This document shows positions 1 to 64,000 of a stretch of DNA of 64,000 nucleotides, in pieces. Where the stretch lies: NCBI GenBank assembly GCA_003223645.1, contig QHVT01000009.1, forward strand, positions 1 through 64,000, in the 5' to 3' direction. This DNA is from Acidobacteriota bacterium (lineage in GTDB: Bacteria; Acidobacteriota; Thermoanaerobaculia; Gp7-AA8). The position numbers were made by a program, and so were the translations under genes. Below the pieces are notes generated by a model. It saw only the letters and a list, made by a program, of their open reading frames with translations. It made no database searches and was not told the origin of the DNA. Each line of letters opens with the position of its first letter. Within the stretch, counting starts at the first letter, position 1.

Positions 1-249
1 GCCTTCGACAGTTGCATAGATCCAGAGCGCCAGAAAGATCTGGGGATCGATTGCCGGCCGCCCGGCCTTCCCCTCCCGCGATTGAATGCGCGCGTAGAAC
101 TCGCCCAGATCGAGCCGGTCCACGAAGCTCCACACCGCGCGCGCCTGATGATCGGCCGGCAGCAACGATTCCAGATCCATCGGGACCAGTCGCATCTGGG
201 CCCGATTCACTTCCACCACTCGCGCTTTCGGCTCTTGCTTCTCGCTCAT
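1..249 (-). CDS. Transposase N-terminus, IS1182/IS5-like (cut by window edge)
   Basis: The minus strand reads from an ATG at 247-249 to the left edge without a stop, giving 83 residues that begin MSEKQEPKARVVEVNRAQ. The segments LESLLPADHQARAVW, GRPAIDPQIFLALWIYA and the charged start match the DUF772 N-terminal region of IS1182/IS5-family DDE transposases. This region probably helps bind the element's ends. The catalytic domain and the left end of the element lie outside the window, so it cannot be said whether the gene is intact. No obvious terminal inverted repeat was found between 250 and 330, so the right boundary is undefined. Confidence 0.7.
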   Translation of the reverse strand, partial: MSEKQEPKARVVEVNRAQMRLVPMDLESLLPADHQARAVWSFVDRLDLGEFYARIQSREGKAGRPAIDPQIFLALWIYATVEG

Positions 250-330
250 GAACCGATGGTACGGTCATTGTCACTTTTCCACAGCACGCGCGAATTCTTC
301 ACACCCTCTGAGAGGTTGTGAAAAATCCCC

Positions 331-415
331 GTCATCCTGAGTCGGCGAAGCGCGACGAAGGATCTCGAACGACGCTGATCGCATTTTGAGATCCTTCGCT
401 TCGCTCAGGATGACG
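331..415. repeat. Palindromic element, GTCATCCTGAG family
   Basis: The outer arms GTCATCCTGAG and CTCAGGATGAC, and the inner arms GAAGGATCTC and GAGATCCTTC, form a long imperfect hairpin. It fills the spacer between the transposase fragment and the 3' end of the histidine kinase gene and slightly overlaps that gene's stop region. A related element with arms GTCATCCCGAG / CTCGGGATGAC lies at 40632-40729, inside a coding sequence. It may act as a transcript-end structure, but it has no T-run. Confidence 0.75.
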
Positions 416-2255
416 GGAGAAACACCTGCACGCTCGCGCCGCCGCCGGGCACGCGCGCGCTGCGCAGCGCGCCGCCGTGCGCGCGCACGATCCGGTCGAC
501 GAGGAACAGGCCGATGCCGAGACCGCCGGATGATTTTCGGAACGGCTTCGGATCGCGAATGACGTCCTCCGAGAATCCGGGGCCGCGATCGCGCACGGTG
601 ATCGACACGCCGTCTTTCTCGCGCGCGACGTCGACGGCGACGTTGCGCTCCGGCGCGTCGCGCGAATATTTCTCGGCGTTGTCGATCAGGTTGTCGACGA
701 TGTTGTGCAGCGCGTCTTCGTCGAAGACGACCGGCGGCAGATCGCCGTCGACGCGCAGCTCGACCGGACATCCCGCCGCCTCCATCTGCGGCCGCAACTT
801 CTCGACGCACGCTTCGACCGCCGATCCGATGTTGCCTTCGCGCGCGTGGAGCGCGAACGTGCCACGCTCGATGCGCGTAACCTCGAGGACGTTGGCGACG
901 AGACGTCCGAGGCGCTCGGTCTGGCCGGCGATCTCTCGCGCGTAGCGCTCCCGGCGCGCGGGATCTTTTTCGTCGGCGATCATCTCGCTGTACAAGCGCA
1001 GCGACGCGAGCGGCGTGCGCAGTTCGTGCGCGGCCGTCGCGGCGAAGCGCGACTTCTCGATCGCCAGCGCTTCCGCGCGCGAGACCATCCACACCGTTCC
1101 GGCGATGACGAGCAACAACAGCGCGGTGACGCCGGCGAACGTGCGTTGGAATCGCTGCACTTCGCGCGCGTGATCGCGGCGGATCGTGGCCAGCGATGCG
1201 GCGGGATCGAGTTGCACGCGCCAGTCCGTTCCGGCGATCGAGGTTCCGTTCCTGCGAACTATTCGAGCTCCGTCGAACATCGCGCCTTCGGCCAGCGGCG
1301 TGAGCATGCCTTGCACGAGACTTCCCTCCGGCGTGAGCACGCCGCGCAATGCGACGAGGCGCGGCTTGTGATCGACGGCGATGCTGTGCCAAACGAGCTC
1401 GGTCGTACTGATGACCACGGGCCGCGGGCGGCGGGCGGGACGTGTGGTCAGCGGTGAGGGGTTGGGGGTGGGGGGTGAAGGGGCGGCGACTGGTTGAGGC
1501 TCGACAACTTGTTGTTGTTGAGGTTCGAGGTTGGAAGACGCGCGTTGTTTGAGATCGCGATAGACAACATTCGCGCGCGCGTTTTGTTCGAACGCCGACG
1601 GATCGAGGATTTGCGATTGTTGACTCGGGAGTTGCTGCAGTTTCGGCGTCGGCGCGTCTTTCTTCGCCGCGACTTGCGCGGGCGCGGGTGCCGCCGCACG
1701 AGGCCGCGTCGCTTCGGCGAGTCGTGCTTCCAGATCGGCGATCCGCTCCGTGGTCGCACGGTTGCGCGCGAGCGCTTCTACGAGCGGCGCCGCGGCTTCC
1801 CGCATCGCCTCCGATGAGCGCGTGATCGAATCGCGAATCGCAATTTGTTCCGCCGCGTTCGGCGCGTTGAGCTCGCGCATTTCTTCGTTGAGAGTCGGCA
1901 GCGTGACGCGTCCTTGCTGCTCGATTTGAAAGTACGCGGTGACGAGCGGGTTGCCCGATCCGTTCGCGAGCGGCGACGGCACGATCGACAGTCCTTCCGA
2001 CACGCCTTTCGGATCGTGGTAGAGGTTCTGATAGTGAAAGTACGGCCGCTGCGATTCGTCGCGGCGCAATTGCTCGAGCCGCCGCGCGAGGTTCTCCGCG
2101 ATCGTGCGCTCGCGATCCGCGACCGCGCGCAGCGCCGCATGCTCGCGCTCGTGCAGCTCCGCGGCGAGCGCGCGCTGCGACGACGCGTACCACGCGGTAC
2201 ACAGGCCGCCGAGTCCCGCCAGCAGCACGAGCGCCGCAAGAATCGCGCGCTTCAT
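405..2255 (-). CDS. Membrane sensor histidine kinase (HisKA class)
   Basis: Two-component sensor of 616 residues. A membrane segment at about residues 4-24 and a second at about 365-388 bracket a large extracytoplasmic region with a Pro-rich, low-complexity stretch around residues 200-270. The cytoplasmic part has an H-box (AAHELRTPLASL, His near 409), an N-box (NLIDNAEKYS) and G-boxes (DRGPGFSE, GGLGIGLFLV), so the ATPase and autophosphorylation core looks complete. The start ATG overlaps the stop of the upstream response regulator by 4 bp, so the two are translated together and are almost certainly cognate. No recognisable ligand-binding domain was seen, so the signal is unknown. Confidence 0.93.
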   Translation of the reverse strand: MKRAILAALVLLAGLGGLCTAWYASSQRALAAELHEREHAALRAVADRERTIAENLARRLEQLRRDESQRPYFHYQNLYHDPKGVSEGLSIVPSPLANGSGNPLVTAYFQIEQQGRVTLPTLNEEMRELNAPNAAEQIAIRDSITRSSEAMREAAAPLVEALARNRATTERIADLEARLAEATRPRAAAPAPAQVAAKKDAPTPKLQQLPSQQSQILDPSAFEQNARANVVYRDLKQRASSNLEPQQQQVVEPQPVAAPSPPTPNPSPLTTRPARRPRPVVISTTELVWHSIAVDHKPRLVALRGVLTPEGSLVQGMLTPLAEGAMFDGARIVRRNGTSIAGTDWRVQLDPAASLATIRRDHAREVQRFQRTFAGVTALLLLVIAGTVWMVSRAEALAIEKSRFAATAAHELRTPLASLRLYSEMIADEKDPARRERYAREIAGQTERLGRLVANVLEVTRIERGTFALHAREGNIGSAVEACVEKLRPQMEAAGCPVELRVDGDLPPVVFDEDALHNIVDNLIDNAEKYSRDAPERNVAVDVAREKDGVSITVRDRGPGFSEDVIRDPKPFRKSSGGLGIGLFLVDRIVRAHGGALRSARVPGGGASVQVFLPSS

Positions 2256-2944
2256 TGCTCCCCCCAGGCGTAGCCCACGCCTTTGACCGTGACGATGATG
2301 CGCGGCTCGGCGGGCTCGCGCTCGATCTTCTGCCGCAGGTTCGCGATCGTCATGTCGACGGTGCGCGTCTCGATTTCGTCAATTGCGTTCGCAGGCGCGC
2401 CCCAGATCATCTGCAGCAATTCGGTGCGCGGAACGGCGCGCGCGCGATGGCGATGCAGCCATCGCAGAATCCCGACTTCGCGCGCGGTCAGCGGCAGCGC
2501 GTCGCCATTGCGATGCGCGAGACAACGTCCGAGGTCGAGCACGCAGCCGTCGATCTCGACGCGCTCGGCGTCGGACGGAGCGATCGCCGCGCGGCGCCGC
2601 AACGCGTCGATGCGCGCGAGCAGCTCCGCGCTCCCGAACGGCTTCGTGAGGTAATCGTCCGCGCCCGCCTGCAGTCCCTTCACGCGATCTTCCTCGGAGC
2701 CGCGCGCCGTCAAAATCAAAATCGGCAGCGCCGGCCGCGCCATGCGCATGCGCCGGCACGCTTCCACTCCGTCGAGCCGCGGAAGTGCGAGATCGAGCAG
2801 CACGAGATCGACGTCGCCGCTCGTTCCGCGTTCGACGCCCACGAGCCCGTCGGCGACGGCGTCGACCGCGAATCCGCGGCCAGTCAGTAAGTCGACGAGC
2901 GCCTCGCGCAGAGAGCGTTCGTCTTCGACGATGAGGATGCGCAC
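2252..2944 (-). CDS. OmpR/PhoB-family response regulator
   Basis: Protein of 230 residues. The receiver domain has acidic residues at the N-terminus (VEDE), phospho-acceptor Asp51 (LLDLALPRLDG), the T/S site LTARG and Lys101 (LTKPF). A winged-helix output domain follows at about residues 125-230 (LTAREVGILRWL, RTVDMTIANLRQKIE, VKGVGYAW). The usual role is DNA binding after phosphorylation by the kinase encoded immediately downstream. It is the first gene of a two-gene operon transcribed leftward. Its spacer (2945-3146) is filled with repeats, so the promoter may lie within or just upstream of a palindrome. Confidence 0.95.
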   Translation of the reverse strand: MRILIVEDERSLREALVDLLTGRGFAVDAVADGLVGVERGTSGDVDLVLLDLALPRLDGVEACRRMRMARPALPILILTARGSEEDRVKGLQAGADDYLTKPFGSAELLARIDALRRRAAIAPSDAERVEIDGCVLDLGRCLAHRNGDALPLTAREVGILRWLHRHRARAVPRTELLQMIWGAPANAIDEIETRTVDMTIANLRQKIEREPAEPRIIVTVKGVGYAWGEQ

Positions 2945-2961
2945 GCCATCAATGGTAACGG

Positions 2962-3015
2962 GTGGAGGACAGGCAATCTTGCCTGTCCGGACCGGCAGGA
3001 TTGCCTGTCCTCCAC
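2962..3015. repeat. Palindromic element, GTGGAGGACAGGCAAT family
   Basis: Arms GTGGAGGACAGGCAAT and ATTGCCTGTCCTCCAC are perfect complements separated by a short spacer that itself repeats the TTGCCTGTCC word. On the plus strand it is followed by TTTTTT, giving the look of a rho-independent terminator, although no plus-strand gene precedes it. A second copy is inserted in frame in the amidase gene at 18519-18595. Confidence 0.8.
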
Positions 3016-3035
3016 TTTTTTACCGGGGTTTGACG

Positions 3036-3126
3036 GTGTGGGGCGGGTTTTCTAACCCGCCACCCGGGGCGCAGGTTAGAAAACCTGCGTTACACGGGCG
3101 GTGTAGGGCAGGCTTTCCAGCCTGCC
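3036..3126. repeat. Cluster of three short hairpins, GGCAGG-TTT-CCTGCC type
   Basis: Three adjoining hairpins are visible: GGCGGGTTTTCTAACCCGCC, GCAGGTTAGAAAACCTGC and GGGCAGGCTTTCCAGCCTGCC, flanked by GTGTGGGG / GTTACAC / GTGTAGGG words. They lie just after the sdhB stop and could end sdh transcription. The same GTGTAGGGCAGGCTTTCCAGCC word recurs at 20483 and a close variant at 51320. Confidence 0.75.
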
Positions 3127-3146
3127 TCCCGGGCGGGGTCGCACGA

Positions 3147-3887
3147 TTACCTTTTCACTTGCGCGGTGAGGTAGTCCTTGTTCATCCGTGTGATGAACTC
3201 GGTCGAGATTTCCTTCGGGCAGACCGCTTCGCATTCGCGGAAGAGGGTACAGCTGCCGAAGTGCTCTTCCATCACCTCGACCATCTTCAGCACGCGCTCG
3301 TAGCGCTCGGGCTGTCCCTGCGGGAGGAGCCCGAGGTGGGAGATTTTGGCGGCGGTGAAGAGTTGCGCAGCGCCGTTGGGGCATTGCGCGACGCAGGCGC
3401 CGCATTGAATGCATTCGGCCGCGTCCATCGCGCGTTCCTGCACCGGCTTCGGAATGGGAAGGGTGTTCGCTTCGACGGCGCTGCCGGTGTTGACGGAGAT
3501 GAAGCCGCCGGCCTGGATGATTTTGTCAAGCGGGCTGCGATCGACGATCAAGTCCTTGATGACGGGGAACGCGCGCGCGCGCCACGGCTCGACCCACACT
3601 TCGTCGCCGTCGTTGAAGTGGCGCATGTGCAACTGGCAGGTTGCGGTTCCGCCCATCGGTCCGTGCGCGGTGCCGTTGATCATCATGCCGCACGAGCCGC
3701 AGATGCCTTCGCGGCAGTCGTGCTCGAAGTGAATCGGCTCCTCGCCTTTCGCGATCAGTTCTTCATTGACGACGTCGAGCATTTCGAGGAACGACGCGTC
3801 GGGACTGATGCCGCTCGCCTGATAGGTGGCGAAGGAACCATTGGTATCGCGGGACTTTTGTCGCCAGACATGAAGTGTCAAGTTCAT
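3147..3887 (-). CDS. sdhB: Succinate dehydrogenase / fumarate reductase iron-sulfur subunit
   Basis: Electron-transfer subunit of complex II, about 246 residues. The plant-type 2Fe-2S domain has Cys58, Cys63, Cys66 and Cys84 (CREGICGSC ... ATCQL). The C-terminal ferredoxin part carries [12 protein letters not shown] and [12 protein letters not shown] for the 4Fe-4S and 3Fe-4S clusters. I chose the ATG at 3887 because a GAGG lies upstream of it. An in-frame ATG at 3905 lies within the palindrome and has no ribosome site. It is the last gene of sdhC-sdhA-sdhB, and the set resembles the Bacteroidetes-type enzymes that use one diheme cytochrome b subunit. Confidence 0.95.
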
Positions 3888-3903
3888 TGCGCGTGCAGAC
3901 CTC

Positions 3904-3985
3904 ATGAAGGCAGAAGGCAGAAGGCAGAAGGCAGAACTGAGAACGTTCTGACTTCTGCTTTCTGCCTTCTGCCTTCTGCCTTCAT
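3904..3985. repeat. Heptad palindrome (AAGGCAG)n between sdhA and sdhB
   Basis: Four head-to-tail AAGGCAG units face several CTGCCTT units across a short centre (GAGAACGTTCTGAC), so the whole 82 bp is nearly one self-complementary arm pair from ATGAAGGCAG to CTGCCTTCAT. On the minus strand the sdhA stop codon is the TGA of TGAAGGCAG, so the element begins exactly where sdhA ends. Confidence 0.85.
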
Positions 3986-5895
3986 TTATACGACCTTGTC
4001 GCCAATTTCACTTCCTCGTACACCAGCATCTCTTTGTGCAGCACGGGCTCGTTGCCTTCGCCCTTGTACTCCCACGCGCCGACGTAGAGGAATTCGTCGT
4101 CATTGCGCTGCGCTTCGCCGTCGGGCGTCTGGTATTCGACGCGGAAGTGTCCGCCCGCCGATTCTTCGCGGTGCAAGGCGTCGATGCACATCAGTTCCGC
4201 GAGCTCGAAGAAATCGGCGACGCGCCCCGCTTTTTCCAGCGACTGGTTCGGCTCTTCGCCTTCGCCGGTGACGCGCACGTCGCGCCAGTACTGCTGGCGC
4301 AAATCGCGGATCATCCCGAGCGCCTTCTTCAATCCGTCGGCCGACCGCGCCATGCCGCAGTACTCCCACATGATCGAGCCGAGCTCTTTGTGGTACGAGT
4401 CGACGCTGCGCGTGCCTTTTGCGGAAAGCAATTTGCCGACGCGATCCTTCACGTCCGCAATCGCGTTCGTGAATTCGGGACGGTCGAGCGCGACTTTCTT
4501 CCCCAATTGTCCGGCGAGGTAATCGCCGATCGTCACCGGCAGCACGAAATAGCCGTCGGCGAGTCCCTGCATCAGCGCGCTGGCGCCGAGGCGGTTCGCG
4601 CCGTGATCGGAGAAATTCGCCTCGCCGATCACGTACAGCCCCGGAACGTTCGACATGAGGTTGTAGTCGACCCACAATCCGCCCATCGAATAATGCGGCG
4701 CCGGATAGATGCGCATCGGCGCCTCATACGGATCCTCGGCCGTGATGTCGTGATACATCTCGAAGAGATTTCCGTAGCGCTCTTCAATGACGGGTCGTCC
4801 GAGTCGCTTGATGGCGTCGGCGAAATCGAGATAGACGCCGCGGCCGCTCGCGCCGATGCCTTTGCCTTCGTCGCAAGCCTCCTTCGCCGCGCGCGATGCG
4901 ATGTCGCGCGGCGCGAGATTGCCGAAGCTCGGATATTTCCGCTCCAGGTAATAATCGCGCTCGCTCTCCGGAATCTGCTGCGGCGGACGCTTGTCGCCCT
5001 GCTGCTTCGGCACCCAGATGCGGCCGTCATTGCGCAGCGACTCCGACATCAGCGTGAGCTTCGACTGAAAGTCACCGCTCTGCGGGATGCATGTCGGATG
5101 GATCTGCGTGTAGCAGGGATTGGCCATCGCGGCGCCCCGTTTGTGCGCGCGCCAGATCGCGGTCGCGTTCGACGCTTTGGCGTTCGTCGACAAGTAAAAG
5201 ACGTTGACGTATCCGCCGGTGCCCAACACGACCGCGTCGGCGGCGTGCGCTTCAATGCGGCCGGTGATGAGATCGCGGGTAATGATGCCCTTCGCCTGTC
5301 CGTCGACGACGACGAGGTCGAGCATTTCGTGGCGATTGAACTGCTTGACCGTGCCGAGCGCGATCTGCCGCTCCAGCGCCTGAAATGCGCCGAGAAGCAG
5401 CTGCTGTCCCGTTTGGCCGCGCGCAAAAAACGTGCGCGACACCTGCACGCCGCCGAACGAGCGGTTTTCCAATGCGCCGCCGTATTCGCGCGCGAACGGC
5501 ACGCCCTGCGCGACGGCCTGGTCGATGATGTTGACCGACAATTCTGCGAGGCGGTGAACGTTGCCCTCGCGCGAGCGATAGTCGCCGCCCTTGATCGTGT
5601 CGTAGAACAGCCGGTACACGCTGTCGCCGTCATTGCGGTAATTCTTCGCCGCATTGATGCCGCCCTGCGCGGCGATCGAGTGCGCGCGGCGCGGCGAGTC
5701 GTGATAGACGAAGCACTTGACGTTGTATCCGAGCTCGCCCAGCGACGCGGCAGCGGATGCGCCGGCGAGTCCCGCGCCGACGACGATGATGTCGTACTTG
5801 CGCTTATTCGCCGGATTGACGAGCTTGTAATGCGATTTGGCGTACTCCCATTTCTTGTCGATGGGACCGGGAGGGATCTTGGACTCTAGTTGCAT
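3982..5895 (-). CDS. sdhA: Succinate dehydrogenase / fumarate reductase flavoprotein subunit
   Basis: Catalytic FAD subunit of complex II, 637 residues, oxidising succinate to fumarate (or the reverse). The N-terminal dinucleotide fold is [19 protein letters not shown]. The FAD-attachment region reads [15 protein letters not shown], with the conserved His. Active-site segments include PTCIPQ, SEGLRNDGR-like residues ([11 protein letters not shown]), and [10 protein letters not shown] with [17 protein letters not shown] near the C-terminal capping region. The length fits the Bacteroidetes/epsilon-type family rather than the shorter E. coli SdhA. It lies between sdhC and sdhB, separated from each by heptad palindromes. 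Confidence 0.97.
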
Positions 5896-5916
5896 CGTAA
5901 TAATCAGCCTCTCGAT

Positions 5917-6029
5917 ATGAAGGCAGAAGGCAGAAGGCAGAAAGCAGAAGGCAGAAGTGAGAACCGATTCGCGCGCTTGCGATCAGCGCTTCTTACTTCT
6001 GCCTTCTGCCTTCTGCCTTCTGCCTTCAT
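5917..6029. repeat. Heptad palindrome (AAGGCAG)n between sdhC and sdhA
   Basis: Same unit and design as the element at 3904-3985, but with a longer centre (about 45 bp). Plus-strand arm: ATGAAGGCAGAAGGCAG and further copies; facing arm: repeated CTGCCTT ending in CTTCAT. The sdhC stop TGA is again the first three bases of a TGAAGGCAG unit on the minus strand. Confidence 0.85.
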
Positions 6030-6703
6030 CTGACCAACCCCGACAGCACCGCCAGCGGAAACGAGACGTTCGCCGCCGTGATCACGACCGCGAACGTCGT
6101 CGCGAACGCGCGCTTCCATTTCGAGACGCGCGCGTTCGTCACGCCGAGGGAGGCGAACATGCTCCACAGGCCGTGATAGAGATGCAGGCCGAGCGCGAGA
6201 TTGGCGATGATGTAGACCGCCGCGACCCACCAGACGCGAAAGCCGGTCACGACATTGTGGTAGACGTCGTCCTTGATGAAACTCGGGTGCACCGTGCCGG
6301 TCGTCAGATGCAACAAGTGATAGACGACGAACAGCGCGATGATCACGCCGCCCCATCGCATCGTGCGCGCGGCGTACGTCGCCGACGGGTAGTCGCGATC
6401 GCGATATCCAACCGGACGGGCCTCGCGATTCATGATCGTCAGCACGGTCGCGGCATGAATGTGCAGCACGACGCAGACGAGCAACACGATGCGGCTGACC
6501 CAGAGAGCGAACGATTCCGGGACCGCGGGAGATCCCATCGCCCTGAGAAAGTGCGCGTATTCGTTGAGATGTACGGGGCCGAGGTACAGCTTCAGATTGC
6601 CGACCATGTGCAGGAAGATCCATCCGAAGAGGATCACTCCGGTCACCGCCATGACCGCCTTCTTGCCGAGGGCGGAGCGGTAGAAGTTCCCGAACCAATT
6701 CAT
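6026..6703 (-). CDS. sdhC: Succinate dehydrogenase cytochrome b subunit (b558 type)
   Basis: Membrane anchor of complex II, 225 residues with five predicted membrane spans. It belongs to the single-subunit diheme cytochrome b family found in Bacteroidetes, epsilonproteobacteria and Bacillus. Candidate heme-ligand histidines sit inside or at the ends of helices: FLHMVGNLK, LHIHAAT, YHLLHLT, GLHLYHGLW. It is the first gene of the sdhCAB operon, which has no separate sdhD, consistent with this family. The region upstream contains a repeat rather than an evident promoter. Confidence 0.93.
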   Translation of the reverse strand: MNWFGNFYRSALGKKAVMAVTGVILFGWIFLHMVGNLKLYLGPVHLNEYAHFLRAMGSPAVPESFALWVSRIVLLVCVVLHIHAATVLTIMNREARPVGYRDRDYPSATYAARTMRWGGVIIALFVVYHLLHLTTGTVHPSFIKDDVYHNVVTGFRVWWVAAVYIIANLALGLHLYHGLWSMFASLGVTNARVSKWKRAFATTFAVVITAANVSFPLAVLSGLVR

Positions 6704-6719
6704 TCCGGATTCACCTCGT

Positions 6720-6872
6720 TGCGGATGGCAGACGGCGGATGGCAGATGGCAGAAGCGGGTGGCATTTCCGGTCGCGCATCATATAACGCACCGTCGTCGC
6801 CAATTCTGCCCAACGCCCTCCGTCCTACGCCCTCCCCCATCCGCCATCCGCCATCTGCCATCCGCCATCCCC
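6720..6872. repeat. Heptad palindrome (ATGGCAG/CGGATGG) upstream of sdhC
   Basis: Direct units GGATGGCAGA / CGGCGGATGGCAG near 6720-6760 are matched by CATCCGCCATCTGCCATCCG units near 6837-6870, with about 75 bp of unique sequence between them. It lies in the 338-bp divergent spacer between sdhC and the histidine kinase gene. No convincing -35/-10 pair could be assigned in this spacer. Confidence 0.7.
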
Positions 6873-6947
6873 GGCATGACACACGTCATCTCCACGCGCT
6901 GACGTTCTGCAATAGGCGCGGCGCTGCGGCGAACGGCTAGAATCTCG

Positions 6948-7033
6948 GTGCTGGGTGCTGAGTGCTGGGTGCTGGGTGCTGGGTATCGATCTCAGCACCC
7001 AGCACCCAGCACCAAGCACTTCGCACTCAGCAC
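6948..7033. repeat. Heptad palindrome (GTGCTGG/GTGCTGA)n
   Basis: GTGCTGGGTGCTGAGTGCTGG copies are followed, after TATCGAT, by CAGCACCCAGCACC copies, giving a long hairpin that ends nine bases before the start codon of the kinase gene at 7042. A closely similar element lies at 62095-62167. Its position could sequester the ribosome-binding region of the kinase transcript (inference). Confidence 0.8.
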
Positions 7034-7041
7034 GATGAACC

Positions 7042-8142
7042 ATGGGCCGCCTCCTTCCTCACGATGATGATCTCGGCTGGACGCCATACGCGTGGCTGAT
7101 CTACATCGTGCCGTTCGCGATCACGCCGCTGATGGAGCCGCGCTTCGCGACGCTTGGCGGCTGGTCGCTGTTCCTCGGTGCGACGGCGCTGTTTCTCGTG
7201 CTCTACTTCCGCGGCTACTGGGCGCGCGGCCGCGAGCTGATGCTCGTCGCGACGGCAATCGCGGCGCTCGGCGTCGTGTTGTGGCCGTACTCGGCCGGCG
7301 CGGGCGCGCTGTTCATCTACGCCGCCGCGGCCCTCGGCACGCTGGAGAAGACGCGACACGCAATCATCGGCGTGGCCGCGGTGGTGCTGCTCGTCACGGT
7401 CGAAGCGTGGCTGCTGAACCTTCCGCTCTTCAGCGCGGCGTGGCCGTTCGTGTTCGCGATCATCGTCGGCGCGATCAACATTCACTTCTCGCAGGTCGGG
7501 CGCTCGAACGCGCGGCTGCGCCTCGCGCACGACGAGATCGAGCACCTCGCGAAACTCGCGGAGCGCGAGCGCATCGCGCGCGATCTGCACGATCTCCTCG
7601 GCCACACGCTGTCTCTCGTGATCCTGAAGAGCGAGCTCGCGACGAAGCTCGCGGACCGCGATCCGGAGCGCGCGCGCGACGAGATCCGCGACGTCGAGCG
7701 GATCGCGCGCGAAGCGCTGGCGCAAGTGCGCTCCGCTGTTTCCGGCTATCGCGCGGGCGGATTCGAAAACGAAGTGATCCACGCGCGCAACGCGCTCGCG
7801 ACCGCAGGCGTCGCGCTCGAAACGGAGATCTCGAAAATTCCGCTGCCGCCGGCGCATGAAGCCGTGCTCGCGCTCGCGCTGCGCGAAGCGATCACGAACA
7901 TCGTGCGTCACGCCGGCGCGCGCCGCTGCCGCGTCGTGCTGCACACGACGAGCGCATCGTGCCGCATGACCATTTCCGACGACGGCCGCGGCGGCAACGC
8001 GCCGTTCGGCAGCGGCCTCACGGGCATGAGCGAGCGCGTCTCCGTCCTCGGCGGCACGCTCGCGCGCGACGGCCGCAGCGGCACGACGCTCATCGTCACG
8101 CTGCCGATGGGATCCACACACGTGCAGGAACAGACGGCATGA
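7042..8142 (+). CDS. Sensor histidine kinase, DesK/NarX-like (HisKA_3)
   Basis: Protein of 366 residues. The N-terminal half has about five hydrophobic spans and no large sensor domain, as in DesK-type thermosensor or envelope sensors. The dimerisation/phosphotransfer motif is RDLHDLLGHTLSL (His near residue 185). The ATPase domain has LREAITNIVRHAGA and DDGRGG followed by GSGLTGMSERV. The LuxR-type response regulator at 8300 is the likely partner, but a palindromic element separates the two genes. The DesK similarity rests on architecture, so control of lipid desaturation should not be assumed. Confidence 0.9.
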   Translation: MGRLLPHDDDLGWTPYAWLIYIVPFAITPLMEPRFATLGGWSLFLGATALFLVLYFRGYWARGRELMLVATAIAALGVVLWPYSAGAGALFIYAAAALGTLEKTRHAIIGVAAVVLLVTVEAWLLNLPLFSAAWPFVFAIIVGAINIHFSQVGRSNARLRLAHDEIEHLAKLAERERIARDLHDLLGHTLSLVILKSELATKLADRDPERARDEIRDVERIAREALAQVRSAVSGYRAGGFENEVIHARNALATAGVALETEISKIPLPPAHEAVLALALREAITNIVRHAGARRCRVVLHTTSASCRMTISDDGRGGNAPFGSGLTGMSERVSVLGGTLARDGRSGTTLIVTLPMGSTHVQEQTA

Positions 8143-8184
8143 TTTGTTTTCGCGGCGGCGCACCTGCTTTATGTGTTGCGCAAA

Positions 8185-8280
8185 CTTTGTGGCGACCGCT
8201 GCCCTCAGCGGTCGTGCGGCGCGAAGCGCCGCTGGCCGGCAAAGCCGGCGGTGCCGCTGAGGGCAGCGGCACCCACAAAG
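8185..8280. repeat. Palindromic element, GTGGCGACCGCTGCCCTCAGCGG family
   Basis: Outer arms CTTTGTGG ... CCCACAAAG enclose CCGCTGCCCTCAGCGG, a GGCGCGAAGCGCC-like centre, GCCGGCAAAGCCGGC and CCGCTGAGGGCAGCGG. It sits within the kinase-regulator gene pair and may weaken transcription of the second gene or stabilise the first message. Relatives occur at 28384-28479 and 39888-39942, with half an element at about 22967-22990. Confidence 0.85.
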
Positions 8281-8299
8281 TCATCGCCGTGGTGGGCGC

Positions 8300-8902
8300 A
8301 TGATCCGCGTCGTGGTTGCCGAGGATCAGGCGATGGTCCTCGGCGCGCTGGCGGCGCTGCTCGAGATCGAAGGCGACATCGAAGTCGTCGGACGTGCGCA
8401 CGACGGCGACAGTGCGCTCGTGATTTGCCGCAGTGCGCGTCCCGATGTGCTGCTCACGGACATCGAGATGCCGAACATGACGGGACTCGAGCTGGCGAGC
8501 GCGGTGAAGCGCGAGGGGCTCGGGACGCGCGTGATCATTCTCACGACGTTTGCGCGCGGCGGGTATCTGCGGCGCGCGCTCGAAGCCGGCGCGTCGGGTT
8601 ATCTATTGAAGGACTCGCCCGCCGAGCATCTCGCGAATGCAGTGCGGCGCGTGCATGCGGGCGGACGCGTCGTCGATCCTGAGCTCGCGGCGGAAGCGTG
8701 GAGCGAGCCCGATCCATTGACGGATCGCGAGCGGCAGGTATTGCGCATGGCCGGCGAAGGACAGACGAGTGCGGACATCGCATCGCGTTTGAATTTGTCG
8801 GAAGGAACGGTGCGCAATTACCTGTCCGAGGCGATCAGCAAATTAGGAGCGGGCAATCGCGTGGAAGCGGCGCGCATCGCTAGGGAGAAAGGGTGGCTTT
8901 GA
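8300..8902 (+). CDS. NarL/FixJ-family response regulator (DesR-like)
   Basis: Protein of 200 residues. The receiver has phospho-acceptor Asp54 (LLTDIEMPNMTG), LTTFARGGYLRRA and the Lys of YLLKDS. The LuxR-type helix-turn-helix is at about residues 138-195 (LTDRERQVLRMAGEGQTSADIA, LSEGTVRNYLSEAISKLGA). DesR-like regulators commonly pair with DesK-like kinases, which matches the upstream gene. The last 23 bp overlap the end of the convergent hydrolase gene, with no room for a separate terminator between them. Confidence 0.93.
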   Translation: MIRVVVAEDQAMVLGALAALLEIEGDIEVVGRAHDGDSALVICRSARPDVLLTDIEMPNMTGLELASAVKREGLGTRVIILTTFARGGYLRRALEAGASGYLLKDSPAEHLANAVRRVHAGGRVVDPELAAEAWSEPDPLTDRERQVLRMAGEGQTSADIASRLNLSEGTVRNYLSEAISKLGAGNRVEAARIAREKGWL

Positions 8903-10193
8903 CGGTCTCGCGCACCTTCTTCCCGGTTTTTTCTTTTTCACAATTGAAGACCTCGCGATAGACGACGTTCGCGAGAAAATCGGTCGTTGCGACGCGATAC
9001 ATCTTCGATGGATCGAGCGTTGCCGGTGCCGCGATGAACGACTCGCGGTCCGTTCCTTTGCGCGCGGCGCTGTAGTCGAGCACGCGATGTACGTCGGCGC
9101 CGTTCATCGTGCAGACGACGATGTCGTTTTCGTAGGGGAGTGCGTCGCGCAATTTTTCAAAGGAGATCGGCCCCCCCGGAAGCGCAGCGCGAAAACTGCT
9201 GATCGTCGACAGTGCAACGTCGGCATTCGCGACGCGGCGCATCTGATCGAGTGTGAAGGACGCGAGGTCGCTGATGCTCATCGGATGAGCGAGCGTCGCA
9301 ATCGGCTTGAACAAATCGGCATAGGCGGGATCGCGTTCGAGATCGCGCTCCATCGTTTGCACGCGCGCCGCGATTTTCTTGTCTTCGCCGAGACCCGCGT
9401 CGACCGGAACCAGCGTGCCGGTCATGTGCGTGAGCTTGTGGTGCTTGTCGAACGTCATTTGCACGCGGCTGATGTAGCCGAGGTATTGCCAGGGCGAGAT
9501 CGAGTAGGCCTGGGTTTTGTCGATGCGCAGGAACTCGCGTTTGAGATGACTGTGCGATCCGAAAATCAGGTCGATCCCCGGAATGGTGCGCGCCATTTCC
9601 TCGTCGCTCTCGGAATGCTGATGTCCGATCATCACGACGGCGTCGACGTGTTCTTTCTCGCGCAGCTCGCGCACGACGTCGCGCGCGGCGGCAAACGGAT
9701 CGCCGAATGAAAACCCCTCGACGTGCACGAGCGTCTTGAAATCGGATCCCGCGACGGCGAACACGCCGATGCGAATTCCTTTGACGGTGAACACCTGGTA
9801 GCGCGGAAACTGCGAGGTATTCGCACTGAGAATCGGATAGGTGACGCTCTGGCGGCAGAGCGCGAATGCGTCGAGTCCGTAGTCGGCGTCGTGATTGCCG
9901 AACGCCATGGCGTCGACGATGCCGTTCCACCACGGCCATTCGGCGCACGTGTATTTGTCGGACCAAGCCGGTGCGCCTTTGTTCATCGTATCGCCGCCGC
10001 TGAACACGAGTGCGCCTTTCTGCTTCTCCCGTTGCAGATAGTGAATCGCGCGCGCAATGCCGCCGCGCTCTCCTTCATCGGTGTAGAACGGCAGCGCGTG
10101 CGAGTGGTAGTCGGAGAAATGCAGCAGCGTGACGGTGGTCTGCGCGGGGAGCGGCAGCGCGGCGAAGAGCAGCAGCAGGACGATTTTCTTCAT
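8880..10193 (-). CDS. 5'-nucleotidase / UshA-family exported metallophosphoesterase
   Basis: Protein of 437 residues with a signal peptide (MKKIVLLLLFAALPLPAQ), so it probably acts in the periplasm. The calcineurin-like domain shows the metal motifs FSDYHSH, GGDTMN, FGNHDADYG, IGHQHSE and GSHSHLK in order. A 5'-nucleotidase C-terminal domain follows from about residue 270 (VALSTISSFRAALPGG, LRDALPYENDIVVC). Likely substrates are nucleotides or related phosphoesters, but the exact one cannot be read from sequence. I chose the ATG at 10193 because the signal peptide begins there; longer readings upstream cross the terminator at 10200-10228. Confidence 0.9.
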   Translation of the reverse strand: MKKIVLLLLFAALPLPAQTTVTLLHFSDYHSHALPFYTDEGERGGIARAIHYLQREKQKGALVFSGGDTMNKGAPAWSDKYTCAEWPWWNGIVDAMAFGNHDADYGLDAFALCRQSVTYPILSANTSQFPRYQVFTVKGIRIGVFAVAGSDFKTLVHVEGFSFGDPFAAARDVVRELREKEHVDAVVMIGHQHSESDEEMARTIPGIDLIFGSHSHLKREFLRIDKTQAYSISPWQYLGYISRVQMTFDKHHKLTHMTGTLVPVDAGLGEDKKIAARVQTMERDLERDPAYADLFKPIATLAHPMSISDLASFTLDQMRRVANADVALSTISSFRAALPGGPISFEKLRDALPYENDIVVCTMNGADVHRVLDYSAARKGTDRESFIAAPATLDPSKMYRVATTDFLANVVYREVFNCEKEKTGKKVRETVKATLSP

Positions 10194-10199
10194 AAAATC

Positions 10200-10228
10200 A
10201 AAAGGGCGCACGAGATGTGCGCCCTTTT
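10200..10228. terminator. Rho-independent terminator (works on both strands)
   Basis: Perfect 12-bp stem AAAAGGGCGCAC / GTGCGCCCTTTT with a 5-base loop (GAGAT). On the minus strand it lies just after the stop of the AT-hook gene and ends in a T-run, so it probably separates that gene from the hydrolase gene downstream. Confidence 0.85.
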
Positions 10229-10248
10229 GTATCACGCATTGCGCGCGA

Positions 10249-10839
10249 CTATTTCCTGAGCGAGTCCTGCATTTCCCTGATCGCCGACTCGCGTCCTTTT
10301 TCCTTCGCCGTCTTGGCGTATGCGGCACGCTTCGTGGCGGGGAACTGACGGACGAGCGCGAGATAACGACCCTGCAGCTGGCGCGACGCGAGCTGTTCCG
10401 GCGTAATGGCCGCTCGCTTCTTGGCGCCGCCGCCTGCCTTTGCGGGAGCAGGAGCAGCAGCAGGAGCAGGAGCAGCACCGGCCGACGCAGGCGGCCGTCC
10501 CGGCGGACGACCCGGTCCACGCTTCGCTCCGCCTCCCGGCGGGCGACCCGGTCCACGTTTCACTCCGCCTCCCGGCGGACGACCCGGTCCGCGTTTCGCC
10601 GGCGCAGCGGCGCCGCCGCCAGTGGAGCTGCTGCCGCCAGTGGAGCTGCCGCCGCCGCCATGCGCGGCGCGCAGACTCGCAAGACGCGCTTCGAGCTCAC
10701 TGATCTCACGCCCCATATCTGAAACGTAGCGCGTGATCTCGCCCGGCGAAATCCGGCGGTCGGCGATCAATCGATCCAGAACATACGACGCCTGGCCGGA
10801 GCTATAAGACGTGCCCCCTGATTGTCTCGGTCTAGGCAT
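10249..10839 (-). CDS. AT-hook DNA-binding protein, small and basic
   Basis: Protein of 196 residues. The N-terminus (residues 10-65) is helical and contains SYVLDRLIADRRISP and a heptad-like ELEARLASLR segment. A Gly/Ser linker leads to three tandem AT-hook cores KRGPGRPP (about residues 88-122, period 11 residues), then an Ala/Pro stretch and a basic C-terminal domain (LASRQLQGRYLALVRQFP, AAYAKTAKEKG). AT-hooks bind the minor groove of AT-rich DNA, so a nucleoid-associated or regulatory role is inferred. The ATG at 10839 is preceded by AAGGAGG at good spacing, while the in-frame upstream start has none. It has its own terminator at 10200. Confidence 0.8.
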   Translation of the reverse strand: MPRPRQSGGTSYSSGQASYVLDRLIADRRISPGEITRYVSDMGREISELEARLASLRAAHGGGGSSTGGSSSTGGGAAAPAKRGPGRPPGGGVKRGPGRPPGGGAKRGPGRPPGRPPASAGAAPAPAAAPAPAKAGGGAKKRAAITPEQLASRQLQGRYLALVRQFPATKRAAYAKTAKEKGRESAIREMQDSLRK

Positions 10840-10915
10840 TTCACTTCCTCCTTCAAACAGCACAAAGTGTTGGGCAATAAAGGAGAATTGTCAATAGACG
10901 ATTCAGGATATCCGC

Positions 10916-12415
10916 TCAATAACGATAATGACCCGGCTTGTAAGGGCCCTCGACAGGGACGCCGAGATATTTCGCTTGTTCCGGCGTCAAGACCGTCATT
11001 TCGACGGCCAGATGCGCGAGATGCAGGCGCGCCACTTCCTCGTCCAGCTCCTTGGGAAGCACATAAACCTTCTTCCCGTATTCGCCCTTGTTGCCCCACA
11101 ACGCGAGCTGGGCCAGGACCTGGTTCGTGAACGACGCCGACATCACAAACGACGGATGTCCGGTCGCGCATCCGAGGTTCAGGAGGCGGCCTTCGGCCAG
11201 GATCAATACCGAGTGGCCGTCGGGGAAGACCCACTCGTCATATTGCGGCCGGATGTTGACGCGCTTGATGCCGGCGGTTTTCTTGAGGCCGGCCATGTCG
11301 ATCTCGTTGTCGAAATGGCCGATATTTCCGACGATGGCCTTGTCCTTCATCCGCGACATGTGATCGGCGGTGATGATGTCCTTGTTGCCGGTCGCGGTAA
11401 TGAAAATGTCGGCGATCGAGACGACGCTCTCGATCGTGCGGATCTCGAATCCTTCCATCGCCGCCTGCAGCGCGCAGATCGGATCGATCTCCGTGACCAC
11501 GACGCGCGCGCCCTGTCCACGCAGTGCCTGTGCGCATCCTTTGCCGACTTCGCCGTAGCCGGCGACGACGGCGAGCTTGCCTGCGATCATCACGTCGGTC
11601 GCGCGATTGAGACCGTCGACGACCGAGTGGCGGCATCCATAGATATTGTCGAACTTCGATTTCGTCACCGAGTCATTGACGTTGATCGCGGGGAACAGCA
11701 GCGTTCCGGTTTCTTCCATTTGATACAAACGATGAACGCCCGTCGTCGTCTCCTCGGAAACGCCGCGGATCGCTTTGGCGATGCGCGTAAAGCGCTGCGG
11801 ATCGCGCGCGATTTCTTCGCGCAGGAGATCGAGAATCACGCCCCACTCTTCCGGCTCATCGGACGGATTGAACTCCGGCACGCGTCCGATTCCCTCGAAC
11901 TCCGCTCCTTTGTGCACGAGCAGCGTCGCGTCGCCGCCGTCATCGACGATCAGGTTCGGACCATTTCCGTCCGGCCACATCAGCGCTTCCGACGTGCACC
12001 ACCAATATTCTTCGAGCGTCTCCCCTTTCCAGGCGTAGACCGGGATGCCGCGGGGATTGTCGATCGTGCCGCCGGTCTCCGGGCGTCCGACGACGACTGC
12101 CGCCGCGGCATGGTCCTGCGTCGAGAAAATGTTGCAGCTGACCCAGCGCACGTCGGCGCCGAGAATGCTCAGCGTCTCGATCAGCACCGCCGTCTGCACG
12201 GTCATGTGCAGCGATCCCATGACGCGCGCGCCGCTGAGCGGTTTCGAGTCGCCGTACTTCGCGCGCACGGCCATGAGGCCCGGCATCTCGTGCTCGGCGA
12301 GGCGGATCTCGGCGCGGCCGAGCGTCGCCTGATGGATGTCTTTAATCTTGTACGGCAGGCGTCCGGCGGACGTAGTTGCATCAAACTGGTGAGTCATTTC
12401 GAGGGTAGCAGTCAC
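10916..12415 (-). CDS. ahcY: Adenosylhomocysteinase (S-adenosyl-L-homocysteine hydrolase)
   Basis: About 499 residues. It cleaves S-adenosylhomocysteine to adenosine and homocysteine in the cytoplasm, removing the inhibitory by-product of methylation. Typical segments include the substrate-domain [13 protein letters not shown] and [12 protein letters not shown], the NAD-binding [30 protein letters not shown] and the C-terminal [16 protein letters not shown]. The length includes the insertion common in bacterial AhcY. The start is probably the GTG at 12415, because AGGAG lies 8 bases upstream. An in-frame GTG at 12424 is too close to that site. It is monocistronic. Confidence 0.95.
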
Positions 12416-12444
12416 GGATTTCACTCCTATTGTTTTGCTGTGCT

Positions 12445-12506
12445 GTGGAGCGGTGGGCTCTTAGCCCGCCGAATCGTTCCGGCGGGCTAAGAGCCCGCCG
12501 CTCCAC
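12445..12506. repeat. Long hairpin, GTGGAGCGG-GGGCTCTTAGCCCGCC family
   Basis: Arms GTGGAGCGGTGGGCTCTTAG and CTAAGAGCCCGCCGCTCCAC pair around AATCGTTC with a single mismatch (T opposite G). It sits in the 160-bp divergent spacer between ahcY and the SPFH gene, so it is unlikely to be a terminator for either. It is not an S-adenosylhomocysteine riboswitch as far as I can see. Confidence 0.8.
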
Positions 12507-12585
12507 CGTGAAAGACCGCGAATTGTACCGCACGCGGTAGAATCGATGCCGATCGATCCACTCTCATCGACCAAAGGCGGCCCTC

Positions 12586-13644
12586 ATGTTCGAATCGGCA
12601 CAAGGTAAGCCGCGGTTCTCCGCGCGCCTGCCCATCAAGTTCCCCGCGCTGTCGTTCAAAGGCGGCGGCTGCGTCAGCTTCCTCGCAAAGGTGCTGCTCG
12701 TGCTGGCGCCGTTCATTTTCCTGCGCGCCTGTTTCATCACGTACGTGCCGCCCGATCAGATCGGATTGCGGCAGATCTCGTTCGGCTCGAGCAAGGGATT
12801 GCAGAAAACGCTGGTGCGTCCGGGATACCGGCGGCAGATCCGCAGCTACGAAACGATCCGCACGTTTCCGAAAAACATTCAGGTGGTGGAGTTTACGAAC
12901 AGTGAGACGGAGCGAAGCCAGGACCATCGCACGGTCAACGCGGTCAACGTGCCGACCGTCGACGGGTATCCGGTCGCGGTGGACGTCACGGTGATGTATC
13001 GCATCGCCGATCCGTTTCTCGTCGTGTCGAAGTCGGGATTCGGAAGAGCATACGAAGACAACGTCGTGATCCGCTTTACCGATCCGATCGTGAAGCAGTT
13101 CCTCGGCGAATTGCGCGCCGAGGAGTTTTATCGCGATCAGCGGCTCGTCAAAGCGCATGCGCTGAAGGCCGCGCTGGCCGAGCGGTTCGCCGCGCACGGG
13201 CTGCAGCTCATCGACGTGCTCATCCGGCAATACGACTATCCCGACACGTTCCAGCAATTGACGGAACAGAAGAAACTGCAGGACCAGTCGGTGCTCACCA
13301 ATCGCGAGCTCACGAAACAGGCCGAGGTGGACACGCGATTGAAGCAGACCACGCAGGAAGGCATCAACTCGATCAACGTGCGCTCGGCGGAGTTTCAGGC
13401 GCAGATCACGGGGATCAATGCCGGGCGCGAACTGTATGAGCGCTCCAGACACGCCGAGGCCGATCTGCTCGTGCGCAAGGCCGAAGCGGAAGGATCGGAA
13501 ATGATCAATCGCGCCATGGAGGGGCCGGGATCGGACAAGCTCCTCAAACTGCGCAAGGGCCTCGCGCTCCTGAACAGCATCAAAGGTCCGATTTACATCA
13601 CCGAAGATCCGACCGACCTCGGACGCCTGTCGTCGAATCATTAG
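12586..13644 (+). CDS. SPFH/Band-7 membrane protein (first of pair)
   Basis: Protein of 352 residues. One membrane helix at about residues 31-50 (VLLVLAPFIFLRA) is followed by an SPFH domain (YVPPDQIGLRQISFG, VRPGYRR, PTVDGYPVAVDVTVMYRI, VIRFTDPIVKQFLGEL) and a coiled coil from about residue 220. SPFH proteins form membrane-bound oligomers involved in microdomains or quality control of membrane proteins. The next gene, 8 bp after the stop codon, encodes a second SPFH protein, so the two probably form a hetero-oligomer like HflK/HflC, although they are not HflKC orthologues by sequence. Confidence 0.85.
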   Translation: MFESAQGKPRFSARLPIKFPALSFKGGGCVSFLAKVLLVLAPFIFLRACFITYVPPDQIGLRQISFGSSKGLQKTLVRPGYRRQIRSYETIRTFPKNIQVVEFTNSETERSQDHRTVNAVNVPTVDGYPVAVDVTVMYRIADPFLVVSKSGFGRAYEDNVVIRFTDPIVKQFLGELRAEEFYRDQRLVKAHALKAALAERFAAHGLQLIDVLIRQYDYPDTFQQLTEQKKLQDQSVLTNRELTKQAEVDTRLKQTTQEGINSINVRSAEFQAQITGINAGRELYERSRHAEADLLVRKAEAEGSEMINRAMEGPGSDKLLKLRKGLALLNSIKGPIYITEDPTDLGRLSSNH

Positions 13645-13652
13645 GAGCCGCC

Positions 13653-14663
13653 ATGAAAAAGACTCTGATTGCATTGAGCGCAGCAGCGATCGCGACCCTG
13701 GCGGCGTGCACTCCGCACACGACGGCGGCGACGGAAGTCGGCGTGCAGTTCAACAAAATCACGCGATCGACGGAAGTCGCCCAGCCGGGCGCGACGTACT
13801 TCTTCGCGCCGATCATCAATGACTGGACGGTGTTCGACGTCTCGACGCAGAACCTGGTGATGTCGCGCAAAGCCGAAGGGGGCGATCGCCTGGAAAAAGA
13901 CGATCTCCGCTTCAAGACCCGCGACGGCAACGACATCGAGACCGACGTGACGATTCGCTGGCGCATCGATCCGAGCCAGGCCGCGAAGATCTGGGAACAG
14001 AGCGCGCCGTCGACGCGCACGCTCAAAGAGCGCGTCGTGCGGCCGCAGGCGCGCACCTACGTGCGCGACGCTCTCAATCGCCTCGACTCCGAGGAGTACT
14101 ACAACCCCGATTTGCGGTTCCGCGCCGCGAGCGAGGCGACGAAACTCCTCGCCGCGCACCTGCAGCCGTTCGGCATCATCGTCGAACAGGTCATCCTCGG
14201 CGATTTCTCGTTCAAGCCCGATTATCAAACGCTCATCAATCGCCGCAAGGAAGCGGAGAAAAACGCGGAGAAACTCGAAGCGGAGATTCTCGCGACGCTC
14301 GAATCGAACAAAGCGAATCTGCAGCAGAAAATCGCGGAGCTGACCGAGCAGCTGACGCGCTCGCAAGGCGAACTGGAACAGGCGAAGAAAGCGGCGGACG
14401 CGTATCTCGTGCGGCGGCAGCAGGAGGCGCAGGCGGTGATCGCGGAGAAGACCGCGGTCGCCGAGGGCGTGCGCAAGGAGCGCGCGGCATTGAATGGAAG
14501 CGCGGGCGATGCGTACGTCAGCCTGCAGTTGATCGACGCGCTGCAGAAAAAAGAGATTCGCCAGATTCCGAAGCTGAACGGCAACGTGATCATCGACGGC
14601 AACAAACTGCTGGAGCAGCTCGGCGTCATCAAATATCAACAGCAGCAGGAGCCGAAGCAATAA
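13653..14663 (+). CDS. SPFH/Band-7 lipoprotein (second of pair)
   Basis: Protein of 336 residues beginning with a lipoprotein-type signal (LIALSAAAIATLAACTP, lipobox Cys19). The SPFH domain runs over about residues 25-210 (GATYFFAPIINDWTVFDV, DGNDIETDVTIRWRID, VVRPQARTYVRDALNR, FGIIVEQVILGDFSF), followed by a long Glu/Lys-rich coiled coil (about 190-290) and a short C-terminus. GGAG precedes the ATG. A prohibitin-like protein anchored by lipid rather than a helix is less common. Together with the previous gene it likely builds a ring on the membrane. Confidence 0.83.
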   Translation: MKKTLIALSAAAIATLAACTPHTTAATEVGVQFNKITRSTEVAQPGATYFFAPIINDWTVFDVSTQNLVMSRKAEGGDRLEKDDLRFKTRDGNDIETDVTIRWRIDPSQAAKIWEQSAPSTRTLKERVVRPQARTYVRDALNRLDSEEYYNPDLRFRAASEATKLLAAHLQPFGIIVEQVILGDFSFKPDYQTLINRRKEAEKNAEKLEAEILATLESNKANLQQKIAELTEQLTRSQGELEQAKKAADAYLVRRQQEAQAVIAEKTAVAEGVRKERAALNGSAGDAYVSLQLIDALQKKEIRQIPKLNGNVIIDGNKLLEQLGVIKYQQQQEPKQ

Positions 14664-14664
14664 A

Positions 14665-15300
14665 ATGCCGCTCAATATCGCCGGGCCGGAGTACGACTTC
14701 GGCAGCGTGGTGTACGTGGTGCTCGGGGAATGCGAGCATCGCCGCCGCGGCTTCGATGACGAACAACTGAAGCCGCAGCTGCTGGCGACGGCGCGCGGCA
14801 AGCTCGCGAAGATCAAGGCGGCGTACGACGAGTTCGGCGGATCGCCGGCGTATTGGAAGACGCTGGAGACGGAAGTGCTGGAAACGGCGATGCCGCAGTA
14901 CATCGAGCACGCCGCGAAAATGAACCGCCTCGAACGCGGCGGATTCGACGTGTTTCGCGGCGGCGATCTGGCGTCGCGATTCATCTTCGCGCTGGTCGGT
15001 CTGATCGTCGGCAGCATCATCGTCGAGCTGCCGTTCATCCCGATTTTCGAGGCGCTGTTCGCGTTCATCCTCACCGGCCTCGGATTTTTTTATCCCGATC
15101 TCAAGCGCTACATGTACGAGCGCCGCCACGCGCGCATGCTCAACCGCCTCGTGACCGACGCCGCGCGCTATCAGCAGACCTCGCGATTGCATTACATGAC
15201 CACGGACGAAATCCGCGAGTCCTTCCAGCTTCCCGGCGAGACCACTCATGACGCCGATTCTTCCACTCGCACTGACACTGCTACTCGCGAGATCAACTGA
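14665..15300 (+). CDS. Membrane protein of unknown function in SPFH cluster
   Basis: Protein of 211 residues, not recognised. The N-terminal half is soluble and helical (LKPQLLATARGKLAKIKAAY). Two adjacent hydrophobic helices (about residues 107-124 and 128-148: FIFALVGLIVGSIIVELPF, EALFAFILTGLGFFYP) form a hairpin, followed by a basic cytoplasmic-type tail (RYMYERRHARMLNRL). It starts one base after the stop of the SPFH lipoprotein gene, so it is part of the same operon and may be a client or partner of the SPFH ring. The last 53 bp overlap the next gene. Confidence 0.75.
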   Translation: MPLNIAGPEYDFGSVVYVVLGECEHRRRGFDDEQLKPQLLATARGKLAKIKAAYDEFGGSPAYWKTLETEVLETAMPQYIEHAAKMNRLERGGFDVFRGGDLASRFIFALVGLIVGSIIVELPFIPIFEALFAFILTGLGFFYPDLKRYMYERRHARMLNRLVTDAARYQQTSRLHYMTTDEIRESFQLPGETTHDADSSTRTDTATREIN

Positions 15301-15721
15301 ATTCGCGAAGTATCCGCCCGCCGCGCGGCTCCACAAGCCCGCGGCCACGCCCGACGTTCGAACGGGCCGCGCGCATCACTACAGAACGCGCCTGCGCGAA
15401 GAAGCAAAAGAGGGCGCGAACTACGACGGCCACTATCGCGTCGCGATGTGGGGCTGCGGCTCGAACTGCATGGAATGGGCGGTCATCGACCTGGCCACGG
15501 TGAAAGTGTGGATGGCACCCGAGCCGGTGGAGTCGTATTGGTCGGCCGATTTCGACAGCGTGAACGTGCCGGACTGGATGGAGTACTACAAAACCAGCGC
15601 GCTGCTGTACGTCCACGCCTGGACCGGGCGCCGGCGCGATCGGACGTTCGACATGCGCCGCGTGTACGTTTGGAAAAACGGTGCGCCGCAATTGTTGCGG
15701 ACGGAGAATGTGGATTACTGA
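15248..15721 (+). CDS. Exported protein of unknown function
   Basis: Protein of 157 residues with a short hydrophobic N-terminus (PILPLALTLLLA) that reads as a signal peptide. The central part contains HYRVAMWGCGSNCMEWAVID, a Cys-pair motif I recognise only from uncharacterised exported proteins. The two Cys residues (GCGSNC) could form a disulfide. It overlaps the preceding membrane-protein gene by 53 bp, a long overlap suggesting strong coupling or a start slightly downstream. Confidence 0.65.
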   Translation: MTPILPLALTLLLARSTEFAKYPPAARLHKPAATPDVRTGRAHHYRTRLREEAKEGANYDGHYRVAMWGCGSNCMEWAVIDLATVKVWMAPEPVESYWSADFDSVNVPDWMEYYKTSALLYVHAWTGRRRDRTFDMRRVYVWKNGAPQLLRTENVDY

Positions 15722-15753
15722 ATTGGACCGCGGCGGCAGTCCAAAGAATGCTT

Positions 15754-16269
15754 ATGAGCAAGTCCGGACGTCCAGCAGCAGGCGAGTTCGCGGATTACGC
15801 GCAATCCGACATCGACTACGTCGAGGGCGATGACGCCGTCGCTGCGCTCGTACACGGATTGGGCGCAACGAAATCGCTGTTCGAACATGCCGGCGACGTT
15901 CCCGCGTACGCGCCCGGCAAGTGGACACTGAAGGAAGTCCTCGGCCATCTCATCGATGACGAGCGGATCTTCGTCTATCGCGCGCTCTGCGTCGCGCGCG
16001 GCGATGCGCGTCCGCTGCCGGGCTTCGATGAGAACGACTACGTCGCCGGCGCGGAATTCGAAGCGCGGAGCATGCAGAGTCTTCTCGATGAATATCGCAT
16101 CGTGCGCGAGTCGGCGATCGCGTTTTTCAATGCGCTGACCGCGGAACAATGGATGCGGCGCGGGACCGTCAATGGATATGAAGCATCCGTGCGCGGATTA
16201 GCGTTTCATATCGCGGGGCACGAGCTGCATCATTTGCGGACGGTGCGGGAGCGGTATCTCGCGCGCTGA
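15754..16269 (+). CDS. DinB-family protein (putative metal-dependent enzyme)
   Basis: About 171 residues with the four-helix DinB-like fold signature: a His in the second helix (LKEVLGHLIDDER) and paired His in the last (HIAGHELHHLRTV). In related proteins these bind a divalent metal, and some family members are thiol S-transferases. The actual reaction is unknown. Two ATGs (15748, 15754) are possible; neither has a clear ribosome site. It may be the last gene of the SPFH-led run, followed by a hairpin at 16295. Confidence 0.78.
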   Translation: MSKSGRPAAGEFADYAQSDIDYVEGDDAVAALVHGLGATKSLFEHAGDVPAYAPGKWTLKEVLGHLIDDERIFVYRALCVARGDARPLPGFDENDYVAGAEFEARSMQSLLDEYRIVRESAIAFFNALTAEQWMRRGTVNGYEASVRGLAFHIAGHELHHLRTVRERYLAR

Positions 16270-16294
16270 TTCTAAGTTTATTTGAAAAAGAAAA

Positions 16295-16317
16295 GGGCGG
16301 GCTGGAAAGCCCGCCCC
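16295..16317. terminator. Hairpin GGGCGGGCT-GGAA-AGCCCGCCC
   Basis: A 9-bp GC-rich stem with a four-base loop lies between the convergent ends of the DinB-like gene and the DUF5684 gene. On the minus strand it is followed by TTTTCTTTTTC, so it fits a terminator for the DUF5684 transcript. The GGCTGGAAAGCC core also resembles the dispersed GGCAGGCTTTCCAGCC words elsewhere. Confidence 0.7.
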
Positions 16318-16337
16318 ACACGAGAAACCGTAATGAT

Positions 16338-16751
16338 TTACGCCGCGACGTGGACGGGCTGATAGCGCGCGTCGCCGAAGGCGAGGATCGGGCCGAAGAT
16401 GAAGCCGAGAAGCGCGAGGCCGACGCCGAAGCCGGTGCTCTTGCCGAAGTTCTGCGCAAGATTGATGCAGATCATGAAGGCGACCACGATGTTCACGAAC
16501 GGGATGATCAACAGGATGAACCACCACGCCGGTTTGCCGGCGATCTTCAACAGAACGATGAGGTTGTAGATCGGCACGATCGCCGCCCATCCCGGCTCGC
16601 CTGCCTTCGTGAAGATCTTCCACATCGAGATGATTGCGAGCAGAAGGATCGCCAGATAGACGATCATGATCACGCTGGCAATACCGGCCGCGGCACCGCC
16701 ACTGATCGGGGTCGTTTGTTCCTGGAGCAAGATCGCAAGGGCGTAGCTCAT
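16338..16751 (-). CDS. DUF5684 membrane protein
   Basis: Protein of 137 residues with about four membrane spans. The segments WKIFTKAGEPGWAAIVPIYN and LLKIAGKPAWWFILLIIPFVN are typical of DUF5684, small integral membrane proteins of unknown function. AGGAG precedes the ATG at good spacing. It is monocistronic, with the hairpin at 16295 behind it. Upstream on the same strand TTGCGC and TACATT are spaced by 17 bp, a possible but weak sigma-70 promoter. Confidence 0.85.
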   Translation of the reverse strand: MSYALAILLQEQTTPISGGAAAGIASVIMIVYLAILLLAIISMWKIFTKAGEPGWAAIVPIYNLIVLLKIAGKPAWWFILLIIPFVNIVVAFMICINLAQNFGKSTGFGVGLALLGFIFGPILAFGDARYQPVHVAA

Positions 16752-16862
16752 GTACTCTCCTTTTTGTCTGAATCCGCAGTTTGTCTTGGGGCGCTCGTAA
16801 TGTACGCTGCCATCCGCGTTCGCGCAACGATTCGTTAGCGGCCTCGTGTACTATCCGCGGCC

Positions 16863-18200
16863 ATGGCAGCAGAGCGGCGCGCGATTCCTCTTCACACGAA
16901 GATTCTGATCGGGCTCGTCGCCGGCGCCGTCGCCGGCTGCGCGCTGAACGCGATCCTCGGCTCGGGCGCCCCCCAGCTCACGTTCGTCGCCGATCACATC
17001 ACCAATCCGATCGGACAGATCTTCATCCGCCTCCTGCTCCTGCTCGTCATTCCGCTCGTTTTCTCGAGTCTCACCCTCGGCGTCGCCGGACTCGGCGACC
17101 TCCGCACCATCGGACGCATCGGCGTGAAGAGCCTCCTCTACACGCTCGTGTTCTCCGCGATCAGCGTGTTCATCGGCATCACTCTCGCCAACACGATCCG
17201 GCCGGGCGAGCGCATCTCGCCCGAGGTCGCGGCGAAGCTGCAGGCGCAATACGGAAAAGACGCGTCCAGGCAAGTCGAGAGCGCGGTGAGTGCCGCGAAG
17301 TCGACGGACACGCCGATGCTCAAGGTCGTGAAGACGCTGATCCCGACGAACATCTTCTATTCGGTCAGCCAGCCGACGCCGGACATGCTCGGGCTGATGG
17401 TGTTCGCGCTCTTCTTCGGCATCTGCCTGACGATGATCGGGACGGAGCGCGCGGGACCGCTGCTCGCGGTGCTGGAAGCGATCTTCGGCGCGACCGAAGC
17501 GGGGATTCAGATCGTGATGCGCGTCGCGCCGTATTGCGTGTTCTGTCTTCTCTTCACGATGACGGCGAAGTTCGGCTTCGATCTCCTCGTCAGCCTCGGA
17601 TGGTTCGTCGCCACGGTGCTGCTCGGGCTCGCGCTGCACATGTTCGGCGTCTACTCGCTCTCCGTCGCGCTGCTTTCGAAAATCAATCCGATCGATTTCT
17701 TCCGCCGCATCAAGACCGTGATGATCACGGCCTTCTCGACTTCGTCTTCGAACGCGACGCTGCCGACGGCGCTGCGCGTCGGGGAGGAAAACCTCGGCAT
17801 CCCGCGCGAGATCAACTCGTTCGTGCTCACCGTCGGCGCGACCGCGAATCAAAACGGAACAGCGCTGTACGAAGGCGTGACCGTGCTCTTTCTCGCGCAG
17901 CTCGCCGGCATCCATCTCTCGCTCAGCACGCAACTGCTGGTGGTCGTGCTCGCGATCATCGGCGGCGTCGGCACGGCCGGCGTGCCGTCGGGATCGATCC
18001 CCTTCATCGCGCTCGTGCTCGCGCAGATCAACGTGAACCCGGAACTGATCGCGATCATCATCGGCGTCGACCGCATTCTCGACATGTGCCGCACGACGCT
18101 CAACGTGACGGGCGACCTCACGATCGCGACATACGTCGCGCGATCGGAGGGAGCGGAGCTGCTGCGGGAGATCCCGGAGCCGGCCGCGGTCGATTTGTAG
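16863..18200 (+). CDS. Dicarboxylate/amino acid:cation symporter (DAACS family)
   Basis: Protein of 445 residues with the GltPh-like fold: about eight membrane helices plus two re-entrant hairpins. The Ser-rich HP1 tip (TSSSNATLPTALRV) and the TM7 ion-binding motif (VGATANQNGTALYEG) are clear, with the HP2 region GVPSGSIPFIALVL and the TM8 substrate segment (VDRILDMCRTTLNVTGD). The Asp and the Arg of the last motif suggest an acidic amino acid or C4-dicarboxylate driven by Na+ or H+. It is monocistronic. The stop TAG is immediately followed by a repeat element. Confidence 0.93.
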   Translation: MAAERRAIPLHTKILIGLVAGAVAGCALNAILGSGAPQLTFVADHITNPIGQIFIRLLLLLVIPLVFSSLTLGVAGLGDLRTIGRIGVKSLLYTLVFSAISVFIGITLANTIRPGERISPEVAAKLQAQYGKDASRQVESAVSAAKSTDTPMLKVVKTLIPTNIFYSVSQPTPDMLGLMVFALFFGICLTMIGTERAGPLLAVLEAIFGATEAGIQIVMRVAPYCVFCLLFTMTAKFGFDLLVSLGWFVATVLLGLALHMFGVYSLSVALLSKINPIDFFRRIKTVMITAFSTSSSNATLPTALRVGEENLGIPREINSFVLTVGATANQNGTALYEGVTVLFLAQLAGIHLSLSTQLLVVVLAIIGGVGTAGVPSGSIPFIALVLAQINVNPELIAIIIGVDRILDMCRTTLNVTGDLTIATYVARSEGAELLREIPEPAAVDL

Positions 18201-18295
18201 TCACGCGGTTGCGCGGTCGCTCGGTTGCGCGGGTTGGACGGCATTCACGACAGCCGCGCAACCGCGTAACTGCGCGACTGCGCAACCGAACGTGC
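18198..18295. repeat. Palindrome of GGTTGCGCGGTCGCTC units after symporter stop
   Basis: Direct words GCGGTTGCGCGGTCGCTCGGTTGCGCGG are followed by a facing arm with CCGCGCAACCGCGTAACTGCGCG. The first unit starts at the symporter stop codon. A sister element of the same words lies at 62630-62728. Confidence 0.75.
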
Positions 18296-18322
18296 AGCTC
18301 GGGTTAGACTAGGTGCACAAGA

Positions 18323-19345
18323 ATGAGAGCGGCCACGATCCAACGTGTGAAGCGCCGCGTTCTGCGAGAGGCGGTGGCGGAAAACCTCGATGTGATTCGA
18401 GGTGCGCCGCCGCGTGCCGTCCGCCCGGGCAACCGCATCGCGCGCATCTGGCTGAAACGCGTACCGCTGCTCCTCGTCCCGCTCGCCCTCGGCGGCGCGT
18501 ACTTGGCGCGCGGAACTAGTGGAGGACAGGCAATCCTGCCTGTCCAACGCGGCGCGCCGGCATCTGCAGGACAGGCAGGATTGCCTGTCCTCCACGAAAC
18601 CACGACCTCGATCGAGCGCGTCACCTCGGCCGCGTTTCCGCTTGCGGTGAAGCGCGTGGTGCTCGACGCGGGACACGGCGGCACCGATCCCGGCGCGATT
18701 GCCGCGGACGTCATCGAAAAAGCGATCACGCTCGACATCGGCCATCGCCTGCACGCGCTGCTCGCGAAAGACGGCTTCGAAGTCATCACCACGCGCGCGG
18801 ACGATCGCACGATTGCCCTTCGCGAACGCGCGCGCGTCGCGAATGAATCGAACAGCGACATCTTCGTCTCGATCCACGTCAACTCGATCGTGAAACACAC
18901 GGCGAGTCGCGGCATCGAGACGTACTACCTCGGTCCGACCAGCGATCCGTCGCTGACGCAGCTCGCGGCCGCGGAGAATCGCGTGTCCGGCTATTCGCTC
19001 GGCGACATGCGCAAGCTGCTCGACGGCGTGTACGCCGACGCGCGGCGCGACGAGTCGTTCAAGCTCGCCGGCATCGTGCAGCAGGAGCTCTACTCGAAAC
19101 TGCGCGCCAGCGACATCGGGCTCGAAAACTGGGGCGTGAAGCGCGCGCCGTTCATCGTCCTCGTCGCCACCGACATGCCGGCGATTCTCGCGGAAGTCGG
19201 TTGTCTTTCCAACCAGCAGGAGGCCGCGATGCTGAACCGCGCGGAATACCGCCAGAAGATCGCCGACGCGCTCTTCGCCGGCATCCGCGCGTATGCGAGC
19301 GCAAATGATGGACCGAAGAAGAAAGGAATCCCGAATCATGGCTGA
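18323..19345 (+). CDS. N-acetylmuramoyl-L-alanine amidase (Amidase_3, AmiC type)
   Basis: Protein of 340 residues that should cleave the amide bond between muramic acid and the peptide stem in the periplasm. A basic N-terminus and one hydrophobic segment (about residues 49-62) act as anchor or signal. The catalytic domain starts near residue 112: DAGHGGTDPGAI, ENRVSG, SIHVNSI and AEVGCLSNQQE supply the zinc ligands and the catalytic Glu. Residues about 66-91 are encoded by an inserted palindromic repeat (18519-18595) and lie in the linker before the domain. The stop overlaps the start of the actin-like gene by 8 bp. Confidence 0.9.
   Translation: MRAATIQRVKRRVLREAVAENLDVIRGAPPRAVRPGNRIARIWLKRVPLLLVPLALGGAYLARGTSGGQAILPVQRGAPASAGQAGLPVLHETTTSIERVTSAAFPLAVKRVVLDAGHGGTDPGAIAADVIEKAITLDIGHRLHALLAKDGFEVITTRADDRTIALRERARVANESNSDIFVSIHVNSIVKHTASRGIETYYLGPTSDPSLTQLAAAENRVSGYSLGDMRKLLDGVYADARRDESFKLAGIVQQELYSKLRASDIGLENWGVKRAPFIVLVATDMPAILAEVGCLSNQQEAAMLNRAEYRQKIADALFAGIRAYASANDGPKKKGIPNHG
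18519..18595. repeat. GTGGAGGACAGGCAAT palindrome inserted in amidase gene
   Basis: The same outer arms as 2962-3015 (GTGGAGGACAGGCAATC / GATTGCCTGTCCTCCAC) occur here within the coding sequence. It is read through in frame as a Gly/Ala/Pro-rich linker (SGGQAILPV ... GQAGLPVLH). The reading frame continues into the intact catalytic domain. Confidence 0.85.
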
Positions 19346-20357
19346 CATCCTTCACGTAGGCATCGACCTCGGCACGTCGCGCAGCGCGATCTCCGCGTCG
19401 AACGGCGAGCGCTTCGTCGTCGACAGCTTCGTCGGATGGCCGCTCGACATGGTCGCGCGCAAAGTGCTCAAGCGCGACGTGCTCATCGGACACGAGGCCG
19501 TTGCGAATCGCACGATGCTCGACCTGCATCGTCCGCTCGAGCGCGGCCTCTTGAAGGAAGGCTCGGACAAAGACGTCGAGGCGGTGCGCGAGCTCCTGCT
19601 GCATCTCCTCCGCCTCGTCGGCGTCAACGGCCAGAACGACGCGGCCAACGTGCGCGCGGTCGTCGGCGTTCCGGCGGCGTCGCTGCGGACGAACAAGCAG
19701 TACCTCCGCAACTCGATGAAGGGAATCGTCGACAGTCTGTTGATCGTGTCCGAGCCGTTCGCGGTCGCGTACGGACTCGACGCGCTGCTGCACACGATGA
19801 TCATCGACATCGGCGCCGGCACGACCGACTTCTGCGTGATGAAGGGCCGCTATCCGACGGAAGAGGATCAGCGGACGCTGACGATCGCCGGCGACTCGAT
19901 CGACACACAACTCCTGAAGTTGATCGAAGAGCGTTACCCGCAGGCGAACGTGACGGTGTTCATGGTGCGCGACTGGAAAGAAAAGCACAGCTTCGTCGGC
20001 GAGCCGCAGAGCCAGGTCGTCGTCACCGCGCCGGTGAAAGGCGTGCCGACGGAGATCGACATTACGAACGAAATGCACGCCGCCTGCGAGACGATCCTCC
20101 CGCCGGTCATCGAGACGATGATCGACCTCCTCGCGCGCGTCGAGCCGGAGTTCCAGGAGCGCGTGCGCACCAACATCATCCTCTCCGGCGGCGGCGGACT
20201 CATTCGCGGATTGCCCGAGGCGCTCGAGGGAGCATTGAAGGGCGTGGGCGGAGGGAAGGTGCGCTACATGGAGGATCCGGTGTTTGTCGGAAGCGATGGA
20301 GGGCTGGCGCTGGCGATCGACGCGCCGGAGGGGGACTGGGAGAAGCTGACGGCTTGA
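19338..20357 (+). CDS. Actin-like ATPase (MamK/MreB-like)
   Basis: Protein of 339 residues in the actin/Hsp70 superfamily: phosphate-1 loop GIDLGTSRSAI, connect-1/phosphate-2 IDIGAGTTDFCV and adenosine motif ILSGGGGLIRGLPEAL. The overall sequence reads closer to MamK than to MreB; I see no magnetosome genes around it. Filament formation on the cytoplasmic side is inferred from the family. The ATG lies within the end of the amidase gene (8-bp overlap, GGAATC upstream), suggesting that filament and cell-wall hydrolase are made together and may work together in shape or division. Confidence 0.85.
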   Translation: MADILHVGIDLGTSRSAISASNGERFVVDSFVGWPLDMVARKVLKRDVLIGHEAVANRTMLDLHRPLERGLLKEGSDKDVEAVRELLLHLLRLVGVNGQNDAANVRAVVGVPAASLRTNKQYLRNSMKGIVDSLLIVSEPFAVAYGLDALLHTMIIDIGAGTTDFCVMKGRYPTEEDQRTLTIAGDSIDTQLLKLIEERYPQANVTVFMVRDWKEKHSFVGEPQSQVVVTAPVKGVPTEIDITNEMHAACETILPPVIETMIDLLARVEPEFQERVRTNIILSGGGGLIRGLPEALEGALKGVGGGKVRYMEDPVFVGSDGGLALAIDAPEGDWEKLTA

Positions 20358-20443
20358 ACGCAGAACGCAGAGCGCAGAATTTAGAACGAAGAGATTTCTA
20401 AATTCTTCGTTCTGCGTTCTGCGTTCTGCGTTCCTGGCCGCGT
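20355..20443. repeat. Heptad palindrome (AACGCAG)n after actin-like gene
   Basis: The stop codon TGA is the start of TGAACGCAGAACGCAG. Direct AACGCAG / AGCGCAG units run to about 20380, and after ATTTAGAACGAAGAGATTTCTAAAT the facing CTGCGTT units follow to 20433, with a further CTGCGTT copy at about 20443-20450. The pattern is the same as the AAGGCAG elements of the sdh operon with a different 7-mer. Confidence 0.85.
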
Positions 20444-20482
20444 TCTGCGTTCCTGGCTTTACCGGGCCCGACCATCCTCCAG

Positions 20483-20508
20483 GTGTAGGGCAGGCTTTCC
20501 AGCCTGCC
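20483..20508. repeat. GTGTAGGGCAGGCTTTCCAGCC hairpin
   Basis: Short hairpin GGGCAGGCTTTCCAGCCTGCCC, identical in its core to 3101-3126. It lies 40 bp before the kinase start codon. Confidence 0.75.
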
Positions 20509-20549
20509 CCGGTCATAAAGTTCGCGCACTACCGGTTATCATCCGAACT

Positions 20550-22511
20550 ATGTCCTCGTTCCGCTGTCTCCGCTGTAAGAGTGAGATCGATTCGGCCTTC
20601 CGCGCGTGTCCGCATTGCGGGGACGTGATCACGGAATTCACGCGTCGGTACACCGGCAATCTGCTCGACGGAAAGTATGAGATCGTCGAGCGCCTCGGCG
20701 CGGGGGGGATGGGGCAGGTCTTCAAGGCCACGCACAAGTACCTCGGCGCGACGCGCGTCATCAAGGTCGTGCATCCGCAGATCGTCGAGAACAAGGACGC
20801 ACAGGACCGCTTTCTCCGCGAAGCGCGCGCGGCGACGAAGGTCACGCACCCGAACGTCGCGGCGATGTACGACTTCGCCGAGCTACCGGACGGCTCGCAC
20901 TACATGGTCTCGGAGTTCATCGACGGCGAGAACCTCGCGCAGAAGCTCCGCGCTCGCGGAACGCTGCCGCCGAAGGAAGCGCTGAAGATCATCATCCAGA
21001 CGCTGAACGGCCTCGAGGCGATTCACAAGGCCGGCATCATCCACCGCGACGTGAGCCCCGAGAACATCATGCTCACGCGCGACGGCACGGTGAAGATCAT
21101 CGACCTCGGCGTCGCGAAAGTCGACGACGTGGCGGAGGTGAACGCGACGCGCACCGGCATCTTCGTCGGCAAGCTGCGCTACGCGTCACCGGAACAACTC
21201 GGCCTCATGAATGAAGGCGAGCGCATCGACGGACGCGCCGACGTCTACGCGACCGGCATGGTGTTGTACGAACTGCTGACCGGACGCCCGCCGTATGAGG
21301 CGAAGTCGCCGCACGAATACTTCCTCATCCACACGCGTGAACAGGAAGCAGCGATCAGCGCGCTGCCACCGGACATGCCGGGCAGCGAGGCGATTCAAAA
21401 CGCGCTGAAGCGCGCGCTCGCGCGCGACCGCAATCTGCGTTTCAGCAGCGCGAGAGAATTCGCGACTGCGCTGGAAGAGATCGAGCGCTCGCTGCCGAAT
21501 CCGCAGGCGATGCCGACGATGGCGCTGCCGCTCGACGGCGACGAGACGATGCGCATGAAGTCGCAGCAGGTCGCGCTGAACGTCGACACGCTGCATCGCG
21601 AGACGCTGCGCACCGACGCACCTGCGCCTCCCCCACCGCCGGCCGCCTCCGCGGCACCGCCGACCATCCTCACACCGCTCCCCGCGCTGAACAGCGAGCC
21701 CGCGCCGCCGCCGCAGGCATTCGTCGCGGCTCCGCCCACGCAAATGGAAGCCGGCATCAAGCCGGTGTGGGTGGTGCTGTTCGTCGTGTTCATCGCGTTC
21801 GCAGCGATCGCGGGCGGGGGATTTCTGCTGTATCCGAAGGTGAAGGGATTGCTTGCGGCGAAGTCTGTCAGGACGGATACGACCGATACGACGACTACGA
21901 CAGCTACGACGACAGGTACGACAACACCTACGACTACGACGGAGCCTCCGCGGATTTCGCAGGCGTCGGTGAATGTGGTGCCGCCGCCCACTACGACGAC
22001 CGTGGAGACTTCGACGCTCATCGAGACGCCGCCCGTGGCTACGACGACGACGCACGCGCCGCCGCCGCCAATTACGGAGACCATCGCGCCGCCGATCAAA
22101 AAACCGCATGTCGAACCGCCGCCGCGCGACGAAGAACCGCCGCAGCCGGCGTTCAACGGCGAGAGCTACATCGACGGCGGCGATAATCCCGACGCCAACG
22201 CGCGCGCGCTTCGATTCCTGCGCAATCAGGTGCGCGGCGTGAAAAACGTCGAAGCGCACGGGGACGACATCGTCGACGCGATCCAGACCGAGATGCCGTA
22301 TCTCAACATCGTCGGCGACGCGAATGTCGAGATCCGCTTCTCCGGTTCGTTCGATGTCAGCCGCGGAATCCGCACGCGCGAAGGCCACGGCACGGTGCTC
22401 AAGAACGGACGCGTGATCTTCCGCTGGGAGCTGCCGCGCGAGACCACGAAGTTCGGCGCCCCCGCGCAGAACGCGTTCGCGCGCACGCTCAGCGACGCAT
22501 TCAGCGAATGA
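20550..22511 (+). CDS. Ser/Thr protein kinase with zinc ribbon and membrane anchor
   Basis: Protein of 653 residues. An N-terminal zinc ribbon (CLRCKS ... CPHCGD) precedes a Hanks-type kinase domain (about 40-305) with GAGGMGQVF, the Lys in RVIKVVHP, catalytic loop [14 protein letters not shown] in place of DFG (IIDLGVAK) and APE-region YASPEQLG. A Pro/Ala linker, one membrane helix (about 408-430, [15 protein letters not shown]), a Thr-rich stretch (TTTTTATTTGTTT) and a C-terminal extracytoplasmic domain of about 120 residues follow. The outside domain is not a PASTA repeat and is not recognised. The ExbD-like gene follows 52 bp later. Confidence 0.9.
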
Positions 22512-22563
22512 CCGCGGTTACTCGCGGATGCCTCCCGGTGTCCAACACACCAGGAGGCACATC

Positions 22564-22962
22564 ATGCGCGCGACTCGATCGAGCACGCTCAACGCGGAGA
22601 TCAATGTCACTCCACTCGTCGACGTCTGTCTCGTCCTCTTGATCATCTTCATGCTCTTCCTCCCGCAAATGGTGCCGGGCGTCAAAGTGCAACTGCCGGA
22701 GACGACGAAGAGCGGCGACATCGACAAGCGCGTCTTCCCGATTACGGTGAAGAGCGACGGCACGGTCTACCTCGATAAGCTGATCGTGCGTCAGGAAGAA
22801 GTGCCGTCCGCGCTGCGGCAGCTGCACGCGACCGCGGCGTCGCGTCCGATCGCGGTGCGCGGCGACAAGCATGCGATGTACGGCGCAATCCTCGACGTCC
22901 TCGCCGCCAGCCGCGACGCGGGATGGCAGGACGTCGCGCTGGTGCACGTCGAGCGGCGATAG
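22564..22962 (+). CDS. ExbD/TolR-family biopolymer transport protein
   Basis: Protein of 132 residues with a single N-terminal membrane helix (TPLVDVCLVLLIIFMLFLP) and the catalytic Asp of the family (PLVDV), which carries proton flow in ExbB-ExbD or TolQ-TolR motors. A periplasmic domain follows (RPIAVRGDKHAMYGAILDVL). The ATG at 22564 is set by AGGAGG six bases upstream; an in-frame GTG-type start earlier lacks such a site. No ExbB/TolQ gene is adjacent, so the stator partner must be encoded elsewhere. It is followed by the repeat array. Confidence 0.9.
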   Translation: MRATRSSTLNAEINVTPLVDVCLVLLIIFMLFLPQMVPGVKVQLPETTKSGDIDKRVFPITVKSDGTVYLDKLIVRQEEVPSALRQLHATAASRPIAVRGDKHAMYGAILDVLAASRDAGWQDVALVHVERR

Positions 22963-22966
22963 TGGT

Positions 22967-22990
22967 GAGGGCAGCGGCACCCACAAATGC
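22967..22990. repeat. Half element of the CCGCTGAGGGCAGCGGCACCCAC family
   Basis: GGTGAGGGCAGCGGCACCCACAAA directly after the ExbD stop matches the right arm of the 8185-8280 element. The left arm is absent here, so it looks like a decayed or partial copy. Confidence 0.6.
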
Positions 22991-23026
22991 ATGCGGCGCC
23001 GCAGCGGCGCACGTGCAGACCGGGGG

Positions 23027-23344
23027 TGCGGCAGTGCAGCGCGACGACGCTGCACTGCAGGCCGGCGGTGGAGCAGTGCAGCGCGGCGGCGCTGCAATGC
23101 GGCGCGGGCGGTGCGCACGTGCAGCGCGGCGGCGCTGCAATGCAGCGCGGGCGGTGCGCAGTGCAGCGCGGCGGCGCTGCAATGCAGCGCGGGCGGTGCG
23201 CAGTGCAGCGCGACGGCGCTGCAATGCAGCGCGAGCGGTGCGCAGTGCAGCGCGACGGCGCTGCAATGCAGCGCGGGCGGTGCGCAGTGCAGCGCGGCGG
23301 CGCTGCAATGCAGCGCGGGCGGTGCGCACGTGCAGCGCGGCAGG
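23027..23344. repeat. Tandem array of 42-bp units with nested TGCAGCGC palindromes
   Basis: Five 42-43-bp units begin at 23111, 23154, 23196, 23238 and 23280, with a partial sixth at 23322. Degenerate copies extend back to about 23027. Each unit carries TGCAGCGC in alternating orientation: TGCAGCGC-N4-GCGCTGCA-A-TGCAGCGC, then GGGCGGTGCGCA. Units differ only by a few G/A changes. It is open in several frames because of composition, but no frame has a ribosome site or a recognisable protein. It occupies the 575-bp spacer between exbD-like and glutamate dehydrogenase genes, whose 3' ends converge. I see nothing definable in 23345-23537. Confidence 0.9.
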
Positions 23345-23537
23345 GGCGCGATGAAGCGAAAACGCGGCGTAAGTCCACGGACCGAGCATTCGTGCGTGTC
23401 ACCGCCAGGAGCTTGCGCGGCAGAAACGACGTTCTCAGGCGCGTTGCGCCGCTCGAAGTCGCAGGTCGTGACATGGCGACAAGCATGCCGCGAGGCGGAG
23501 CAATCCACGCAGCCGCCCGTGGCGGCTAGTGGACGTG

Positions 23538-26500
23538 TCAGCTGTCGACCAACGTCCTCAATTGCCGCGACGCCACGGTGAGCATCGCCAGGTCGACGGC
23601 GTTCGCGGCGCGGAACTCGTTCATCGTCTGATCGACGCGCTCGACGACGCGCGGGCGTGCGGAGAGCCACGCATCGACGGGATTCGCGGCGCCGTTCGTT
23701 TCGGTGATGACGCGCGACGCGAGGGTGCTCTGGTAGTTGAAGAGATCGTCGACGAGGGTCGCGATCGCGCTCTTCTGCCACGGCGTTTCGGCGACGATCT
23801 TCGACGTCGCGTTGCGGAGGCTGTCGAGCGAGAGGCGCGCGCCGACACCGAAGTAGACGCGCGCGACCTCTTCGACTCCATGCGACGCGTCGCGGCGCGC
23901 GATACGCACGATGTCCATCGCCGACGTCATCACGTCGAGGCTGGCCACGCGCTGCGCGAGGTCGTCGGGGATGCCGTCGACGGTGAGCTCGGACTCGCGC
24001 ACGCGCACGCTGGAGAGCATCGACGCGGGCAGAATCGCGCCGAGGTTTTGTTGGATCGCGGCGATGCGCGGGCGGAACTCGGCGATCAATGCGGCGACGT
24101 CGAGCTTCTCGTAAGAACTGCGCAGCAGCCAGGTGATCGCGCGCTCGAGGAGGCCGGCCACGGCGATGAGCATGTCGATCTGCGCGCTGGCCGGCAGTTT
24201 GTTGTCGAGCGACTCGATCTCCGACCAGATCGTGCGGAGGTCGAACGAGTCGCGCATGATGATGAACGCGCGCGCGATGTCGGCCGGCGGCTTGCCGGTC
24301 TCGTCGCAGCTCTGCCACGCGAAGTTCGGCCGCACGCGGTTGACGATCGCGTTGGTGACGATCGTGGCGATGATCTCGCGGCGCAGTTTGTGCCGCTCGA
24401 TCGCGGCGCGAAAGCGCGCGCGGAGGTCGTCGGGGAAATACAAAACCAAATCGTCGACGAGTTGCGGGTCGTCGGGGAGATCGGACTTCAGCAGGTCTTC
24501 GTACAGCACGAGCTTCGCGTACGCGAGGAGCACCGCGATCTCGGGCCGCGTGAGACCGGTTCCCTGCGCGTGGCGGTCGACGATCGTCTCGTCGTCGGGC
24601 AAGCCTTCGGTGAGGCGATCGAGCTTGCCGGCCTTCTCGAGTCCGCGCATGAAGCGCGCCTGCGCGTCGAGCTGCGGCTCTCCGAGGGTGTGCGTGACCG
24701 AGATCGCCTGCGTCTGTTCGTAGTTGTCGCGCAGCACGAGGCGGCCGACGTCGTCCGTCATCTCGGCGATGATGCGGTTGCGCTCGTCGATGCCGGACAG
24801 TTCCTTGCGCGCGATCGCGTCGTACAGCGTGATCTTGATGTTGACTTCGTGGTCGGAGGTATCGACGCCGGCGGAGTTGTCGATCGCGTCGGTGTTGATC
24901 TTGCCGCCGCCGAGCGCGTACTCGATGCGGCCGCGCTGCGTGAAGCCGAGGTTCGCGCCTTCGCCGACGACGCGCACGCGGATCTCGTTGCCGTTCACGC
25001 GCATCGCATCGTTCGCGCGATCACGCGCCGCGGCCTGGTCTTCCCAGCTCGCCTTGACATATGTTCCGATGCCGCCGAGCCAGAGCAGGTCCGCGTTCGC
25101 GCGGAGAATCGCGCGCATCAATTCCGCCGGCGCGACGACGCGCTTCGGCAGCTCGAACAGCGCCTGCACTTCGTCCGACAGCGCGATCGTCTTCGCGCTG
25201 CGCTCGTACACCGCGCCGCCTTTCGACAGCAGCGACGTGTCGTAGCCGTTCCAGTTCAGGCGGTTGTCGAACATCCGCTTGCGCTCGGCGAAGCTCGTCG
25301 ACGGATTCGGATCGGGGTCCACGATGATGTGCGAGTGATTGAACGCGGCGAACAGTTTGATGTGATGCGAGAGCAGCATCGCGTTGCCGAACACGTCGCC
25401 GGACATGTCGCCGACGCCGACGACCGTGAAGTCCTCGGTTTGCGTATCGAGGCCGAGCTCGCGGAAGTGGCGCTTCACCGCCTCCCATCCGCCGCGCGCG
25501 GTGATGCCCATGCCTTTGTGGTCGTAGCCCGCGGATCCGCCTGACGCGAACGCGTCGCCGAGCCAGAAGTTGTATTCGCCGGAGATCGCGTTCGCGATGT
25601 CGGAGAACGTCGCCGTGCCTTTGTCGGCGGCGACGACGAGATACGGATCATCGGCATCGCGGCGCACGACGTCCTTCGGCAGGATCAGCTGATCGCCGTA
25701 CAAGTTGTCGGTGATGTCGAGCATGCCGCGCAGCAGCGTCTTGTACGACTCGACGCCTTCCTGCTGGAACGTCGCACGATCGGCGGACGGATTCTTCACG
25801 ACGAATCCGCCTTTCGATCCGACCGGCACGATGACGACGTTCTTCACCATCTGCGCTTTCATCAGTCCGAGAATCTCCGTGCGGAAGTCCTCGCGGCGGT
25901 CGGACCAGCGGATCCCGCCGCGAGCGACTTTGCCGCCGCGCAGATGGATGCCTTCCATCCACGGCGCGTACACGAAGATCTCGAACATCGGACGCGGCAG
26001 CGGCAGCTCGGGCACGAGCGCGGAGTCGAGCTTGAACGAGAGATAGAGTTTGCGATCGCCGTTTGAGTCGCGCTGGAAGTAGTTCGTACGCAGCGTGGCC
26101 TCGATGAGGCTCACGTACAGACGGAGGATGCGATCCTCGTCCGGAGCCGTGACGCGCTCGAGCGCGTCTTCGATCTGTGACCGGATGCCGAGCGACGCGC
26201 CTTTGCGTCCGAGCCCGACCTCGCCCATCGACGGATCGAAGTAGTTTTTGAAGAGCACGATGATGTTGCGCGTGATCGCCGGATGTTTCGCCAGCGTCTG
26301 CTGGATGTACGCCTCGCTGAGCGTGACGCCGACCTGCCGCAGGTACTTCGCGTACGCGCGCATGACGACGACTTCGTGCCACTCCAGCTCCGCGCCGAGG
26401 ACGAGGCGGTTGAAGCCATCGTTCTCGGCCTGCCGCGTCCAGACGCGGATGAACGCGTCCTGAAATTTTTCTTTCAGCGGCGCGAGGTCGTCCTGCATCC

Positions 26501-28358
26501 CTTCCGCGTCGAGGCTGAAGTCGCGGATGCGGACCGGCTCCTTCGCGCCGTAGGGCTGCACTTCGTACGGAACTTCGCGAAGCACCTTGAGCCCCATGTT
26601 CTCGAGGCGCGGCATGATCTCGGAGAGCGGGACCGGCGGACCGGCGTGGATGATCTTGCAGTGGAACTGCCGCTCTTCGCCGCGATGTCGATAGAGATCG
26701 ACGACCAGCTCGCCGGTCGCGAGCACGTGCTCGACGTTGCCGATGTCGAACAGCGCGGCGTGCGCGGAAAAGCGTTCCGCATATGCGATCGGGAACGCTT
26801 TCTTGTAGCGATGGTGCAGGTCGATGCCGACTTCCTCGCCCATCTCCTGCACGAGCGCATCGAGGAGTTTGTCTCCCCACGTGCGCGCGGCATCGTCGAT
26901 GAACGCTTCGACGCGTCGCGCGTCGACGTCAGGCACGCTGCCCGGCGTCGTACGCACGATGAACAGTCCGCGCGCCAGCGGCGAGTTCGTGATGTGGTCG
27001 TAGACCTCGGCGTCCCGGCCGGCAAACGCCTCCTCGAGAATCGCCTTCGCGCGGTCTTTGAATTCGGGCGTGTAGCGGTCGCGCGGAACGAAGACGTAGC
27101 AGGCGACGAAGCGCTCGAAGAGATCCTTGCGCGTGAAAAGCGCGACGCGCTGGCGCTCCTGCAAGAGGAGGATGCCGCGCGCGATCTCGAACAGCTCGTT
27201 GTCGGTAATCTGGAAAAACTCGTCGCGCGGAAAAGTCTCGAGGATGTCGACCAGCGCCTTGCCGTTGTGCGAATGCGGATCGAGTCCCGCGCGATCGAGG
27301 ACGCGCTTCGCCTTGAGGCGCAGCATCGGAATGTCGCGGACGCTGCGCTGATAGGCGGCGGAGGTGAAGAGTCCGAGGAAGCGATCCTCGCCGATCAGAT
27401 TGCCGGCGGAGTCGTAACGTTTGATGCCGATGCGATCGAGGCGCACCGGACGATGAATGAGGCTGCGGCGATTCGCCTTCGTGATGATGACGAGATCCTT
27501 GCGGCGCGCGTACTCGCTGTCGACCGCGCTGAGCGGACGCTGGTATCGCGCGGCGTCGCGAAGGTCGCGCGAGATGCCGAGTCCCGTCTCCGTCTCCGGC
27601 CGCAGGTAATCCGCGCCGCCGCGTGTCTCGAACGCATAGCGGCGATGGCCGAGAAAGATGAAGTGGCCCTGGTCGAGCCAGCGCAGGAACGCCTTCGCCT
27701 CCTCCACTTCTTCGGCGGGCATCGGCAGCGCCGCGGTCTCGAGCTCGGCGACGTCGTCAGTAAGTCGCTGGCGCATCGTGCGCCAGTCGGTGACCGCGAG
27801 TCGCACTTCGCGCAGGATGACTTCGAGCGACGCGCACATCGACTCGAGCTCGCCCGGCTCGGTCTCCTGATCGACTTCGACGTGCATGTACGACTCGACC
27901 ATCGTGCTCGTGCCGGCGCTGCCGGTATCGACGACTTCGAGCCGGTTGCCCGACGCGTCGCGCCGCGCGTGGATGATCGGATGCAGGAGCAGATGGATCT
28001 TGCGATCGCGCCTGTTGAACTCGGCGGTGACGGAGTCGACCAGGAACGGCATGTCGTCGTTCACGATCTCGACCACCGTGTGCTCGGTCTCGAATCCGTT
28101 CTCCTCGACCGTCGGATTGAAGAGGCGGATCTTCGGAAGGCCGGGCGTGCGCTGCACGCCGAACTCCCACAGCGAAAGCGCGCCGCCGAGGAGCGTGTCG
28201 AAGCTCGTGTAAATCACGTCGTCGGGCGCGACGTGGGCGAAATAGCGGCGGACGAAGTGCTCGGCGCTGTCAGCCTGAGCGGCCGGAACGCGCTTTTTCG
28301 CCTCCGCCGCGAGGCGGTCGACCAGGTCGACCTGCCGTTGTTCTGCGGTGATCGTCAT
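23538..28358 (-). CDS. gdhB: NAD-dependent glutamate dehydrogenase, large (180-kDa) type
   Basis: Protein of 1606 residues, the usual size for this family. It oxidises glutamate to 2-oxoglutarate and ammonium with NAD+ in the cytoplasm. The long N-terminal half has the ACT-like and helical regions (FLVDSVTAEFNRRDRKIHLL, FLRWLDQGHFIFLGHRRY). The catalytic domain starts near residue 830: VPVGSKGGFVVK (substrate Lys region), ADKGTATFSDIAN, DHKGMGITARG, VVGVGDMSGDVFGNA (nucleotide fold), HIIVDPDPN. A helical C-terminal domain follows. It is monocistronic, and no nearby regulator is apparent. The gene symbol follows Pseudomonas usage. Confidence 0.95.
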   Translation of the reverse strand: MTITAEQRQVDLVDRLAAEAKKRVPAAQADSAEHFVRRYFAHVAPDDVIYTSFDTLLGGALSLWEFGVQRTPGLPKIRLFNPTVEENGFETEHTVVEIVNDDMPFLVDSVTAEFNRRDRKIHLLLHPIIHARRDASGNRLEVVDTGSAGTSTMVESYMHVEVDQETEPGELESMCASLEVILREVRLAVTDWRTMRQRLTDDVAELETAALPMPAEEVEEAKAFLRWLDQGHFIFLGHRRYAFETRGGADYLRPETETGLGISRDLRDAARYQRPLSAVDSEYARRKDLVIITKANRRSLIHRPVRLDRIGIKRYDSAGNLIGEDRFLGLFTSAAYQRSVRDIPMLRLKAKRVLDRAGLDPHSHNGKALVDILETFPRDEFFQITDNELFEIARGILLLQERQRVALFTRKDLFERFVACYVFVPRDRYTPEFKDRAKAILEEAFAGRDAEVYDHITNSPLARGLFIVRTTPGSVPDVDARRVEAFIDDAARTWGDKLLDALVQEMGEEVGIDLHHRYKKAFPIAYAERFSAHAALFDIGNVEHVLATGELVVDLYRHRGEERQFHCKIIHAGPPVPLSEIMPRLENMGLKVLREVPYEVQPYGAKEPVRIRDFSLDAEGMQDDLAPLKEKFQDAFIRVWTRQAENDGFNRLVLGAELEWHEVVVMRAYAKYLRQVGVTLSEAYIQQTLAKHPAITRNIIVLFKNYFDPSMGEVGLGRKGASLGIRSQIEDALERVTAPDEDRILRLYVSLIEATLRTNYFQRDSNGDRKLYLSFKLDSALVPELPLPRPMFEIFVYAPWMEGIHLRGGKVARGGIRWSDRREDFRTEILGLMKAQMVKNVVIVPVGSKGGFVVKNPSADRATFQQEGVESYKTLLRGMLDITDNLYGDQLILPKDVVRRDADDPYLVVAADKGTATFSDIANAISGEYNFWLGDAFASGGSAGYDHKGMGITARGGWEAVKRHFRELGLDTQTEDFTVVGVGDMSGDVFGNAMLLSHHIKLFAAFNHSHIIVDPDPNPSTSFAERKRMFDNRLNWNGYDTSLLSKGGAVYERSAKTIALSDEVQALFELPKRVVAPAELMRAILRANADLLWLGGIGTYVKASWEDQAAARDRANDAMRVNGNEIRVRVVGEGANLGFTQRGRIEYALGGGKINTDAIDNSAGVDTSDHEVNIKITLYDAIARKELSGIDERNRIIAEMTDDVGRLVLRDNYEQTQAISVTHTLGEPQLDAQARFMRGLEKAGKLDRLTEGLPDDETIVDRHAQGTGLTRPEIAVLLAYAKLVLYEDLLKSDLPDDPQLVDDLVLYFPDDLRARFRAAIERHKLRREIIATIVTNAIVNRVRPNFAWQSCDETGKPPADIARAFIIMRDSFDLRTIWSEIESLDNKLPASAQIDMLIAVAGLLERAITWLLRSSYEKLDVAALIAEFRPRIAAIQQNLGAILPASMLSSVRVRESELTVDGIPDDLAQRVASLDVMTSAMDIVRIARRDASHGVEEVARVYFGVGARLSLDSLRNATSKIVAETPWQKSAIATLVDDLFNYQSTLASRVITETNGAANPVDAWLSARPRVVERVDQTMNEFRAANAVDLAMLTVASRQLRTLVDS

Positions 28359-28383
28359 TGGCGCTGCATATCATAGTTGGACT

Positions 28384-28479
28384 ATGTGGCGACCGCTGCC
28401 CTCAGCGGTCGCGGCGCGAAGCGCCTGGTCCTGTCGCCGCCTGCGGCGGTGTGACCGCTGGGGGCAGCGGTCACCACAT
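28384..28479. repeat. Palindromic element, GTGGCGACCGCTGCC family
   Basis: Outer arms ATGTGGCGACCGCTGCC and GGCAGCGGTCACCACAT enclose CAGCGGTCGC, GGCGCGAAGCGCC and CGCCGCCTGCGGCGG hairpins. It lies between the start of the dehydrogenase gene and the end of the M28 peptidase gene. Confidence 0.85.
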
Positions 28480-28491
28480 CACATCACGACG

Positions 28492-30057
28492 TCAGCGCGA
28501 GCGCCCGAACGTCTGTCCGAAAAAATCTCCCGGTTTCCATTTCGGCCGCGCGTCGCGATTGGCGGCGGCGAGGCCGATGCGGAAGTCGAGCTCGATCGGG
28601 AGGAGCGCGGCGTCGAAGTCGAGCGGCTGCTGCAGGTCATCCGACGGCGAGTGGTAGCGCGTGCGGCGCCACACTTTCGTCTCTTCGGCCATGTCGATGC
28701 CCGGCGCGACGGCGTTGTAGCCGACGTTCGCGAAGATCGCGGGGATGCCGCGGCGGATGAACGGGTACTGGTCGCTGCGCACGAACACGACTTCTTCGGG
28801 TGCGCGATCGGCGCTGATCTCGATCTTCATCGCCTTCGCGGCGTCGCGCGCCATGTCGCCGAGGTCCGAGGAGTCGATGCCGTGCACGACGACGTCTCGC
28901 GTGCGATGCAGGAGCATCAGCATGTCGATGTTGATGTCGGCGACGATTGACTCGAACGGAACGGTCGGGTTGTTCGCGAAGTAGTCGGAGCCCTTCAGTC
29001 CTTTTTCTTCGCCGGTCGTGGCGACGAAGAGAATCGAGCGGCGCGGACGTTGCGGCAGCGCGGCGAACGCTTTCGCGATCTCGATGATCGAGGCGATGCC
29101 GGTGCCGTTGTCCATCGCGCCGTTGTTGATCGCGTCGCCGTTAACCGGCTCGGTGATGCCGAGGTGATCGAGGTGCGCGGTGTAGACGACGTACTCGTCG
29201 CGCAGTTTCGGATCGGAGCCGCACAGGATGCCGATCACGTTCGGACTCGTGAGATTGCGATGCGCGCTGATGAGATGAATGCGCGCGCTCATCGCGAGCG
29301 GCTTCGCCTTCGGCTGTCCGGCATCGAGTGACGCGAACACGGCGTCGGCCTCGTCGCCGAAGATCCACTTCGTCGACTCGAGATCGATTCCGACGCCGGC
29401 GCTGAGACTCGGATTGACGGCATGCGGCGCGCCGTCGGCTTGCATCCAGTGCATCGTGCCGAGCTTCGACTGCCGCGTGACGCGCTCCCACGGTGAGCGC
29501 AGCGCTTCTTTCGGCGACTCCAGTGTGATCAGCGCGATCGCGCCGTGCTTCGCCGCGTTCTCGATCTTGTTCAGCGACGAGCTGTGATGCGCGCGAATCG
29601 CGTTCGCAAACGATGGCGGCGCGCCGGGAAAGACGGCCGCGATTTTTCCGCGCACGTCGACGTTCGCGTAGTCGTCATAATTCTGATCAGCCGCAGTGAT
29701 GCCGAAGCCGGCGAAGACGATCGGTGCATCGATCGTGCGATCGTCCTGCAGCGGATCGCCCTGCGTGACGAACGACTCGAACGCGCGCAGCGTGACCGGC
29801 TCCGCGCCGTCGCGCGTCAGCGTGACGGTCGAATCGCGACTCGCGACCGTCTCGCGAAACGGCACTTCCTGAAACGAAGTCTCGAGTCCCGCCGCGGCAA
29901 ATTGCGCGGCGACGTAGTTCGCGGCGATGCGATGACCGCGCGTTCCCGTTCCTCGTCCTTCGAGGAGATCGTTCGCGAGAAATGTGATGTGCGCTTTGAT
30001 GGCCGCGGGGGAGAAGGCGGCGTTAGTGGCGAGGATCGTCGCGAGGAGTAGTCTCAT
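28492..30057 (-). CDS. Exported M28-family metallopeptidase (aminopeptidase type)
   Basis: Protein of 521 residues with a signal peptide (MRLLLATILATNAAFSPA) and probable periplasmic or secreted location. A PA-type insert (about residues 90-210) lies between the first helix and the catalytic domain. Zinc-binding and catalytic residues are visible in order: TAHLDHLG (His, Asp), AMDNGTG (Asp), TGEEKGLKGS (Glu-Glu), NIDML (Asp) and HSPSDDL (His). It probably removes N-terminal residues from peptides. AGGAG directly before the ATG at 30057 fixes the start; longer readings upstream reach into the island and have no ribosome site. Confidence 0.93.
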   Translation of the reverse strand: MRLLLATILATNAAFSPAAIKAHITFLANDLLEGRGTGTRGHRIAANYVAAQFAAAGLETSFQEVPFRETVASRDSTVTLTRDGAEPVTLRAFESFVTQGDPLQDDRTIDAPIVFAGFGITAADQNYDDYANVDVRGKIAAVFPGAPPSFANAIRAHHSSSLNKIENAAKHGAIALITLESPKEALRSPWERVTRQSKLGTMHWMQADGAPHAVNPSLSAGVGIDLESTKWIFGDEADAVFASLDAGQPKAKPLAMSARIHLISAHRNLTSPNVIGILCGSDPKLRDEYVVYTAHLDHLGITEPVNGDAINNGAMDNGTGIASIIEIAKAFAALPQRPRRSILFVATTGEEKGLKGSDYFANNPTVPFESIVADINIDMLMLLHRTRDVVVHGIDSSDLGDMARDAAKAMKIEISADRAPEEVVFVRSDQYPFIRRGIPAIFANVGYNAVAPGIDMAEETKVWRRTRYHSPSDDLQQPLDFDAALLPIELDFRIGLAAANRDARPKWKPGDFFGQTFGRSR

Positions 30058-30170
30058 AGGTCTCCTAGTGCTTGTCGAGGATTTCTCGACTTGATGGGGG
30101 TGCGTTTTCACCAAGTGGCTCGCGACTCGTCGTACTGATCGTCCGCCCGCTTTCGGTACGAAGCGCCACA

Positions 30171-30386
30171 TCAACGCGGGTAGACGGCTGAGTGTTCTCG
30201 ATACTTCCGGAGGAAGGCTTCAAGAAACGCGACCACCGCAGGCTGGTCGGCAAGGAACGTCATGAGTTCCTCGTCTTCTAGATCCTCCTCGGGCAGATCG
30301 TCCATGTCATCCTGAAGAATCAATTGCCACTGAACGTCCTCTTCCTCCGTGATCCCGTAGGTCTGGACCCAGCCAGTCATATTCAC
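30171..30386 (-). CDS. Small acidic protein of unknown function (island)
   Basis: 71 residues from a GTG at 30386, which has GGAGG eight bases upstream; an ATG two codons later is also possible. It is strongly acidic in the middle (DDMDDLPEEDLEDEEL) and has a helical C-terminus (VVAFLEAFLRKYREH). Its first codons overlap the small ORF at 30307-30468 in a different frame, so the two could be a coupled pair or one gene with a frameshift. It runs away from the helicase operon, so a regulator, inhibitor or DNA-mimic role is possible but only guessed. Confidence 0.55.
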   Translation of the reverse strand: MNMTGWVQTYGITEEEDVQWQLILQDDMDDLPEEDLEDEELMTFLADQPAVVAFLEAFLRKYREHSAVYPR

Positions 30387-30468
30387 GTTTTTCGCCTCCG
30401 AGTCCCTCCTGCCCCCAGACTCGATTCATTTCAGCCATCACCGCTTCGATAAGCTGGGGCTTGGTCAT
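30307..30468 (-). CDS. Small ORF of unknown function, overlaps the acidic ORF
   Basis: 53 residues starting MTKPQLIEAVMAEMNRVWG, with AGGGAG six bases before the ATG. The N-terminal 30 residues look protein-like (amphipathic helix, Trp), while the C-terminal half (DHGGRGRSVAIDSSG) looks like out-of-frame sequence. It could be the true N-terminus of the acidic protein, joined by a -1/+1 shift near 30390. It begins 54 bp from the start of the divergent helicase gene. Confidence 0.4.
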   Translation of the reverse strand: MTKPQLIEAVMAEMNRVWGQEGLGGEKREYDWLGPDLRDHGGRGRSVAIDSSG

Positions 30469-30522
30469 CTGCGTCTCCCTCGTCAGCGATAGTGCCTCTG
30501 TCATGCTAACGTCAACCACGGC

Positions 30523-33510
30523 ATGATTGAGGAACGGCCAATCCGTCTTCACCCGGCGCAGCGCCGGTACCAAGCGGAGGATCTCGTGCGCCTTCGGCGC
30601 TCGGACGAGCGACGTCGTTACTCCGCCCCCCAGCGCGCCGCCAAGGTGGATGCCAACCCTCATCAAATCAACGCGGTGATCTTCGCTCTCGGTCGTCTTC
30701 GCGAAGGCGGTTGCATCCTCGCCGACGAGGTTGGCCTCGGAAAGACGATCGAAGCGGGGCTCATCATCGCCCAGGTCATCGCGGAAGGCGCGCGACGCGT
30801 CCTGCTCATCACCCCGAAGCCGTTACTCGGGCAGTGGCGTCAGGAGCTTTACCAGCTTTTCAACATCGATGCTGTCGAAGCAGAGCCCCGCATTGGCGGG
30901 TTCGACGGAGAGGGTGTGTTCCTCGTCGGGCGTGAGGCTGTAGGCAGCGTGAAGGGACGCGACGCGATTCTCCTCTCGGATGAGTTTGACCTTTGCGTGA
31001 TCGATGAGGCCCACGAGGTCTTCGCCGGTATTTACAAGCGCTTCGACAAATTCGGCCAATACAGAGACGACGCGACCGAGGCACAGACCGCAGGACGCCT
31101 GCGCGAACTGTTGATGGCCAGCCGCACTCCCGTGCTTCTTCTCACAGCAACTCCGATGCAGAACAATCTCGTGGAGCTCTGGGGGCTTGTGCAGTATGTC
31201 GATCCGCTTGGCACGCTGCTCGGTGACCTGGCGACATTTCGGGAGGTCTTCTGCGGCGTGGATGACCGTCATCTCGTCGAAGGTCAGGAAGAGGATCTGC
31301 GCAACCGCCTTCGCGTAGTCCTGCAGCGAACGCTGCGCCGGGAGGCACAGGACTTTCTCGAAAAACCGTTCGTAGGCCGTGAGGCGAGGCTCTTCGAATA
31401 CACGATGAGCCCTGCTGAGAAGATGCTGTACGACGATGTGACGAAATACTTGCTCGAACCAGGCATCCTCGCGTTTCAAGGCCGGCAGCGGCAGCTTCTC
31501 CTCCTCGGGTTCCACCGTCGCATGGCATCGTCCACCCGAGCCCTTGCATCGAGCCTCGAGCGCGTCGCGATGAGGCTCCGGAGAATGCTCGGGGGAACAG
31601 AAACCTCACAATCGGACGAGGAAGATAGCCAGAGCCTTCTCGCCGATCTCGAGGATGACGGCGGCAAGTCCTCGGACGGACAGGCGGTCGCGGAGGATGA
31701 AGGAAAGGTGCCGCGCAATACCGATGCCTTGAAAGCAGAGCTCAAGCGCGTCGAGAACTACATCGAACGTGCAGAAAAGCTCGGAGCGGACGACAGCAAG
31801 TTCCGCGCATTGCTGCGGTCCCTTCGCTTTGTCACCGAAAGGACTGGCGGCTCACATGGCGCAAGGAAACTGGTCATTTTTACCGAGTCACGCGTAACCC
31901 AGAGCTACCTGCGCGATCGTCTGGTTGAGAGCCGTCTGATTACAGACGAAGAGATCACGCTCTTCTCCGGAACCAATGATGCGAAGCGTGCCCAATTAGC
32001 GCTGGAGCATTGGCGCGCGGAAGTTCCACAAGGCGAGGGAGCGAAGGTCAATCTTGACATCGCGACGCGACTGGCACTAGTCCATGAATTCAAGACGCGC
32101 ACGCGGGTTTTCATCTCCACAGAAGCCGGCGCCAAGGGGTTGAACCTTCAGTTCTGCGACACCGTCGTCAATTATGATCTTCCATGGAATCCGCAGCGCA
32201 TCGAACAGCGTATCGGCAGATGTCACCGCTACGGCCAGCAGCACGACGTGACTGTGATCAACTTCCTGGCGAAGGACAACCTGGCGCAGGCCCTGACGTT
32301 CGACATCCTGAGCCAGAAGCTCGAGTTGTTCGGAACGGTTCTTGACGCCTCGGATCAAGTCCTCCACCGGGCATCTGGAAACCTTCGTGGTGAAGTCCTC
32401 GTCAGCGTTCTTGGTACCGACTTTGAGTCCGAGCTTCATCGCATCTACGATCGCGCCAGAACGCTCGAAGAAGTCGCCGCGGAACTCGAAGCTCTTCGAG
32501 ACAAAGTGACCGAGGAGCGTAGACGCTTCGAGGAAGCTCACGCACGAACCGCTGATCTCATCGAGACGCGGTTCGAAGAAGGCCTGCAGAGGGTGTTCCG
32601 TGGTCACAAGGAGGGGACGACGGGCGCGCTCGCCGAGCTCGATCGAGATCTGGAATCGGTCGTGACCAGCTACCTGGATGCTTTGGCGATTCCCTATCGT
32701 CGGGATCAGGTCGCAAACGAAGACCTGCTTCATGTCTCGCCCTCGCCCTTGTTGCCGCTGGCGCTAGCCGAAGGCATCAGTGCTGCGATCGGACCATCGA
32801 AGGAGCACACATCTCTTCATCTGAGTCACCCACTCGTCTTGGCCGCCGTAGCAGATGCGCGAGTCTCGTCCGCGAGGATGCCGGCGCTAGTCAGACCGCC
32901 CGAGAACGCTCCTGATCAGCTCCTTCAGCTCGCAGGAAAGCGCGGACGCCTCCGCGTGATCAAGGTCTCGTTCGACGGATTCGAGCGGATCGAGTTGCTC
33001 GTTCCAATCTTCATGCTTGAGAGCGGAGAGATCATCCCCCAGCCTCTCGCAGAGATGCTCCTGCACGGAACGATGCGTGATTCCGCAGCGCCGCTGATTC
33101 CCGCGATCAGCGACGACGCGCTGCAGGACGCAGCGGATGAGGCCCTATTCTCGATTCAAGCCTCAGTCGACCTCGATGAGCAAAAGCGTTTTCAGAGAGC
33201 GACGCAGCAGGCCGATCGTTTTATCGAGGATCGTCTTTTGGTCCTCAGGAGACGCCGCGAGACTCTAGAGAACAAAATCGATGAGGCGCGAGCGCGACGT
33301 GATGGCGCGACAGGCTCCGCGGCGCGTTCCGAGGCTGAGCACGCCCTCGTCAATGTCGAGACTGCCCTCGTGGAAGTCGACGGAGCGATCGAGCGACTCG
33401 AGAACCGCGACGACGAAACCTTCCAGCGCTACCAGGAGCACATCCATCAGCGTCGCTACACGCCCCCGCGCGTCGATCGGCTATTCGATCTGGATCTGGA
33501 GGTCGAATGA
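30523..33510 (+). CDS. SNF2/RapA-type helicase of an island operon
   Basis: Protein of 995 residues, superfamily 2 (COG0553-like). The N-terminal lead includes ANPHQINAVIFAL. Motif I is ADEVGLGKTIEAG (residues 68-80), motif II DEAH (161-164), motif III LLTATPMQNN (about 207-215). The second RecA domain has STEAGAKGLNLQF (about 532-544), NYDLPWNPQRIEQRIGRCHRYGQ (motif VI, Arg fingers) and a long coiled-coil C-terminus. All ATPase motifs look intact, so it should be an active DNA (or nucleoprotein) translocase. The TGA overlaps the next start (ATGA). Codon use is less GC-extreme than flanking genes. Confidence 0.9.
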   Translation: MIEERPIRLHPAQRRYQAEDLVRLRRSDERRRYSAPQRAAKVDANPHQINAVIFALGRLREGGCILADEVGLGKTIEAGLIIAQVIAEGARRVLLITPKPLLGQWRQELYQLFNIDAVEAEPRIGGFDGEGVFLVGREAVGSVKGRDAILLSDEFDLCVIDEAHEVFAGIYKRFDKFGQYRDDATEAQTAGRLRELLMASRTPVLLLTATPMQNNLVELWGLVQYVDPLGTLLGDLATFREVFCGVDDRHLVEGQEEDLRNRLRVVLQRTLRREAQDFLEKPFVGREARLFEYTMSPAEKMLYDDVTKYLLEPGILAFQGRQRQLLLLGFHRRMASSTRALASSLERVAMRLRRMLGGTETSQSDEEDSQSLLADLEDDGGKSSDGQAVAEDEGKVPRNTDALKAELKRVENYIERAEKLGADDSKFRALLRSLRFVTERTGGSHGARKLVIFTESRVTQSYLRDRLVESRLITDEEITLFSGTNDAKRAQLALEHWRAEVPQGEGAKVNLDIATRLALVHEFKTRTRVFISTEAGAKGLNLQFCDTVVNYDLPWNPQRIEQRIGRCHRYGQQHDVTVINFLAKDNLAQALTFDILSQKLELFGTVLDASDQVLHRASGNLRGEVLVSVLGTDFESELHRIYDRARTLEEVAAELEALRDKVTEERRRFEEAHARTADLIETRFEEGLQRVFRGHKEGTTGALAELDRDLESVVTSYLDALAIPYRRDQVANEDLLHVSPSPLLPLALAEGISAAIGPSKEHTSLHLSHPLVLAAVADARVSSARMPALVRPPENAPDQLLQLAGKRGRLRVIKVSFDGFERIELLVPIFMLESGEIIPQPLAEMLLHGTMRDSAAPLIPAISDDALQDAADEALFSIQASVDLDEQKRFQRATQQADRFIEDRLLVLRRRRETLENKIDEARARRDGATGSAARSEAEHALVNVETALVEVDGAIERLENRDDETFQRYQEHIHQRRYTPPRVDRLFDLDLEVE

Positions 33511-34673
33511 CTGCTGCAGGTGAGGACGACATCATGTTGAAACTACTGCACACCGCAGACTGGCATCTCGGAAGGCTCTTTCGGAGTTTCCCGGAGGAAG
33601 GAGCGCTGAAGCTGAGCCGGGCGCGCCTGGAGGTGCTCGATAGAATTCTCCTAACGGCAGACCGGTACGCGGTGGATGCTGTTCTCTGTGCTGGTGATCT
33701 CTTCGACGAGCCGAATCCTTCGAAGGTGTGGTGGGAACCGGCCGCGGCTAAGCTCAGGAAGCACAGTTCCAGCAAGCGACCGATCTTTCTGCTGCCGGGG
33801 AACCATGATCCGCTCATCGCGGATTCGGTTTGGGCGGAAGGCCACAAATTCCGAAGTCTGCTGCCCGAGTGGATTCATGTCGTGGATCGGGATAACTTCG
33901 AGTACATCCTCGCGAACGGCGCAGTGCTCTATGCCGTTCCGTGCATGTCGAGAGCTGGTCAGCGCGATCCCACGGACTTCATTCCGAGCCGCGCCGCCGG
34001 CGATGATCGGATTCGGATCGGAATGGTACATGGCAGCACGTTTGACGCAAAAGACTGGCAGACCAACTTCCCGATTAACTCCGATGCTGTCCTCAATCGG
34101 GGTCTCGACTATCTCGCGATCGGCGACACGCACGGATTTCGTTTCGTGCCAACGCACCGAGAGCACCCTCCGACGATCTATCCGGGCGCGCCGGAGGCCA
34201 CGGCCTTTGACGAGAAGGACCCCGGCAACGTTGCCGTCGTCTTTTTCAATCGACAGCGCGTGGCTACGGTTCGCCAGGAACGCGTTGCTCGCTGGACCTG
34301 GGAAGAGCGAAAAATCACGACACTCGACGACCTTCGAGATCTCGTCCGCCGCCCGGACCTGGACGACCGCGTGCTGCGGCTTCGAATCAACATGCAGGTC
34401 GCCGCGCCGGAATATGACGAGGCGGAGCTACTGCTCGATGAGCTTCAGGGAACCGCCGCCCGACACGCCAGAGTCGGGGTGCTTGACCTGGACCGTCAGG
34501 GACTTGAGCTGGAAACCGCAACAGTCGACCAGTACTGCGTCGATCTTCCGGATGTCTTGAGATCTGCAGTCACTCGATTGAAGAGCGTGGCAGAGGATCC
34601 AGCGCAGCGCCTCGTGGCGGAACGCGCCCTCTTTCATCTCTATCGCTCCTCGAAGAGGAGGAAGGCATCGTAG
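33507..34673 (+). CDS. YhaO/SbcD-like Mre11-type nuclease
   Basis: Protein of 388 residues. The five metallophosphoesterase motifs are present: TADWHLG, CAGDLFD, LPGNHDP, MVHGST and GDTHGF, so metal binding and nuclease activity are likely. The C-terminal part (residues about 270-380) is the adaptor/capping region in Mre11 relatives. An ATG overlapping the helicase stop is coupled by ATGA; a second ATG at 33534 (MLKLLHTADW) would give a tighter domain start. It ends in TAGTG shared with the next gene, so helicase, nuclease and ATPase are translated as a unit. Confidence 0.9.
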   Translation: MTAAGEDDIMLKLLHTADWHLGRLFRSFPEEGALKLSRARLEVLDRILLTADRYAVDAVLCAGDLFDEPNPSKVWWEPAAAKLRKHSSSKRPIFLLPGNHDPLIADSVWAEGHKFRSLLPEWIHVVDRDNFEYILANGAVLYAVPCMSRAGQRDPTDFIPSRAAGDDRIRIGMVHGSTFDAKDWQTNFPINSDAVLNRGLDYLAIGDTHGFRFVPTHREHPPTIYPGAPEATAFDEKDPGNVAVVFFNRQRVATVRQERVARWTWEERKITTLDDLRDLVRRPDLDDRVLRLRINMQVAAPEYDEAELLLDELQGTAARHARVGVLDLDRQGLELETATVDQYCVDLPDVLRSAVTRLKSVAEDPAQRLVAERALFHLYRSSKRRKAS

Positions 34674-37600
34674 TGCGTTTGACGAGACTCCTGGTCGACG
34701 CGTTCAAGGCGATCAAGCGGGCCGAGATTGATTTCGGCCCGGGCCTGAACATCCTGTACGGTCCGAACGACCTTGGTAAGTCGACGCTCGCCACTGCCGT
34801 TCGCGCGGCACTGCTCGTTCCACCCAGCTCGGCGGAGGCGCAGACCTACACCTCGTGGTTCGGTTCTGACAGCCCACATGTTGAGCTGACACTTGTCGAT
34901 CCCGATGGTCATTTCTGGAGGGTGAAGAAGACCTTCGGCACATCATCACCCTCGTCTGCCGAGCTGCTGCATTCAAAGGACTCCATTACCTTCACGCAAG
35001 ACTGCAAAGCGCGACAAGTCGAGGAGAAGCTTCGCGCGATACTTGGTTGGGGGATTCCGGCACCGGGTGGAAAGACCGGACCTCGCGGCGCTCCGACCAG
35101 CTTTCTCGCGAATGCGCTGCTTGCGACACAGACTAACGTGGATGACATTCTTCAACGCAGCATTTCAGACGACCTGGATGACTCAGGAAAACTGCGACTG
35201 ACGAAAGCGCTGTCGGCCCTCGCGCAGGATCCATTGTTCAAGGAAGTGCTGGGGATCGCGCAACGCGAAGTCGATCTTTTCTTCACAGAGACAGGGAGGC
35301 GCAAGCGCGGGCAGTTCTCTCGATTCAAGGAAGCCGATGACAAGGTAAAGGCACTCACGACTGAGCTCGGGGTGCTGGGTCGCCAACTGGAAGACTCCTC
35401 TGCGATTGAGAAAGAGGTGAACGATCTTCGAGAAGCGCGCTCACTCGCCCTCGCCCGGATCGACGAGGCCAACGCACATCTCACCGTGGTCGAAGGTCGC
35501 TGCAAGAACACCGCGGCTCGAATAGAAGTTGCGGACGGCATCGCCGGGGCAAAGACTGCGTTGGCTGGCATCGATGCGGAGATTAATCGACTCAACATGG
35601 TCACGCTCGAGCTAGAAACGCTGGAAGAGAGTGTCAAGAAGCGGGAGGACGTTCTTGCCTTCGCCGACACGGCGTGCCACAAGGCTGAGGCGGCCGTGCA
35701 CGCGGCGGAAGAAGCGCATCGCATTGCGACCAGCGAGGACTCTGAGCGCGAACGAGAACTGCGACGGGCGCAGCTTTCCGAGCGCGTCTCCGACCTGACG
35801 GCAAAGCTTCTCGCGCTCGGAAGCAGGAAAACAGAGATCGACGCTGGGATCAACGCACGAAACGACGCCAAGCAGGCGCAGAACGCCGTCAACTCCGCGA
35901 AAGCGACGTTGGCGCAAGCGCTCAAGAATCGTGAGCATGCTTGCGAGGAAGTTCAGGCTGGAGCCATCGAGCTCGAAGTCGCACGAGCGATCGTTGCGTT
36001 TATTCGCTGGCGCGTCTCGCTTTCTGCAATCGAGGAAGCAACCAAGGCAAGGGACTCCGCACTCAGCGCAACAACGGAGGCGGACAACAAAGACATCGAG
36101 GCCGCCGCTCTCGAGAAAAAAGCAGGGAAGACTGAGCTGAAGCTTGTCAAACTGTCCGAGAGCTTCCCCAGTGCGGAACAATCCAACGCTTTACTCCAAC
36201 TCGAACGCGATCTGGAGAAAGCCGAAGCGGCGTTGGGTGGAGGGATCACCGTGGCGGTCAGGCCATCGGCGGGCGTTGCGATCCGCGCCGGCATCGACCA
36301 GCAGCCCTCGGTCGATGTCGAGATCTCGAAGAATCGCACGTTCGAAGCTGAGCGCACGATGAGGCTGGCCATTGCTGATCTTGTCGAAGTCGACATCACG
36401 GCCGGCAGCGCGGAGAAACGAAAAGCGGTCGAAGCGCTTCGCGCTCGGTGGCGCGACGAAGTGCTCCCAATCTTCAGCAAGGCAAAAGTGAAGACGAGGG
36501 TTGAGATCGAAGACCTCGTTACTGCACTGAAGCGAGATCAATTGGCGCTTACTGAACAAAAGAGCACCGTAGAACGACTGCGTGCGGAGGCAAGAAGCCT
36601 TCGGGAGCAGGCAAAGATCCATGAGGAAAGAGCGGGTGCAGGAACGATCGCCCTCGAAGATGTTGGGACTCGAAAATCAGCAATCGGCGCTCACGAGGTC
36701 CAGAGCCTTGAGGAACGCTACCGAAAGGCAGGCAGCCCCCCTGAATCGAAAGCGGAACTCCGGCACCAGGAACTGTCGAAGGAGCATCGTGCTTTGCAGG
36801 ACGAGTTGGCGGCGTGCGAGCAAAGTGTGACGATGGCCGAGTACCAGCTATCCGAAGCCCAGAAACGAGCGACAGAATTGGCAGCGCAACGAGATGCGAA
36901 GGTTTCGGCGTTCCAGTCGATGGACCTTGACGCACTCCAATCGCAAGTCGGCGAACAGCTCCTCTCTCTGCAACGGGAGCAGGCCGAGACAGCGCTGCAT
37001 ATGCAATCGCTTGCAGCAGAGGCCAGCAGCGAAGGTGAGAAGACCCAGTCCGCACTGCTGGAAACGCAAGAAGCCCATCGGATCGCGAAGGAGCGCCGCG
37101 ATCATGCTTTTGCTACGCTCGGCGCATCGCGTGTCGACTGCAGCGTCCGCAGAGGAGCGTTGAACGAAATCCGCGCACAAGTTGAAAAACTGGATCGGAA
37201 TGCCGCAGTGCTTCTCGTCTCTCAACGAGAAGCTGAGTTGGCTGCGTTTCCGATCGAGACGCCGGCAACACTGGTTGACGTGGAGTCCGCCAGAAGCAAC
37301 GTGGAAACGGCAAACCGGGAACACAATCGAGTGAAGGAAGAACTCAACATGAAAGAGGGAGCGCTATCCAAAGTGGGTGGCGCGGCTCTGCGCGAGGAAG
37401 TCGAGAGGATCGAGGAAGCGCGTGTTGCGGCAGAGACACACGAGCGTGAGCTGGAAGTCGATGCGGATGCCTGGAAGCTTCTCCGTGACACGCTCCGCGA
37501 AGTTGAGAACGATGAAGGTGCTCATCTCGGGCGCGCCCTAGCAGGTCCCGTCACGACAAGATTTGAAGAGCTCACAGGTGGGCGATATCGAGGGCTGCGG

Positions 37601-37975
37601 CTCGATGCCGCACTTAAGTCAGAAGCTCTCGAGGCGACGGCGACAAGCACGAGTGGCGACCAGGTCCTCGATGCGTTGTCCGTCGGCACGCGCGACCAAC
37701 TCGCGGTCTTGATCCGGCTTACGATCGCCGATCAGCTCAAAAGCACTATCGTACTCGACGATCATCTTGTGCACACTGATCCGGCCCGGCTGCTGTGGTT
37801 CCGCGGCATGTTGCAAAGAACTGCAGTCAACACGCAGGTCATCGTTCTGACGTGTCGCCCGGAAGACTATCTCCCTCATGAAGGGCTGCTAATCGATACT
37901 CAAATCCATGACGCTGCAGCGGGCACCATTCGAGCGATCAACGGCGCGCTGGCTATCAAATGTTGGGAACCGTGA
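34673..37975 (+). CDS. YhaN-like Rad50-type ATPase with long coiled coil
   Basis: Protein of 1100 residues. The ATP-binding head is split between the ends: Walker A GPNDLGKST (30-38) and, near residues 1000-1040, the signature SVGTRDQLAVLIRL and Walker B IVLDDHLVHTD. LDD...D with the GT.DQL signature is closer to YhaN (COG4717) than to SbcC or Rad50. Between them are about 850 residues of Glu/Lys/Ala-rich coiled coil. I found no CxxC zinc hook anywhere, so dimer closure must differ from Rad50. The GTG start overlaps the upstream TAG and has GAGGAGG upstream. Confidence 0.9.
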   Translation: MRLTRLLVDAFKAIKRAEIDFGPGLNILYGPNDLGKSTLATAVRAALLVPPSSAEAQTYTSWFGSDSPHVELTLVDPDGHFWRVKKTFGTSSPSSAELLHSKDSITFTQDCKARQVEEKLRAILGWGIPAPGGKTGPRGAPTSFLANALLATQTNVDDILQRSISDDLDDSGKLRLTKALSALAQDPLFKEVLGIAQREVDLFFTETGRRKRGQFSRFKEADDKVKALTTELGVLGRQLEDSSAIEKEVNDLREARSLALARIDEANAHLTVVEGRCKNTAARIEVADGIAGAKTALAGIDAEINRLNMVTLELETLEESVKKREDVLAFADTACHKAEAAVHAAEEAHRIATSEDSERERELRRAQLSERVSDLTAKLLALGSRKTEIDAGINARNDAKQAQNAVNSAKATLAQALKNREHACEEVQAGAIELEVARAIVAFIRWRVSLSAIEEATKARDSALSATTEADNKDIEAAALEKKAGKTELKLVKLSESFPSAEQSNALLQLERDLEKAEAALGGGITVAVRPSAGVAIRAGIDQQPSVDVEISKNRTFEAERTMRLAIADLVEVDITAGSAEKRKAVEALRARWRDEVLPIFSKAKVKTRVEIEDLVTALKRDQLALTEQKSTVERLRAEARSLREQAKIHEERAGAGTIALEDVGTRKSAIGAHEVQSLEERYRKAGSPPESKAELRHQELSKEHRALQDELAACEQSVTMAEYQLSEAQKRATELAAQRDAKVSAFQSMDLDALQSQVGEQLLSLQREQAETALHMQSLAAEASSEGEKTQSALLETQEAHRIAKERRDHAFATLGASRVDCSVRRGALNEIRAQVEKLDRNAAVLLVSQREAELAAFPIETPATLVDVESARSNVETANREHNRVKEELNMKEGALSKVGGAALREEVERIEEARVAAETHERELEVDADAWKLLRDTLREVENDEGAHLGRALAGPVTTRFEELTGGRYRGLRLDAALKSEALEATATSTSGDQVLDALSVGTRDQLAVLIRLTIADQLKSTIVLDDHLVHTDPARLLWFRGMLQRTAVNTQVIVLTCRPEDYLPHEGLLIDTQIHDAAAGTIRAINGALAIKCWEP

Positions 37976-38957
37976 GGCGGATGGCCCCACCTTGTCAGCG
38001 CAGCGGGCACCGGAGTCGATGCGACGCGTGCGGCGAAGGCAGTGCCGTCTACGACTCCTTCTGTGTCTAGGTCCGAGGGAGGTGTACGCGCCTATCGAGT
38101 CCGCCGAGGAACGCGCGGCCGAACTCGTACTCTCCAGTTCAGGAATCCACGCATTCGGTACTGCTACTACGAGAAGGACTGGCGCTCGCGTCATTCCGAC
38201 GTACAGGACGCGCCGAGCTGACATCGTGTCAGTCAATGGTGTGTCCTCTGTCGTGAGGAGGATTGCATCCGCCGGATGAACATCTCTACGGTCAGCAGGC
38301 ACGTAGACGCAGACGGCGGGGAACTCCTGTCCTTTCACCTGGTGAACCTTGCTGATGCGCGAGGTCGCGACGGCCTCGGTACTCGGGAGGTAGTCCGTCG
38401 CTGGGAGGGTGAAGACGTTCTTGCTGCCCTCCACCGCTTTCCGGAAGCGAGTCCCGAGCTTCTCGTGCGTTCCCGTGAGCGCAGATGCCTGTCGCTCGAA
38501 AACAACCTTCACGCGCGTCGCCCACGCCTCGACCGTTTCTCCGTCGACCTCCGCACTCAGCTCCTCGAGGGTTTGCATCACCTTCGAGCGCCATTCGAGC
38601 CAACCGAGAGGTATCGCTTCCAGCGCGTCGACCGTCGGTGGACGCCCTCGATTGAACGCGAGTTGCGATAGCAAGCGTTCCGTCCGAAGAAACGCGTCGA
38701 GAACTTTCCCTTCAGATCGTGCTCTGAGAGCGCCCATGACCTGTCCGTACGCTGGCGAGAAAAGGGGCATGCGCTTCCGTTGCATCCCTCCTTACCTCTG
38801 CACGTCGCTCTCGTTCCAACGCGAGCACGATGCCTTCGGAAACGGGAATGTTACATTCTGCGCACATGCTGGCGAACGCTGCGCCTACGGCTGCAACCGC
38901 GCCGTCTTTCGGTCTTTGTGTGAAGTCGTGCGTCAAGAGCACTGTTCTAGTGTCGCG
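37889..38957 (-). pseudogene. Remnant of a UvrD/Rep-like helicase (C-terminal part)
   Basis: Two frames together read as the C-terminal half of a superfamily-1 helicase. The upstream frame (38957 to about 38790) gives VLLTHDFTQRPKDGAVAAV and SEGIVLALERERR; the other (from about 38785) gives LFSPAYGQVMGALRARSEGK, VHQVKGQEFPAVCVY and RRVLYVGMTRAP, the last resembling motifs V-VI. The N-terminal ATPase half is missing, and a frameshift separates the two frames. Upstream it stops at a repeat element (38981). The tail overlaps the end of the YhaN-like gene, so only the middle is convincing. It is probably a relic of a larger defence or repair locus. Confidence 0.7.
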
Positions 38958-38980
38958 TCAAAGTTGAATCCATGCGTTCA

Positions 38981-39106
38981 CCCCTCCGCCCTTCGGGCAC
39001 CTTCTCCCCGCAAGCGGGGAGAAGGGCGACAAGTCTCGCGATATTCGTGTTTGTTGCCCCTCGCCCCGCTTGCCGGGGAGAGGGTGCCCGAAGGGCGGGA
39101 GGGGCG
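38981..39106. repeat. Palindromic element, CCCCTCCGCCCTTCGGGCACC family
   Basis: Outer arms CCCCTCCGCCCTTCGGGCACC and GGTGCCCGAAGGGCGGGAGGGG enclose two GC-rich hairpins (CTCCCCGCAAGCGGGGAG, CCCCGCTTGCCGGGG). It marks the right boundary of the helicase remnant and is followed by a CTAGGAGACCAGGTGACTAGGAGACTC word next to the glycosyltransferase stop codon. Confidence 0.85.
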
Positions 39107-39134
39107 TGCTAGGAGACCAGGTGACTAGGAGACT

Positions 39135-40934
39135 CTACGCCGGTCCCCACGCGAGATACCGCAACCGCAATCCTAACGTTCTTCCGTCGTCTCCCGGTCC
39201 GAGGGTGTGATCGATCGACAGCTCCAGCGTGTTCGGCGCTGCGCCGTTCGACGCCGGCACGTGCACGTTCCTCTCGAGATACCCCTCGGTCGTTCGAAAG
39301 CGATCGACGACGTTACCGTTGATGCGCACGGTGATCTCGGGATTCTTGCTCATCAACTCGCCGGGGATGCCGAGGTGCATGCGGAGGATGGCGGGACCGG
39401 CTTGCGGCGGAAGGATCGTGATCGAGCGGCCGCCCATCCATCGCCATTCGGCAATGTCCGCGGATTCGGGTCCGTACCAGCCGGAGACGAATTGCGGACG
39501 CGCGGTGAGCGGCTCGAGCGCGATCTCGAAATAGTGGCGGCGCGCGATGTTCCAGAGCCGGCCGCGCTCCCGCGTGAAGACGAGTCCGCGCGGCGTCGTC
39601 GATGTGACCTCGGCGAGCAGCCACGCGCGCGGCACCTGCGCGAGCGGCAGTGCGCGATCGTCGATGACGTCGCGGTACGGAACGTTCGGCGCGAAGAGAT
39701 CGACGAACTTCGACATCGTGTGGCCGACATACAACTGATCGCGCTTCGGATCGATCGTGCGGTTCAGCGTCTGTGCGGCGAGAACGGACGGCGCGACGGT
39801 CGTGCGCACGACGTTCAACTCGGGCGCGGTGTAGGCGATGAACGCGATGACGAGCGCGGATGCGAGCGCGGACTGGATCAGGCCTATGTGGCGACCGCTG
39901 CCCTCAGCGGTCGCGGTGCCGCTGAGGGCAGCGGCACCCACAACAGACGCGAGTCGGCGAATGCCATCGGCGACGAAGATCGCGAACATCGGCTGGTAGC
40001 CGATCGAGAAGCGGCTGATGCTGAAGCGGTCGAGCATCAGCCAAGCAAAGATCGCAAACGGGCCGAATGTCAGGACGTTCCAGAGCATCGAGCGATCGCG
40101 GTCGCGAATCGCGCCGATGATCGCGCCGAGCGCGAGCAGCGACGCGATCACGCTCAGCACCGGCGACTGGTATTGCTTGATGAAGAAGCGATCGAAGAGA
40201 CGCCACAACGCGGGACGATCGGGACTACGGAAGGAGTCGATGCGCGAGATGTAGTCGCCGTGCTCGCGGACGACGCGCAGGTATTCGTGCAGCGAGCCGG
40301 TCGCGTAGATCGCACCTCCGAAACAGATCGCGACCACGACGATCACGATCAGCGCAGCGATCGCGATCTCACCGAAACTTCGTTTGCGTGACGCGTAAAT
40401 GGCGGGAAAGAGTCCGACGAGCAGATTCTGCGGACGAATGCCGATCGCGAGCGCGAGCAACAACGCACCGAGAAAGTAGGCTTTGTTGTCTTCTGCCCCG
40501 CGCAGCAGCATCGCCGCGGCGAAGCAGACCAGCACGATCGACGGGATGTCGCTGAACGCGCCGCCGCCGAAGAACCAGACGTTGGGGAAGAACGCGAAGA
40601 GCGTCGCGGCGACGACGGACGTCGTGAAATTGTCATCCCGAGCGTGAGCGAGGGACCTGGGTGGGTGGGGCTGCACGGCGTGCTCTTCGCGCCCCGCCCG
40701 CCCGGGTCCCTCGCTACGCTCGGGATGACGGGCGGCGAACAGTTCGCGAGCGAGCAGGTACACCGCCGGAAAAATGAGCATGCCGAAAACGAGATTCACG
40801 ATTTGCAGCGCGTGAAAATCGCTGTCGGCAAAGAATCGCGCGACGTGGGCGATGCCGATGTAGGCGGGGAAGCCGGGCGGGTGCGGGTGATGAAGCGTGA
40901 CGTTGTAGTCGCGCATCGCCAGCGTGAAGAGCAC
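39135..40934 (-). CDS. GT39-like membrane glycosyltransferase (ArnT/PMT type)
   Basis: About 599 residues from GTG 40934, with about ten membrane spans. Membrane glycosyltransferases of this class move sugars from lipid-phosphate donors on the outer side of the membrane. The frame stays open to 41069 and reads SLWDWDEVLFTLAMRDYN, where the acidic WDE motif is what the family needs at its first loop. No ATG/GTG/TTG precedes it, so the true start is uncertain (see findings). Two palindromic elements are read in frame: one after ARELFA (40632-40729) and one after SVVGAAALSG (39888-39942). The C-terminus is a soluble beta-type domain. Confidence 0.75.
   Translation of the reverse strand: MLFTLAMRDYNVTLHHPHPPGFPAYIGIAHVARFFADSDFHALQIVNLVFGMLIFPAVYLLARELFAARHPERSEGPGRAGREEHAVQPHPPRSLAHARDDNFTTSVVAATLFAFFPNVWFFGGGAFSDIPSIVLVCFAAAMLLRGAEDNKAYFLGALLLALAIGIRPQNLLVGLFPAIYASRKRSFGEIAIAALIVIVVVAICFGGAIYATGSLHEYLRVVREHGDYISRIDSFRSPDRPALWRLFDRFFIKQYQSPVLSVIASLLALGAIIGAIRDRDRSMLWNVLTFGPFAIFAWLMLDRFSISRFSIGYQPMFAIFVADGIRRLASVVGAAALSGTATAEGSGRHIGLIQSALASALVIAFIAYTAPELNVVRTTVAPSVLAAQTLNRTIDPKRDQLYVGHTMSKFVDLFAPNVPYRDVIDDRALPLAQVPRAWLLAEVTSTTPRGLVFTRERGRLWNIARRHYFEIALEPLTARPQFVSGWYGPESADIAEWRWMGGRSITILPPQAGPAILRMHLGIPGELMSKNPEITVRINGNVVDRFRTTEGYLERNVHVPASNGAAPNTLELSIDHTLGPGDDGRTLGLRLRYLAWGPA
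39888..39942. repeat. GTGGCGACCGCTGCC palindrome inside the glycosyltransferase gene
   Basis: CCGCTGCCCTCAGCGG and CCGCTGAGGGCAGC arms, flanked by GTGGCG and CACCCAC, are translated in frame as an Ala/Gly/Thr-rich loop between two membrane spans. Shorter sibling of 8185-8280 and 28384-28479. Confidence 0.8.
40632..40729. repeat. GTCATCCCGAG palindrome inside the glycosyltransferase gene
   Basis: Arms GTCATCCCGAGCGTGAGCGAGG and CCTCGCTACGCTCGGGATGAC, with further GGGACC / GGGTCCC pairs, enclose a GC-rich centre. In the coding frame it gives ARHPERSEGPGR ... PPRSLAHARDD, a polar loop between membrane helices. Same family as 331-415. Confidence 0.85.
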
Positions 40935-41016
40935 TTCGTCCCAGTCCCACAGCGATTTCGCGCGAGCGAGGAACCGCGACGCGGCGCAGGCGAGCGCGAG
41001 GATCGGGACGATCGCG

Positions 41017-43161
41017 TTACGAGCGGGAGTAGGTCTGATAGAACTTCCCGTCCCGTTCGGCGAAGCGCTTCAACGGCTCGTTCGGAGTGAACCGCGACCC
41101 GAGCGTTGTCGACAATTCGTCGAGACGCGCGAGGATGTACGGCAACCCCAGCGACTCCGCATACCGCAACAGTCCTCCTCGGAAAGGAGGAAAGCCGGTG
41201 CCCATGATCATCGCCAGATCGAGCTCGCCCGCGCTGCCGACGATCTTCTCGTCGAGAATCAGCGACGCCTCGTTGATCATCGCCAGAATCGTCCGTTCGA
41301 CGACCGACTTCGCGTCGGCCTCTTTCGGCGAACGCACACCGATCACTTTGTAGACCGACGCATCGGGACCTTTGCGCTTGCCGGCTTCGTACACGTACAA
41401 GCCGCGTTCGTTTTTCTTGCCGTGGCGTCCGTCGTCGTACAGCTTCTGAATCACGGTCGTGCGCTGCTGCATGCGCGCGCCGAATGCTTCGGCGAGAATC
41501 ACGCCGACTTTCGCGGCGACGTCGAGTCCGACTTCGTCGAGCAGCGCCATCGGTCCCATCGGCATCCCGAAGTCGAGCATCGCTTTGTCGATCGACTCGA
41601 TCGAGTGGCCTTCCTCGAGGAGGAACCCCGACTCGTTCATGTAGGGACCGAGGATGCGATTGACGACGAAGCCGGGACCGTCGTTGCAGTAGACGACGGT
41701 CTTGCCGAGCTTGCGCGCGAAGTTGGCGATCGTGACCATCGCGGCGTCGGAGCTCTTCTCGCCGCGGATGACTTCGACGAGCGGCATGCGGTCGACGGGA
41801 TTGAAGAAGTGCATGCCGGCGACGTTCTCGGGATGCTTCGCCTGCGCGGCGATCTGCGTGATCGGAATCGTCGAGGTGTTGGTCGCGAAGATCGCGCCCG
41901 GTTTCGCCAGCGATTCGAATTCGCTCAGCACCTGACGCTTGATCTGCACGTTCTCGACGACGGCTTCGATCACGACGTCCGTGCGCTGAAAGCCGCTCCA
42001 GTCGACGGCGCCGGTGATGCGCGCGAGCTTGCGCCCCATCTCGCCGCGCGTCATGCGGCGGCGCTCGACTTTTTTCTTCCAGATTTTCGATGCGGCTTTC
42101 AATCCGCCGCCGATCGCCTTCCAGTTGATGTCACGCATGCGGACGTCGGCGTTGGTTTTGTCGACGATGAGCTGCGCGATGCCGCCGCCCATCACGCCCG
42201 CGCCGAGGACGCCGGCGTCGGCGACCTCGCGCGGCTTCGCGGCGAACGGATCCTTCTTCGAGTCTTCCATCAGGAAGAAGAGGCGCACGAGGTTCTGCGC
42301 GACGTCGCCCATGATCAGCGGCGCGACTTCCTGTGCCTCGCGCTCGAGCCCGCGCTCGACGCTCGTGCCCATCGCGTACTGCATCACGTCGATTGCTTTC
42401 AGCGGCGCGGGGTAGTGGCCGTGTGTCTGCGCGAGCACGGCTTTGCGCGCTTTGCCGAAGATGATGTTGCGCGCGAGCGGATTTCCTTCCACGTAGAACT
42501 TCGTCCGCGTTCCGCCTTTGCGCTTGCCGCGTTGCGCGAATTTCGTCGCGACGTCGAGGAGGATGCCGGGCTCCACGACCTCGTCGACGAGTCCCGCTTT
42601 CTTCGCGCGTTTGCCGTCGAGCGATTTGCCGTTGAGGATGATGTCGAGTGCGGCGGGCAGTCCGATGAGGCGCGGGAGTTTCGTCACGCCGCCCCACGCG
42701 GGAAAGATGCCGAGCTTCACTTCCGGCAGACCGATCTGCGCTTTCGGCGAGTCGGTGATCACGCGCCAGTCGCAGCTGATGGCCATCTCGCAGCCGCCGC
42801 CGAGGCAAGCGCCGTCAATCGCGGCGACCGTCGTTTGCGGCAGACGCGCGAGTTTCTGAAACATCTGCTGTCCGAAGCCGACGTACTCGCGCGCTTCTTC
42901 GACGTTGGTCGCCTTCGTGAACTCGCTAACGTCCGCGCCGGCGATAAAGATGCCGGGTTTGCGCGAGGCGAAAATGATCTTCTTGATGTCGGTCGCTGCC
43001 GCGAGCTCGTCGATCAATGCGGAGAACTCGAGTCCGACCGTCGACGAGAATTTGTTCACCTTCTCGCCCGGCAAATCGAACCAGACGATCGCGAGGTCAT
43101 GATCGCGTTCGATCGTGAACGCGCGCGGGGCAGCGGGGATCGGAACGGCGGCAGCGGTCAT
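41017..43161 (-). CDS. fadJ: Bifunctional enoyl-CoA hydratase / 3-hydroxyacyl-CoA dehydrogenase
   Basis: Protein of 714 residues acting in fatty acid beta-oxidation. The N-terminal crotonase domain has FIAGADVSEF and DGACLGGGCEMAISCD (oxyanion hole and catalytic Glu). The dehydrogenase part starts near residue 315 with VLGAGVMGGGIAQ and carries GMHFFNPVDRMPLVEV with the catalytic His, and DGPGFVVNRILGPY. The C-terminal domain has DEVGLD. Its start overlaps the stop of the upstream acyl-CoA synthetase (TGATG), so acid activation and oxidation are coupled. No thiolase or acyl-CoA dehydrogenase is in the window. FadB and FadJ cannot be told apart from the sequence. Confidence 0.92.
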   Translation of the reverse strand: MTAAAVPIPAAPRAFTIERDHDLAIVWFDLPGEKVNKFSSTVGLEFSALIDELAAATDIKKIIFASRKPGIFIAGADVSEFTKATNVEEAREYVGFGQQMFQKLARLPQTTVAAIDGACLGGGCEMAISCDWRVITDSPKAQIGLPEVKLGIFPAWGGVTKLPRLIGLPAALDIILNGKSLDGKRAKKAGLVDEVVEPGILLDVATKFAQRGKRKGGTRTKFYVEGNPLARNIIFGKARKAVLAQTHGHYPAPLKAIDVMQYAMGTSVERGLEREAQEVAPLIMGDVAQNLVRLFFLMEDSKKDPFAAKPREVADAGVLGAGVMGGGIAQLIVDKTNADVRMRDINWKAIGGGLKAASKIWKKKVERRRMTRGEMGRKLARITGAVDWSGFQRTDVVIEAVVENVQIKRQVLSEFESLAKPGAIFATNTSTIPITQIAAQAKHPENVAGMHFFNPVDRMPLVEVIRGEKSSDAAMVTIANFARKLGKTVVYCNDGPGFVVNRILGPYMNESGFLLEEGHSIESIDKAMLDFGMPMGPMALLDEVGLDVAAKVGVILAEAFGARMQQRTTVIQKLYDDGRHGKKNERGLYVYEAGKRKGPDASVYKVIGVRSPKEADAKSVVERTILAMINEASLILDEKIVGSAGELDLAMIMGTGFPPFRGGLLRYAESLGLPYILARLDELSTTLGSRFTPNEPLKRFAERDGKFYQTYSRS

Positions 43162-44972
43162 CAGGAGGTTTCCACCAGGTTCTCGTCAGCGTAAAGCTGG
43201 TCGATGACGTTCTTGTATTTTTTGTCGATGTTCTTGCGCTTCACTTTCAGCGAAGGCGTGATCTCGTCGTCTTCGATCGTGAAGTCGCGCGGCAGGAGCG
43301 CGAAGCGGCGGATCTTCTCCTGCCGGTCGAGGTTCTGATTGAAGCGGTCGATCTCGTCCTGGATCATTTTTCTCACGCCGACGTTGGCCACGAGCTCGTC
43401 GCGCGATTTGATCTGCAGGCCGGCGGCGGCCGCATCGCGCTCGAGCTTCTCGAAGTTCGGAACGATGAGCGCGGTGAGGAACTTGCGGCGGTCGCCGATG
43501 AGCACCGGCGTGCCGACGTACGGCGAGCTTTTCAGGAGCGCCTCGAGCGGCTGCGGCGCGATGTTCTTTCCGTACGCGTTGATGATGATGTCTTTCTTGC
43601 GGTCGGTGATTTTCAGGAACCCGTCGCTATCGATCTCGCCGATGTCGCCGGTGTGGAACCATCCGTCGGCATCGATCGACTGCGCCGTTGCCTCGGGGTT
43701 GTTCCAGTAGCCCTTCATGATGTGCGGTCCGCGCGAGAGGATCTCGCCGTCGGACGCGATCTTCACTTCGACGCCTTCGATGATCGGACCGACGGTGCCG
43801 AGGCGGCGCTTCTCGGGACGATTGACGGCGATGACGGGCGACGTTTCGGTGAGGCCGTAGCCTTCGAGGATCTCGACACCCGCGCCGATGAAAAATGCCG
43901 CGAGCTCCTGCGACAGCGGCGCGCCGCCGGAGACGACGTACTTCACACGTCCGCCGAGACGAGCGAGGATTTTGCTGAACACCAGCTTGTCGGCGATCGC
44001 CGATTTGATTTTCAGTCCGAGCGGCATCGGCTTGCGCTCGACGCGATACGGAAGACGCTCCTCGCCGACTTTCAGCGCCCAGCGAAAAATCTTCTGGCGC
44101 GCGGCGGGTGCGGTCGCGACGTTGTCCATGATCCGCTGGCGCATTTTCTCGAAGAGCCGCGGCACCGCGCCGAAGTAGGTCGGCCGGATTTCCTGCATGT
44201 TCTCGGCGACTTTATTGATGTTCTCGGCGTACGCGATCGTGCCGCCTTTGTAGAGGTAGAGGAAGTCGACCATGCGCTCGAGGATGTGCGAGAGCGGAAG
44301 GATCGACAGCGCGACGTCGTCGGCCTGGATCGGAACATAGTTGCGCGTGGTGACGACGTTGCTCGTGACGTTGCCGTGCGTCAGCATCGCGCCTTTGGGA
44401 TTGCCGGTCGTGCCGGACGTGTAGACGAGCGTCGCGAGGTCGTCGGGCTTGCGCGACGCGCGCGACTGATCGAACCAGGTGCGGCCGTTCTTCTGTTCGA
44501 ACGCGCGTCCGCGCGCGACGACGTCGGCAAACATCAGCACGCCGGGACTCGGCTGTTCGAGATCGCAGACGATCACGTTCTGCAGCGACGGAACGTGATC
44601 GCGGATTTCCCGCACTTTGTCGAGCTGCTCTTTCGTCGAGCAGACGAGAGCGACGGTACCGGCGTCATTGAGGATGTACTCGATCTGCCATCCGAGGAGC
44701 GTCGGGTAGACGGGAACGGTGACGGCGGAGGCGCAGAGGATCGCGAAGTCGGCCATCGTCCACTCGGGACGGTTCTCGGCGAGGATGCCGACGCGATCGC
44801 CCGGCTTCACGCCGAGCTCATAGAGGCCGGTGGAAAACCAGCGGACAGTGTCGCGGAACTCGGGAACGGTGACATCCACCCACCGGTCGCCGTGCTTCGA
44901 TTTCATGATCGCGGGACGATCGATTGAACACGTGACCTCGTAGATGTCGTTGAGCGTTTTCGGATCCGCCAT
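43161..44972 (-). CDS. Long-chain acyl-CoA synthetase (AMP-forming)
   Basis: Protein of 603 residues that activates fatty acids to acyl-CoA with ATP. The adenylation core shows YTSGTTGNPKGAMLTH (P-loop), SILPLSHILERMV, GYGLTETSPVI, GWFHTGDIGE and KKDIIINAYGKNI, followed by the catalytic Lys region TPSLKVKRKNID. The length and motifs fit the long-chain (FACL/FadD15-like) group that works without a separate N-terminal extension. GGGGGAG lies just before the ATG at 44972. It is the first gene of a two-gene operon with the beta-oxidation enzyme. Confidence 0.92.
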   Translation of the reverse strand: MADPKTLNDIYEVTCSIDRPAIMKSKHGDRWVDVTVPEFRDTVRWFSTGLYELGVKPGDRVGILAENRPEWTMADFAILCASAVTVPVYPTLLGWQIEYILNDAGTVALVCSTKEQLDKVREIRDHVPSLQNVIVCDLEQPSPGVLMFADVVARGRAFEQKNGRTWFDQSRASRKPDDLATLVYTSGTTGNPKGAMLTHGNVTSNVVTTRNYVPIQADDVALSILPLSHILERMVDFLYLYKGGTIAYAENINKVAENMQEIRPTYFGAVPRLFEKMRQRIMDNVATAPAARQKIFRWALKVGEERLPYRVERKPMPLGLKIKSAIADKLVFSKILARLGGRVKYVVSGGAPLSQELAAFFIGAGVEILEGYGLTETSPVIAVNRPEKRRLGTVGPIIEGVEVKIASDGEILSRGPHIMKGYWNNPEATAQSIDADGWFHTGDIGEIDSDGFLKITDRKKDIIINAYGKNIAPQPLEALLKSSPYVGTPVLIGDRRKFLTALIVPNFEKLERDAAAAGLQIKSRDELVANVGVRKMIQDEIDRFNQNLDRQEKIRRFALLPRDFTIEDDEITPSLKVKRKNIDKKYKNVIDQLYADENLVETS

Positions 44973-45018
44973 TGCTCCCCCGTTTGCCGATGGACTGGAG
45001 GCGGATCATAGCAGCAGG

Positions 45019-45197
45019 CGCATGGGCCCTATGAGCCCGGGCGCATGGGCTCAGAGGCGCAGAGGCTCAGAGGGTGCTTCCATGGGCCCAGAGGCCCAGG
45101 CGCATGGGCTCAGGAGCCCAGGCGCATGGGCCATAGGCGCAGAGGCTCAGAGGGCTCTTCTATGAGCCCATGAGCCCATGCGCCTTTGAGCCTAAGC
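45019..45197. repeat. Palindrome of GGCTCAGAGGCGCATGGGCTC units
   Basis: Mixed words GCGCATGGGC, GGCTCAGAGG and GAGCCCATGCGCC fill the 219-bp spacer between the acyl-CoA synthetase start and the ABC permease stop. The minus-strand stop codon TAG of the permease is the start of TAGGCTCA. The same words form the element at 54714-54790, 9.5 kb away. Confidence 0.8.
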
Positions 45198-46490
45198 GAC
45201 TTTCAGCCACTTCCAGATTTCCTTGACGGTCGGGCGTTTGCCGTAGGAGAGGATGCCGATGCGGAAGATCTTGGCGGTGATCAGGAACAACGCGGCGATG
45301 GTGGCGATGGAGACGAGAACCGTGATGGCGATGTGCCACAGCGGCGGGTCGGCGACGAGCGTGCGCATGTACATCGTGATCGGGCCCCACATCGGCGCGA
45401 GCGAGAAGCCGACGGCGAGCTTGGAGTCGGGATTCGTCAGGATCGGCGCGAGGAGAAACCACGGCATCATCATCGGCAGCGTGATCGGCATGATGAGCTG
45501 CTGCGCTTCCTTCTCGGAGTTGCTGACCGCGCCGCCGATCGCGTAGACGCAGACGTACGTCAGATACGAAAGCGTGAAGAAGAGCAGGAAGAAGAAGAAC
45601 GTCGACGGCTTGAGCATCGACAATGCGCTCACTCCCGCTGATTTTCCAATCGCCTTCAGAACTGCGCCGGCGACTCCCGCCATCAAGAGCCACGTCCCGA
45701 TCTGCGTGAGACCGACGGCGGCGATGCCGAGGACCTTGCCGACGAGGAGCTGCCTCGAGGAAACGGAGGAGACGAGCACTTCGACGACGCGATCGGTTTT
45801 CTCCTGGATGATGCCGCGCATCGTTTCCAGTCCATAAACAAAGGAAGGGATGAAGAGCAGCGCGACGAGGATCATGCCGGCGAAGAAATTGCCCACGCCT
45901 CCTTTTTTCTCTACGCCGCTCTTCGAGATCTGCACGGCCTCGACGTCGAGGTCACTGAGAAGGCTGTCGATGTCGGCGCGATCGATGCCGCGCGCCGTGA
46001 GACGGTGCTCCTGCACGAATCGATTCGCGTTCGAGGAGAGACGGCCCTGGGTCATGAAGTCGGTGGCGGAGCGGCTGTAGTACTTTAGCTTCGCTTTCGT
46101 CGACGTGAGCGCATCGTGCGGAACGAGGAACACGCCGTCGAAGCCGTGCTTGCCGCCCATGTTCGCGACGTACGGTTTCGCGGTCTGCTCGACGTCTTTG
46201 TCGCGGGCGTTCACGTATTCGACGATCAGCTGCTGCGGGATGTCGCGCCGCCTCGGCGTGTCGGCGTCCGGCTTGTCATTCTTTTCCGGCTTCTTGAAGG
46301 CGTCCTGGAGCTCGCCCGTGCCGTCGACGACCGCGACGTGCTTCTCGCCCAGTCCTCCTTCGAGCAGCAGCGTCGGAATCAGGAACACGCCGACCATCAG
46401 CAGCGGCAGGAGGAAGGTCATCACGATGAACATCTTCTTCCGCACGGCCTGCAGGTACTCGCGCTTGAAGATCGCGAACATCTTTTTCAT
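45192..46490 (-). CDS. ABC-2 transporter permease (NatB-like)
   Basis: Protein of 432 residues with one N-terminal membrane span (about 20-42, FIVMTFLLPLLMVGVFLIP), an extracytoplasmic domain of about 170 residues, and five or six C-terminal spans (MILVALLFIPSFVYGLETM, LGIAAVGLTQIGTWLLMAG, FFFFLLFFTLSYLTYV and others). That layout is typical of NatB and other ABC-2 permeases. The ATPase gene overlaps its start by 4 bp. The substrate cannot be told from sequence; NatAB relatives export Na+ or drugs. The repeat H-type element begins at its stop codon. Confidence 0.9.
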   Translation of the reverse strand: MKKMFAIFKREYLQAVRKKMFIVMTFLLPLLMVGVFLIPTLLLEGGLGEKHVAVVDGTGELQDAFKKPEKNDKPDADTPRRRDIPQQLIVEYVNARDKDVEQTAKPYVANMGGKHGFDGVFLVPHDALTSTKAKLKYYSRSATDFMTQGRLSSNANRFVQEHRLTARGIDRADIDSLLSDLDVEAVQISKSGVEKKGGVGNFFAGMILVALLFIPSFVYGLETMRGIIQEKTDRVVEVLVSSVSSRQLLVGKVLGIAAVGLTQIGTWLLMAGVAGAVLKAIGKSAGVSALSMLKPSTFFFFLLFFTLSYLTYVCVYAIGGAVSNSEKEAQQLIMPITLPMMMPWFLLAPILTNPDSKLAVGFSLAPMWGPITMYMRTLVADPPLWHIAITVLVSIATIAALFLITAKIFRIGILSYGKRPTVKEIWKWLKVA

Positions 46491-47416
46491 TTCGCCTCCT
46501 CGGCCGCCAGCGTCTCCACTCCGACTTTGCCCATGAAGATCTGCTCGAGCGACGGCTGCGCGAGCTCGAAGCGCTGAATGCGCAGGCGCCCCATCGCCGC
46601 CTCGAGCACTTGCTGCGCATCGGCGCCGTCATGCAGCGTGATCTCCGCGGAGTTGCTGTCGATCGCCGCGGCGCGAACCTGCGGCAATGTCTGCAGGAAC
46701 GCGCCGTCGCCGTCGAAGTCGATGTGCAACGCGTTCTTGCCCGCCGCGCCGCGAATCTGATCGAGAGATCCGTCGAGCACGACCTTGCCGCGATGGATGA
46801 GGATGATCTCGTCTGCCATCCGTTCCGCTTCCCCCATCATGTGCGTCGAGAGAAGGATCGTCTTCCCCTCGGCGCGCAGATCGAGCAGCAGATTGCGCAC
46901 GAGCACCATGTTCACGGGATCGAGCCCCGACTGCGGCTCGTCGAGGATGATCAGCTCGGGATCGTGCAGCAGCGTGGCGATGAGCTGTACCTTCTGCTGA
47001 TTGCCCTTTGACAACTCCTCGACCTTGGCGTTGCGCTTCTCGGTGAGCTCGAAGCGCTCCAGCCATTGGTCGATCTTCGGCCGCACCTCGGCAGGACGCT
47101 TGCCCTTGATCTCGGCGAGAAACAAGAGAAGCTCGACGATCTTCATCTGCCGGTACAACCCGCGCTCCTCCGGCAGATATCCAATCCGGTCGCGAAACGC
47201 CGACCCCGACCCGTCGCCCCCGCCCAACCACCCGATCTCGCCCGAGTCCGGCATGAAGATGCCGGTGATCATGCGAATGGTCGTCGTCTTCCCCGCGCCG
47301 TTGCGCCCCAAAAGCCCGGTGATCGAGCCGCGACGCACGGTGAACGAAACCCCATCCACCGCGCGCACATCCCCGAACACTTTGACCACATCCCGAACCG
47401 CCAATATGTCGCCCAT
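46487..47416 (-). CDS. ABC transporter ATP-binding protein (NatA-like)
   Basis: Protein of 309 residues: Walker A GRNGAGKTTT, Q-loop region RIGYLPEERGLY, signature LSKGNQQK, Walker B LIILDEPQSG, and H-loop STHMM. The C-terminal 80 residues (FELAQPSLEQIFMGKVG) form the regulatory domain common to ABC-2 exporters such as CcmA/NatA types. It shares a 4-bp overlap with the permease gene and is transcribed first. Together they should form an exporter complex at the inner membrane. Confidence 0.94.
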   Translation of the reverse strand: MGDILAVRDVVKVFGDVRAVDGVSFTVRRGSITGLLGRNGAGKTTTIRMITGIFMPDSGEIGWLGGGDGSGSAFRDRIGYLPEERGLYRQMKIVELLLFLAEIKGKRPAEVRPKIDQWLERFELTEKRNAKVEELSKGNQQKVQLIATLLHDPELIILDEPQSGLDPVNMVLVRNLLLDLRAEGKTILLSTHMMGEAERMADEIILIHRGKVVLDGSLDQIRGAAGKNALHIDFDGDGAFLQTLPQVRAAAIDSNSAEITLHDGADAQQVLEAAMGRLRIQRFELAQPSLEQIFMGKVGVETLAAEEAK

Positions 47417-47473
47417 ACGAACGAGCTCCCTCCAGGAGTGCCGCGTATTGTACGGGCGGTCGGGGGTGAGGTT

Positions 47474-47653
47474 TTAGGGCTTGGGAGGAGTAATGCCATC
47501 ATCGGTCACGATGATGCCTATAAAACGTTGGATTTTCTGGATGAAACGGTCAATGGGTGACAGATCATCGCGACCGCGGGCGGTCGCGATCGGCGAGACC
47601 CCAATTGACAAGGCACACACCACCAGAACAGCAGCGACACGTCTAGTTTTCAT
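47474..47653 (-). CDS. Small exported peptide (59 residues), sigma-factor module
   Basis: 59 residues, from an ATG at 47653 with AAGGAGG five bases upstream. An N-terminal signal peptide (MKTRRVAAVLVVCALSIG) leads to a likely signal peptidase site after ATA (about residue 25). The mature peptide would be about 34 residues with an amphipathic helix (PIDRFIQKIQRFIGIIV) and a TPPKP tail. It lies downstream, in the same direction, of the sigma factor and the zinc-finger-TPR gene, so it is probably part of that module. Function is unknown; an exported signal or modulator is possible. Confidence 0.75.
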   Translation of the reverse strand: MKTRRVAAVLVVCALSIGVSPIATARGRDDLSPIDRFIQKIQRFIGIIVTDDGITPPKP

Positions 47654-47697
47654 GACGCCCTCCTTAGGCGGATCGATTCGGGAGGGCGCGCCCTTGC

Positions 47698-47731
47698 ACT
47701 AGGGAGTGACGCAGCGCGTCAAATCCCTACC
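47698..47731. terminator. Hairpin between TPR gene and peptide gene
   Basis: TAGGGAGTGACGC and GCGTCAAATCCCTA pair with two mismatched bases around AGC. There is no T-run on the minus strand. It may be an attenuator or an mRNA processing site separating the peptide gene from the gene before it. Confidence 0.45.
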
Positions 47732-47741
47732 CCAAAGTTGA

Positions 47742-49070
47742 TTATTCAGGGCGGAAGGCGAATAGAAGCGTCGGCTGATCGGGAACTTGACGGAGATACT
47801 CGCGGACGTCCTGCACCATTCGTCGCGTCGCCGTTCGAGTCCGAACTGCTTCGGACATCAAGGCGAGCGCAGTAAGTGCCGGGACTGTATACGCTAGATT
47901 TGATTGCTCGAAGCGACGCATTGCCACGCGGCATATCTCATTGGCTTCGTCAAACGCTCCAGTCGCCAACAACAACTCAGCAATTTCGAGACTTGCTTCG
48001 GTTGCTGAAGCCATCATCCCGGTGCGCTCAACTTCGGTTACTACGGCACGCAGCCGTGGCAACGCGTCGTTGATGCGACCTTCGGCTGCTAATACACGCG
48101 CGGCGTTCCAACGCGCTCGCGTGGCTTCTGTCGATACTCCAAGCTCTTCGAATAATTGCGCGGCGGCGTCAAGGTAATGGAGTGCTTCGTCGCTCCTCGA
48201 TAGCTTCCAGCAACAATAGCCAAGATTTGCCAGCACGCGGCCGTATGCGTCTGAGTCGAGTTCTCGACAGAGTTCATTCCTGAACGCAACTAGCGCCGTG
48301 TAAGCTCGATCATATTGATGAGAAATCAACAACAGGTTTACTTCCGCGAGCCTTGCTGAAGCATTTCTCGTCTTGTCTTCGTACATGCGGAATAACCGCG
48401 CACTCTCCCGCGCATGCCCGATCGCGCTCGTGTACCTCTCCAATCCCCTCTCCACCAACGCCCGCACCACCCCCACCCGCGCGAGGTCGTATTCGTTCGC
48501 GACAGACTCGGTAAAGTGTCTTTCTGAGGCGCAAAGAGCCTTTTCCGCACCGACGAAGTCGCCGGTGTAGAACAACGCGTAGGCGCGCTCCCTCCAGGCG
48601 GCCCCGCGGAGCTGCGGCGTCGCGGTCTCGAGGTTGTCGGCGATCTCGATGGCGAGAGCGGTGAGCTCGACGGCGTCTCTCGGCATGATGTCGAGGGCCG
48701 TCGGGACGGCTTCGAGGAGTTTGCGCACCATTCCGGCAGTGCGGTATTCGGAATGATGGTGGAGAGTGGACATCCACTGTTCGCGTGGACCCACAAGAAG
48801 ATTGGGCAGGAGTTGCGCGGCTTCCGCATCTTCGATCGCCATCCGGTCGGCGAAGCCGCGGAGGTTGGCGATCGTTTCGGGAACGGGCGCGTCGGACAGC
48901 GGACGCGTGTTCCACGTCGTTTCATCGGCCATGGCCTCGGCAATGAGGCGGTAGGTTTCGAGGCGCTCGCGGCAGTCGCTGCACGCGGTGAGATGCTCGT
49001 CCATCGCGACCGATGCAGACGCGAGTGCGATCAGGGAGTCGTCGTCGTAGTGTTTCTCTTCGACCATCAT
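47742..49070 (-). CDS. Zinc-finger anti-sigma-like protein with TPR repeats
   Basis: Protein of 442 residues. The N-terminus has a HxxxCxxC motif (His26, Cys30, Cys33 in MDEHLTACSDCRERL), typical of zinc-binding anti-sigma domains. The rest is helical with TPR-like repeats (for example ARLAEVNLLLISHQYDRAY, LANLGYCCWKLSRSDEAL, ARWNAARVLAAEGR, ASLEIAELLLATGAFDEAN). There is no membrane span, so it would be a soluble regulator, unlike most ECF anti-sigma factors. The ATG overlaps the sigma gene stop. Codon use in the C-terminal two thirds (47742-48420) is less GC-rich than its neighbours, suggesting a transferred or fast-evolving part. Confidence 0.78.
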   Translation of the reverse strand: MMVEEKHYDDDSLIALASASVAMDEHLTACSDCRERLETYRLIAEAMADETTWNTRPLSDAPVPETIANLRGFADRMAIEDAEAAQLLPNLLVGPREQWMSTLHHHSEYRTAGMVRKLLEAVPTALDIMPRDAVELTALAIEIADNLETATPQLRGAAWRERAYALFYTGDFVGAEKALCASERHFTESVANEYDLARVGVVRALVERGLERYTSAIGHARESARLFRMYEDKTRNASARLAEVNLLLISHQYDRAYTALVAFRNELCRELDSDAYGRVLANLGYCCWKLSRSDEALHYLDAAAQLFEELGVSTEATRARWNAARVLAAEGRINDALPRLRAVVTEVERTGMMASATEASLEIAELLLATGAFDEANEICRVAMRRFEQSNLAYTVPALTALALMSEAVRTRTATRRMVQDVREYLRQVPDQPTLLFAFRPE

Positions 49071-49732
49071 CGGGTCACCGATGTGATGTTGAGGTAGATC
49101 TCGCGCACGCGTTTGAGGCAGTTGTGAATCAGCTTCTCGGCGTAGCGGCTCGTGGTCTCCAGTTCGCGCGCCACGTCGGCGGCGGAGCGGCCTTCGAAGT
49201 AGTGCAGCCAGAGCGTCTCGCGGCATTTCTGCGGGAGGTACTGGAGCGCCTGGTGCACGGTCATCTGCGTTGCGAATTTGTCGGCGAGTCCGTGCGAGCC
49301 GGGATCCTGCTGGTCGCCGAAATCGTCGGGCAGCGACTCGGTGCGTCCCTGCGCGCGCCAGTAGTGGCGGCTGGCGTTGCACATCGCGGCGACGAGCCAT
49401 GCGCGCACGTCGTTGATCTTCGTTCCCGTCTGCAGGAACGAGATGAAGACCTCATGGATGAGGTTCTCGGAGTCGCACTCCGGGATGCGGAACTTGCGCG
49501 CGGCGACGTAGAGCAGGAGGCTGCGATGCTCGATGTACATCGCCTCGACATCATCGGCGGCCGACGCGGGCCGGGCTGGCGGTGTCTGCGTGATCACGCG
49601 AGCACGCACCTTTTTCTCGGCTCGCGTTCGAGCCGCGGTCGCGACCCCCGTCGGTCTCTCTTCCAGCACGGCTGCCTTTCCATCAGGTGACCCTTCGGCG
49701 GACCGCTGCAGATTGCTCGACTTTAGACTCAT
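49067..49732 (-). CDS. RNA polymerase sigma factor, ECF-like
   Basis: Protein of 221 residues with an extra N-terminal extension of about 60 residues (RTRAEKKVRARVITQTPPARP). Region 2 runs from YIEHRSLLLYVAARKF to YWRAQG, and region 4 from ALQYLPQKCRETLWLHYFEG to RYAEKLIHNCLKRVRE. It should direct RNA polymerase to a small regulon and is probably controlled by the next gene, with which it shares a 4-bp overlap. No promoter motif of ECF type could be assigned in the divergent spacer to the M20 peptidase gene. Confidence 0.9.
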   Translation of the reverse strand: MSLKSSNLQRSAEGSPDGKAAVLEERPTGVATAARTRAEKKVRARVITQTPPARPASAADDVEAMYIEHRSLLLYVAARKFRIPECDSENLIHEVFISFLQTGTKINDVRAWLVAAMCNASRHYWRAQGRTESLPDDFGDQQDPGSHGLADKFATQMTVHQALQYLPQKCRETLWLHYFEGRSAADVARELETTSRYAEKLIHNCLKRVREIYLNITSVTR

Positions 49733-49908
49733 GACACGTTATCACGATCAGCCGCCGCGGGCGGCATTACGAAATGACGGCTCTCCCGAAGAAACGGATT
49801 GATTGTGTCGGACCTCCATCAGTGTACCTCGTTTTGCTTCGGATGTGATGAATTATGGAGATCATCGCACGAACGCCGCCCTTTCGATGCTATTCTCCGC
49901 CGTCGCAA

Positions 49909-51317
49909 TGAACCCTGAGCAGACGCGTCAGCTGATCGACGAGACCTGGTCGTCGTCGATCGTTCCCACCCTCCAGCAGTACATCAGCATTCCCAACCAG
50001 TCGCCTCTCTACGATCCCGACTGGCGCCGCAACGGCTATATGCATCAGGCGGTTGCGCTCGCGAAAGCGTGGGTGGAACAACAGGGAATCCAAGGGCTGA
50101 CGATCGAGGTGCACGAGGTCGAGGAGCGCACGCCCGTCATCTTCATGGAGATCGACGGCGATGCGTCGTCGACGGTGTTGATGTACGGCCACCTCGACAA
50201 GCAGCCGGCCATGGTCGGCTGGGAAGACGGACTCGGTCCGTGGACTCCGGTGCTGCGCGACGGAAAGCTCTACGGCCGCGGCGGCGCGGACGACGGCTAC
50301 GCGATCTTCGCGACGGTGTCTTCGATCGCTTCGCTGCAGCGCCAGAACCTGCCGCACTCGCGGATCGTGGTACTGATCGAATGCTGCGAAGAAAGCGGCT
50401 CGAATGATCTGCCGACGTACATCGAATTGCTTGCCGATCGCATCGGCACGCCGCGTCTCGTGATCTGCCTCGACTCCGGATGCGGCACGTACGATCAGCT
50501 TTGGATGACGACGTCGCTGCGCGGATCGATCGTCGGCAACCTTCATGTCGAAGTGCTGACCGAAGGCGTGCACAGCGGCGACGCCAGCGGCATCGTGCCG
50601 TCGACCTTCCGCGTCATCCGCATGCTGCTGGACCGCCTCGAAGACGCGTCGAGCGGCGAGATCATCCCGGAGTGGCTGCACGTCGACGTGCCCCACGATC
50701 GCCTCGAAGAGTTGAAGGCGACCGCGCGCGTTCTCGGCGACGACGTCTGGAGCAAGTTCCCGTTCGCGCCCGGCGTGCAGCCGGTGTCGAAGGACCCGCT
50801 GCAGCTGCTCGTCAATCGCACGTGGCGTCCCGCGCTCGCGTACACCGGGCAGGCGGGCTTTCCCGATTTGCAGCAGGGCGGCAACGTGTTGCGTCCGAAG
50901 ACGGCCATCAAACTCTCGCTGCGCGTTCCGCCGTCGCTCGACGCCGGCGACATCGACCGCAAGCTGAAGAACCTGCTCGAAAGCGACCCGCCGTACGGCG
51001 CGCGTGTTCTCTTCGATCCCGAAAAAGGCGGCGGCGGCTGGGTCGCGCCGAAGATCGCGCCGTGGCTCGAGCAGTCGGTCGAGCGCGCATCGAAAACGTA
51101 CTTCGGCAAAGGGCCGATGACGTTCGGCGAAGGGGGATCGATTCCGTTCATGGGGATGCTCGGCGCGCGCTACCCCGAGGCGCAGTTCCTCATCACCGGA
51201 GTCCTCGGCCCGCACAGCAATGCGCACGGACCGAACGAGTTCCTGCACATCCCGTATGCGCGCGCGTTGACGGCATGCGTCGCGCAGGTTCTCTCCGACG
51301 AGCGCACGACGGCGTAG
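49909..51317 (+). CDS. M20-family metallopeptidase
   Basis: About 468 residues. Motifs typical of M20 dipeptidases: YGHLDKQP (His and Asp metal/catalytic site), GRGGADDGYA (bridging Asp), ECCEESGS (catalytic Glu pair), CLDSG and the last His (NAHGPNEFL). A dimerisation insert lies between about 205 and 330. It is likely cytoplasmic, cleaving small peptides or N-acylated amino acids. I chose ATG 49909; an ATG at 49888 is possible. It is monocistronic, transcribed away from the sigma factor gene. Confidence 0.9.
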
Positions 51318-51319
51318 CG

Positions 51320-51460
51320 TGTGGGGCAGGCGTTCCAGCCTGCCGCCCGGAGGGCAGGTTGGAAAACCTGCCCTACACCACAAGCTACGGCAGGTTGGAA
51401 AACCTGCCCCACACCACAAGTTACGGCAGGTTGGAAAACCTGCCCTACACCGCGAGTTAC
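51320..51460. repeat. GTGTGGGGCAGG palindrome plus three 36-bp tandem units
   Basis: A GGCAGGCGTTCCAGCCTGCC hairpin is followed by three 36-bp units starting at 51353, 51389 and 51425. Each has the palindrome GGCAGGTTGGAAAACCTGCC and a 16-base tail CYACACCRCRAGYTAC. The units differ at only a few positions, and the intervening tails are not unique, so this is not a CRISPR array. Confidence 0.9.
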
Positions 51461-51573
51461 GACGCAACGCGCGCTCCGCGATCGCGCGACTTCACGCTCG
51501 CCTCATCGATCTTTCCGAGCTTCACGAGCCGGCTCGTGATCGCGCCCGACGTGCGGCCGTGCTGCAGCGGCCT
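51457..51573 (-). pseudogene. Orphan C-terminal protein fragment, unidentified
   Basis: A stop-to-stop frame of 38 residues without a start codon ends RTSGAITSRLVKLGKIDEAS and SVKSRDRGARVAS. It has strong GC third positions (about 27 of 33 codons) and coding-like composition. The upstream part is missing and a GC-rich repeat (51612-51726) begins shortly before. It is probably the tail of a deleted gene. I do not recognise the family. Confidence 0.35.
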
Positions 51574-51611
51574 CTACGTGCGTTGGGCACAGAAACAGGT
51601 CGCAGTTCTCT

Positions 51612-51726
51612 CGCCCGCGCCCGCACCCGCACCCGCTTCCGCGCCCGGGGCGGGGGCGCGAGCGAGACGAATGTAATCCCCCCACCCCGGGCGCGGAAGC
51701 GGGCGCGGGCTCGGGTGCGGGCTCAC
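51612..51726. repeat. GC-rich palindrome, CCCGCACCCGCACCCGCTTCCGCGCCCGGGG
   Basis: Arms CCCGCTTCCGCGCCCGGGG and CCCCGGGCGCGGAAGCGGG, each extended by GCCCGCACCCG / CGGGTGCGGGC words, face each other across AGCGAGACGAATGTAATCCC. It directly follows the stop of the DUF1684 gene on the minus strand. Confidence 0.8.
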
Positions 51727-52581
51727 TTAGGCGTGTCCATTGCGATACTTCTTTTCCCCCGCCTCGATCCGGAACGGCAATCGATTCTGCGGCGGCGGCA
51801 GCGGACAGGTCGCGAACGACGTGAACGCGCACGGAGGGTTGTAGGCCTTGTTGAAGTCGACGATCACGTTGCCGTTCTTGTCGGGCGGCGACGCGTAGAG
51901 ATAGCGCGCGGCGGGATAGGTCGCGTCGCGGCTCGTCGCGTCTTTGAAGATGATGAAGAAGTCGGTCTCGCCCTGCTCGATGATCGGATCGATGCGGTAC
52001 TCCTTGCCGTCGACGTTGAAGACGAGCGCGCCGGGAACCGCGGTGTCCGACGTCATGCCGGTGACGTCGGTGATCGCGACATGCTTCTCCGGCTTGTACG
52101 GCTCGTAGTGCGCTTCGATGCGCCACTTCGGATCGACATCGAAGTAATCGAGGCCGAGGAAATGCGTACGTGTCGGGGCTTGCGAGTCTTTCACGCGCAG
52201 GCCGTATCGCTCGCCGCGCTTGATCACCTGGAACGTCGTCGTTCCCATCTTTACGATCGTCGGTCCGTTCTCCGCGGCATCGTCCATGAGTCGCACCGGC
52301 GCGGTCACCGACTTGTTGTCGATCGTCTGTCCGACGCCGGGCTGAAGCGTGATGACGTCGCCTTTACGATCGAGCGTCACGCCGGCGATCGGCTGATTCA
52401 CGCCTTCATTCAACCAGTGCAGTCCAACCAGCGTCAGCCATCCGTTTTCACTGGTCAGGCGCTTCGCTCGATTCGCGCGCCATTGCAGGACTTCGTTGCG
52501 GTGCGCGATCACGTCGACGTGCGCCTCCCTCTGGCATGCGGCGAGCGCGACGAGCAGGGAAATCGCGAATAAACGTCTCAT
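51727..52581 (-). CDS. DUF1684 lipoprotein
   Basis: Protein of 284 residues with a lipoprotein signal (LLVALAACQRE, Cys16). The DUF1684 domain spans nearly all of the rest: ENGWLTLVGLHWLNEG, GERYGLRVKD, PGALVFNVDGKEYRIDPI, RYLYASPP and the C-terminal VDFNKAYNPPCAFTSFATCPLP with YNPPC and CP. The family is common in Bacteroidetes and Acidobacteria and has no firm function. It is transcribed divergently from the second ECF sigma gene. No partner gene is apparent. Confidence 0.88.
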   Translation of the reverse strand: MRRLFAISLLVALAACQREAHVDVIAHRNEVLQWRANRAKRLTSENGWLTLVGLHWLNEGVNQPIAGVTLDRKGDVITLQPGVGQTIDNKSVTAPVRLMDDAAENGPTIVKMGTTTFQVIKRGERYGLRVKDSQAPTRTHFLGLDYFDVDPKWRIEAHYEPYKPEKHVAITDVTGMTSDTAVPGALVFNVDGKEYRIDPIIEQGETDFFIIFKDATSRDATYPAARYLYASPPDKNGNVIVDFNKAYNPPCAFTSFATCPLPPPQNRLPFRIEAGEKKYRNGHA

Positions 52582-52662
52582 TTGGCTAGGATAACGTCAC
52601 ACCGGTTTCTTTTCTTTTGTCATGTGCGTCAAATTTCTGTGGCCGAAGTCGCACCGTTCCCG

Positions 52663-53244
52663 ATGCAAAAATCGGAGCGTGAAGCAGTGACGGCGAGTCC
52701 GTGGTCCGAAGAGCAGCGGCTCCTCGGCGCGATTCGAGCGGGTGACACTGCGGCCGCGGAAGAACTGGTCGAGCGAACGTACTCGGCCGTATTCGCATCG
52801 ATTTACCGTCTGTGCGGCGACAGCGATCTGTCCGCCGACCTGACACAGGAGACGTATCAGAAAGCATGGGCAGCGCTCAGCGGATTCGACGGGCGCTCGC
52901 AACTTTTCACATGGCTTTACCGTATCGCCTACACGACGTTTTTGAACTACATCCGCCGGCCGCGGCGGATGACTTCGCTCGACGAACCGGATTCGATCGA
53001 CGTCGCGGATGAAACGCCCGCCGTCGATGCGGTGTTGGTGGTACAGGAGGAGGCCGAGCACCTCCGCGAGGCAGTCATGAAACTTCCGGAAGACTTGCGA
53101 TTCACCGTGACCGCACACTTCTGGGGAGGACTGCCGGTGAAAGAGATTGCGCGCATCGAGAAGATCACGACGGTGGCGATCCGCAAGCGATTGCACCGCG
53201 CCTTCACGCTGCTCGAGTCGATGCTCGACGAGGAACCGTCATGA
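52663..53244 (+). CDS. ECF-family RNA polymerase sigma factor
   Basis: 193 residues from ATG 52663; a GTG at 52639 is also in frame and neither has a clear ribosome site. Region 2 is EELVERTYSAVFASIYRLCG with DLTQETYQKAWAALSGFDG, and region 4 is LREAVMKLPEDLRFTVTAHF with IRKRLHRAFTLLES. It overlaps the next gene by 4 bp (ATGA). That gene encodes a membrane protein with a YfbK-like domain, which takes the place normally held by the anti-sigma factor. Confidence 0.88.
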   Translation: MQKSEREAVTASPWSEEQRLLGAIRAGDTAAAEELVERTYSAVFASIYRLCGDSDLSADLTQETYQKAWAALSGFDGRSQLFTWLYRIAYTTFLNYIRRPRRMTSLDEPDSIDVADETPAVDAVLVVQEEAEHLREAVMKLPEDLRFTVTAHFWGGLPVKEIARIEKITTVAIRKRLHRAFTLLESMLDEEPS

Positions 53245-54716
53245 ATTCGAAACGCAAAGCAGACATTCAGCGGAAGTTGTCGCTGACCGCGGTCCCGCGG
53301 CCGCCGGACGATCTGCTGGATCGCATCAAGAGCGACATCCCGAACTATCTGAGCGTCGAAGCGGAGCGCGCGCGCTTCTCGCGCTCGATCGGATTCAACT
53401 TGCGCATCGCTGCGTCCATCATCGTGCTGATCTCGATCGCCGCGGCGTTGTACGTCGTCACTCCGACGAAGTCGCCGAACGCGGTGGTCGCGATTCAGCA
53501 ACGGAAGCCGGAGCCGGCGCCGACTGCATCGGCGACGGATGAAGTTCGTTTGGACATCGTGCAGGCAGCGCCGGCGATGCAGCGGCAAATCGCGGATGCG
53601 CGCATCGCACCGCCGGCCGAGGTGCCGCGTGTCGAATCTGAGCCGCCGGCGAGACGAGCGGATGTGCGCGCCGAAGAAGGACGGCGACGCAATGAAATCG
53701 CAGCCGTGGAAGGCGGCGTCGAAGGTTTCGTCTCCGGCGGTGTGGCCGGCGGAACGGTCGGAGGCGTGATCGGCGGCAACGAGTCACGAGATCGCGAAGA
53801 GGCCGCAGCACCGGCACCGCAGCAACTCGCGGAATCGACGCCTGCACCCGTGCCTACCCCGTACGCATACGCGCCCGAGGTCCCGCCGCCGCCGGCGACT
53901 GCAGCTGCGGAAACGCGCGCGATGGCGAAAACCGCGGGCGTGTCGCTCGTTCCTCCTGTGTACGCGGATGATTTGAATCTCGCGCCGAAGTCGGTCTTCG
54001 GCATCTCCGTCGATCCCTCCGCGTTCCGCAAAATTCGCGCGACGATCGAGAGCGGCGCGCGTCCGTCACCGTCATCGGTCGACGTCGAAGCGCTCGTCAA
54101 CTATTTCGCGGGTGCGCCTGCGCGACGCGTGCGCGGCGTGCGCATGGAAGCCGAGGCGTCGCCGGCGCCGGTGGGAGCAAACGGACATCGCGCGATTCTT
54201 CGTCTAACAATCGATACCGGCGTCGTCGACGTTCCGGAAGGCGGCTCCGTTCCGCCGATCGCGAAGGACGCGTTGCTGGAGATCGACTTCAATCGCGACG
54301 CGGTCGAGCGCATCGATCCGATCGGCGACAGCGGAACGCTCGTGCGCGAAAACGCGCTGCTGCACAACGTGTCGGTGACGGGACTCTACGCGCTCGATCT
54401 CCGCACGCCGCTGAAAGCGAAGCAGCGCGTGGCGACGATTCGTCTCACGTATCGCTCGGTCGAGGACGGGAAGAAGCACACGATCGTGCACGAAGTGCGC
54501 GGATCCGATTTCTCGAAGCAGTGGGCCAGCGCGTCACGCCGCCATCGCCTCGCCTCCCTCGGCGCGCTGTGGGGCGAGTCGCTGCGCAGCTCGAGCGGCG
54601 GCAGTGATGTCGCGCGCCGTGCCGAAGAGCTCGCGTCGCAGGCGCCGAACGACGAGCGCGCGCGCGAGTTGAAGGAAGTGGCCGTGGCGTCGAGCGGCGG
54701 AGGCGGGACGAGATAG
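53241..54716 (+). CDS. YfbK-like membrane protein without VWA domain (possible anti-sigma)
   Basis: Protein of 491 residues. A cytoplasmic N-terminus of about 50 residues (PRPPDDLLDRIKSDIP) precedes one membrane helix (about 53-73, RIAASIIVLISIAAALYVV). A long low-complexity linker follows (GGVAGGTVGGVIGG; Ala/Pro/Glu-rich). From about 250 it shows the YfbK N-domain (KSVFGISVDPSAFRKIRATI, VDVEALVNYFAG) and from about 360 the DUF3520 C-domain (SVTGLYALDLRTPL, VHEVRGSDFSKQW, SLGALWGESLRSSS). The central VWA domain found in YfbK, with DxSxS, is absent. ATGA coupling with the sigma gene suggests sigma control. Confidence 0.75.
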   Translation: MNSKRKADIQRKLSLTAVPRPPDDLLDRIKSDIPNYLSVEAERARFSRSIGFNLRIAASIIVLISIAAALYVVTPTKSPNAVVAIQQRKPEPAPTASATDEVRLDIVQAAPAMQRQIADARIAPPAEVPRVESEPPARRADVRAEEGRRRNEIAAVEGGVEGFVSGGVAGGTVGGVIGGNESRDREEAAAPAPQQLAESTPAPVPTPYAYAPEVPPPPATAAAETRAMAKTAGVSLVPPVYADDLNLAPKSVFGISVDPSAFRKIRATIESGARPSPSSVDVEALVNYFAGAPARRVRGVRMEAEASPAPVGANGHRAILRLTIDTGVVDVPEGGSVPPIAKDALLEIDFNRDAVERIDPIGDSGTLVRENALLHNVSVTGLYALDLRTPLKAKQRVATIRLTYRSVEDGKKHTIVHEVRGSDFSKQWASASRRHRLASLGALWGESLRSSSGGSDVARRAEELASQAPNDERARELKEVAVASSGGGGTR

Positions 54717-54790
54717 GCTCACGGGCTCAGAGGCGCATGGGCTCATAGAAACCGCTATGCGCCTGTGAGGCTGTGCGCCTATGAGCCTAG
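54714..54790. repeat. Palindrome of GGCTCAGAGGCGCATGGGCTC units
   Basis: Begins with the stop codon TAG of the YfbK-like gene (TAGGCTCACGGGCTC) and ends with GCGCCTATGAGCCTA near the stop of the convergent zinc-ribbon gene. It shares the word set of 45019-45197. Confidence 0.8.
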
Positions 54791-54794
54791 CGCG

Positions 54795-55049
54795 CTAGCG
54801 CTTCTTCCCGCCGCCGAAGTTGCGGATCGACTGGAAATGCACGTCGAAGTAGTTCGCGGCCGCTTTCAGCGCGCGGCCGACGAGCCATCCGTCTTTCGAC
54901 GGGATGTTCTCGATGTCCGAGCGCATGTGCGACGGCAGCTTGCTCCGGCAACGGCGGCAAAGAGCATTGCCGACCGTTTTGTCGAAATCGCAACGGGGGC
55001 AGCTGCGCTTTTGCGCCAACACCGTCACTTGCTCTTTCGTCAGATGCAT
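54795..55049 (-). CDS. Small zinc-ribbon protein of unknown function
   Basis: 84 residues from ATG 55049, starting HLTKEQVTVLAQKRSCPRC. A zinc ribbon with CPRC and CRRC pairs lies at about residues 16-36, followed by a helical C-terminus (KDGWLVGRALKAAANYFDVHFQ). No ribosome site is clear, and an earlier in-frame start would add 33 residues with no domain. The function is unknown; small zinc ribbons often bind nucleic acid or other proteins. Confidence 0.6.
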   Translation of the reverse strand: MHLTKEQVTVLAQKRSCPRCDFDKTVGNALCRRCRSKLPSHMRSDIENIPSKDGWLVGRALKAAANYFDVHFQSIRNFGGGKKR

Positions 55050-55162
55050 CGCTGTTATTTTGACACATAAGCCGGTACGACCGGCAGCGTTAATTGGCCT
55101 GGCCTCCTTGGACGCCTTCGCCTGTGGCATGTAGAGCGCGGGAATCAATAGAATGCGCGCCC

Positions 55163-55837
55163 ATGGGACAGCGCGTCACGTTTCCTTCCAACGCCCACAC
55201 CTGCCAGGGATATCTCGCCGGACCGTCGTCAAGCAAGGGTCCCGCGGTCGTCGTGATTCAGGAATGGTGGGGACTCGTTCCGCACATCCAAGACGTCGTC
55301 GAGCGATTCGCGCGCGAGGGATTCCTCGCGATCGCACCCGATCTCTATCACGGCAAGACGACCAAGTCGCCGGACGACGCGCAGAAGATGGTGATGGAGC
55401 TCGACGTCGATCGCGCGGTCGCGGAGATCATCGGCGCGGGCAACTATCTGCTGCAGCGTCCCGAGTGCACGTCGAAGCAATACGGCGTCGTCGGATTCTG
55501 CATGGGCGGTGGACTCGCGCAGTTCGCGGCGGTGAATGACACGAACGTCGGCGCGACGGTGAGCTTCTACGGCGGCTTCAAGAAAGTCGTGACGGACTGG
55601 GAGAAGCTGAGCGCGCCGCTGATTCTGATCTACGGCGAAGACGACAAGGGCGTGACGGCCGAAAAGGGACGCGAGCTCGGAGCGAAGCTGCAGAAGATGG
55701 GAAAGAACGCCGAGGTCGTGATCTATCCGCACGCGCAGCACGCGTTCTTCAACGACACGCGCCCCGAGGTTTACAACGCGGAGGCGGCGGCCGACGCGTG
55801 GAAGCGAACAGTGGAGCTGTTCCGGCGCACGTTGTGA
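55163..55837 (+). CDS. Dienelactone hydrolase family protein
   Basis: Protein of 224 residues, alpha/beta-hydrolase fold. The nucleophile elbow is GFCMGG (Cys), the acid is in YGEDDKGV and the His in HAQHAFFNDTR, matching the Cys-Asp-His triad of dienelactone hydrolases. The N-terminal VIQEWWGLVPHIQDV is typical. It probably opens a lactone or cleaves a small ester in the cytoplasm; the substrate is unknown. The stop overlaps the GTG of the next gene (GTGA), so the two are co-translated. Confidence 0.9.
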   Translation: MGQRVTFPSNAHTCQGYLAGPSSSKGPAVVVIQEWWGLVPHIQDVVERFAREGFLAIAPDLYHGKTTKSPDDAQKMVMELDVDRAVAEIIGAGNYLLQRPECTSKQYGVVGFCMGGGLAQFAAVNDTNVGATVSFYGGFKKVVTDWEKLSAPLILIYGEDDKGVTAEKGRELGAKLQKMGKNAEVVIYPHAQHAFFNDTRPEVYNAEAAADAWKRTVELFRRTL

Positions 55838-56712
55838 CGTCGCTCGCGGCCTACGCGCCGCCGCTCGCATTAGCCCTTGGACTCGTCATCGCGCTCACGG
55901 TCGGCAATCCGTACGCGAAGAAGACGTCGAAGCTGACGAAGATCCTGCTGCAGGCCTCCGTCGTCGGACTCGGCTTCGGTATGAACCTGCAGAAAGTCGT
56001 CGAAGCGGGACGGACCGGGATCTTCTTCACGATTGCGACGATTCTCGGCACGCTGCTCCTCGGCTATCTGCTCGCGCGCGCGCTGCGCATCAACGCGCGC
56101 ACGTCGCATCTCATCTCGTCCGGCACCGCGATCTGCGGCGGCAGCGCGATCGCCGCGGTCGGTCCGGTGATCGGCGCAAGCGATGAAGAGATGTCTGTCT
56201 CCCTCGGCACGGTATTCATTCTCAACTCCGTCGCGTTGTTTCTCTTTCCGCTCATCGGCGCCGCATTGCATCTGACGCAAAGACAGTTCGGCGTCTGGTC
56301 GGCGATCGCGATTCACGACACGAGCTCCGTCGTCGGCGCGGCGTCGGCGTACGGAAAAGAAGCGCTGCAGATCGCGACGACGGTGAAACTGACCCGCGCA
56401 CTCTGGATCGTGCCGCTCACGATCGGCACCGCGCTGGCGTTTCATCGCGGCGCCAAAACTCGCGTCGCGATTCCGTGGTTCATCTTTCTCTTCGTGATCG
56501 CATCGATCATCCGAACGTACGTGAATGGACCGTGGGACATCATCGTCGTCATCGCGCGCATCGGTCTCACGCTCACGCTGTTCCTCATCGGCGCGGGACT
56601 CTCGCGCCGCAGTCTCGCCGCCGTCGGCATCCGTCCGCTGATCCTCGGCGTCGTGCTCTGGCTGGTCATCTCGCTGGCCGGACTCTGGGCAGTCACGGCC
56701 ACGCTCGCGTAA
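55834..56712 (+). CDS. YeiH/PSE-family putative transporter (UPF0324)
   Basis: 292 residues from the GTG at 55834 (overlapping the dienelactone hydrolase stop), with about nine or ten membrane spans. Motifs GTAICGGSAIAAVGPVI, SVSLGTVFILNSVALFLFP, GVWSAIAIHDTSSVVGAASA and VKLTRALWIVPLTI define the family. Some members have been proposed as sulfonate or sulfite exporters, but the function is not firm. It is the last gene of the pair. Confidence 0.9.
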   Translation: MTSLAAYAPPLALALGLVIALTVGNPYAKKTSKLTKILLQASVVGLGFGMNLQKVVEAGRTGIFFTIATILGTLLLGYLLARALRINARTSHLISSGTAICGGSAIAAVGPVIGASDEEMSVSLGTVFILNSVALFLFPLIGAALHLTQRQFGVWSAIAIHDTSSVVGAASAYGKEALQIATTVKLTRALWIVPLTIGTALAFHRGAKTRVAIPWFIFLFVIASIIRTYVNGPWDIIVVIARIGLTLTLFLIGAGLSRRSLAAVGIRPLILGVVLWLVISLAGLWAVTATLA

Positions 56713-56721
56713 GATCGCCGC

Positions 56722-57930
56722 GTGGGGGAAGTCGTTCTTCAAGGCAAACTGAACGCGTTCCGCTTCCCCGAGGTGCTCACGTTCCTCAGCAGCACGCGCA
56801 AGAGCGGAACGCTGACGGTGTTGAACGGCGAGAAAGAGGCGTACCTCTTTTTCGACGACGGCTCGCTCGTCTACGCCGGCTCGAACCAGGAACGCTTCCG
56901 CCTCGGCTCGATTCTGCTGCGCAAGAAACGGATGACGCGCAACCAGAGCGAGCGCATCGACGCGCTGATGGCGCGCGAAGGCGGACGGTTCGGACAACAC
57001 GCGATCACGGAGGGCGTGCTGACCGAGGCGCAGCTGCGGGATTCCCTGAAGATTCAGGTCTCGGAGATCGTCTACGACTGCTTCGTGTGGGACGGCGGCG
57101 CGTTCGCGTTCGATCAGGACGGCGCGCACTTGCCGCAGCACGCGGTCACGATCTCGGTCGACCTCGCGAACCTCATCATGGAAGGAGCGCGGCGGATCGA
57201 CGAATGGGAGCAGTGCCTCAAGCTGCTGCCCGATCAATCGGCCGTGTTCCGCGTCGTCGCCACGCCGCGCGACGAGAAGATCACGCTGACCGCCGACGAA
57301 TGGCGAATCCTGTTTCTCATCAACGGACAGCGCACGCTCGAAGATCTCTGCCACGACTCCGAAGACGACGCGTTCAACGTCTATCGCGTCGTGTACGGAT
57401 TGCTCGCCAGCAAATTGATCGAGCCGGTGGCGCAGCAGCACATCATCGACTCCGACGACACGAACACGCCGCACACGACGCCGCTCGCGATCTCCGAGGA
57501 CGCGACGTACCGGCAAGGCGCGCCGCGATTCGAGGGGGATTCGACGATTCACGAGATGGACGACGACACGAGTCTCCTCGTGTCATCGGAAGCGAAGCTG
57601 TCGTACACCGACGTCGTGCGGCCGACGATCGCGCAGCTGACGATCGAGACCGACGGGGGCGGACGCCGCGTGATGCCGCTGACGGAGCCGGAGTACCTGA
57701 TCGGCCGCCATCGCGACAACACGATCCAGCTCAACGATCCCGGCGTCTCCGGTTTTCACGCGCGCCTCTTCCTCGGACCGCACGGCTACGTGATCGAAGA
57801 CTTGAAGAGCCGCAACGGCGTGTGGGTGAACGGCGACCGCACGCAGAGCGCGACGCCGTTGCAGCACGGCGATCGCGTGCACGTCGGTCAGACGGATTTG
57901 TTCTTCGAGGTGCTGTTCAATCCCGCGTAG
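56722..57930 (+). CDS. DUF4388 (PATAN-like) and FHA domain protein
   Basis: 402 residues from a GTG at 56722. The N-terminal DUF4388 domain (about 1-110: LQGKLNAFRFPEVLTFLSST, GTLTVLNGEKEAYLFFDDG) is often linked to signalling in deltaproteobacteria and Acidobacteria. A middle winged-helix-like segment follows. The C-terminal FHA domain (about 305-400) has LIGRHRDNTI, SGFHARLF and SRNGVWVNG, the phosphothreonine-binding residues. It could read phosphorylation by a Ser/Thr kinase such as that encoded at 20550, but the genes are not linked. Confidence 0.88.
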   Translation: MGEVVLQGKLNAFRFPEVLTFLSSTRKSGTLTVLNGEKEAYLFFDDGSLVYAGSNQERFRLGSILLRKKRMTRNQSERIDALMAREGGRFGQHAITEGVLTEAQLRDSLKIQVSEIVYDCFVWDGGAFAFDQDGAHLPQHAVTISVDLANLIMEGARRIDEWEQCLKLLPDQSAVFRVVATPRDEKITLTADEWRILFLINGQRTLEDLCHDSEDDAFNVYRVVYGLLASKLIEPVAQQHIIDSDDTNTPHTTPLAISEDATYRQGAPRFEGDSTIHEMDDDTSLLVSSEAKLSYTDVVRPTIAQLTIETDGGGRRVMPLTEPEYLIGRHRDNTIQLNDPGVSGFHARLFLGPHGYVIEDLKSRNGVWVNGDRTQSATPLQHGDRVHVGQTDLFFEVLFNPA

Positions 57931-57940
57931 CGCGGTCTTC

Positions 57941-58056
57941 TCAGTTTATCCCGCGCGGAGACGCGGGATCTTCGGTTATACCGCGCGTTGATTGCCCACA
58001 GGCGTGTGTCGCGCGGTGTCACCACTGATCCCGCGTCTGCGCGCGGGATAAACTGA
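57941..58056. repeat. Palindrome TCAGTTTATCCCGCGC, two arms
   Basis: Outer arms TCAGTTTATCCCGCGC and GCGCGGGATAAACTGA, inner arms GACGCGGGATC / GATCCCGCGTC, with a central GCCCACAGGCGTGTG. It fills the spacer between the FHA gene stop and the convergent serS stop, and may end both transcripts. A single arm (AGTTTATCCCGCGCG) recurs at 62630. Confidence 0.8.
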
Positions 58057-58067
58057 AAGCCCAACGA

Positions 58068-59333
58068 TCACCGAATGCGGTCCGTCTTCATGTACGGCCG
58101 CAGCGCTTCCGGCACGATCACGCTTCCGTCTTCCTGCTGGTAGTTTTCGAGAATCGCGACGAGCGTTCGGCCTAACGGCAGGCCGGAGCCGTTGAGCGTG
58201 TGCACGAAGCGCGTCTGCTTCTCGCCGGCGCGATAGCGGATATTCGCGCGGCGCGCCTGGAAGTCGGTGAAGTTCGAGCAGGACGAGATCTCGCGATATG
58301 TGTCCTGTCCCGGCAGCCACACTTCGATGTCGTACGTCTTCGCGGAGGCGAAGCTCATGTCGCCGGTCGAGAGCGTGACGACGCGGTAGTGCAGGCCGAG
58401 GAGCTGGAGGATTTCTTCGGCGTCGCGCGTCAGCTTTTCGTGCTCTTCCCACGAGGTGTCCGGCAGCGTGAATTTCACGAGCTCGACTTTCTCGAACTGA
58501 TGCTGACGAATGAGACCGCGCGTGTCCTTGCCGGCGGATCCCGCTTCGCTGCGGAAGCAAGGCGTGTACGCGGTGTAATGGATCGGCAGCTTCGCCGCAT
58601 CGAGGATCTCGTCGCGATGAATGTTCGTCACCGGCACTTCCGCGGTCGGCACGAGATACCATGGCTTCTCGTGACGCAACCTGAACAAGTCCTCTTCGAA
58701 CTTCGGCAACTGTCCGGTGCCGAAGAGCGAGTCGCCGTTGACGATGAACGGCGGCAGCACCTCGGTGTAACCCTGCCGCTCGTGCACGTCGAGCATGAAG
58801 TTCATCAGCGCGCGATTCAGCTTCGCCGCGCCGGCGTAGAGAAACGCGAACCGCGCGCCGGTGACTTTCGCGGCGCGCTCGAAGTCGAGGATGCCGAGAG
58901 CGTCGCCGATGTCCCAGTGGTTGTTCGGCGCGAACGAAAATGACGGCTTCTCGCCCCACGTGCGCTCCACGCGATTCGCGGACTCGTCCACGCCGACGGG
59001 GACGGATTCGTGCGGGACGTTGGGGAAGCCGATCTCGAGATTGCGGAACTCTTCCTCGATTTGCGCGAGGCGATCGTCGAGGACTTTGATCTCGTCGCCG
59101 ACGCGCTTCATCGCTTCGATCTGCGACGACGCGTCCTGCTTGTTCTTCTTCAACGTCGCGATTTCCTGCGACGCGCTGTTGCGCTGCGCTTTCAACTGCT
59201 CGACGCTGACGATCGAGCGGCGCCGCTCGCCGTCGAGCTCGAGGAACCGTTCGATGTCGACGTTGGCGCCGCGGTTTTTTAGCGCGGTGCGGTATTCGTC
59301 CGCATGTTCACGCAGGTAATCTCGGGACAACAT
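58068..59333 (-). CDS. serS: Seryl-tRNA synthetase
   Basis: Protein of 421 residues that charges tRNA(Ser). The N-terminal coiled-coil arm (about residues 30-100, [20 protein letters not shown]) binds the tRNA long arm. Class II motifs are motif 2 ([17 protein letters not shown], with [10 protein letters not shown]) and motif 3 ([19 protein letters not shown] and [19 protein letters not shown]). The start ATG is at 59333. The upstream subtilase gene ends 18 bp earlier in the same direction, so they may be co-transcribed. No tRNA gene is nearby. Confidence 0.97.
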
Positions 59334-59351
59334 GGGCGCGAATGATACACG

Positions 59352-60977
59352 TCAGTGCCGCACGGAACGGCTGCGCAGCGGCGCGGGATTCGCGATGTCG
59401 AAATCGCCGAGAATCACCAGCGCGTAGCTTTGGCGCGGGCCGAAACGAAGCTGCGAGGCGGTGACGGTGATGTCGTATGCGCCGGGAGACGGCTGCGCGA
59501 GCGAGAGGGCTTCGACGTTGTTCAGATGATCGTTCGTCGCGATGTCGTTCACGCGCAGATCGAGATCGTTCACGAGCTCCGGAGTCGGATCGGCGATCGA
59601 GCGTACGACGCCGGGAGGATCGGTCCACACGAGCACCGCTTTGAACGGCGCGTTGGATTTCAGCTGCACGCGGATCGTCGACGACTGTCCCTGCGCAAGT
59701 CCGGAGGAAAGCGGGACGTCGACGACGCGAATGTGGCGCGCATCGCCAGGAAAATAAAGCGCGTCGTCGAGGACGGGAAATCCCCAACCCTGTTCGTTCG
59801 ACGGCACGGGTTTCGTCGCAATGAGATTTCCGTTTTGCGGACGCCAGAGCACGGGACGCGCGGCCGCGATGATCGTGGCCTTGAGCAGCGCAGCGCTGGG
59901 AGTGATGCGGTTCGCAGTCGTCGCGACGCCGGTCGGATAGAAGCCGTCGGTGTAGTACTGCCGCACGAGCGCGGCTGCGCCTGCGACCGACGGCGCGGCC
60001 CACGACGTGCCGTCGGAATCCGTCGCCTCGCACGCGCGGCCGTCGTTGTTCAGATCGATGTCGCCCGACATCACCTTCGCCGGACCGACGACGTCGGGCT
60101 TGATGCGGCCGTCGCGCGACGGGCCGAAAAGCGTGAACTGCGCGAGGATGTCGTCGTCACCCGAGCCGTAGTAGCGCGTGCCACCGACCTGCAGCGTGTT
60201 CTTCGCCGAGCCGGGCGCGGAGAGCGAGCTCGCCGGCGGAGTGCCGTTGCCGCTGGCGTTTCCGGTGTTGAAGACGAGGAGCGAGTCGGGATGCGACCAG
60301 ACAAACGCGTCGACTTCGCGCGACGTGCTCGAGTAATTCGCGGTCGGCGGCGTCGCGGGATACGGAACGCCCTGGCGATCGCCCCACGAATTCGAATGAA
60401 TGCGCGCTCCCTGTTTGTAGGCCTGTTCGAAGATCGGCGTGAGCACGGCCGGGCATCCGATGCCCGGATACTGCGTGCACGCGTCGCCGGTCGTCAGACC
60501 CGCGTCCTGAATCACGAGCTTCGCGCCCGGCGCGATCGCGTCACCCCAATCGTGTTTGATCGGTGCGCCGCTGTCGCCGGCGATCGCGCCCGCGGCGTGC
60601 GTGCCGTGTCCATGATTGTCGAGCGCGCCCGGCGCGCCGATCGCGTCGCAGCCCTTCGCGCCGGGGTACTGGTTGCAGGAGTAAAGAAAATCGTAGGCGA
60701 TGACTTTCCGCCGCGACAAATCGACATTCGTCCAATCGAGCCCGCCTGAGGGGGTTCCGGTGTTGAAGGGCGGCGCCGATCCGTCCGGCTCCGCGTAGTA
60801 ACACGAGCTGTACTCGAGACCCGTGTCGACGATGGCGACGATCTGCCCCTCGCCGTGGATGCCGCGATCGTGCAGCGGCGTCGGCCCGATCGGCGAGCCG
60901 CTCTGGAGGGAGCGATAGGAAAACTCGTTGGCGGAGGCGCTGAACGCGATCAGCAGGACTGCGAATAATTTTCGCAC
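59352..60977 (-). CDS. Exported subtilisin-like serine protease (S8)
   Basis: Protein of 541 residues with a signal peptide (MRKLFAVLLIAFSASA) and no evident propeptide. The catalytic triad motifs are IVDTGLEY (Asp), NHGHGTHAAGAIAG (His) and DGTSWAAPSVAG (Ser). The usual Met after GTS is Trp here. Segments FPVLDDALYFPG and VQLKSNAPFKAVLVWTDPPG mark the C-terminal domain, rich in beta-strands. It is probably secreted. The VWA gene lies upstream in the same direction, 18 bp away; the link to that module is positional only. Confidence 0.92.
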   Translation of the reverse strand: MRKLFAVLLIAFSASANEFSYRSLQSGSPIGPTPLHDRGIHGEGQIVAIVDTGLEYSSCYYAEPDGSAPPFNTGTPSGGLDWTNVDLSRRKVIAYDFLYSCNQYPGAKGCDAIGAPGALDNHGHGTHAAGAIAGDSGAPIKHDWGDAIAPGAKLVIQDAGLTTGDACTQYPGIGCPAVLTPIFEQAYKQGARIHSNSWGDRQGVPYPATPPTANYSSTSREVDAFVWSHPDSLLVFNTGNASGNGTPPASSLSAPGSAKNTLQVGGTRYYGSGDDDILAQFTLFGPSRDGRIKPDVVGPAKVMSGDIDLNNDGRACEATDSDGTSWAAPSVAGAAALVRQYYTDGFYPTGVATTANRITPSAALLKATIIAAARPVLWRPQNGNLIATKPVPSNEQGWGFPVLDDALYFPGDARHIRVVDVPLSSGLAQGQSSTIRVQLKSNAPFKAVLVWTDPPGVVRSIADPTPELVNDLDLRVNDIATNDHLNNVEALSLAQPSPGAYDITVTASQLRFGPRQSYALVILGDFDIANPAPLRSRSVRH

Positions 60978-60995
60978 GGAGCGGAGAACGCGCGA

Positions 60996-62090
60996 CTAGT
61001 GCACGAACTTCCTTCGGTTCCGAATGTAGTCCGCGAGGATGTACTCCCCCAGCCGGTCGGGTGAGGCGTAGAACGCGCGGCCGCGGTTGATTTTCGAGAG
61101 CTGGTCGACGAAGTTGACGAGCATCGGGTCGGTCGCGAGCATGAATGTGGTGATGGGGATGCCGGCGCGGCGGCAGCGGTCCGCTTCTTCGAGCGTGCGG
61201 TTGACGATCTTCATGTCGAGACCGAACGAGTTGGTATACAGGCGGCCGTTCTCGGTCAGCGCGGACGGTTTGCCATCGGTGATCATGAAGATCTGTTTAT
61301 TGTTGTGCTTGCGTCTCCGCAGGATGCGCTGCGCGAGCTCGAGTCCCGCTTTCGTGTTGGTGTGATACGGGCCAACCTCGGCGTAAGGGATCTCCGAGAT
61401 CGGCACTTCCTTCGCGTCGTCGCCGAAGAGCAGCACATCGATCGCGTCTTTCGGATACTTCGTCATGATCAGTTCCGTCAGCGCGAGCGCGACTTTCTTC
61501 GCCGGCGTGATGCGGTCCTCGCCGTAGAGGATCATCGAGTGCGAGATGTCGATCATGACGACGGTCGCGCAACTGGAGTTGTGCTCGGTCTCGAAGACTT
61601 CGAGGTCGTCTTCGGTGATCGAGATCGCATCCGCGGGATCGTTGTGCTTCATCGCGTTCTGCAATGAGCGGATGGAATCGATCGACATCGGATCGTCGCC
61701 GAAATGATATGGACGCGTCTCACTGAGGCGCTCCGTCCCCTGCCCCGCGTTCGCGACGGAGTGATAGCCACTGATCGATTTCTGCAGGCCGCCGAAAATC
61801 TCGTCGAGTGCATCGCGGCGGATCTGACGCTCGCCTCCGGCCGCGAGGACGACGTTCCCTTCGGAGTCGCGTCCGAGGATGTTCTCGTCGAGAAGCTGTG
61901 CGAAGAAAGCCTCGAGATCGACGTCGGGATCGATGTAGCCGCGCTGCTGGAGCATGCGCATCCAGCGCATCGCCTCTTCGACGTCGCCGCCGCTCTGCAA
62001 CAGCAATTGATTGAAGAGACGGCGCAGTCCCATCTCTTCGAGGAGGCGCCGGATCAGGTCGGGGTCGAGGTGGCCGTAGCGATGTCTCAT
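60996..62090 (-). CDS. VWA-domain protein, partner of MoxR-type AAA+
   Basis: Protein of 364 residues. The N-terminal half is helical (LLEEMGLRRLFNQLLLQ, VDLEAFFAQLL). The VWA domain starts near residue 175 with a MIDAS DISHSM (VVMIDISHSMILYG) and has TKYPKDAIDVLLFGDDAKE and MITDGKPSAL, with C-terminal PITTFMLATDPMLVNFVDQL. VWA partners of MoxR ATPases act in metal insertion or complex assembly. A MoxR-type gene lies upstream on the same strand, with a small RHH-TPR gene between. The start ATG overlaps no gene; a palindrome lies ahead. Confidence 0.9.
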   Translation of the reverse strand: MRHRYGHLDPDLIRRLLEEMGLRRLFNQLLLQSGGDVEEAMRWMRMLQQRGYIDPDVDLEAFFAQLLDENILGRDSEGNVVLAAGGERQIRRDALDEIFGGLQKSISGYHSVANAGQGTERLSETRPYHFGDDPMSIDSIRSLQNAMKHNDPADAISITEDDLEVFETEHNSSCATVVMIDISHSMILYGEDRITPAKKVALALTELIMTKYPKDAIDVLLFGDDAKEVPISEIPYAEVGPYHTNTKAGLELAQRILRRRKHNNKQIFMITDGKPSALTENGRLYTNSFGLDMKIVNRTLEEADRCRRAGIPITTFMLATDPMLVNFVDQLSKINRGRAFYASPDRLGEYILADYIRNRRKFVH

Positions 62091-62094
62091 GCAG

Positions 62095-62167
62095 GGCTGA
62101 GTGCTGGGTGCTGAGTGCTGGGTGCTGGGAGCTCGGCTTCTAACTCAGCACCCAGCACCCAGCACTG
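62095..62167. repeat. Heptad palindrome (GTGCTGG/GTGCTGA)n
   Basis: Plus-strand direct units GCTGAGTGCTGGGTGCTGAG and so on are faced by CAGCACCCAGCACCCAGCAC. Same units as 6948-7033. On the minus strand it starts six bases after the TAA of the RHH-TPR gene and ends four bases before the VWA start. Confidence 0.85.
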
Positions 62168-62169
62168 TT

Positions 62170-62604
62170 TTACGCCTCTCCGAGAGGCTTGTTTTTCTCT
62201 AACTTTTCGATCCACTTCGCGATCGTCGGATTGTTCGGCAGATGCTCGCGCGCTTCTTCGAGCGACACGAGCGCGTCGTCTTCGCGGCCCATGACCAAAA
62301 GAATCTGCACGCGCAATTCCACGAGCGCCTGATACAACGCGAAGTCGGTGACTTTTTGTTGCGACAGGAGCGACATCGCGCGCGTGACGAATTTCAGCGC
62401 GACGTCGGGCTTCGAATCGTTGAGCGCGTCCGCCGCGAAACGATGAAGCATCCTCGGCGAGTCGCCGAGGAAGGACTTCGCGTCGACGAATTGAAGCAGC
62501 GCCTCGCGCACGACCGACTCCTGGTCGGGAAACCATCCGTCGCGGATGATCCGGTCGATCTGCCGCGAGAGCTCATTCGGGATGTCGGCCGAGACTTTGG
62601 TCAT
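62170..62604 (-). CDS. Ribbon-helix-helix protein with TPR-like C-terminus
   Basis: Protein of 144 residues. The N-terminus (SADIPNELSRQIDRIIRDGWFP, SVVREALLQFVDAK) is a ribbon-helix-helix DNA-binding domain of the kind seen in antitoxins and small regulators. The C-terminal half is a pair of TPR-like helices (FALYQALVELRVQILLVMGR, LEEAREHLPNN). It lies between the AAA+ and VWA genes on the same strand and may regulate or assist that operon. No toxin gene is adjacent. Confidence 0.75.
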   Translation of the reverse strand: MTKVSADIPNELSRQIDRIIRDGWFPDQESVVREALLQFVDAKSFLGDSPRMLHRFAADALNDSKPDVALKFVTRAMSLLSQQKVTDFALYQALVELRVQILLVMGREDDALVSLEEAREHLPNNPTIAKWIEKLEKNKPLGEA

Positions 62605-62629
62605 TGCCTTGTCTGGTTTCCTGGTTCTC

Positions 62630-62728
62630 TAGTTTATCCCGCGCGAAGAGTGGTTGCGCGGTTGCTCGGTCGCGCGGTGGGGTGGGCGGGCCGCGCAACT
62701 GCGCGACCGCGTAACCGCGCAACCCAAC
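62630..62728. repeat. Palindrome of GGTTGCGCGGTTGCTC units
   Basis: GTTTATCCCGCGCG leads into GTTGCGCGGTTGCTCGGTCGCGCGG, faced by CCGCGCAACTGCGCGACCGCGTAACCGCGC. On the minus strand the AAA+ gene stop TAG is followed at once by GTTGGGTTGCGCGG. Sister of 18198-18295. Confidence 0.75.
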
Positions 62729-64000
62729 CTATCGAACCGTCCGTAAAACGTTGAACTTCATCAGCTCCTGGAACGTGATCGTCGAGTCGAGGTCTTCGCG
62801 CGCGAGGCGGAGCGCCTGGTGCAATCCTTCGAGCACCATCTCCATCCAGAACGCGAGCTCTTCGTCGCGCTTCGGACTCGCGTACTTGCGCGCGACGTCG
62901 GCGAGGCGCGGCACGCGCGACAGCTCGCGGAAGTATTCGGCGAATGGCTGTTCATCCGACAACGTGATCTTGTTGCCGTCCGCGAACCACGCCAGGATCG
63001 ATTCGTAGCCTGGCTCGCTCGGGGCAGCGGCGGGTGGCGGTTCTTCGCGCTGCTGCTGCTGTTCTTTTTTCTTTTGGCGGCGTCCCGAGAACATGTCGTC
63101 GAGCTCGTCGTGGTCGATCTCGCCGTAGCGCTTCTCGCGCGCTGCGCGCTCGTTCACGCCCGCGCGCTCGATCGCCGGGAACTTCGTCGAGAACAATTTC
63201 CCGACCGTCTCGCCGATCAGTTTTCGCGCGACGACTTCCGCGCCCTGCTGCTCCCCTTCGTACACCATCTCCACTTTTCCGGTGACCGCCGGCAGCACCA
63301 TGTTGAGATCGCAGAGTCGCGGGAAGACATATTTGTCGCCGGTCATCGCGGCGCGGCGCTCGAGATTCGATTGCAGCAATTCCATCGCCGCGATCGTCAG
63401 TCGCGCGGACACGCCCGACGACTGATCGACGAGCTCCGATCCGCGCGCGGTGAACGCGATCGACTCGACGAGATCGCGCACGTACGGCGGAATGTCGATC
63501 GACGCGGCTCCGTCGCGATCGAGCCACGCTTCCTGATCGGTGATGCGCCGCGCGGTCTCGACGCTCTGCGGATAGTGCGTGAGGATCTGTGAGTCGATGC
63601 GGTCCTTCAGCGGCGTGATGATGTTCCCGCGGCTCGTGTAGTCCTCGGGGTTCGCGCTGAAGACGAGCACGACGTCCATCGGAATGCGCACCGGAAATCC
63701 GCGGATCTGCAGGTCGCGCTCTTCGAGAATGTTGAGCAGCGCAACCTGAATGCGCGGCGCGAGATCAGGCAGCTCGTTGATCGCGAAGATGCCGCGATTC
63801 GTGCGCGGGATGATGCCGTAGTGGATCACTTCCTCGTCGGCGTACGTGAGGCGCTGATTCGCGGCTTTGATCGGATCGATGTCGCCGATGAGATCGGCGA
63901 CCGTGACGTCGGGCGTCGCGAGTTTTTCGCGATAACGCAGATCGCGCGGAATCCACGCGATCGGCAGGTCGTCACCTTTCTCGACGGCAAGCCGCCGGCA
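62729..64000 (-). CDS. MoxR/magnesium-chelatase-like AAA+ ATPase (cut by window edge)
   Basis: The minus strand is open to the right edge, giving 423 residues without a start. Visible: Walker B-like FAINELPDLAPRIQ, sensor-1 VFSANPEDYTSRGNIITPLK (with Arg finger), sensor-2-region RLTIAAMELLQSNLERR. The C-terminus carries a Lys/Gln-rich linker (RRQKKKEQQQQREEPP) and a helical tail. The Walker A lies outside the window. The pair with the downstream VWA gene fits MoxR-VWA chaperone systems. Confidence 0.9.
   Translation of the reverse strand, partial: CRRLAVEKGDDLPIAWIPRDLRYREKLATPDVTVADLIGDIDPIKAANQRLTYADEEVIHYGIIPRTNRGIFAINELPDLAPRIQVALLNILEERDLQIRGFPVRIPMDVVLVFSANPEDYTSRGNIITPLKDRIDSQILTHYPQSVETARRITDQEAWLDRDGAASIDIPPYVRDLVESIAFTARGSELVDQSSGVSARLTIAAMELLQSNLERRAAMTGDKYVFPRLCDLNMVLPAVTGKVEMVYEGEQQGAEVVARKLIGETVGKLFSTKFPAIERAGVNERAAREKRYGEIDHDELDDMFSGRRQKKKEQQQQREEPPPAAAPSEPGYESILAWFADGNKITLSDEQPFAEYFRELSRVPRLADVARKYASPKRDEELAFWMEMVLEGLHQALRLAREDLDSTITFQELMKFNVLRTVR

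Follow-up and report, generated by a model that had tools for sequence, protein, structure and literature searches.

A satellite array of phased, palindromic 21-bp repeats between convergent genes of an Acidobacteriota bacterium: candidate sites for a dimeric DNA-binding protein

Here, we describe a tandem array found in the window (the whole 64,000-nucleotide stretch of DNA that was analyzed, which lies on contig C5 of a draft genome of 6.38 Mb in 51 contigs). It belongs to the class of non-coding bacterial satellites defined by a constant repeat size (20 to 23 nt) and a variable sequence. It carries a symmetric core in helical phase, and this core is conserved in diverged arrays. Many other arrays of about 21 bp, built on other palindromes, occur elsewhere in the genome, and relatives lack the array at the matching site. 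The best mechanism that we can offer, and one that we favor only tentatively, is that the array offers a dimeric DNA-binding protein a row of helically phased sites.

The array and its surroundings

The features of the array and of its immediate surroundings are as follows (window coordinates).

23009 to 23341, no strand: whole array of 21-bp period, with 16 phased GCA-N(1-2)-TGC cores (TRF and core positions)
23009 to 23119, no strand: degenerate part of the array, with the core register kept in steps of 22, 21, 21, 21, 21, and 22 bp to the core at 23137 (core positions)
23120 to 23329, no strand: five regular 42-bp units of two 21-mers apiece (half-site starts at 23120, 23162, 23204, 23246, and 23288)
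22528 to 22962, plus strand: left neighbor, gene for an ExbD/TolR-like protein (Pfam PF02472, E = 8.8e-23)
23538 to 28358, minus strand: right neighbor, convergent gene for an NAD-glutamate dehydrogenase (NAD-GDH; Pfam PF05088, E = 1.2e-247)
23404 to 23529, no strand: dispersed repeat of ca. 125 bp, adjoining the array but separate from it (43 scored genome matches)

TRF placed the array at 23013/23014 to 23341, with a period of 21 or 42 bp and 7.8 copies of 42 bp at 92% matches. GCA-N(1-2)-TGC cores occur at 23009, 23031, 23052, and onward to 23326 (n = 16), each step being 21 or 22 bp and the register unbroken; shuffles of 22985 to 23364 gave a mean of 0.16 such cores. A preliminary description had recognized five 42-bp units with degenerate copies, and both TRF and the core positions bear this out, the degenerate copies preceding the units. 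It also located the array correctly, but the register begins slightly earlier than reported (23009 rather than 23027) and continues straight through the part called degenerate. The half-site TGCAGCGC is present 13 times and GCGCTGCA 6 times within the array, versus 4 and 7 times, respectively, in the remainder of the window. The spacings of 4 and 1 bp described for these half-sites are real, but a third gap, of 13 bp, also recurs, and since the second 21-mer of each 42-bp unit ends in GGTGCGCA rather than GCGCTGCA, there are three half-sites per unit and not four. Moreover, the 4-bp-gap arrangement is perfect only in alternate 21-mers. The deeper invariant of the array is the core GCA-N(1-2)-TGC, not TGCAGCGC.

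The array does lie between two convergent genes, as had been stated, and no promoter-like site was found in 22900 to 23600, in agreement with the earlier view that a promoter role is unlikely. The best-matching relatives of the NAD-GDH (57 to 72% identity) come from MAGs titled Thermoanaerobaculia or Acidobacteria, a match that assigns the genome to class Thermoanaerobaculia of the Acidobacteriota. A hexamer gene caller placed no gene over 23013 to 23341; open frames do cross the array, and a coding repeat or repeat peptide, which would call for a period that is a multiple of 3 with the frame kept, is excluded by the two 22-bp steps within the array and by the 43-bp period of its relatives (see below), both of which break the frame.

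Other repeats are present in the window. The adjoining repeat at 23404 to 23529, with at least 43 genome matches (self and partial matches counted; 40 of 104 first-look candidates scored) at identities of up to 98%, has the look of a short non-autonomous mobile element. At 51353 to 51461, an intergenic site holds a 36-bp unit in three copies, with the palindrome GGCAGGTTGGAAAACCTGCC. Heptamer tandem arrays (GAAGGCA / TTCTGCC and others) are found at 3906 to 3983, 5919 to 6027, 6947 to 6984, 20403 to 20457, and 62096 to 62133; some of them form inverted pairs, and heptamer arrays are also frequent across the sampled genome.

Conservation of the core in related arrays

The preliminary description had raised the prospect of further arrays, and a DNA search of the genome found related ones at five other places (C10, C41, C3, C25, and C32), and C20 gave a short match. 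The period is 21 bp in the C10 array and 43 bp in the other four; the best stretches of these arrays are 72 to 77% identical to the window array. When the 21-bp units of seven arrays were aligned (six from this genome, including that of the window, and L196 from genome G017, of another genus), the six core columns carried a mean of 1.58 to 1.91 bits versus 0.72 to 1.32 for the other columns, and the core had the top information among the 21 rotations in six of the seven arrays and the second highest in the seventh; because these arrays share descent, the columns are not fully independent and the arrays are best regarded as diverged relatives, not as independent inventions. Across the related arrays, the core is kept while the linkers differ, and the conserved arrangement is the 1-bp-gap form, GCA-N-TGC. 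The proposal that the array is a set of dimeric sites for a putative binding protein is thereby supported in part: a symmetric core at a spacing of two helical turns is conserved between diverged arrays whose linkers change.

A core-only pattern gave 20 matches per strand in the own genome and 4 in G005, and it revealed no arrays in the other 16 of the 18 family genomes. In two G005 arrays, few cores stay in register (L187, 0 successive pairs; L188, 3 successive pairs), indicating that only part of the G005 array keeps the GCA-N(1-2)-TGC core. Arrays of the CATCGATG type in G000, G005, and G014 were found with a pattern that itself forces the core, and therefore their core identity is no evidence. 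A backward-read control of the palindromic patterns matched 9+9 and 2+4 times in G014, a member of the same family. As a palindrome read backwards is another palindrome, these control matches are possibly arrays of other families, perhaps those of CGT-N-ACG and CAGT-N3-ACTG palindromes.

A genome rich in arrays of about 21 bp

For a census, stretches of up to 20 kb were drawn from many contigs, either along a grid or at fixed offsets (1,099,262 bp without the window), and were searched with one detector; arrays of at least 180 bp with a period of 17 to 65 bp were counted. Twenty-four long arrays were found, 20 of them having a period close to 21 bp or to one of its multiples; periods cluster at 20 to 22, 41 to 44, and 63 bp irrespective of sequence. 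Without L046, which lies in a called gene, and L057, which consists of heptamers, 18 arrays remain, or ca. 16 per Mb and ca. 104 per genome, including one (L041) within a called ORF that may be an artifact of the open repeat. In 731,080 bp surrounding GDH genes, mostly from unrelated bacteria, the detector found no array with a period of ca. 21 bp or a multiple and only two arrays in all, of 48 and 36 bp; this comparison is a rough one, the stretches being gene dense and GDH chosen. In unselected stretches, it detected five arrays from 123 kb of G005 and two from 400 kb of G001; G011 (120 kb) and G028 (80 kb) had none.

The arrays fall into about a dozen unit families with different palindromes, among them AAGTCA-N3-TGACTT, CATCGATG, CACTCG-N3-CGAGTG, and TCATTTC..GAAATGA, and higher-order units of 42, 43, 63, and 129 bp occur. 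One AT-richer 21-bp family (TTGCAAATGAAAACAGGCCGG) was seen in seven places (L023 10392 to 10798, L025 2896 to 3413 and 8447 to 8633, L026 2827 to 3281, L207 648 to 1184, L218 9804 to 10334, and L226 14085 to 14620), several of which share flanks of ca. 67 to 320 bp. Inverted ends were not significant for this family (score of 19 versus 21). A link to a presumed IS481-like transposase relic, noticed by eye alone beside some of these arrays, is not claimed here; Pfam gave no match for the L023 piece.

This diversity argues against a single sequence-specific protein, since different arrays carry unrelated palindromes and one protein cannot bind them all. One speculative and, we think, unlikely extension is a length-coded chromosome scaffold, in which about a hundred intergenic arrays would place palindromes two helical turns apart, the spacing being fixed by a shared polymerizing protein, or by a paralogue family of different specificities, and the sequence of the palindrome being free.

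Another explanation would be a partition or replication-control site, whether sopC-like or iteron-like. The 43-bp relatives, with their inverted repeats, do formally resemble sopC of the F plasmid. However, many arrays of many sequences, related and unrelated, are scattered over long contigs, and the five neighboring genes that were scanned with Pfam (kinase, ExbD, GDH, M28 peptidase, and SNF2 helicase) include no par or rep gene and, in particular, no adjacent parA/parB. The partition function suggested in the preliminary description is thus disfavored, and we regard this explanation as highly improbable.

Dyad symmetry and RNA folding

Dyad symmetry of the 21-bp unit was assessed at the unit level against column shuffles in 18 hand-picked arrays, one per family (12 from this genome and 6 from relatives). 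Seven of the 12 own families gave P < 0.05 (combined P = 3e-10, Fisher); the other five had no significant dyad, nor did G001_L186 and G005_L195 among the six relatives' arrays. The same test on consensus units was weaker, with 4 of 32 arrays at P ≤ 0.05.

Symmetric units could also act as RNA, and a transcribed hairpin array, with stem-loops (8-bp stem and 4-nt loop) that would end transcription from both sides or serve as a small RNA or sponge, has several points in its favor. The array RNA folds better than dinucleotide shuffles (z = -7.1 for the plus strand and -4.6 for the minus strand; z-scores from single-base shuffles were not relied on), the array sits between convergent genes, and the two subunits of the 43-bp relatives (TGCAGCGC..GCGCTGCA and TGCGTC..GACGCA) differ in sequence yet can each pair. 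Furthermore, the 52-nt repeats of B. coagulans are described as transcribed (PMC8625621). Tandem repeats, however, trivially fold better than their own shuffles; every other 21-mer of the window array is missing the second arm, and the array as a whole folds best into one long structure instead of a row of hairpins. The intrinsic terminator pattern of a hairpin followed by a T-tract does not occur inside the array, and one weak site lies at 23363 to 23379. Gene orientation around 26 arrays (9 convergent, 12 codirectional, and 5 divergent, versus 76, 229, and 91 of 396 intergenic gaps) shows only a weak convergent bias (Fisher P = 0.07). Rfam gave no match in the window at the gathering score. 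Taken together, we consider a hairpin RNA quite unlikely.

Turnover and carriers

In four relatives (G002, G003, G011, and G012), the array is absent between the same ExbD and GDH genes. (A further stretch, L070, matched G003 in its alignment values and probably comes from the same genome; in G001, a member of the same genus, the kinase and ExbD were both not found in the 1.5 kb examined beyond the GDH gene.) We therefore reject the idea that the array is a conserved part of the ExbD-GDH site, and it follows that it performs no conserved service to these two genes.

A related 43-bp array lies inside an element with imperfect inverted ends of ca. 50 bp. Copies of the element are as follows.

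L022, 9290 to 9886, no strand: element copy
L025, 8940 to 9400, no strand: element copy
L023, 9512 to 9979, no strand: element copy without the left end
L228, 250 to 540, no strand: element copy

The inverted ends score 47 (L022) and 33 (L025) versus a maximum of 21 in 300 shuffles of the L025 pair. The inner flank is found four times in the genome, with unit numbers of 8.5, 8.4, 5.9, and ca. 3. At least one family has thus spread on a carrier, its copy number drifting; these differences weakly favor the free copy-number variation that the preliminary description had itself set against a binding role. No such transposon carrier applies to the window array, which has no inverted ends (local score of the flanks, 19, versus a shuffle maximum of 23).

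The main rival explanation is that the array is a neutral or selfish minisatellite. Its units would be built and homogenized by slippage and by unequal recombination, some families would travel on transposon-like carriers, and the 21-bp period would come from the copying mechanism rather than from a function. The absence of the array from the four relatives, the higher-order units (which indicate block duplication), and the inverted-end element in its four places with their differing unit numbers all favor such an origin. Neutral slippage alone, however, gives no account of a single period shared by about a dozen unrelated sequences, and the enrichment of dyad symmetry and the elevated conservation of the core columns over the linkers in seven arrays also speak against it. 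In short, a neutral minisatellite accounts for the turnover and block duplications but not for the conserved core, and we regard it as possible, if doubtful.

Proposed mechanism

We return to phased sites for a dimeric protein. Symmetric sites two helical turns apart, with conserved cores and free linkers, are the trace that would be expected of a dimeric protein lying on one face of the DNA. The array may be viewed as a row of palindromic GCA-N-TGC sites that would share one helix face because they repeat every two turns. A putative dimeric DNA-binding protein would occupy each site and touch its neighbors, and the resulting local nucleoprotein filament could stiffen, bend, or anchor the chromosome. 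We infer each of these three elements, namely, protein binding, protein polymerization, and an architectural role rather than control of the neighboring genes. Counted against this binding-site reading are the five families without a significant dyad, the shared ancestry of the arrays, the varying unit number among copies of the 43-bp element, and the good RNA folding. Should a binding protein be found, it would represent a new architectural system in bacterial chromosomes.

Comparison with known systems

The BIME/REP arrays of enterobacteria are, like the arrays described here, intergenic, palindromic, tandem, and dispersed; unlike them, they have one REP consensus and a longer unit, whereas the present genome has many unrelated 21-bp units. 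The sopC centromere of the F plasmid consists of 43-bp tandem repeats with inverted repeats and is therefore like our 43-bp relatives in form, but it is one site, served by a dedicated ParB-type protein, in contrast to the many arrays found here and the lack of par genes among the scanned neighbors. Heptamer STRR repeats are abundant intergenic tandem repeats with a 7-bp unit; heptamer arrays are also present in the window, but periods of 43, 41, 22, and 20 bp are not multiples of 7.

The closest likeness is to the constant-size repeats. Subirana and Messeguer describe bacterial tandem repeats of a constant size (20 to 23 or 52 nt) and variable sequence, each genome having several families and the repeats a short conserved signal; signals and their reverse often occur within the same 52-nt repeat (PMC8161180). 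Those authors propose protein polymerization on DNA or a small RNA and note the two helical turns, leaving the function unexplained (PMC8161180). An earlier survey by the same authors reported that few bacteria exceed 4 satellites per Mb and that some have heptamer-derived families (PMC6749651). For the 4.36 Mb of B. weihaiensis, 29 arrays of 21 nt are listed (PMC8161180), versus ca. 16 per Mb here by different methods. The window array is non-coding, has steps of 21 or 22 bp throughout, shares its genome with about a dozen families that are equal in length and differ in sequence, and has a short conserved signal, GCA-N(1-2)-TGC, in its own family (other families have other cores). It thus has the tested features of this class and belongs to it. 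In the literature that we found, no function is assigned to constant-size repeats of 20 to 23 nt, and shared symmetric cores offer a concrete, testable motif for each family; literature searches that combined tandem repeats with Acidobacteria or Thermoanaerobaculia gave no results. A text search of PMC8161180 met no word beginning with "palindrom". As compared with the published class, the present case differs in being from an Acidobacteriota family, in its palindromic signal with a gap of 1 to 2, in its 42-, 43-, and 63-bp higher-order units, and in having one related family within an inverted-end element. As far as these papers and our searches show, two things are new relative to published descriptions of the class: cores that are palindromic and phased, and the inverted-end element.

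Follow-up and report, generated by a model that had tools for sequence, protein, structure and literature searches.

Our analysis of a 64,000-nucleotide stretch of an Acidobacteriota genome (hereinafter the window) uncovered three genes, coding for a SNF2-family translocase, an Mre11/SbcD-like nuclease and a YhaN/Rad50-type ABC ATPase, that overlap at their start and stop codons (Table 1). The first-pass annotation had read these as a single translated unit, and the overlaps of four and one bases, with all genes on the plus strand, bear this out. The identical order of helicase, nuclease and ATPase genes is found again across phyla, the overlap between the helicase and nuclease genes is present in 20 of 39 copies, and dN/dS values of 0.09–0.47 indicate purifying selection on each of the genes. 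Hence, a chance juxtaposition is excluded and, judged from its sequence, the block at 30523–37975 is a real co-translated operon. No fourth conserved gene was found in or flanking the block in the loci compared.

Table 1. Features of the operon and its insertion in the window
Feature	Position	Strand	Basis
SNF2-family dsDNA translocase/helicase, RapA/DrmD-type, 995 aa, ATG start	30523..33510	+	Pfam, PADLOC, AlphaFold model, clade
Mre11/SbcD-like nuclease, 388 aa, ATG start, motif V GDTHG	33507..34673	+	Pfam Metallophos, AlphaFold model, catalytic residues
YhaN/Rad50-type split ABC ATPase, long coiled coil, no zinc hook, 1100 aa, GTG start	34673..37975	+	Pfam, PDB profile, motifs
ATGA, helicase stop/nuclease start, 4-base overlap (translational coupling)	33507..33510	+	Sequence; also in other copies
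TAGTG, nuclease stop/ATPase start, 1-base overlap	34671..34675	+	Sequence
Inserted segment, 8.96 kb, between peptidase (28492–30174) and glycosyltransferase-like gene (39135–40934)	30175..39134	.	Synteny
Truncated C-terminal fragment of a UvrD/GajB-like helicase, in inserted segment	37889..38785	-	PADLOC GajB

The helicase combines a motor (approximately residues 39–614), recognized by the Pfam SNF2-rel_dom and Helicase_C models, with a C-terminal α+β domain bearing a long helical hairpin (approximately 690–995), in which a Pfam search detected nothing above cut-off. Its motifs (DEVGLGKT, DEAH, TATP and GLNLQ...PQRIEQRIGRCHR) are mostly invariant among 23 relatives. The AlphaFold model matches RapA in the PDB, which among solved structures comes nearest to it along the entire length; the top PADLOC match is DrmD (2.3e-124). 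The scores stay under the cut-offs of both the RapA equivalog (135.9 against 576 bits) and the NCBIfam DrmD_b model (419 against 950 bits). Phylogenetically, the helicases of these blocks form a single clade that is sister to the DrmD-like helicases of methylase loci; six of the latter scored 605–718 bits against the PADLOC DrmD model, and three, located in annotated plasmids, have genes for a DNA methylase and a type III-like helicase nearby. An identification as plain RapA is ruled out, given that the RapA cut-off is not reached and the clade lies on the DrmD side: the original description as RapA-type stands, with DrmD-like helicases, not RapA itself, as the nearest relatives.

The nuclease is recovered by the Pfam Metallophos model, and its AlphaFold model (pLDDT 89.7) matches Mre11/SbcD with a Z of approximately 25. 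The metal ligands D18, H20, D64, N99, H100, H175 and H209 are all retained and are invariant in its relatives; in motif V, 28 of 28 relatives have an aspartate (Asp207) rather than a histidine as the second ligand, yielding GDxH in place of GHxH. Thus, the earlier claim that the motifs of all three enzymes are intact applies to the helicase, the ATPase and seven nuclease ligands, whereas one conserved position of the Mre11-type site departs from it. The ATPase displays the motifs GPNDLGKS, LSVGTRDQ and IVLDD, is matched above cut-off by Pfam AAA_23 and just below the respective cut-offs by SMC_N and AAA_27 (21.9 against 22 bits for the latter), and recovers Rad50 in a profile search of the PDB. 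A Pfam search of its apex found nothing above cut-off, and, as noted at the outset, it has no CxxC zinc hook, which is likewise missing from all 20 ATPases examined. The lack of the hook, together with a nuclease score of 65.8 bits against the curated SbcD model (cut-off 77.65), rules out that the operon is SbcCD.

The linkage of these genes is close to obligate: the helicase lies directly upstream of the nuclease in 27 of the 28 genome loci whose nuclease is closely related (43–72% identity) and is also present in eight of ten further genomes picked by the nuclease alone; it was upstream in none of 52 ordinary SbcD/YhaO loci. The conserved three-gene block that the first-pass annotation proposed to look for is thus found across genomes, and the infrequent linkage that it named as counter-evidence is not what the genomes show. 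The carriers are few, amounting to 4/396, 10/145, 7/284 and 1/195 genomes in four samples (a prevalence of approximately 0.5–7%); a copy is also present in the cultured species Paraliomyxa miuraensis. In the tree, acidobacterial copies nest both among those of Myxococcota, with which the window copy groups, and among those of gammaproteobacteria; by this topology the operon has crossed phyla. The operon was not found on 72,556 plasmids, in 50,697 phage records or on IMG/VR contigs, collections that are poor in the relevant hosts. In the window genome, the nuclease gene of the operon is the sole SbcD-like gene. Carriers have an SbcD above cut-off at least as often (5/26) as their relatives do (11/101), ruling out that the operon replaces a lost canonical SbcCD.

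Comparisons of insertion sites show the operon to be an accessory module. In relatives that lack the block, the peptidase and glycosyltransferase-like genes that flank it in the window lie ~0.33 kb (G012) or 1.36 kb (G003) apart, and the synteny of both flanks with those of family members rules out contamination of the window genome. The UvrD/GajB-like relic in the inserted segment matches the PADLOC GajB model (1.1e-19) only over positions 427–567 of 581; no homologue was found in 80 genome loci, and it is ruled out as a fourth component, not being conserved with the block. In the genus g20, a single slot (gltX–glnS) is shared with toxin–antitoxin modules: it is empty in seven genomes, and is occupied by an Xre-RES toxin–antitoxin system in three, by MNT and Xre in one, by MNT-HEPN, a plain YhaO-YhaN pair and Xre in one (G099), and by the present operon in three, one of which also has MNT-HEPN and a RES remnant. 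An enrichment of defence genes, suggested earlier as a check, is not seen around the 28 loci, where approximately 4 of 92 flanking proteins are defence-like (a raw count without control loci) and most named flanking families are chromosomal housekeeping ones; the slot in g20 is, by contrast, shared with toxin–antitoxin modules.

At the level of sequence, then, active-site motifs, near-obligate linkage, purifying selection, interphylum spread and presence or absence in fixed slots are established for this operon. In weighing its function, we counted in favor of defence the linkage, the DrmD-like sister clade, the patchy horizontal spread, the empty sites, the toxin–antitoxin slot, the GajB-like relic and the folds. 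On the other side were placed the mostly housekeeping flanks, the absence from plasmid, phage and viral collections, and the report of YhaN/SbcE, the nearest characterized pair known to us, as a repair factor.

On balance, we lean toward the interpretation that the products of all three genes form a single complex for the processing of DNA, and that the operon is a mobile accessory module that would most likely destroy invading phage or plasmid DNA. The joint travel between distant phyla and the slots shared with toxin–antitoxin modules make it probable that this machine, hitherto undescribed, processes DNA in the service of defence. In such a complex, the Mre11-like nuclease and the YhaN-like ATPase might form an Mre11–Rad50-type head which, controlled by ATP, holds on to DNA ends or to unusual junctions. 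The translocase might pump along duplex DNA, stripping it of bound proteins, and deliver or activate the head, whereupon the DNA would be cut back. More tentatively, we propose a hitherto undescribed system against phages or plasmids: a DrmD-like translocase of duplex DNA would drive a hook-less Mre11–Rad50-type nuclease with an altered active site, and self would be told apart from foreign DNA without methylation. Given that the operon has no methylase, base marks would not guide the choice of targets, which would instead depend on features such as the ends, the topology or the replication state of the DNA.

A rather unlikely but substantial alternative is a machine for repair or end-resection of the host chromosome, analogous to the archaeal HerA-NurA-Mre11-Rad50, wherein the RapA-type motor would strip proteins from breaks or from stalled forks, leaving the end for the Mre11/YhaN-like pair to process. 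Relatives of Mre11–Rad50 function in repair, and the chromosomal, mostly housekeeping flanks, the selection on all three genes and the lack of another SbcD-like gene in the window genome accord with such a role. The linkage of nuclease, helicase, Mre11 and Rad50 genes in archaea (PMC2288612) provides a precedent. However, a repair machine sits poorly with an operon that so few of the sampled genomes carry and that most congeneric genomes lack, that was repeatedly transferred across phyla and swaps with toxin–antitoxin modules in one slot, and whose helicase has its sister group in restriction-like loci.

That DrmD models are the best match of the helicase could also hint at a reduced or variant system related to DISARM or BREX, with the motor kept and the Mre11-like pair replacing the methylase and other Drm parts. 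This is improbable, for the helicases form a separate clade and score well short of the DrmD_b cut-off, and DrmA, DrmB, DrmC and a DNA methylase are neither among the PADLOC matches listed for the flanking proteins of the window nor among the first 25 families, as listed, that are conserved around the 28 loci. The same absence of partner genes rules out DISARM itself, in keeping with the initial claim. Lamassu was likewise set aside, there being only a weak LmuB match (1.3e-12), unaccompanied in the block by LmuA, its partner effector. We give hardly any credence to the helicase acting on RNA polymerase like Escherichia coli RapA, with the operon handling transcription–replication conflicts rather than foreign DNA: RapA is indeed the solved structure nearest to it over the full length, but this reading is countered by its strict association with a nuclease of DNA, by a sister clade in restriction-like loci and by the accessory distribution.

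To our knowledge, RapA/DrmD-type translocases and Mre11–Rad50-type end processors were known only as separate families, and this operon joins those of restriction-like systems with the latter. If deployed in defence, it would recognize invading DNA independently of methylation and would parallel, in bacteria, the antiviral role that Mre11–Rad50 has in animal cells; if in repair, a mobile end-processing machine would also be unusual. Being a clean three-gene unit with natural presence/absence pairs, it renders either claim directly testable.

We found no description of a matching system in the open-access papers searched on YhaO/YhaN, on SNF2 with Mre11/SbcC and on DrmD, which agrees with the initial impression that the combination was undescribed. 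Accessory defence systems with RapA/BrxHII-like helicases include ARMADA, BRIGADE, TALON and BREX-related ones (PMC12458937, PMC12839542), but neither of these papers mentions an Mre11 or SbcC component. With DISARM DrmD, BREX BrxHII and RapA the operon has in common the motor and the full-length RapA-like architecture, the DrmD-like helicases being its sister clade; it differs in its separate helicase clade and its Mre11-like and YhaN-like partners. It shares with SbcCD/Mre11–Rad50 the nuclease fold and the Rad50-like head, but stays under the SbcD cut-off, lacks the hook and has an extra motor gene. The YhaO-YhaN pair (SbcE type of Bacillus subtilis) likewise places a metallophosphatase nuclease ahead of a split ABC ATPase that has an LSxGT(R/Q)(E/D)Q signature and an LDD Walker B and is devoid of a zinc hook, and in G099 the chromosomal slot shared with the operon is taken by a plain pair; however, the window nuclease is only ~26% identical to that of G099, has GDxH in place of GHxH in motif V and belongs to a group nearly always linked to the helicase. 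Finally, the archaeal HerA-NurA cluster also links a motor with Mre11-like and Rad50-like genes (PMC2288612). Its motor, HerA, is a hexameric bipolar helicase, whereas that of the operon is of the SNF2 type and is not accompanied by NurA; and the cluster is general among archaea that are hyperthermophilic, whereas the operon is a sporadic module.

Scanning the GTDB genomes with five nucleases returned 28 loci at 43–72% nuclease identity, after which the long matches fall to ordinary SbcD/YhaO at ≤36%. The helicase lies directly upstream in 27 of these 28 loci (L058 has the nuclease and ATPase without it) and an ATPase match downstream in 25, two of the three gaps being contig ends, whereas none of the 52 ordinary SbcD/YhaO loci has this helicase as a neighbor. 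In a second set, ten genomes from sampled Myxococcota groups found by the nuclease profile alone, the helicase is present in eight. Thus, the conserved three-gene block that the first-pass annotation had suggested looking for does recur across genomes, and its claim of overlapping genes holds, the ORFs in the window overlapping by 4 bases (helicase/nuclease) and 1 base (nuclease/ATPase); the 4-base overlap is seen again in 20 of 39 copies. No fourth conserved gene was found around the block loci.

Coordinates of the block, its surroundings and related features in other genomes
Sequence	Feature	Coordinates	Strand	Remarks
Window	NAD-glutamate dehydrogenase	23538-28358		adjoins peptidase gene; named from reading of sequence
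Window	peptidase gene	28492-30174		left flank of block; named from reading of sequence
Window	small acidic 71-aa ORF	30171-30386	-	overlaps peptidase gene start; no Pfam match
Window	inserted segment (8.96 kb)	30175-39134		holds block
Window	SNF2 helicase ORF	30523-33510	+	Pfam SNF2-rel_dom and Helicase_C
Window	metallophosphatase nuclease ORF	33507-34673	+	below SbcD cut-off
Window	ATPase ORF	34673-37975	+	weak Rad50/SMC/YhaN matches
Window	GajB-like (UvrD/GajB) helicase C-terminal fragment	37889-38785		inside inserted segment; N-terminal part missing
Window	short inverted GC-rich repeats	38990-39110		between UvrD fragment and next gene, near segment's right edge
Window	glycosyltransferase-like gene	39135-40934		right flank of block; named from reading of sequence
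G079 (L033)	expanded short in-frame repeats	17087-19500		helicase linker and helicase-nuclease spacer
G992 (L189)	ORF in helicase's place	7197-9518		upstream of nuclease
G520 (L185)	divergent nuclease-ATPase pair	7961-9013
G099:C154 (L199)	MNT-HEPN, plain YhaO-YhaN pair, Xre	675-6529		gltX-glnS interval
L201	Xre-RES pair	3332-4194		gltX-glnS interval
L202	Xre-RES pair	2461-3320		gltX-glnS interval
L204	Xre-RES pair	2382-3241		gltX-glnS interval

The two exceptions of the second set are instructive. In G992 the place of the helicase is taken by an ORF devoid of helicase motifs, which is similar to the block helicase in its C-terminal helical part; it appears to be what is left of a helicase after only this part was retained, possibly a structural remnant. 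The divergent pair in G520 has no helicase, and its nuclease, at only 35% identity, has lost metal ligands. Purifying selection acts on all three block genes: between the copies of G050 and G085 dN/dS is 0.20 for the helicase, 0.25 for the nuclease and 0.44 for the ATPase, the fastest-evolving of them (GltX, 0.13). The G079 copy, with a helicase-nuclease gap of 412 bp, has repeat expansions that are absent from the near-identical copy of G050.

The window nuclease scores 65.8 bits against the SbcD model (cut-off 77.65), and its structure model, built with 28 sequences (pLDDT 89.7), resembles Mre11 and SbcD with Z about 25 across 280–300 residues at 20–23% identity. The Mre11-type ligands had been described as intact: the catalytic motifs of the block proteins are kept among relatives, save that motif V of the nuclease, GHxH in Mre11, is GDxH here, with Asp207 rather than His in 28 of 28 block nucleases. 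A rough count from gapped, low-identity alignments of the 22 canonical loci with matches extending to that residue gives His in 13, Asp in 5 and Glu in 4. The ATPase falls just under the AAA_27 cut-off (21.9 against 22), and a profile from 17 relatives retrieves Rad50 in the PDB; a CxxC zinc hook, whose absence from the window ATPase the first-pass annotation had observed, is missing from each of 20 ATPases examined. The Walker B motif closes with DD, a trait shared with the plain YhaN of G099.

The best match of the window helicase in the defence library is DrmD (2.3e-124 over residues 39-667); BrxH, HmaA and DpdE come next. The protein remains below the curated cut-offs of both DrmD_b (419 bits against 950) and RapA (136 against 576). 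Its predicted model (pLDDT 72.6 overall, about 90 for residues 690-995) has Escherichia coli RapA as its first match; its C-terminal part folds into an alpha+beta domain that includes a long helical hairpin (864-960). In a maximum-likelihood tree, a branch with support 100/97 sets the 26 block helicases apart on one side, with DrmD-like helicases as their sister group, six of which score 605–718 bits against PADLOC DrmD. Three sister-group helicases shown on annotated plasmids have genes for a DNA methylase and a type III-like helicase nearby; at L167, L168 and L169, these follow the plasmid DrmD-like helicase and a small HTH gene precedes it.

Carriers number 4 of 396 genomes in the window's phylum, 10 of 145 in the Archangium order and 7 of 284 in the phylum to which a Nannocystaceae MAG belongs; in one gammaproteobacterial order there is 1 carrier among 195 genomes. 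The window is Acidobacteriota DNA, yet in the same tree its helicase pairs with a deltaproteobacterial MAG within a Myxococcota clade (100/100). Two further Acidobacteriota copies fall inside a clade of gammaproteobacterial helicases, and a copy from Holophagales is paired with one from Polyangiaceae. The block has, on this phylogenetic evidence, moved between phyla and is accessory in its distribution.

The two genes that flank the segment in the window are about 0.33 kb apart in G012 and about 1.36 kb in G003; G001, from the same genus, carries different genes and lacks the block. No integrase was noticed within the segment, and its GajB-like fragment is convergent with the ATPase gene and overlaps its end. 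In another genus, g20, the interval between gltX and glnS holds the block in 3 of 15 genomes, is empty in 7, and, with HEPN and MNT assigned by Pfam and RES and Xre by reading of the sequences, holds a Xre-RES toxin-antitoxin pair in 3, MNT with Xre in 1 and, in G099, MNT-HEPN with a plain YhaO-YhaN pair and an Xre antitoxin gene. Of the three g20 copies of the block, that of G085 adjoins MNT-HEPN and retains a RES remnant, the final 29 codons of the gene. Since the same interval holds either, the block and the plain YhaO-YhaN pair share one place among toxin-antitoxin modules.

The accessory distribution, cross-phylum transfer, shared interval, kin of the helicase and GajB relic favor a defence system, which we regard as a somewhat probable reading. 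Counting against it, only about 4 of 92 proteins flanking the 28 loci match defence models (one kinase, one methylase, AbiEi and AbiL, by reading of the matches), the named Pfam families there are mainly housekeeping, and the block was found in none of the plasmid, phage or viral collections searched, although Myxococcota and Acidobacteriota are thinly represented in these. A repair function seems less probable. The block as a substitute for SbcCD was considered and rejected. A search of the open-access literature returned no system of such make-up; preprints and subscription papers lay mostly beyond it, and the block may already have a published name. The surveys nearest to it, of YprA/ARMADA (PMC12458937), BREX-related systems (PMC12839542) and CoCoNuTs (PMC11090510), mention neither Mre11 nor SbcC. 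We file the block as an Mre11-Rad50-type pair of the YhaO-YhaN branch that is operon-joined to a DrmD-like motor.
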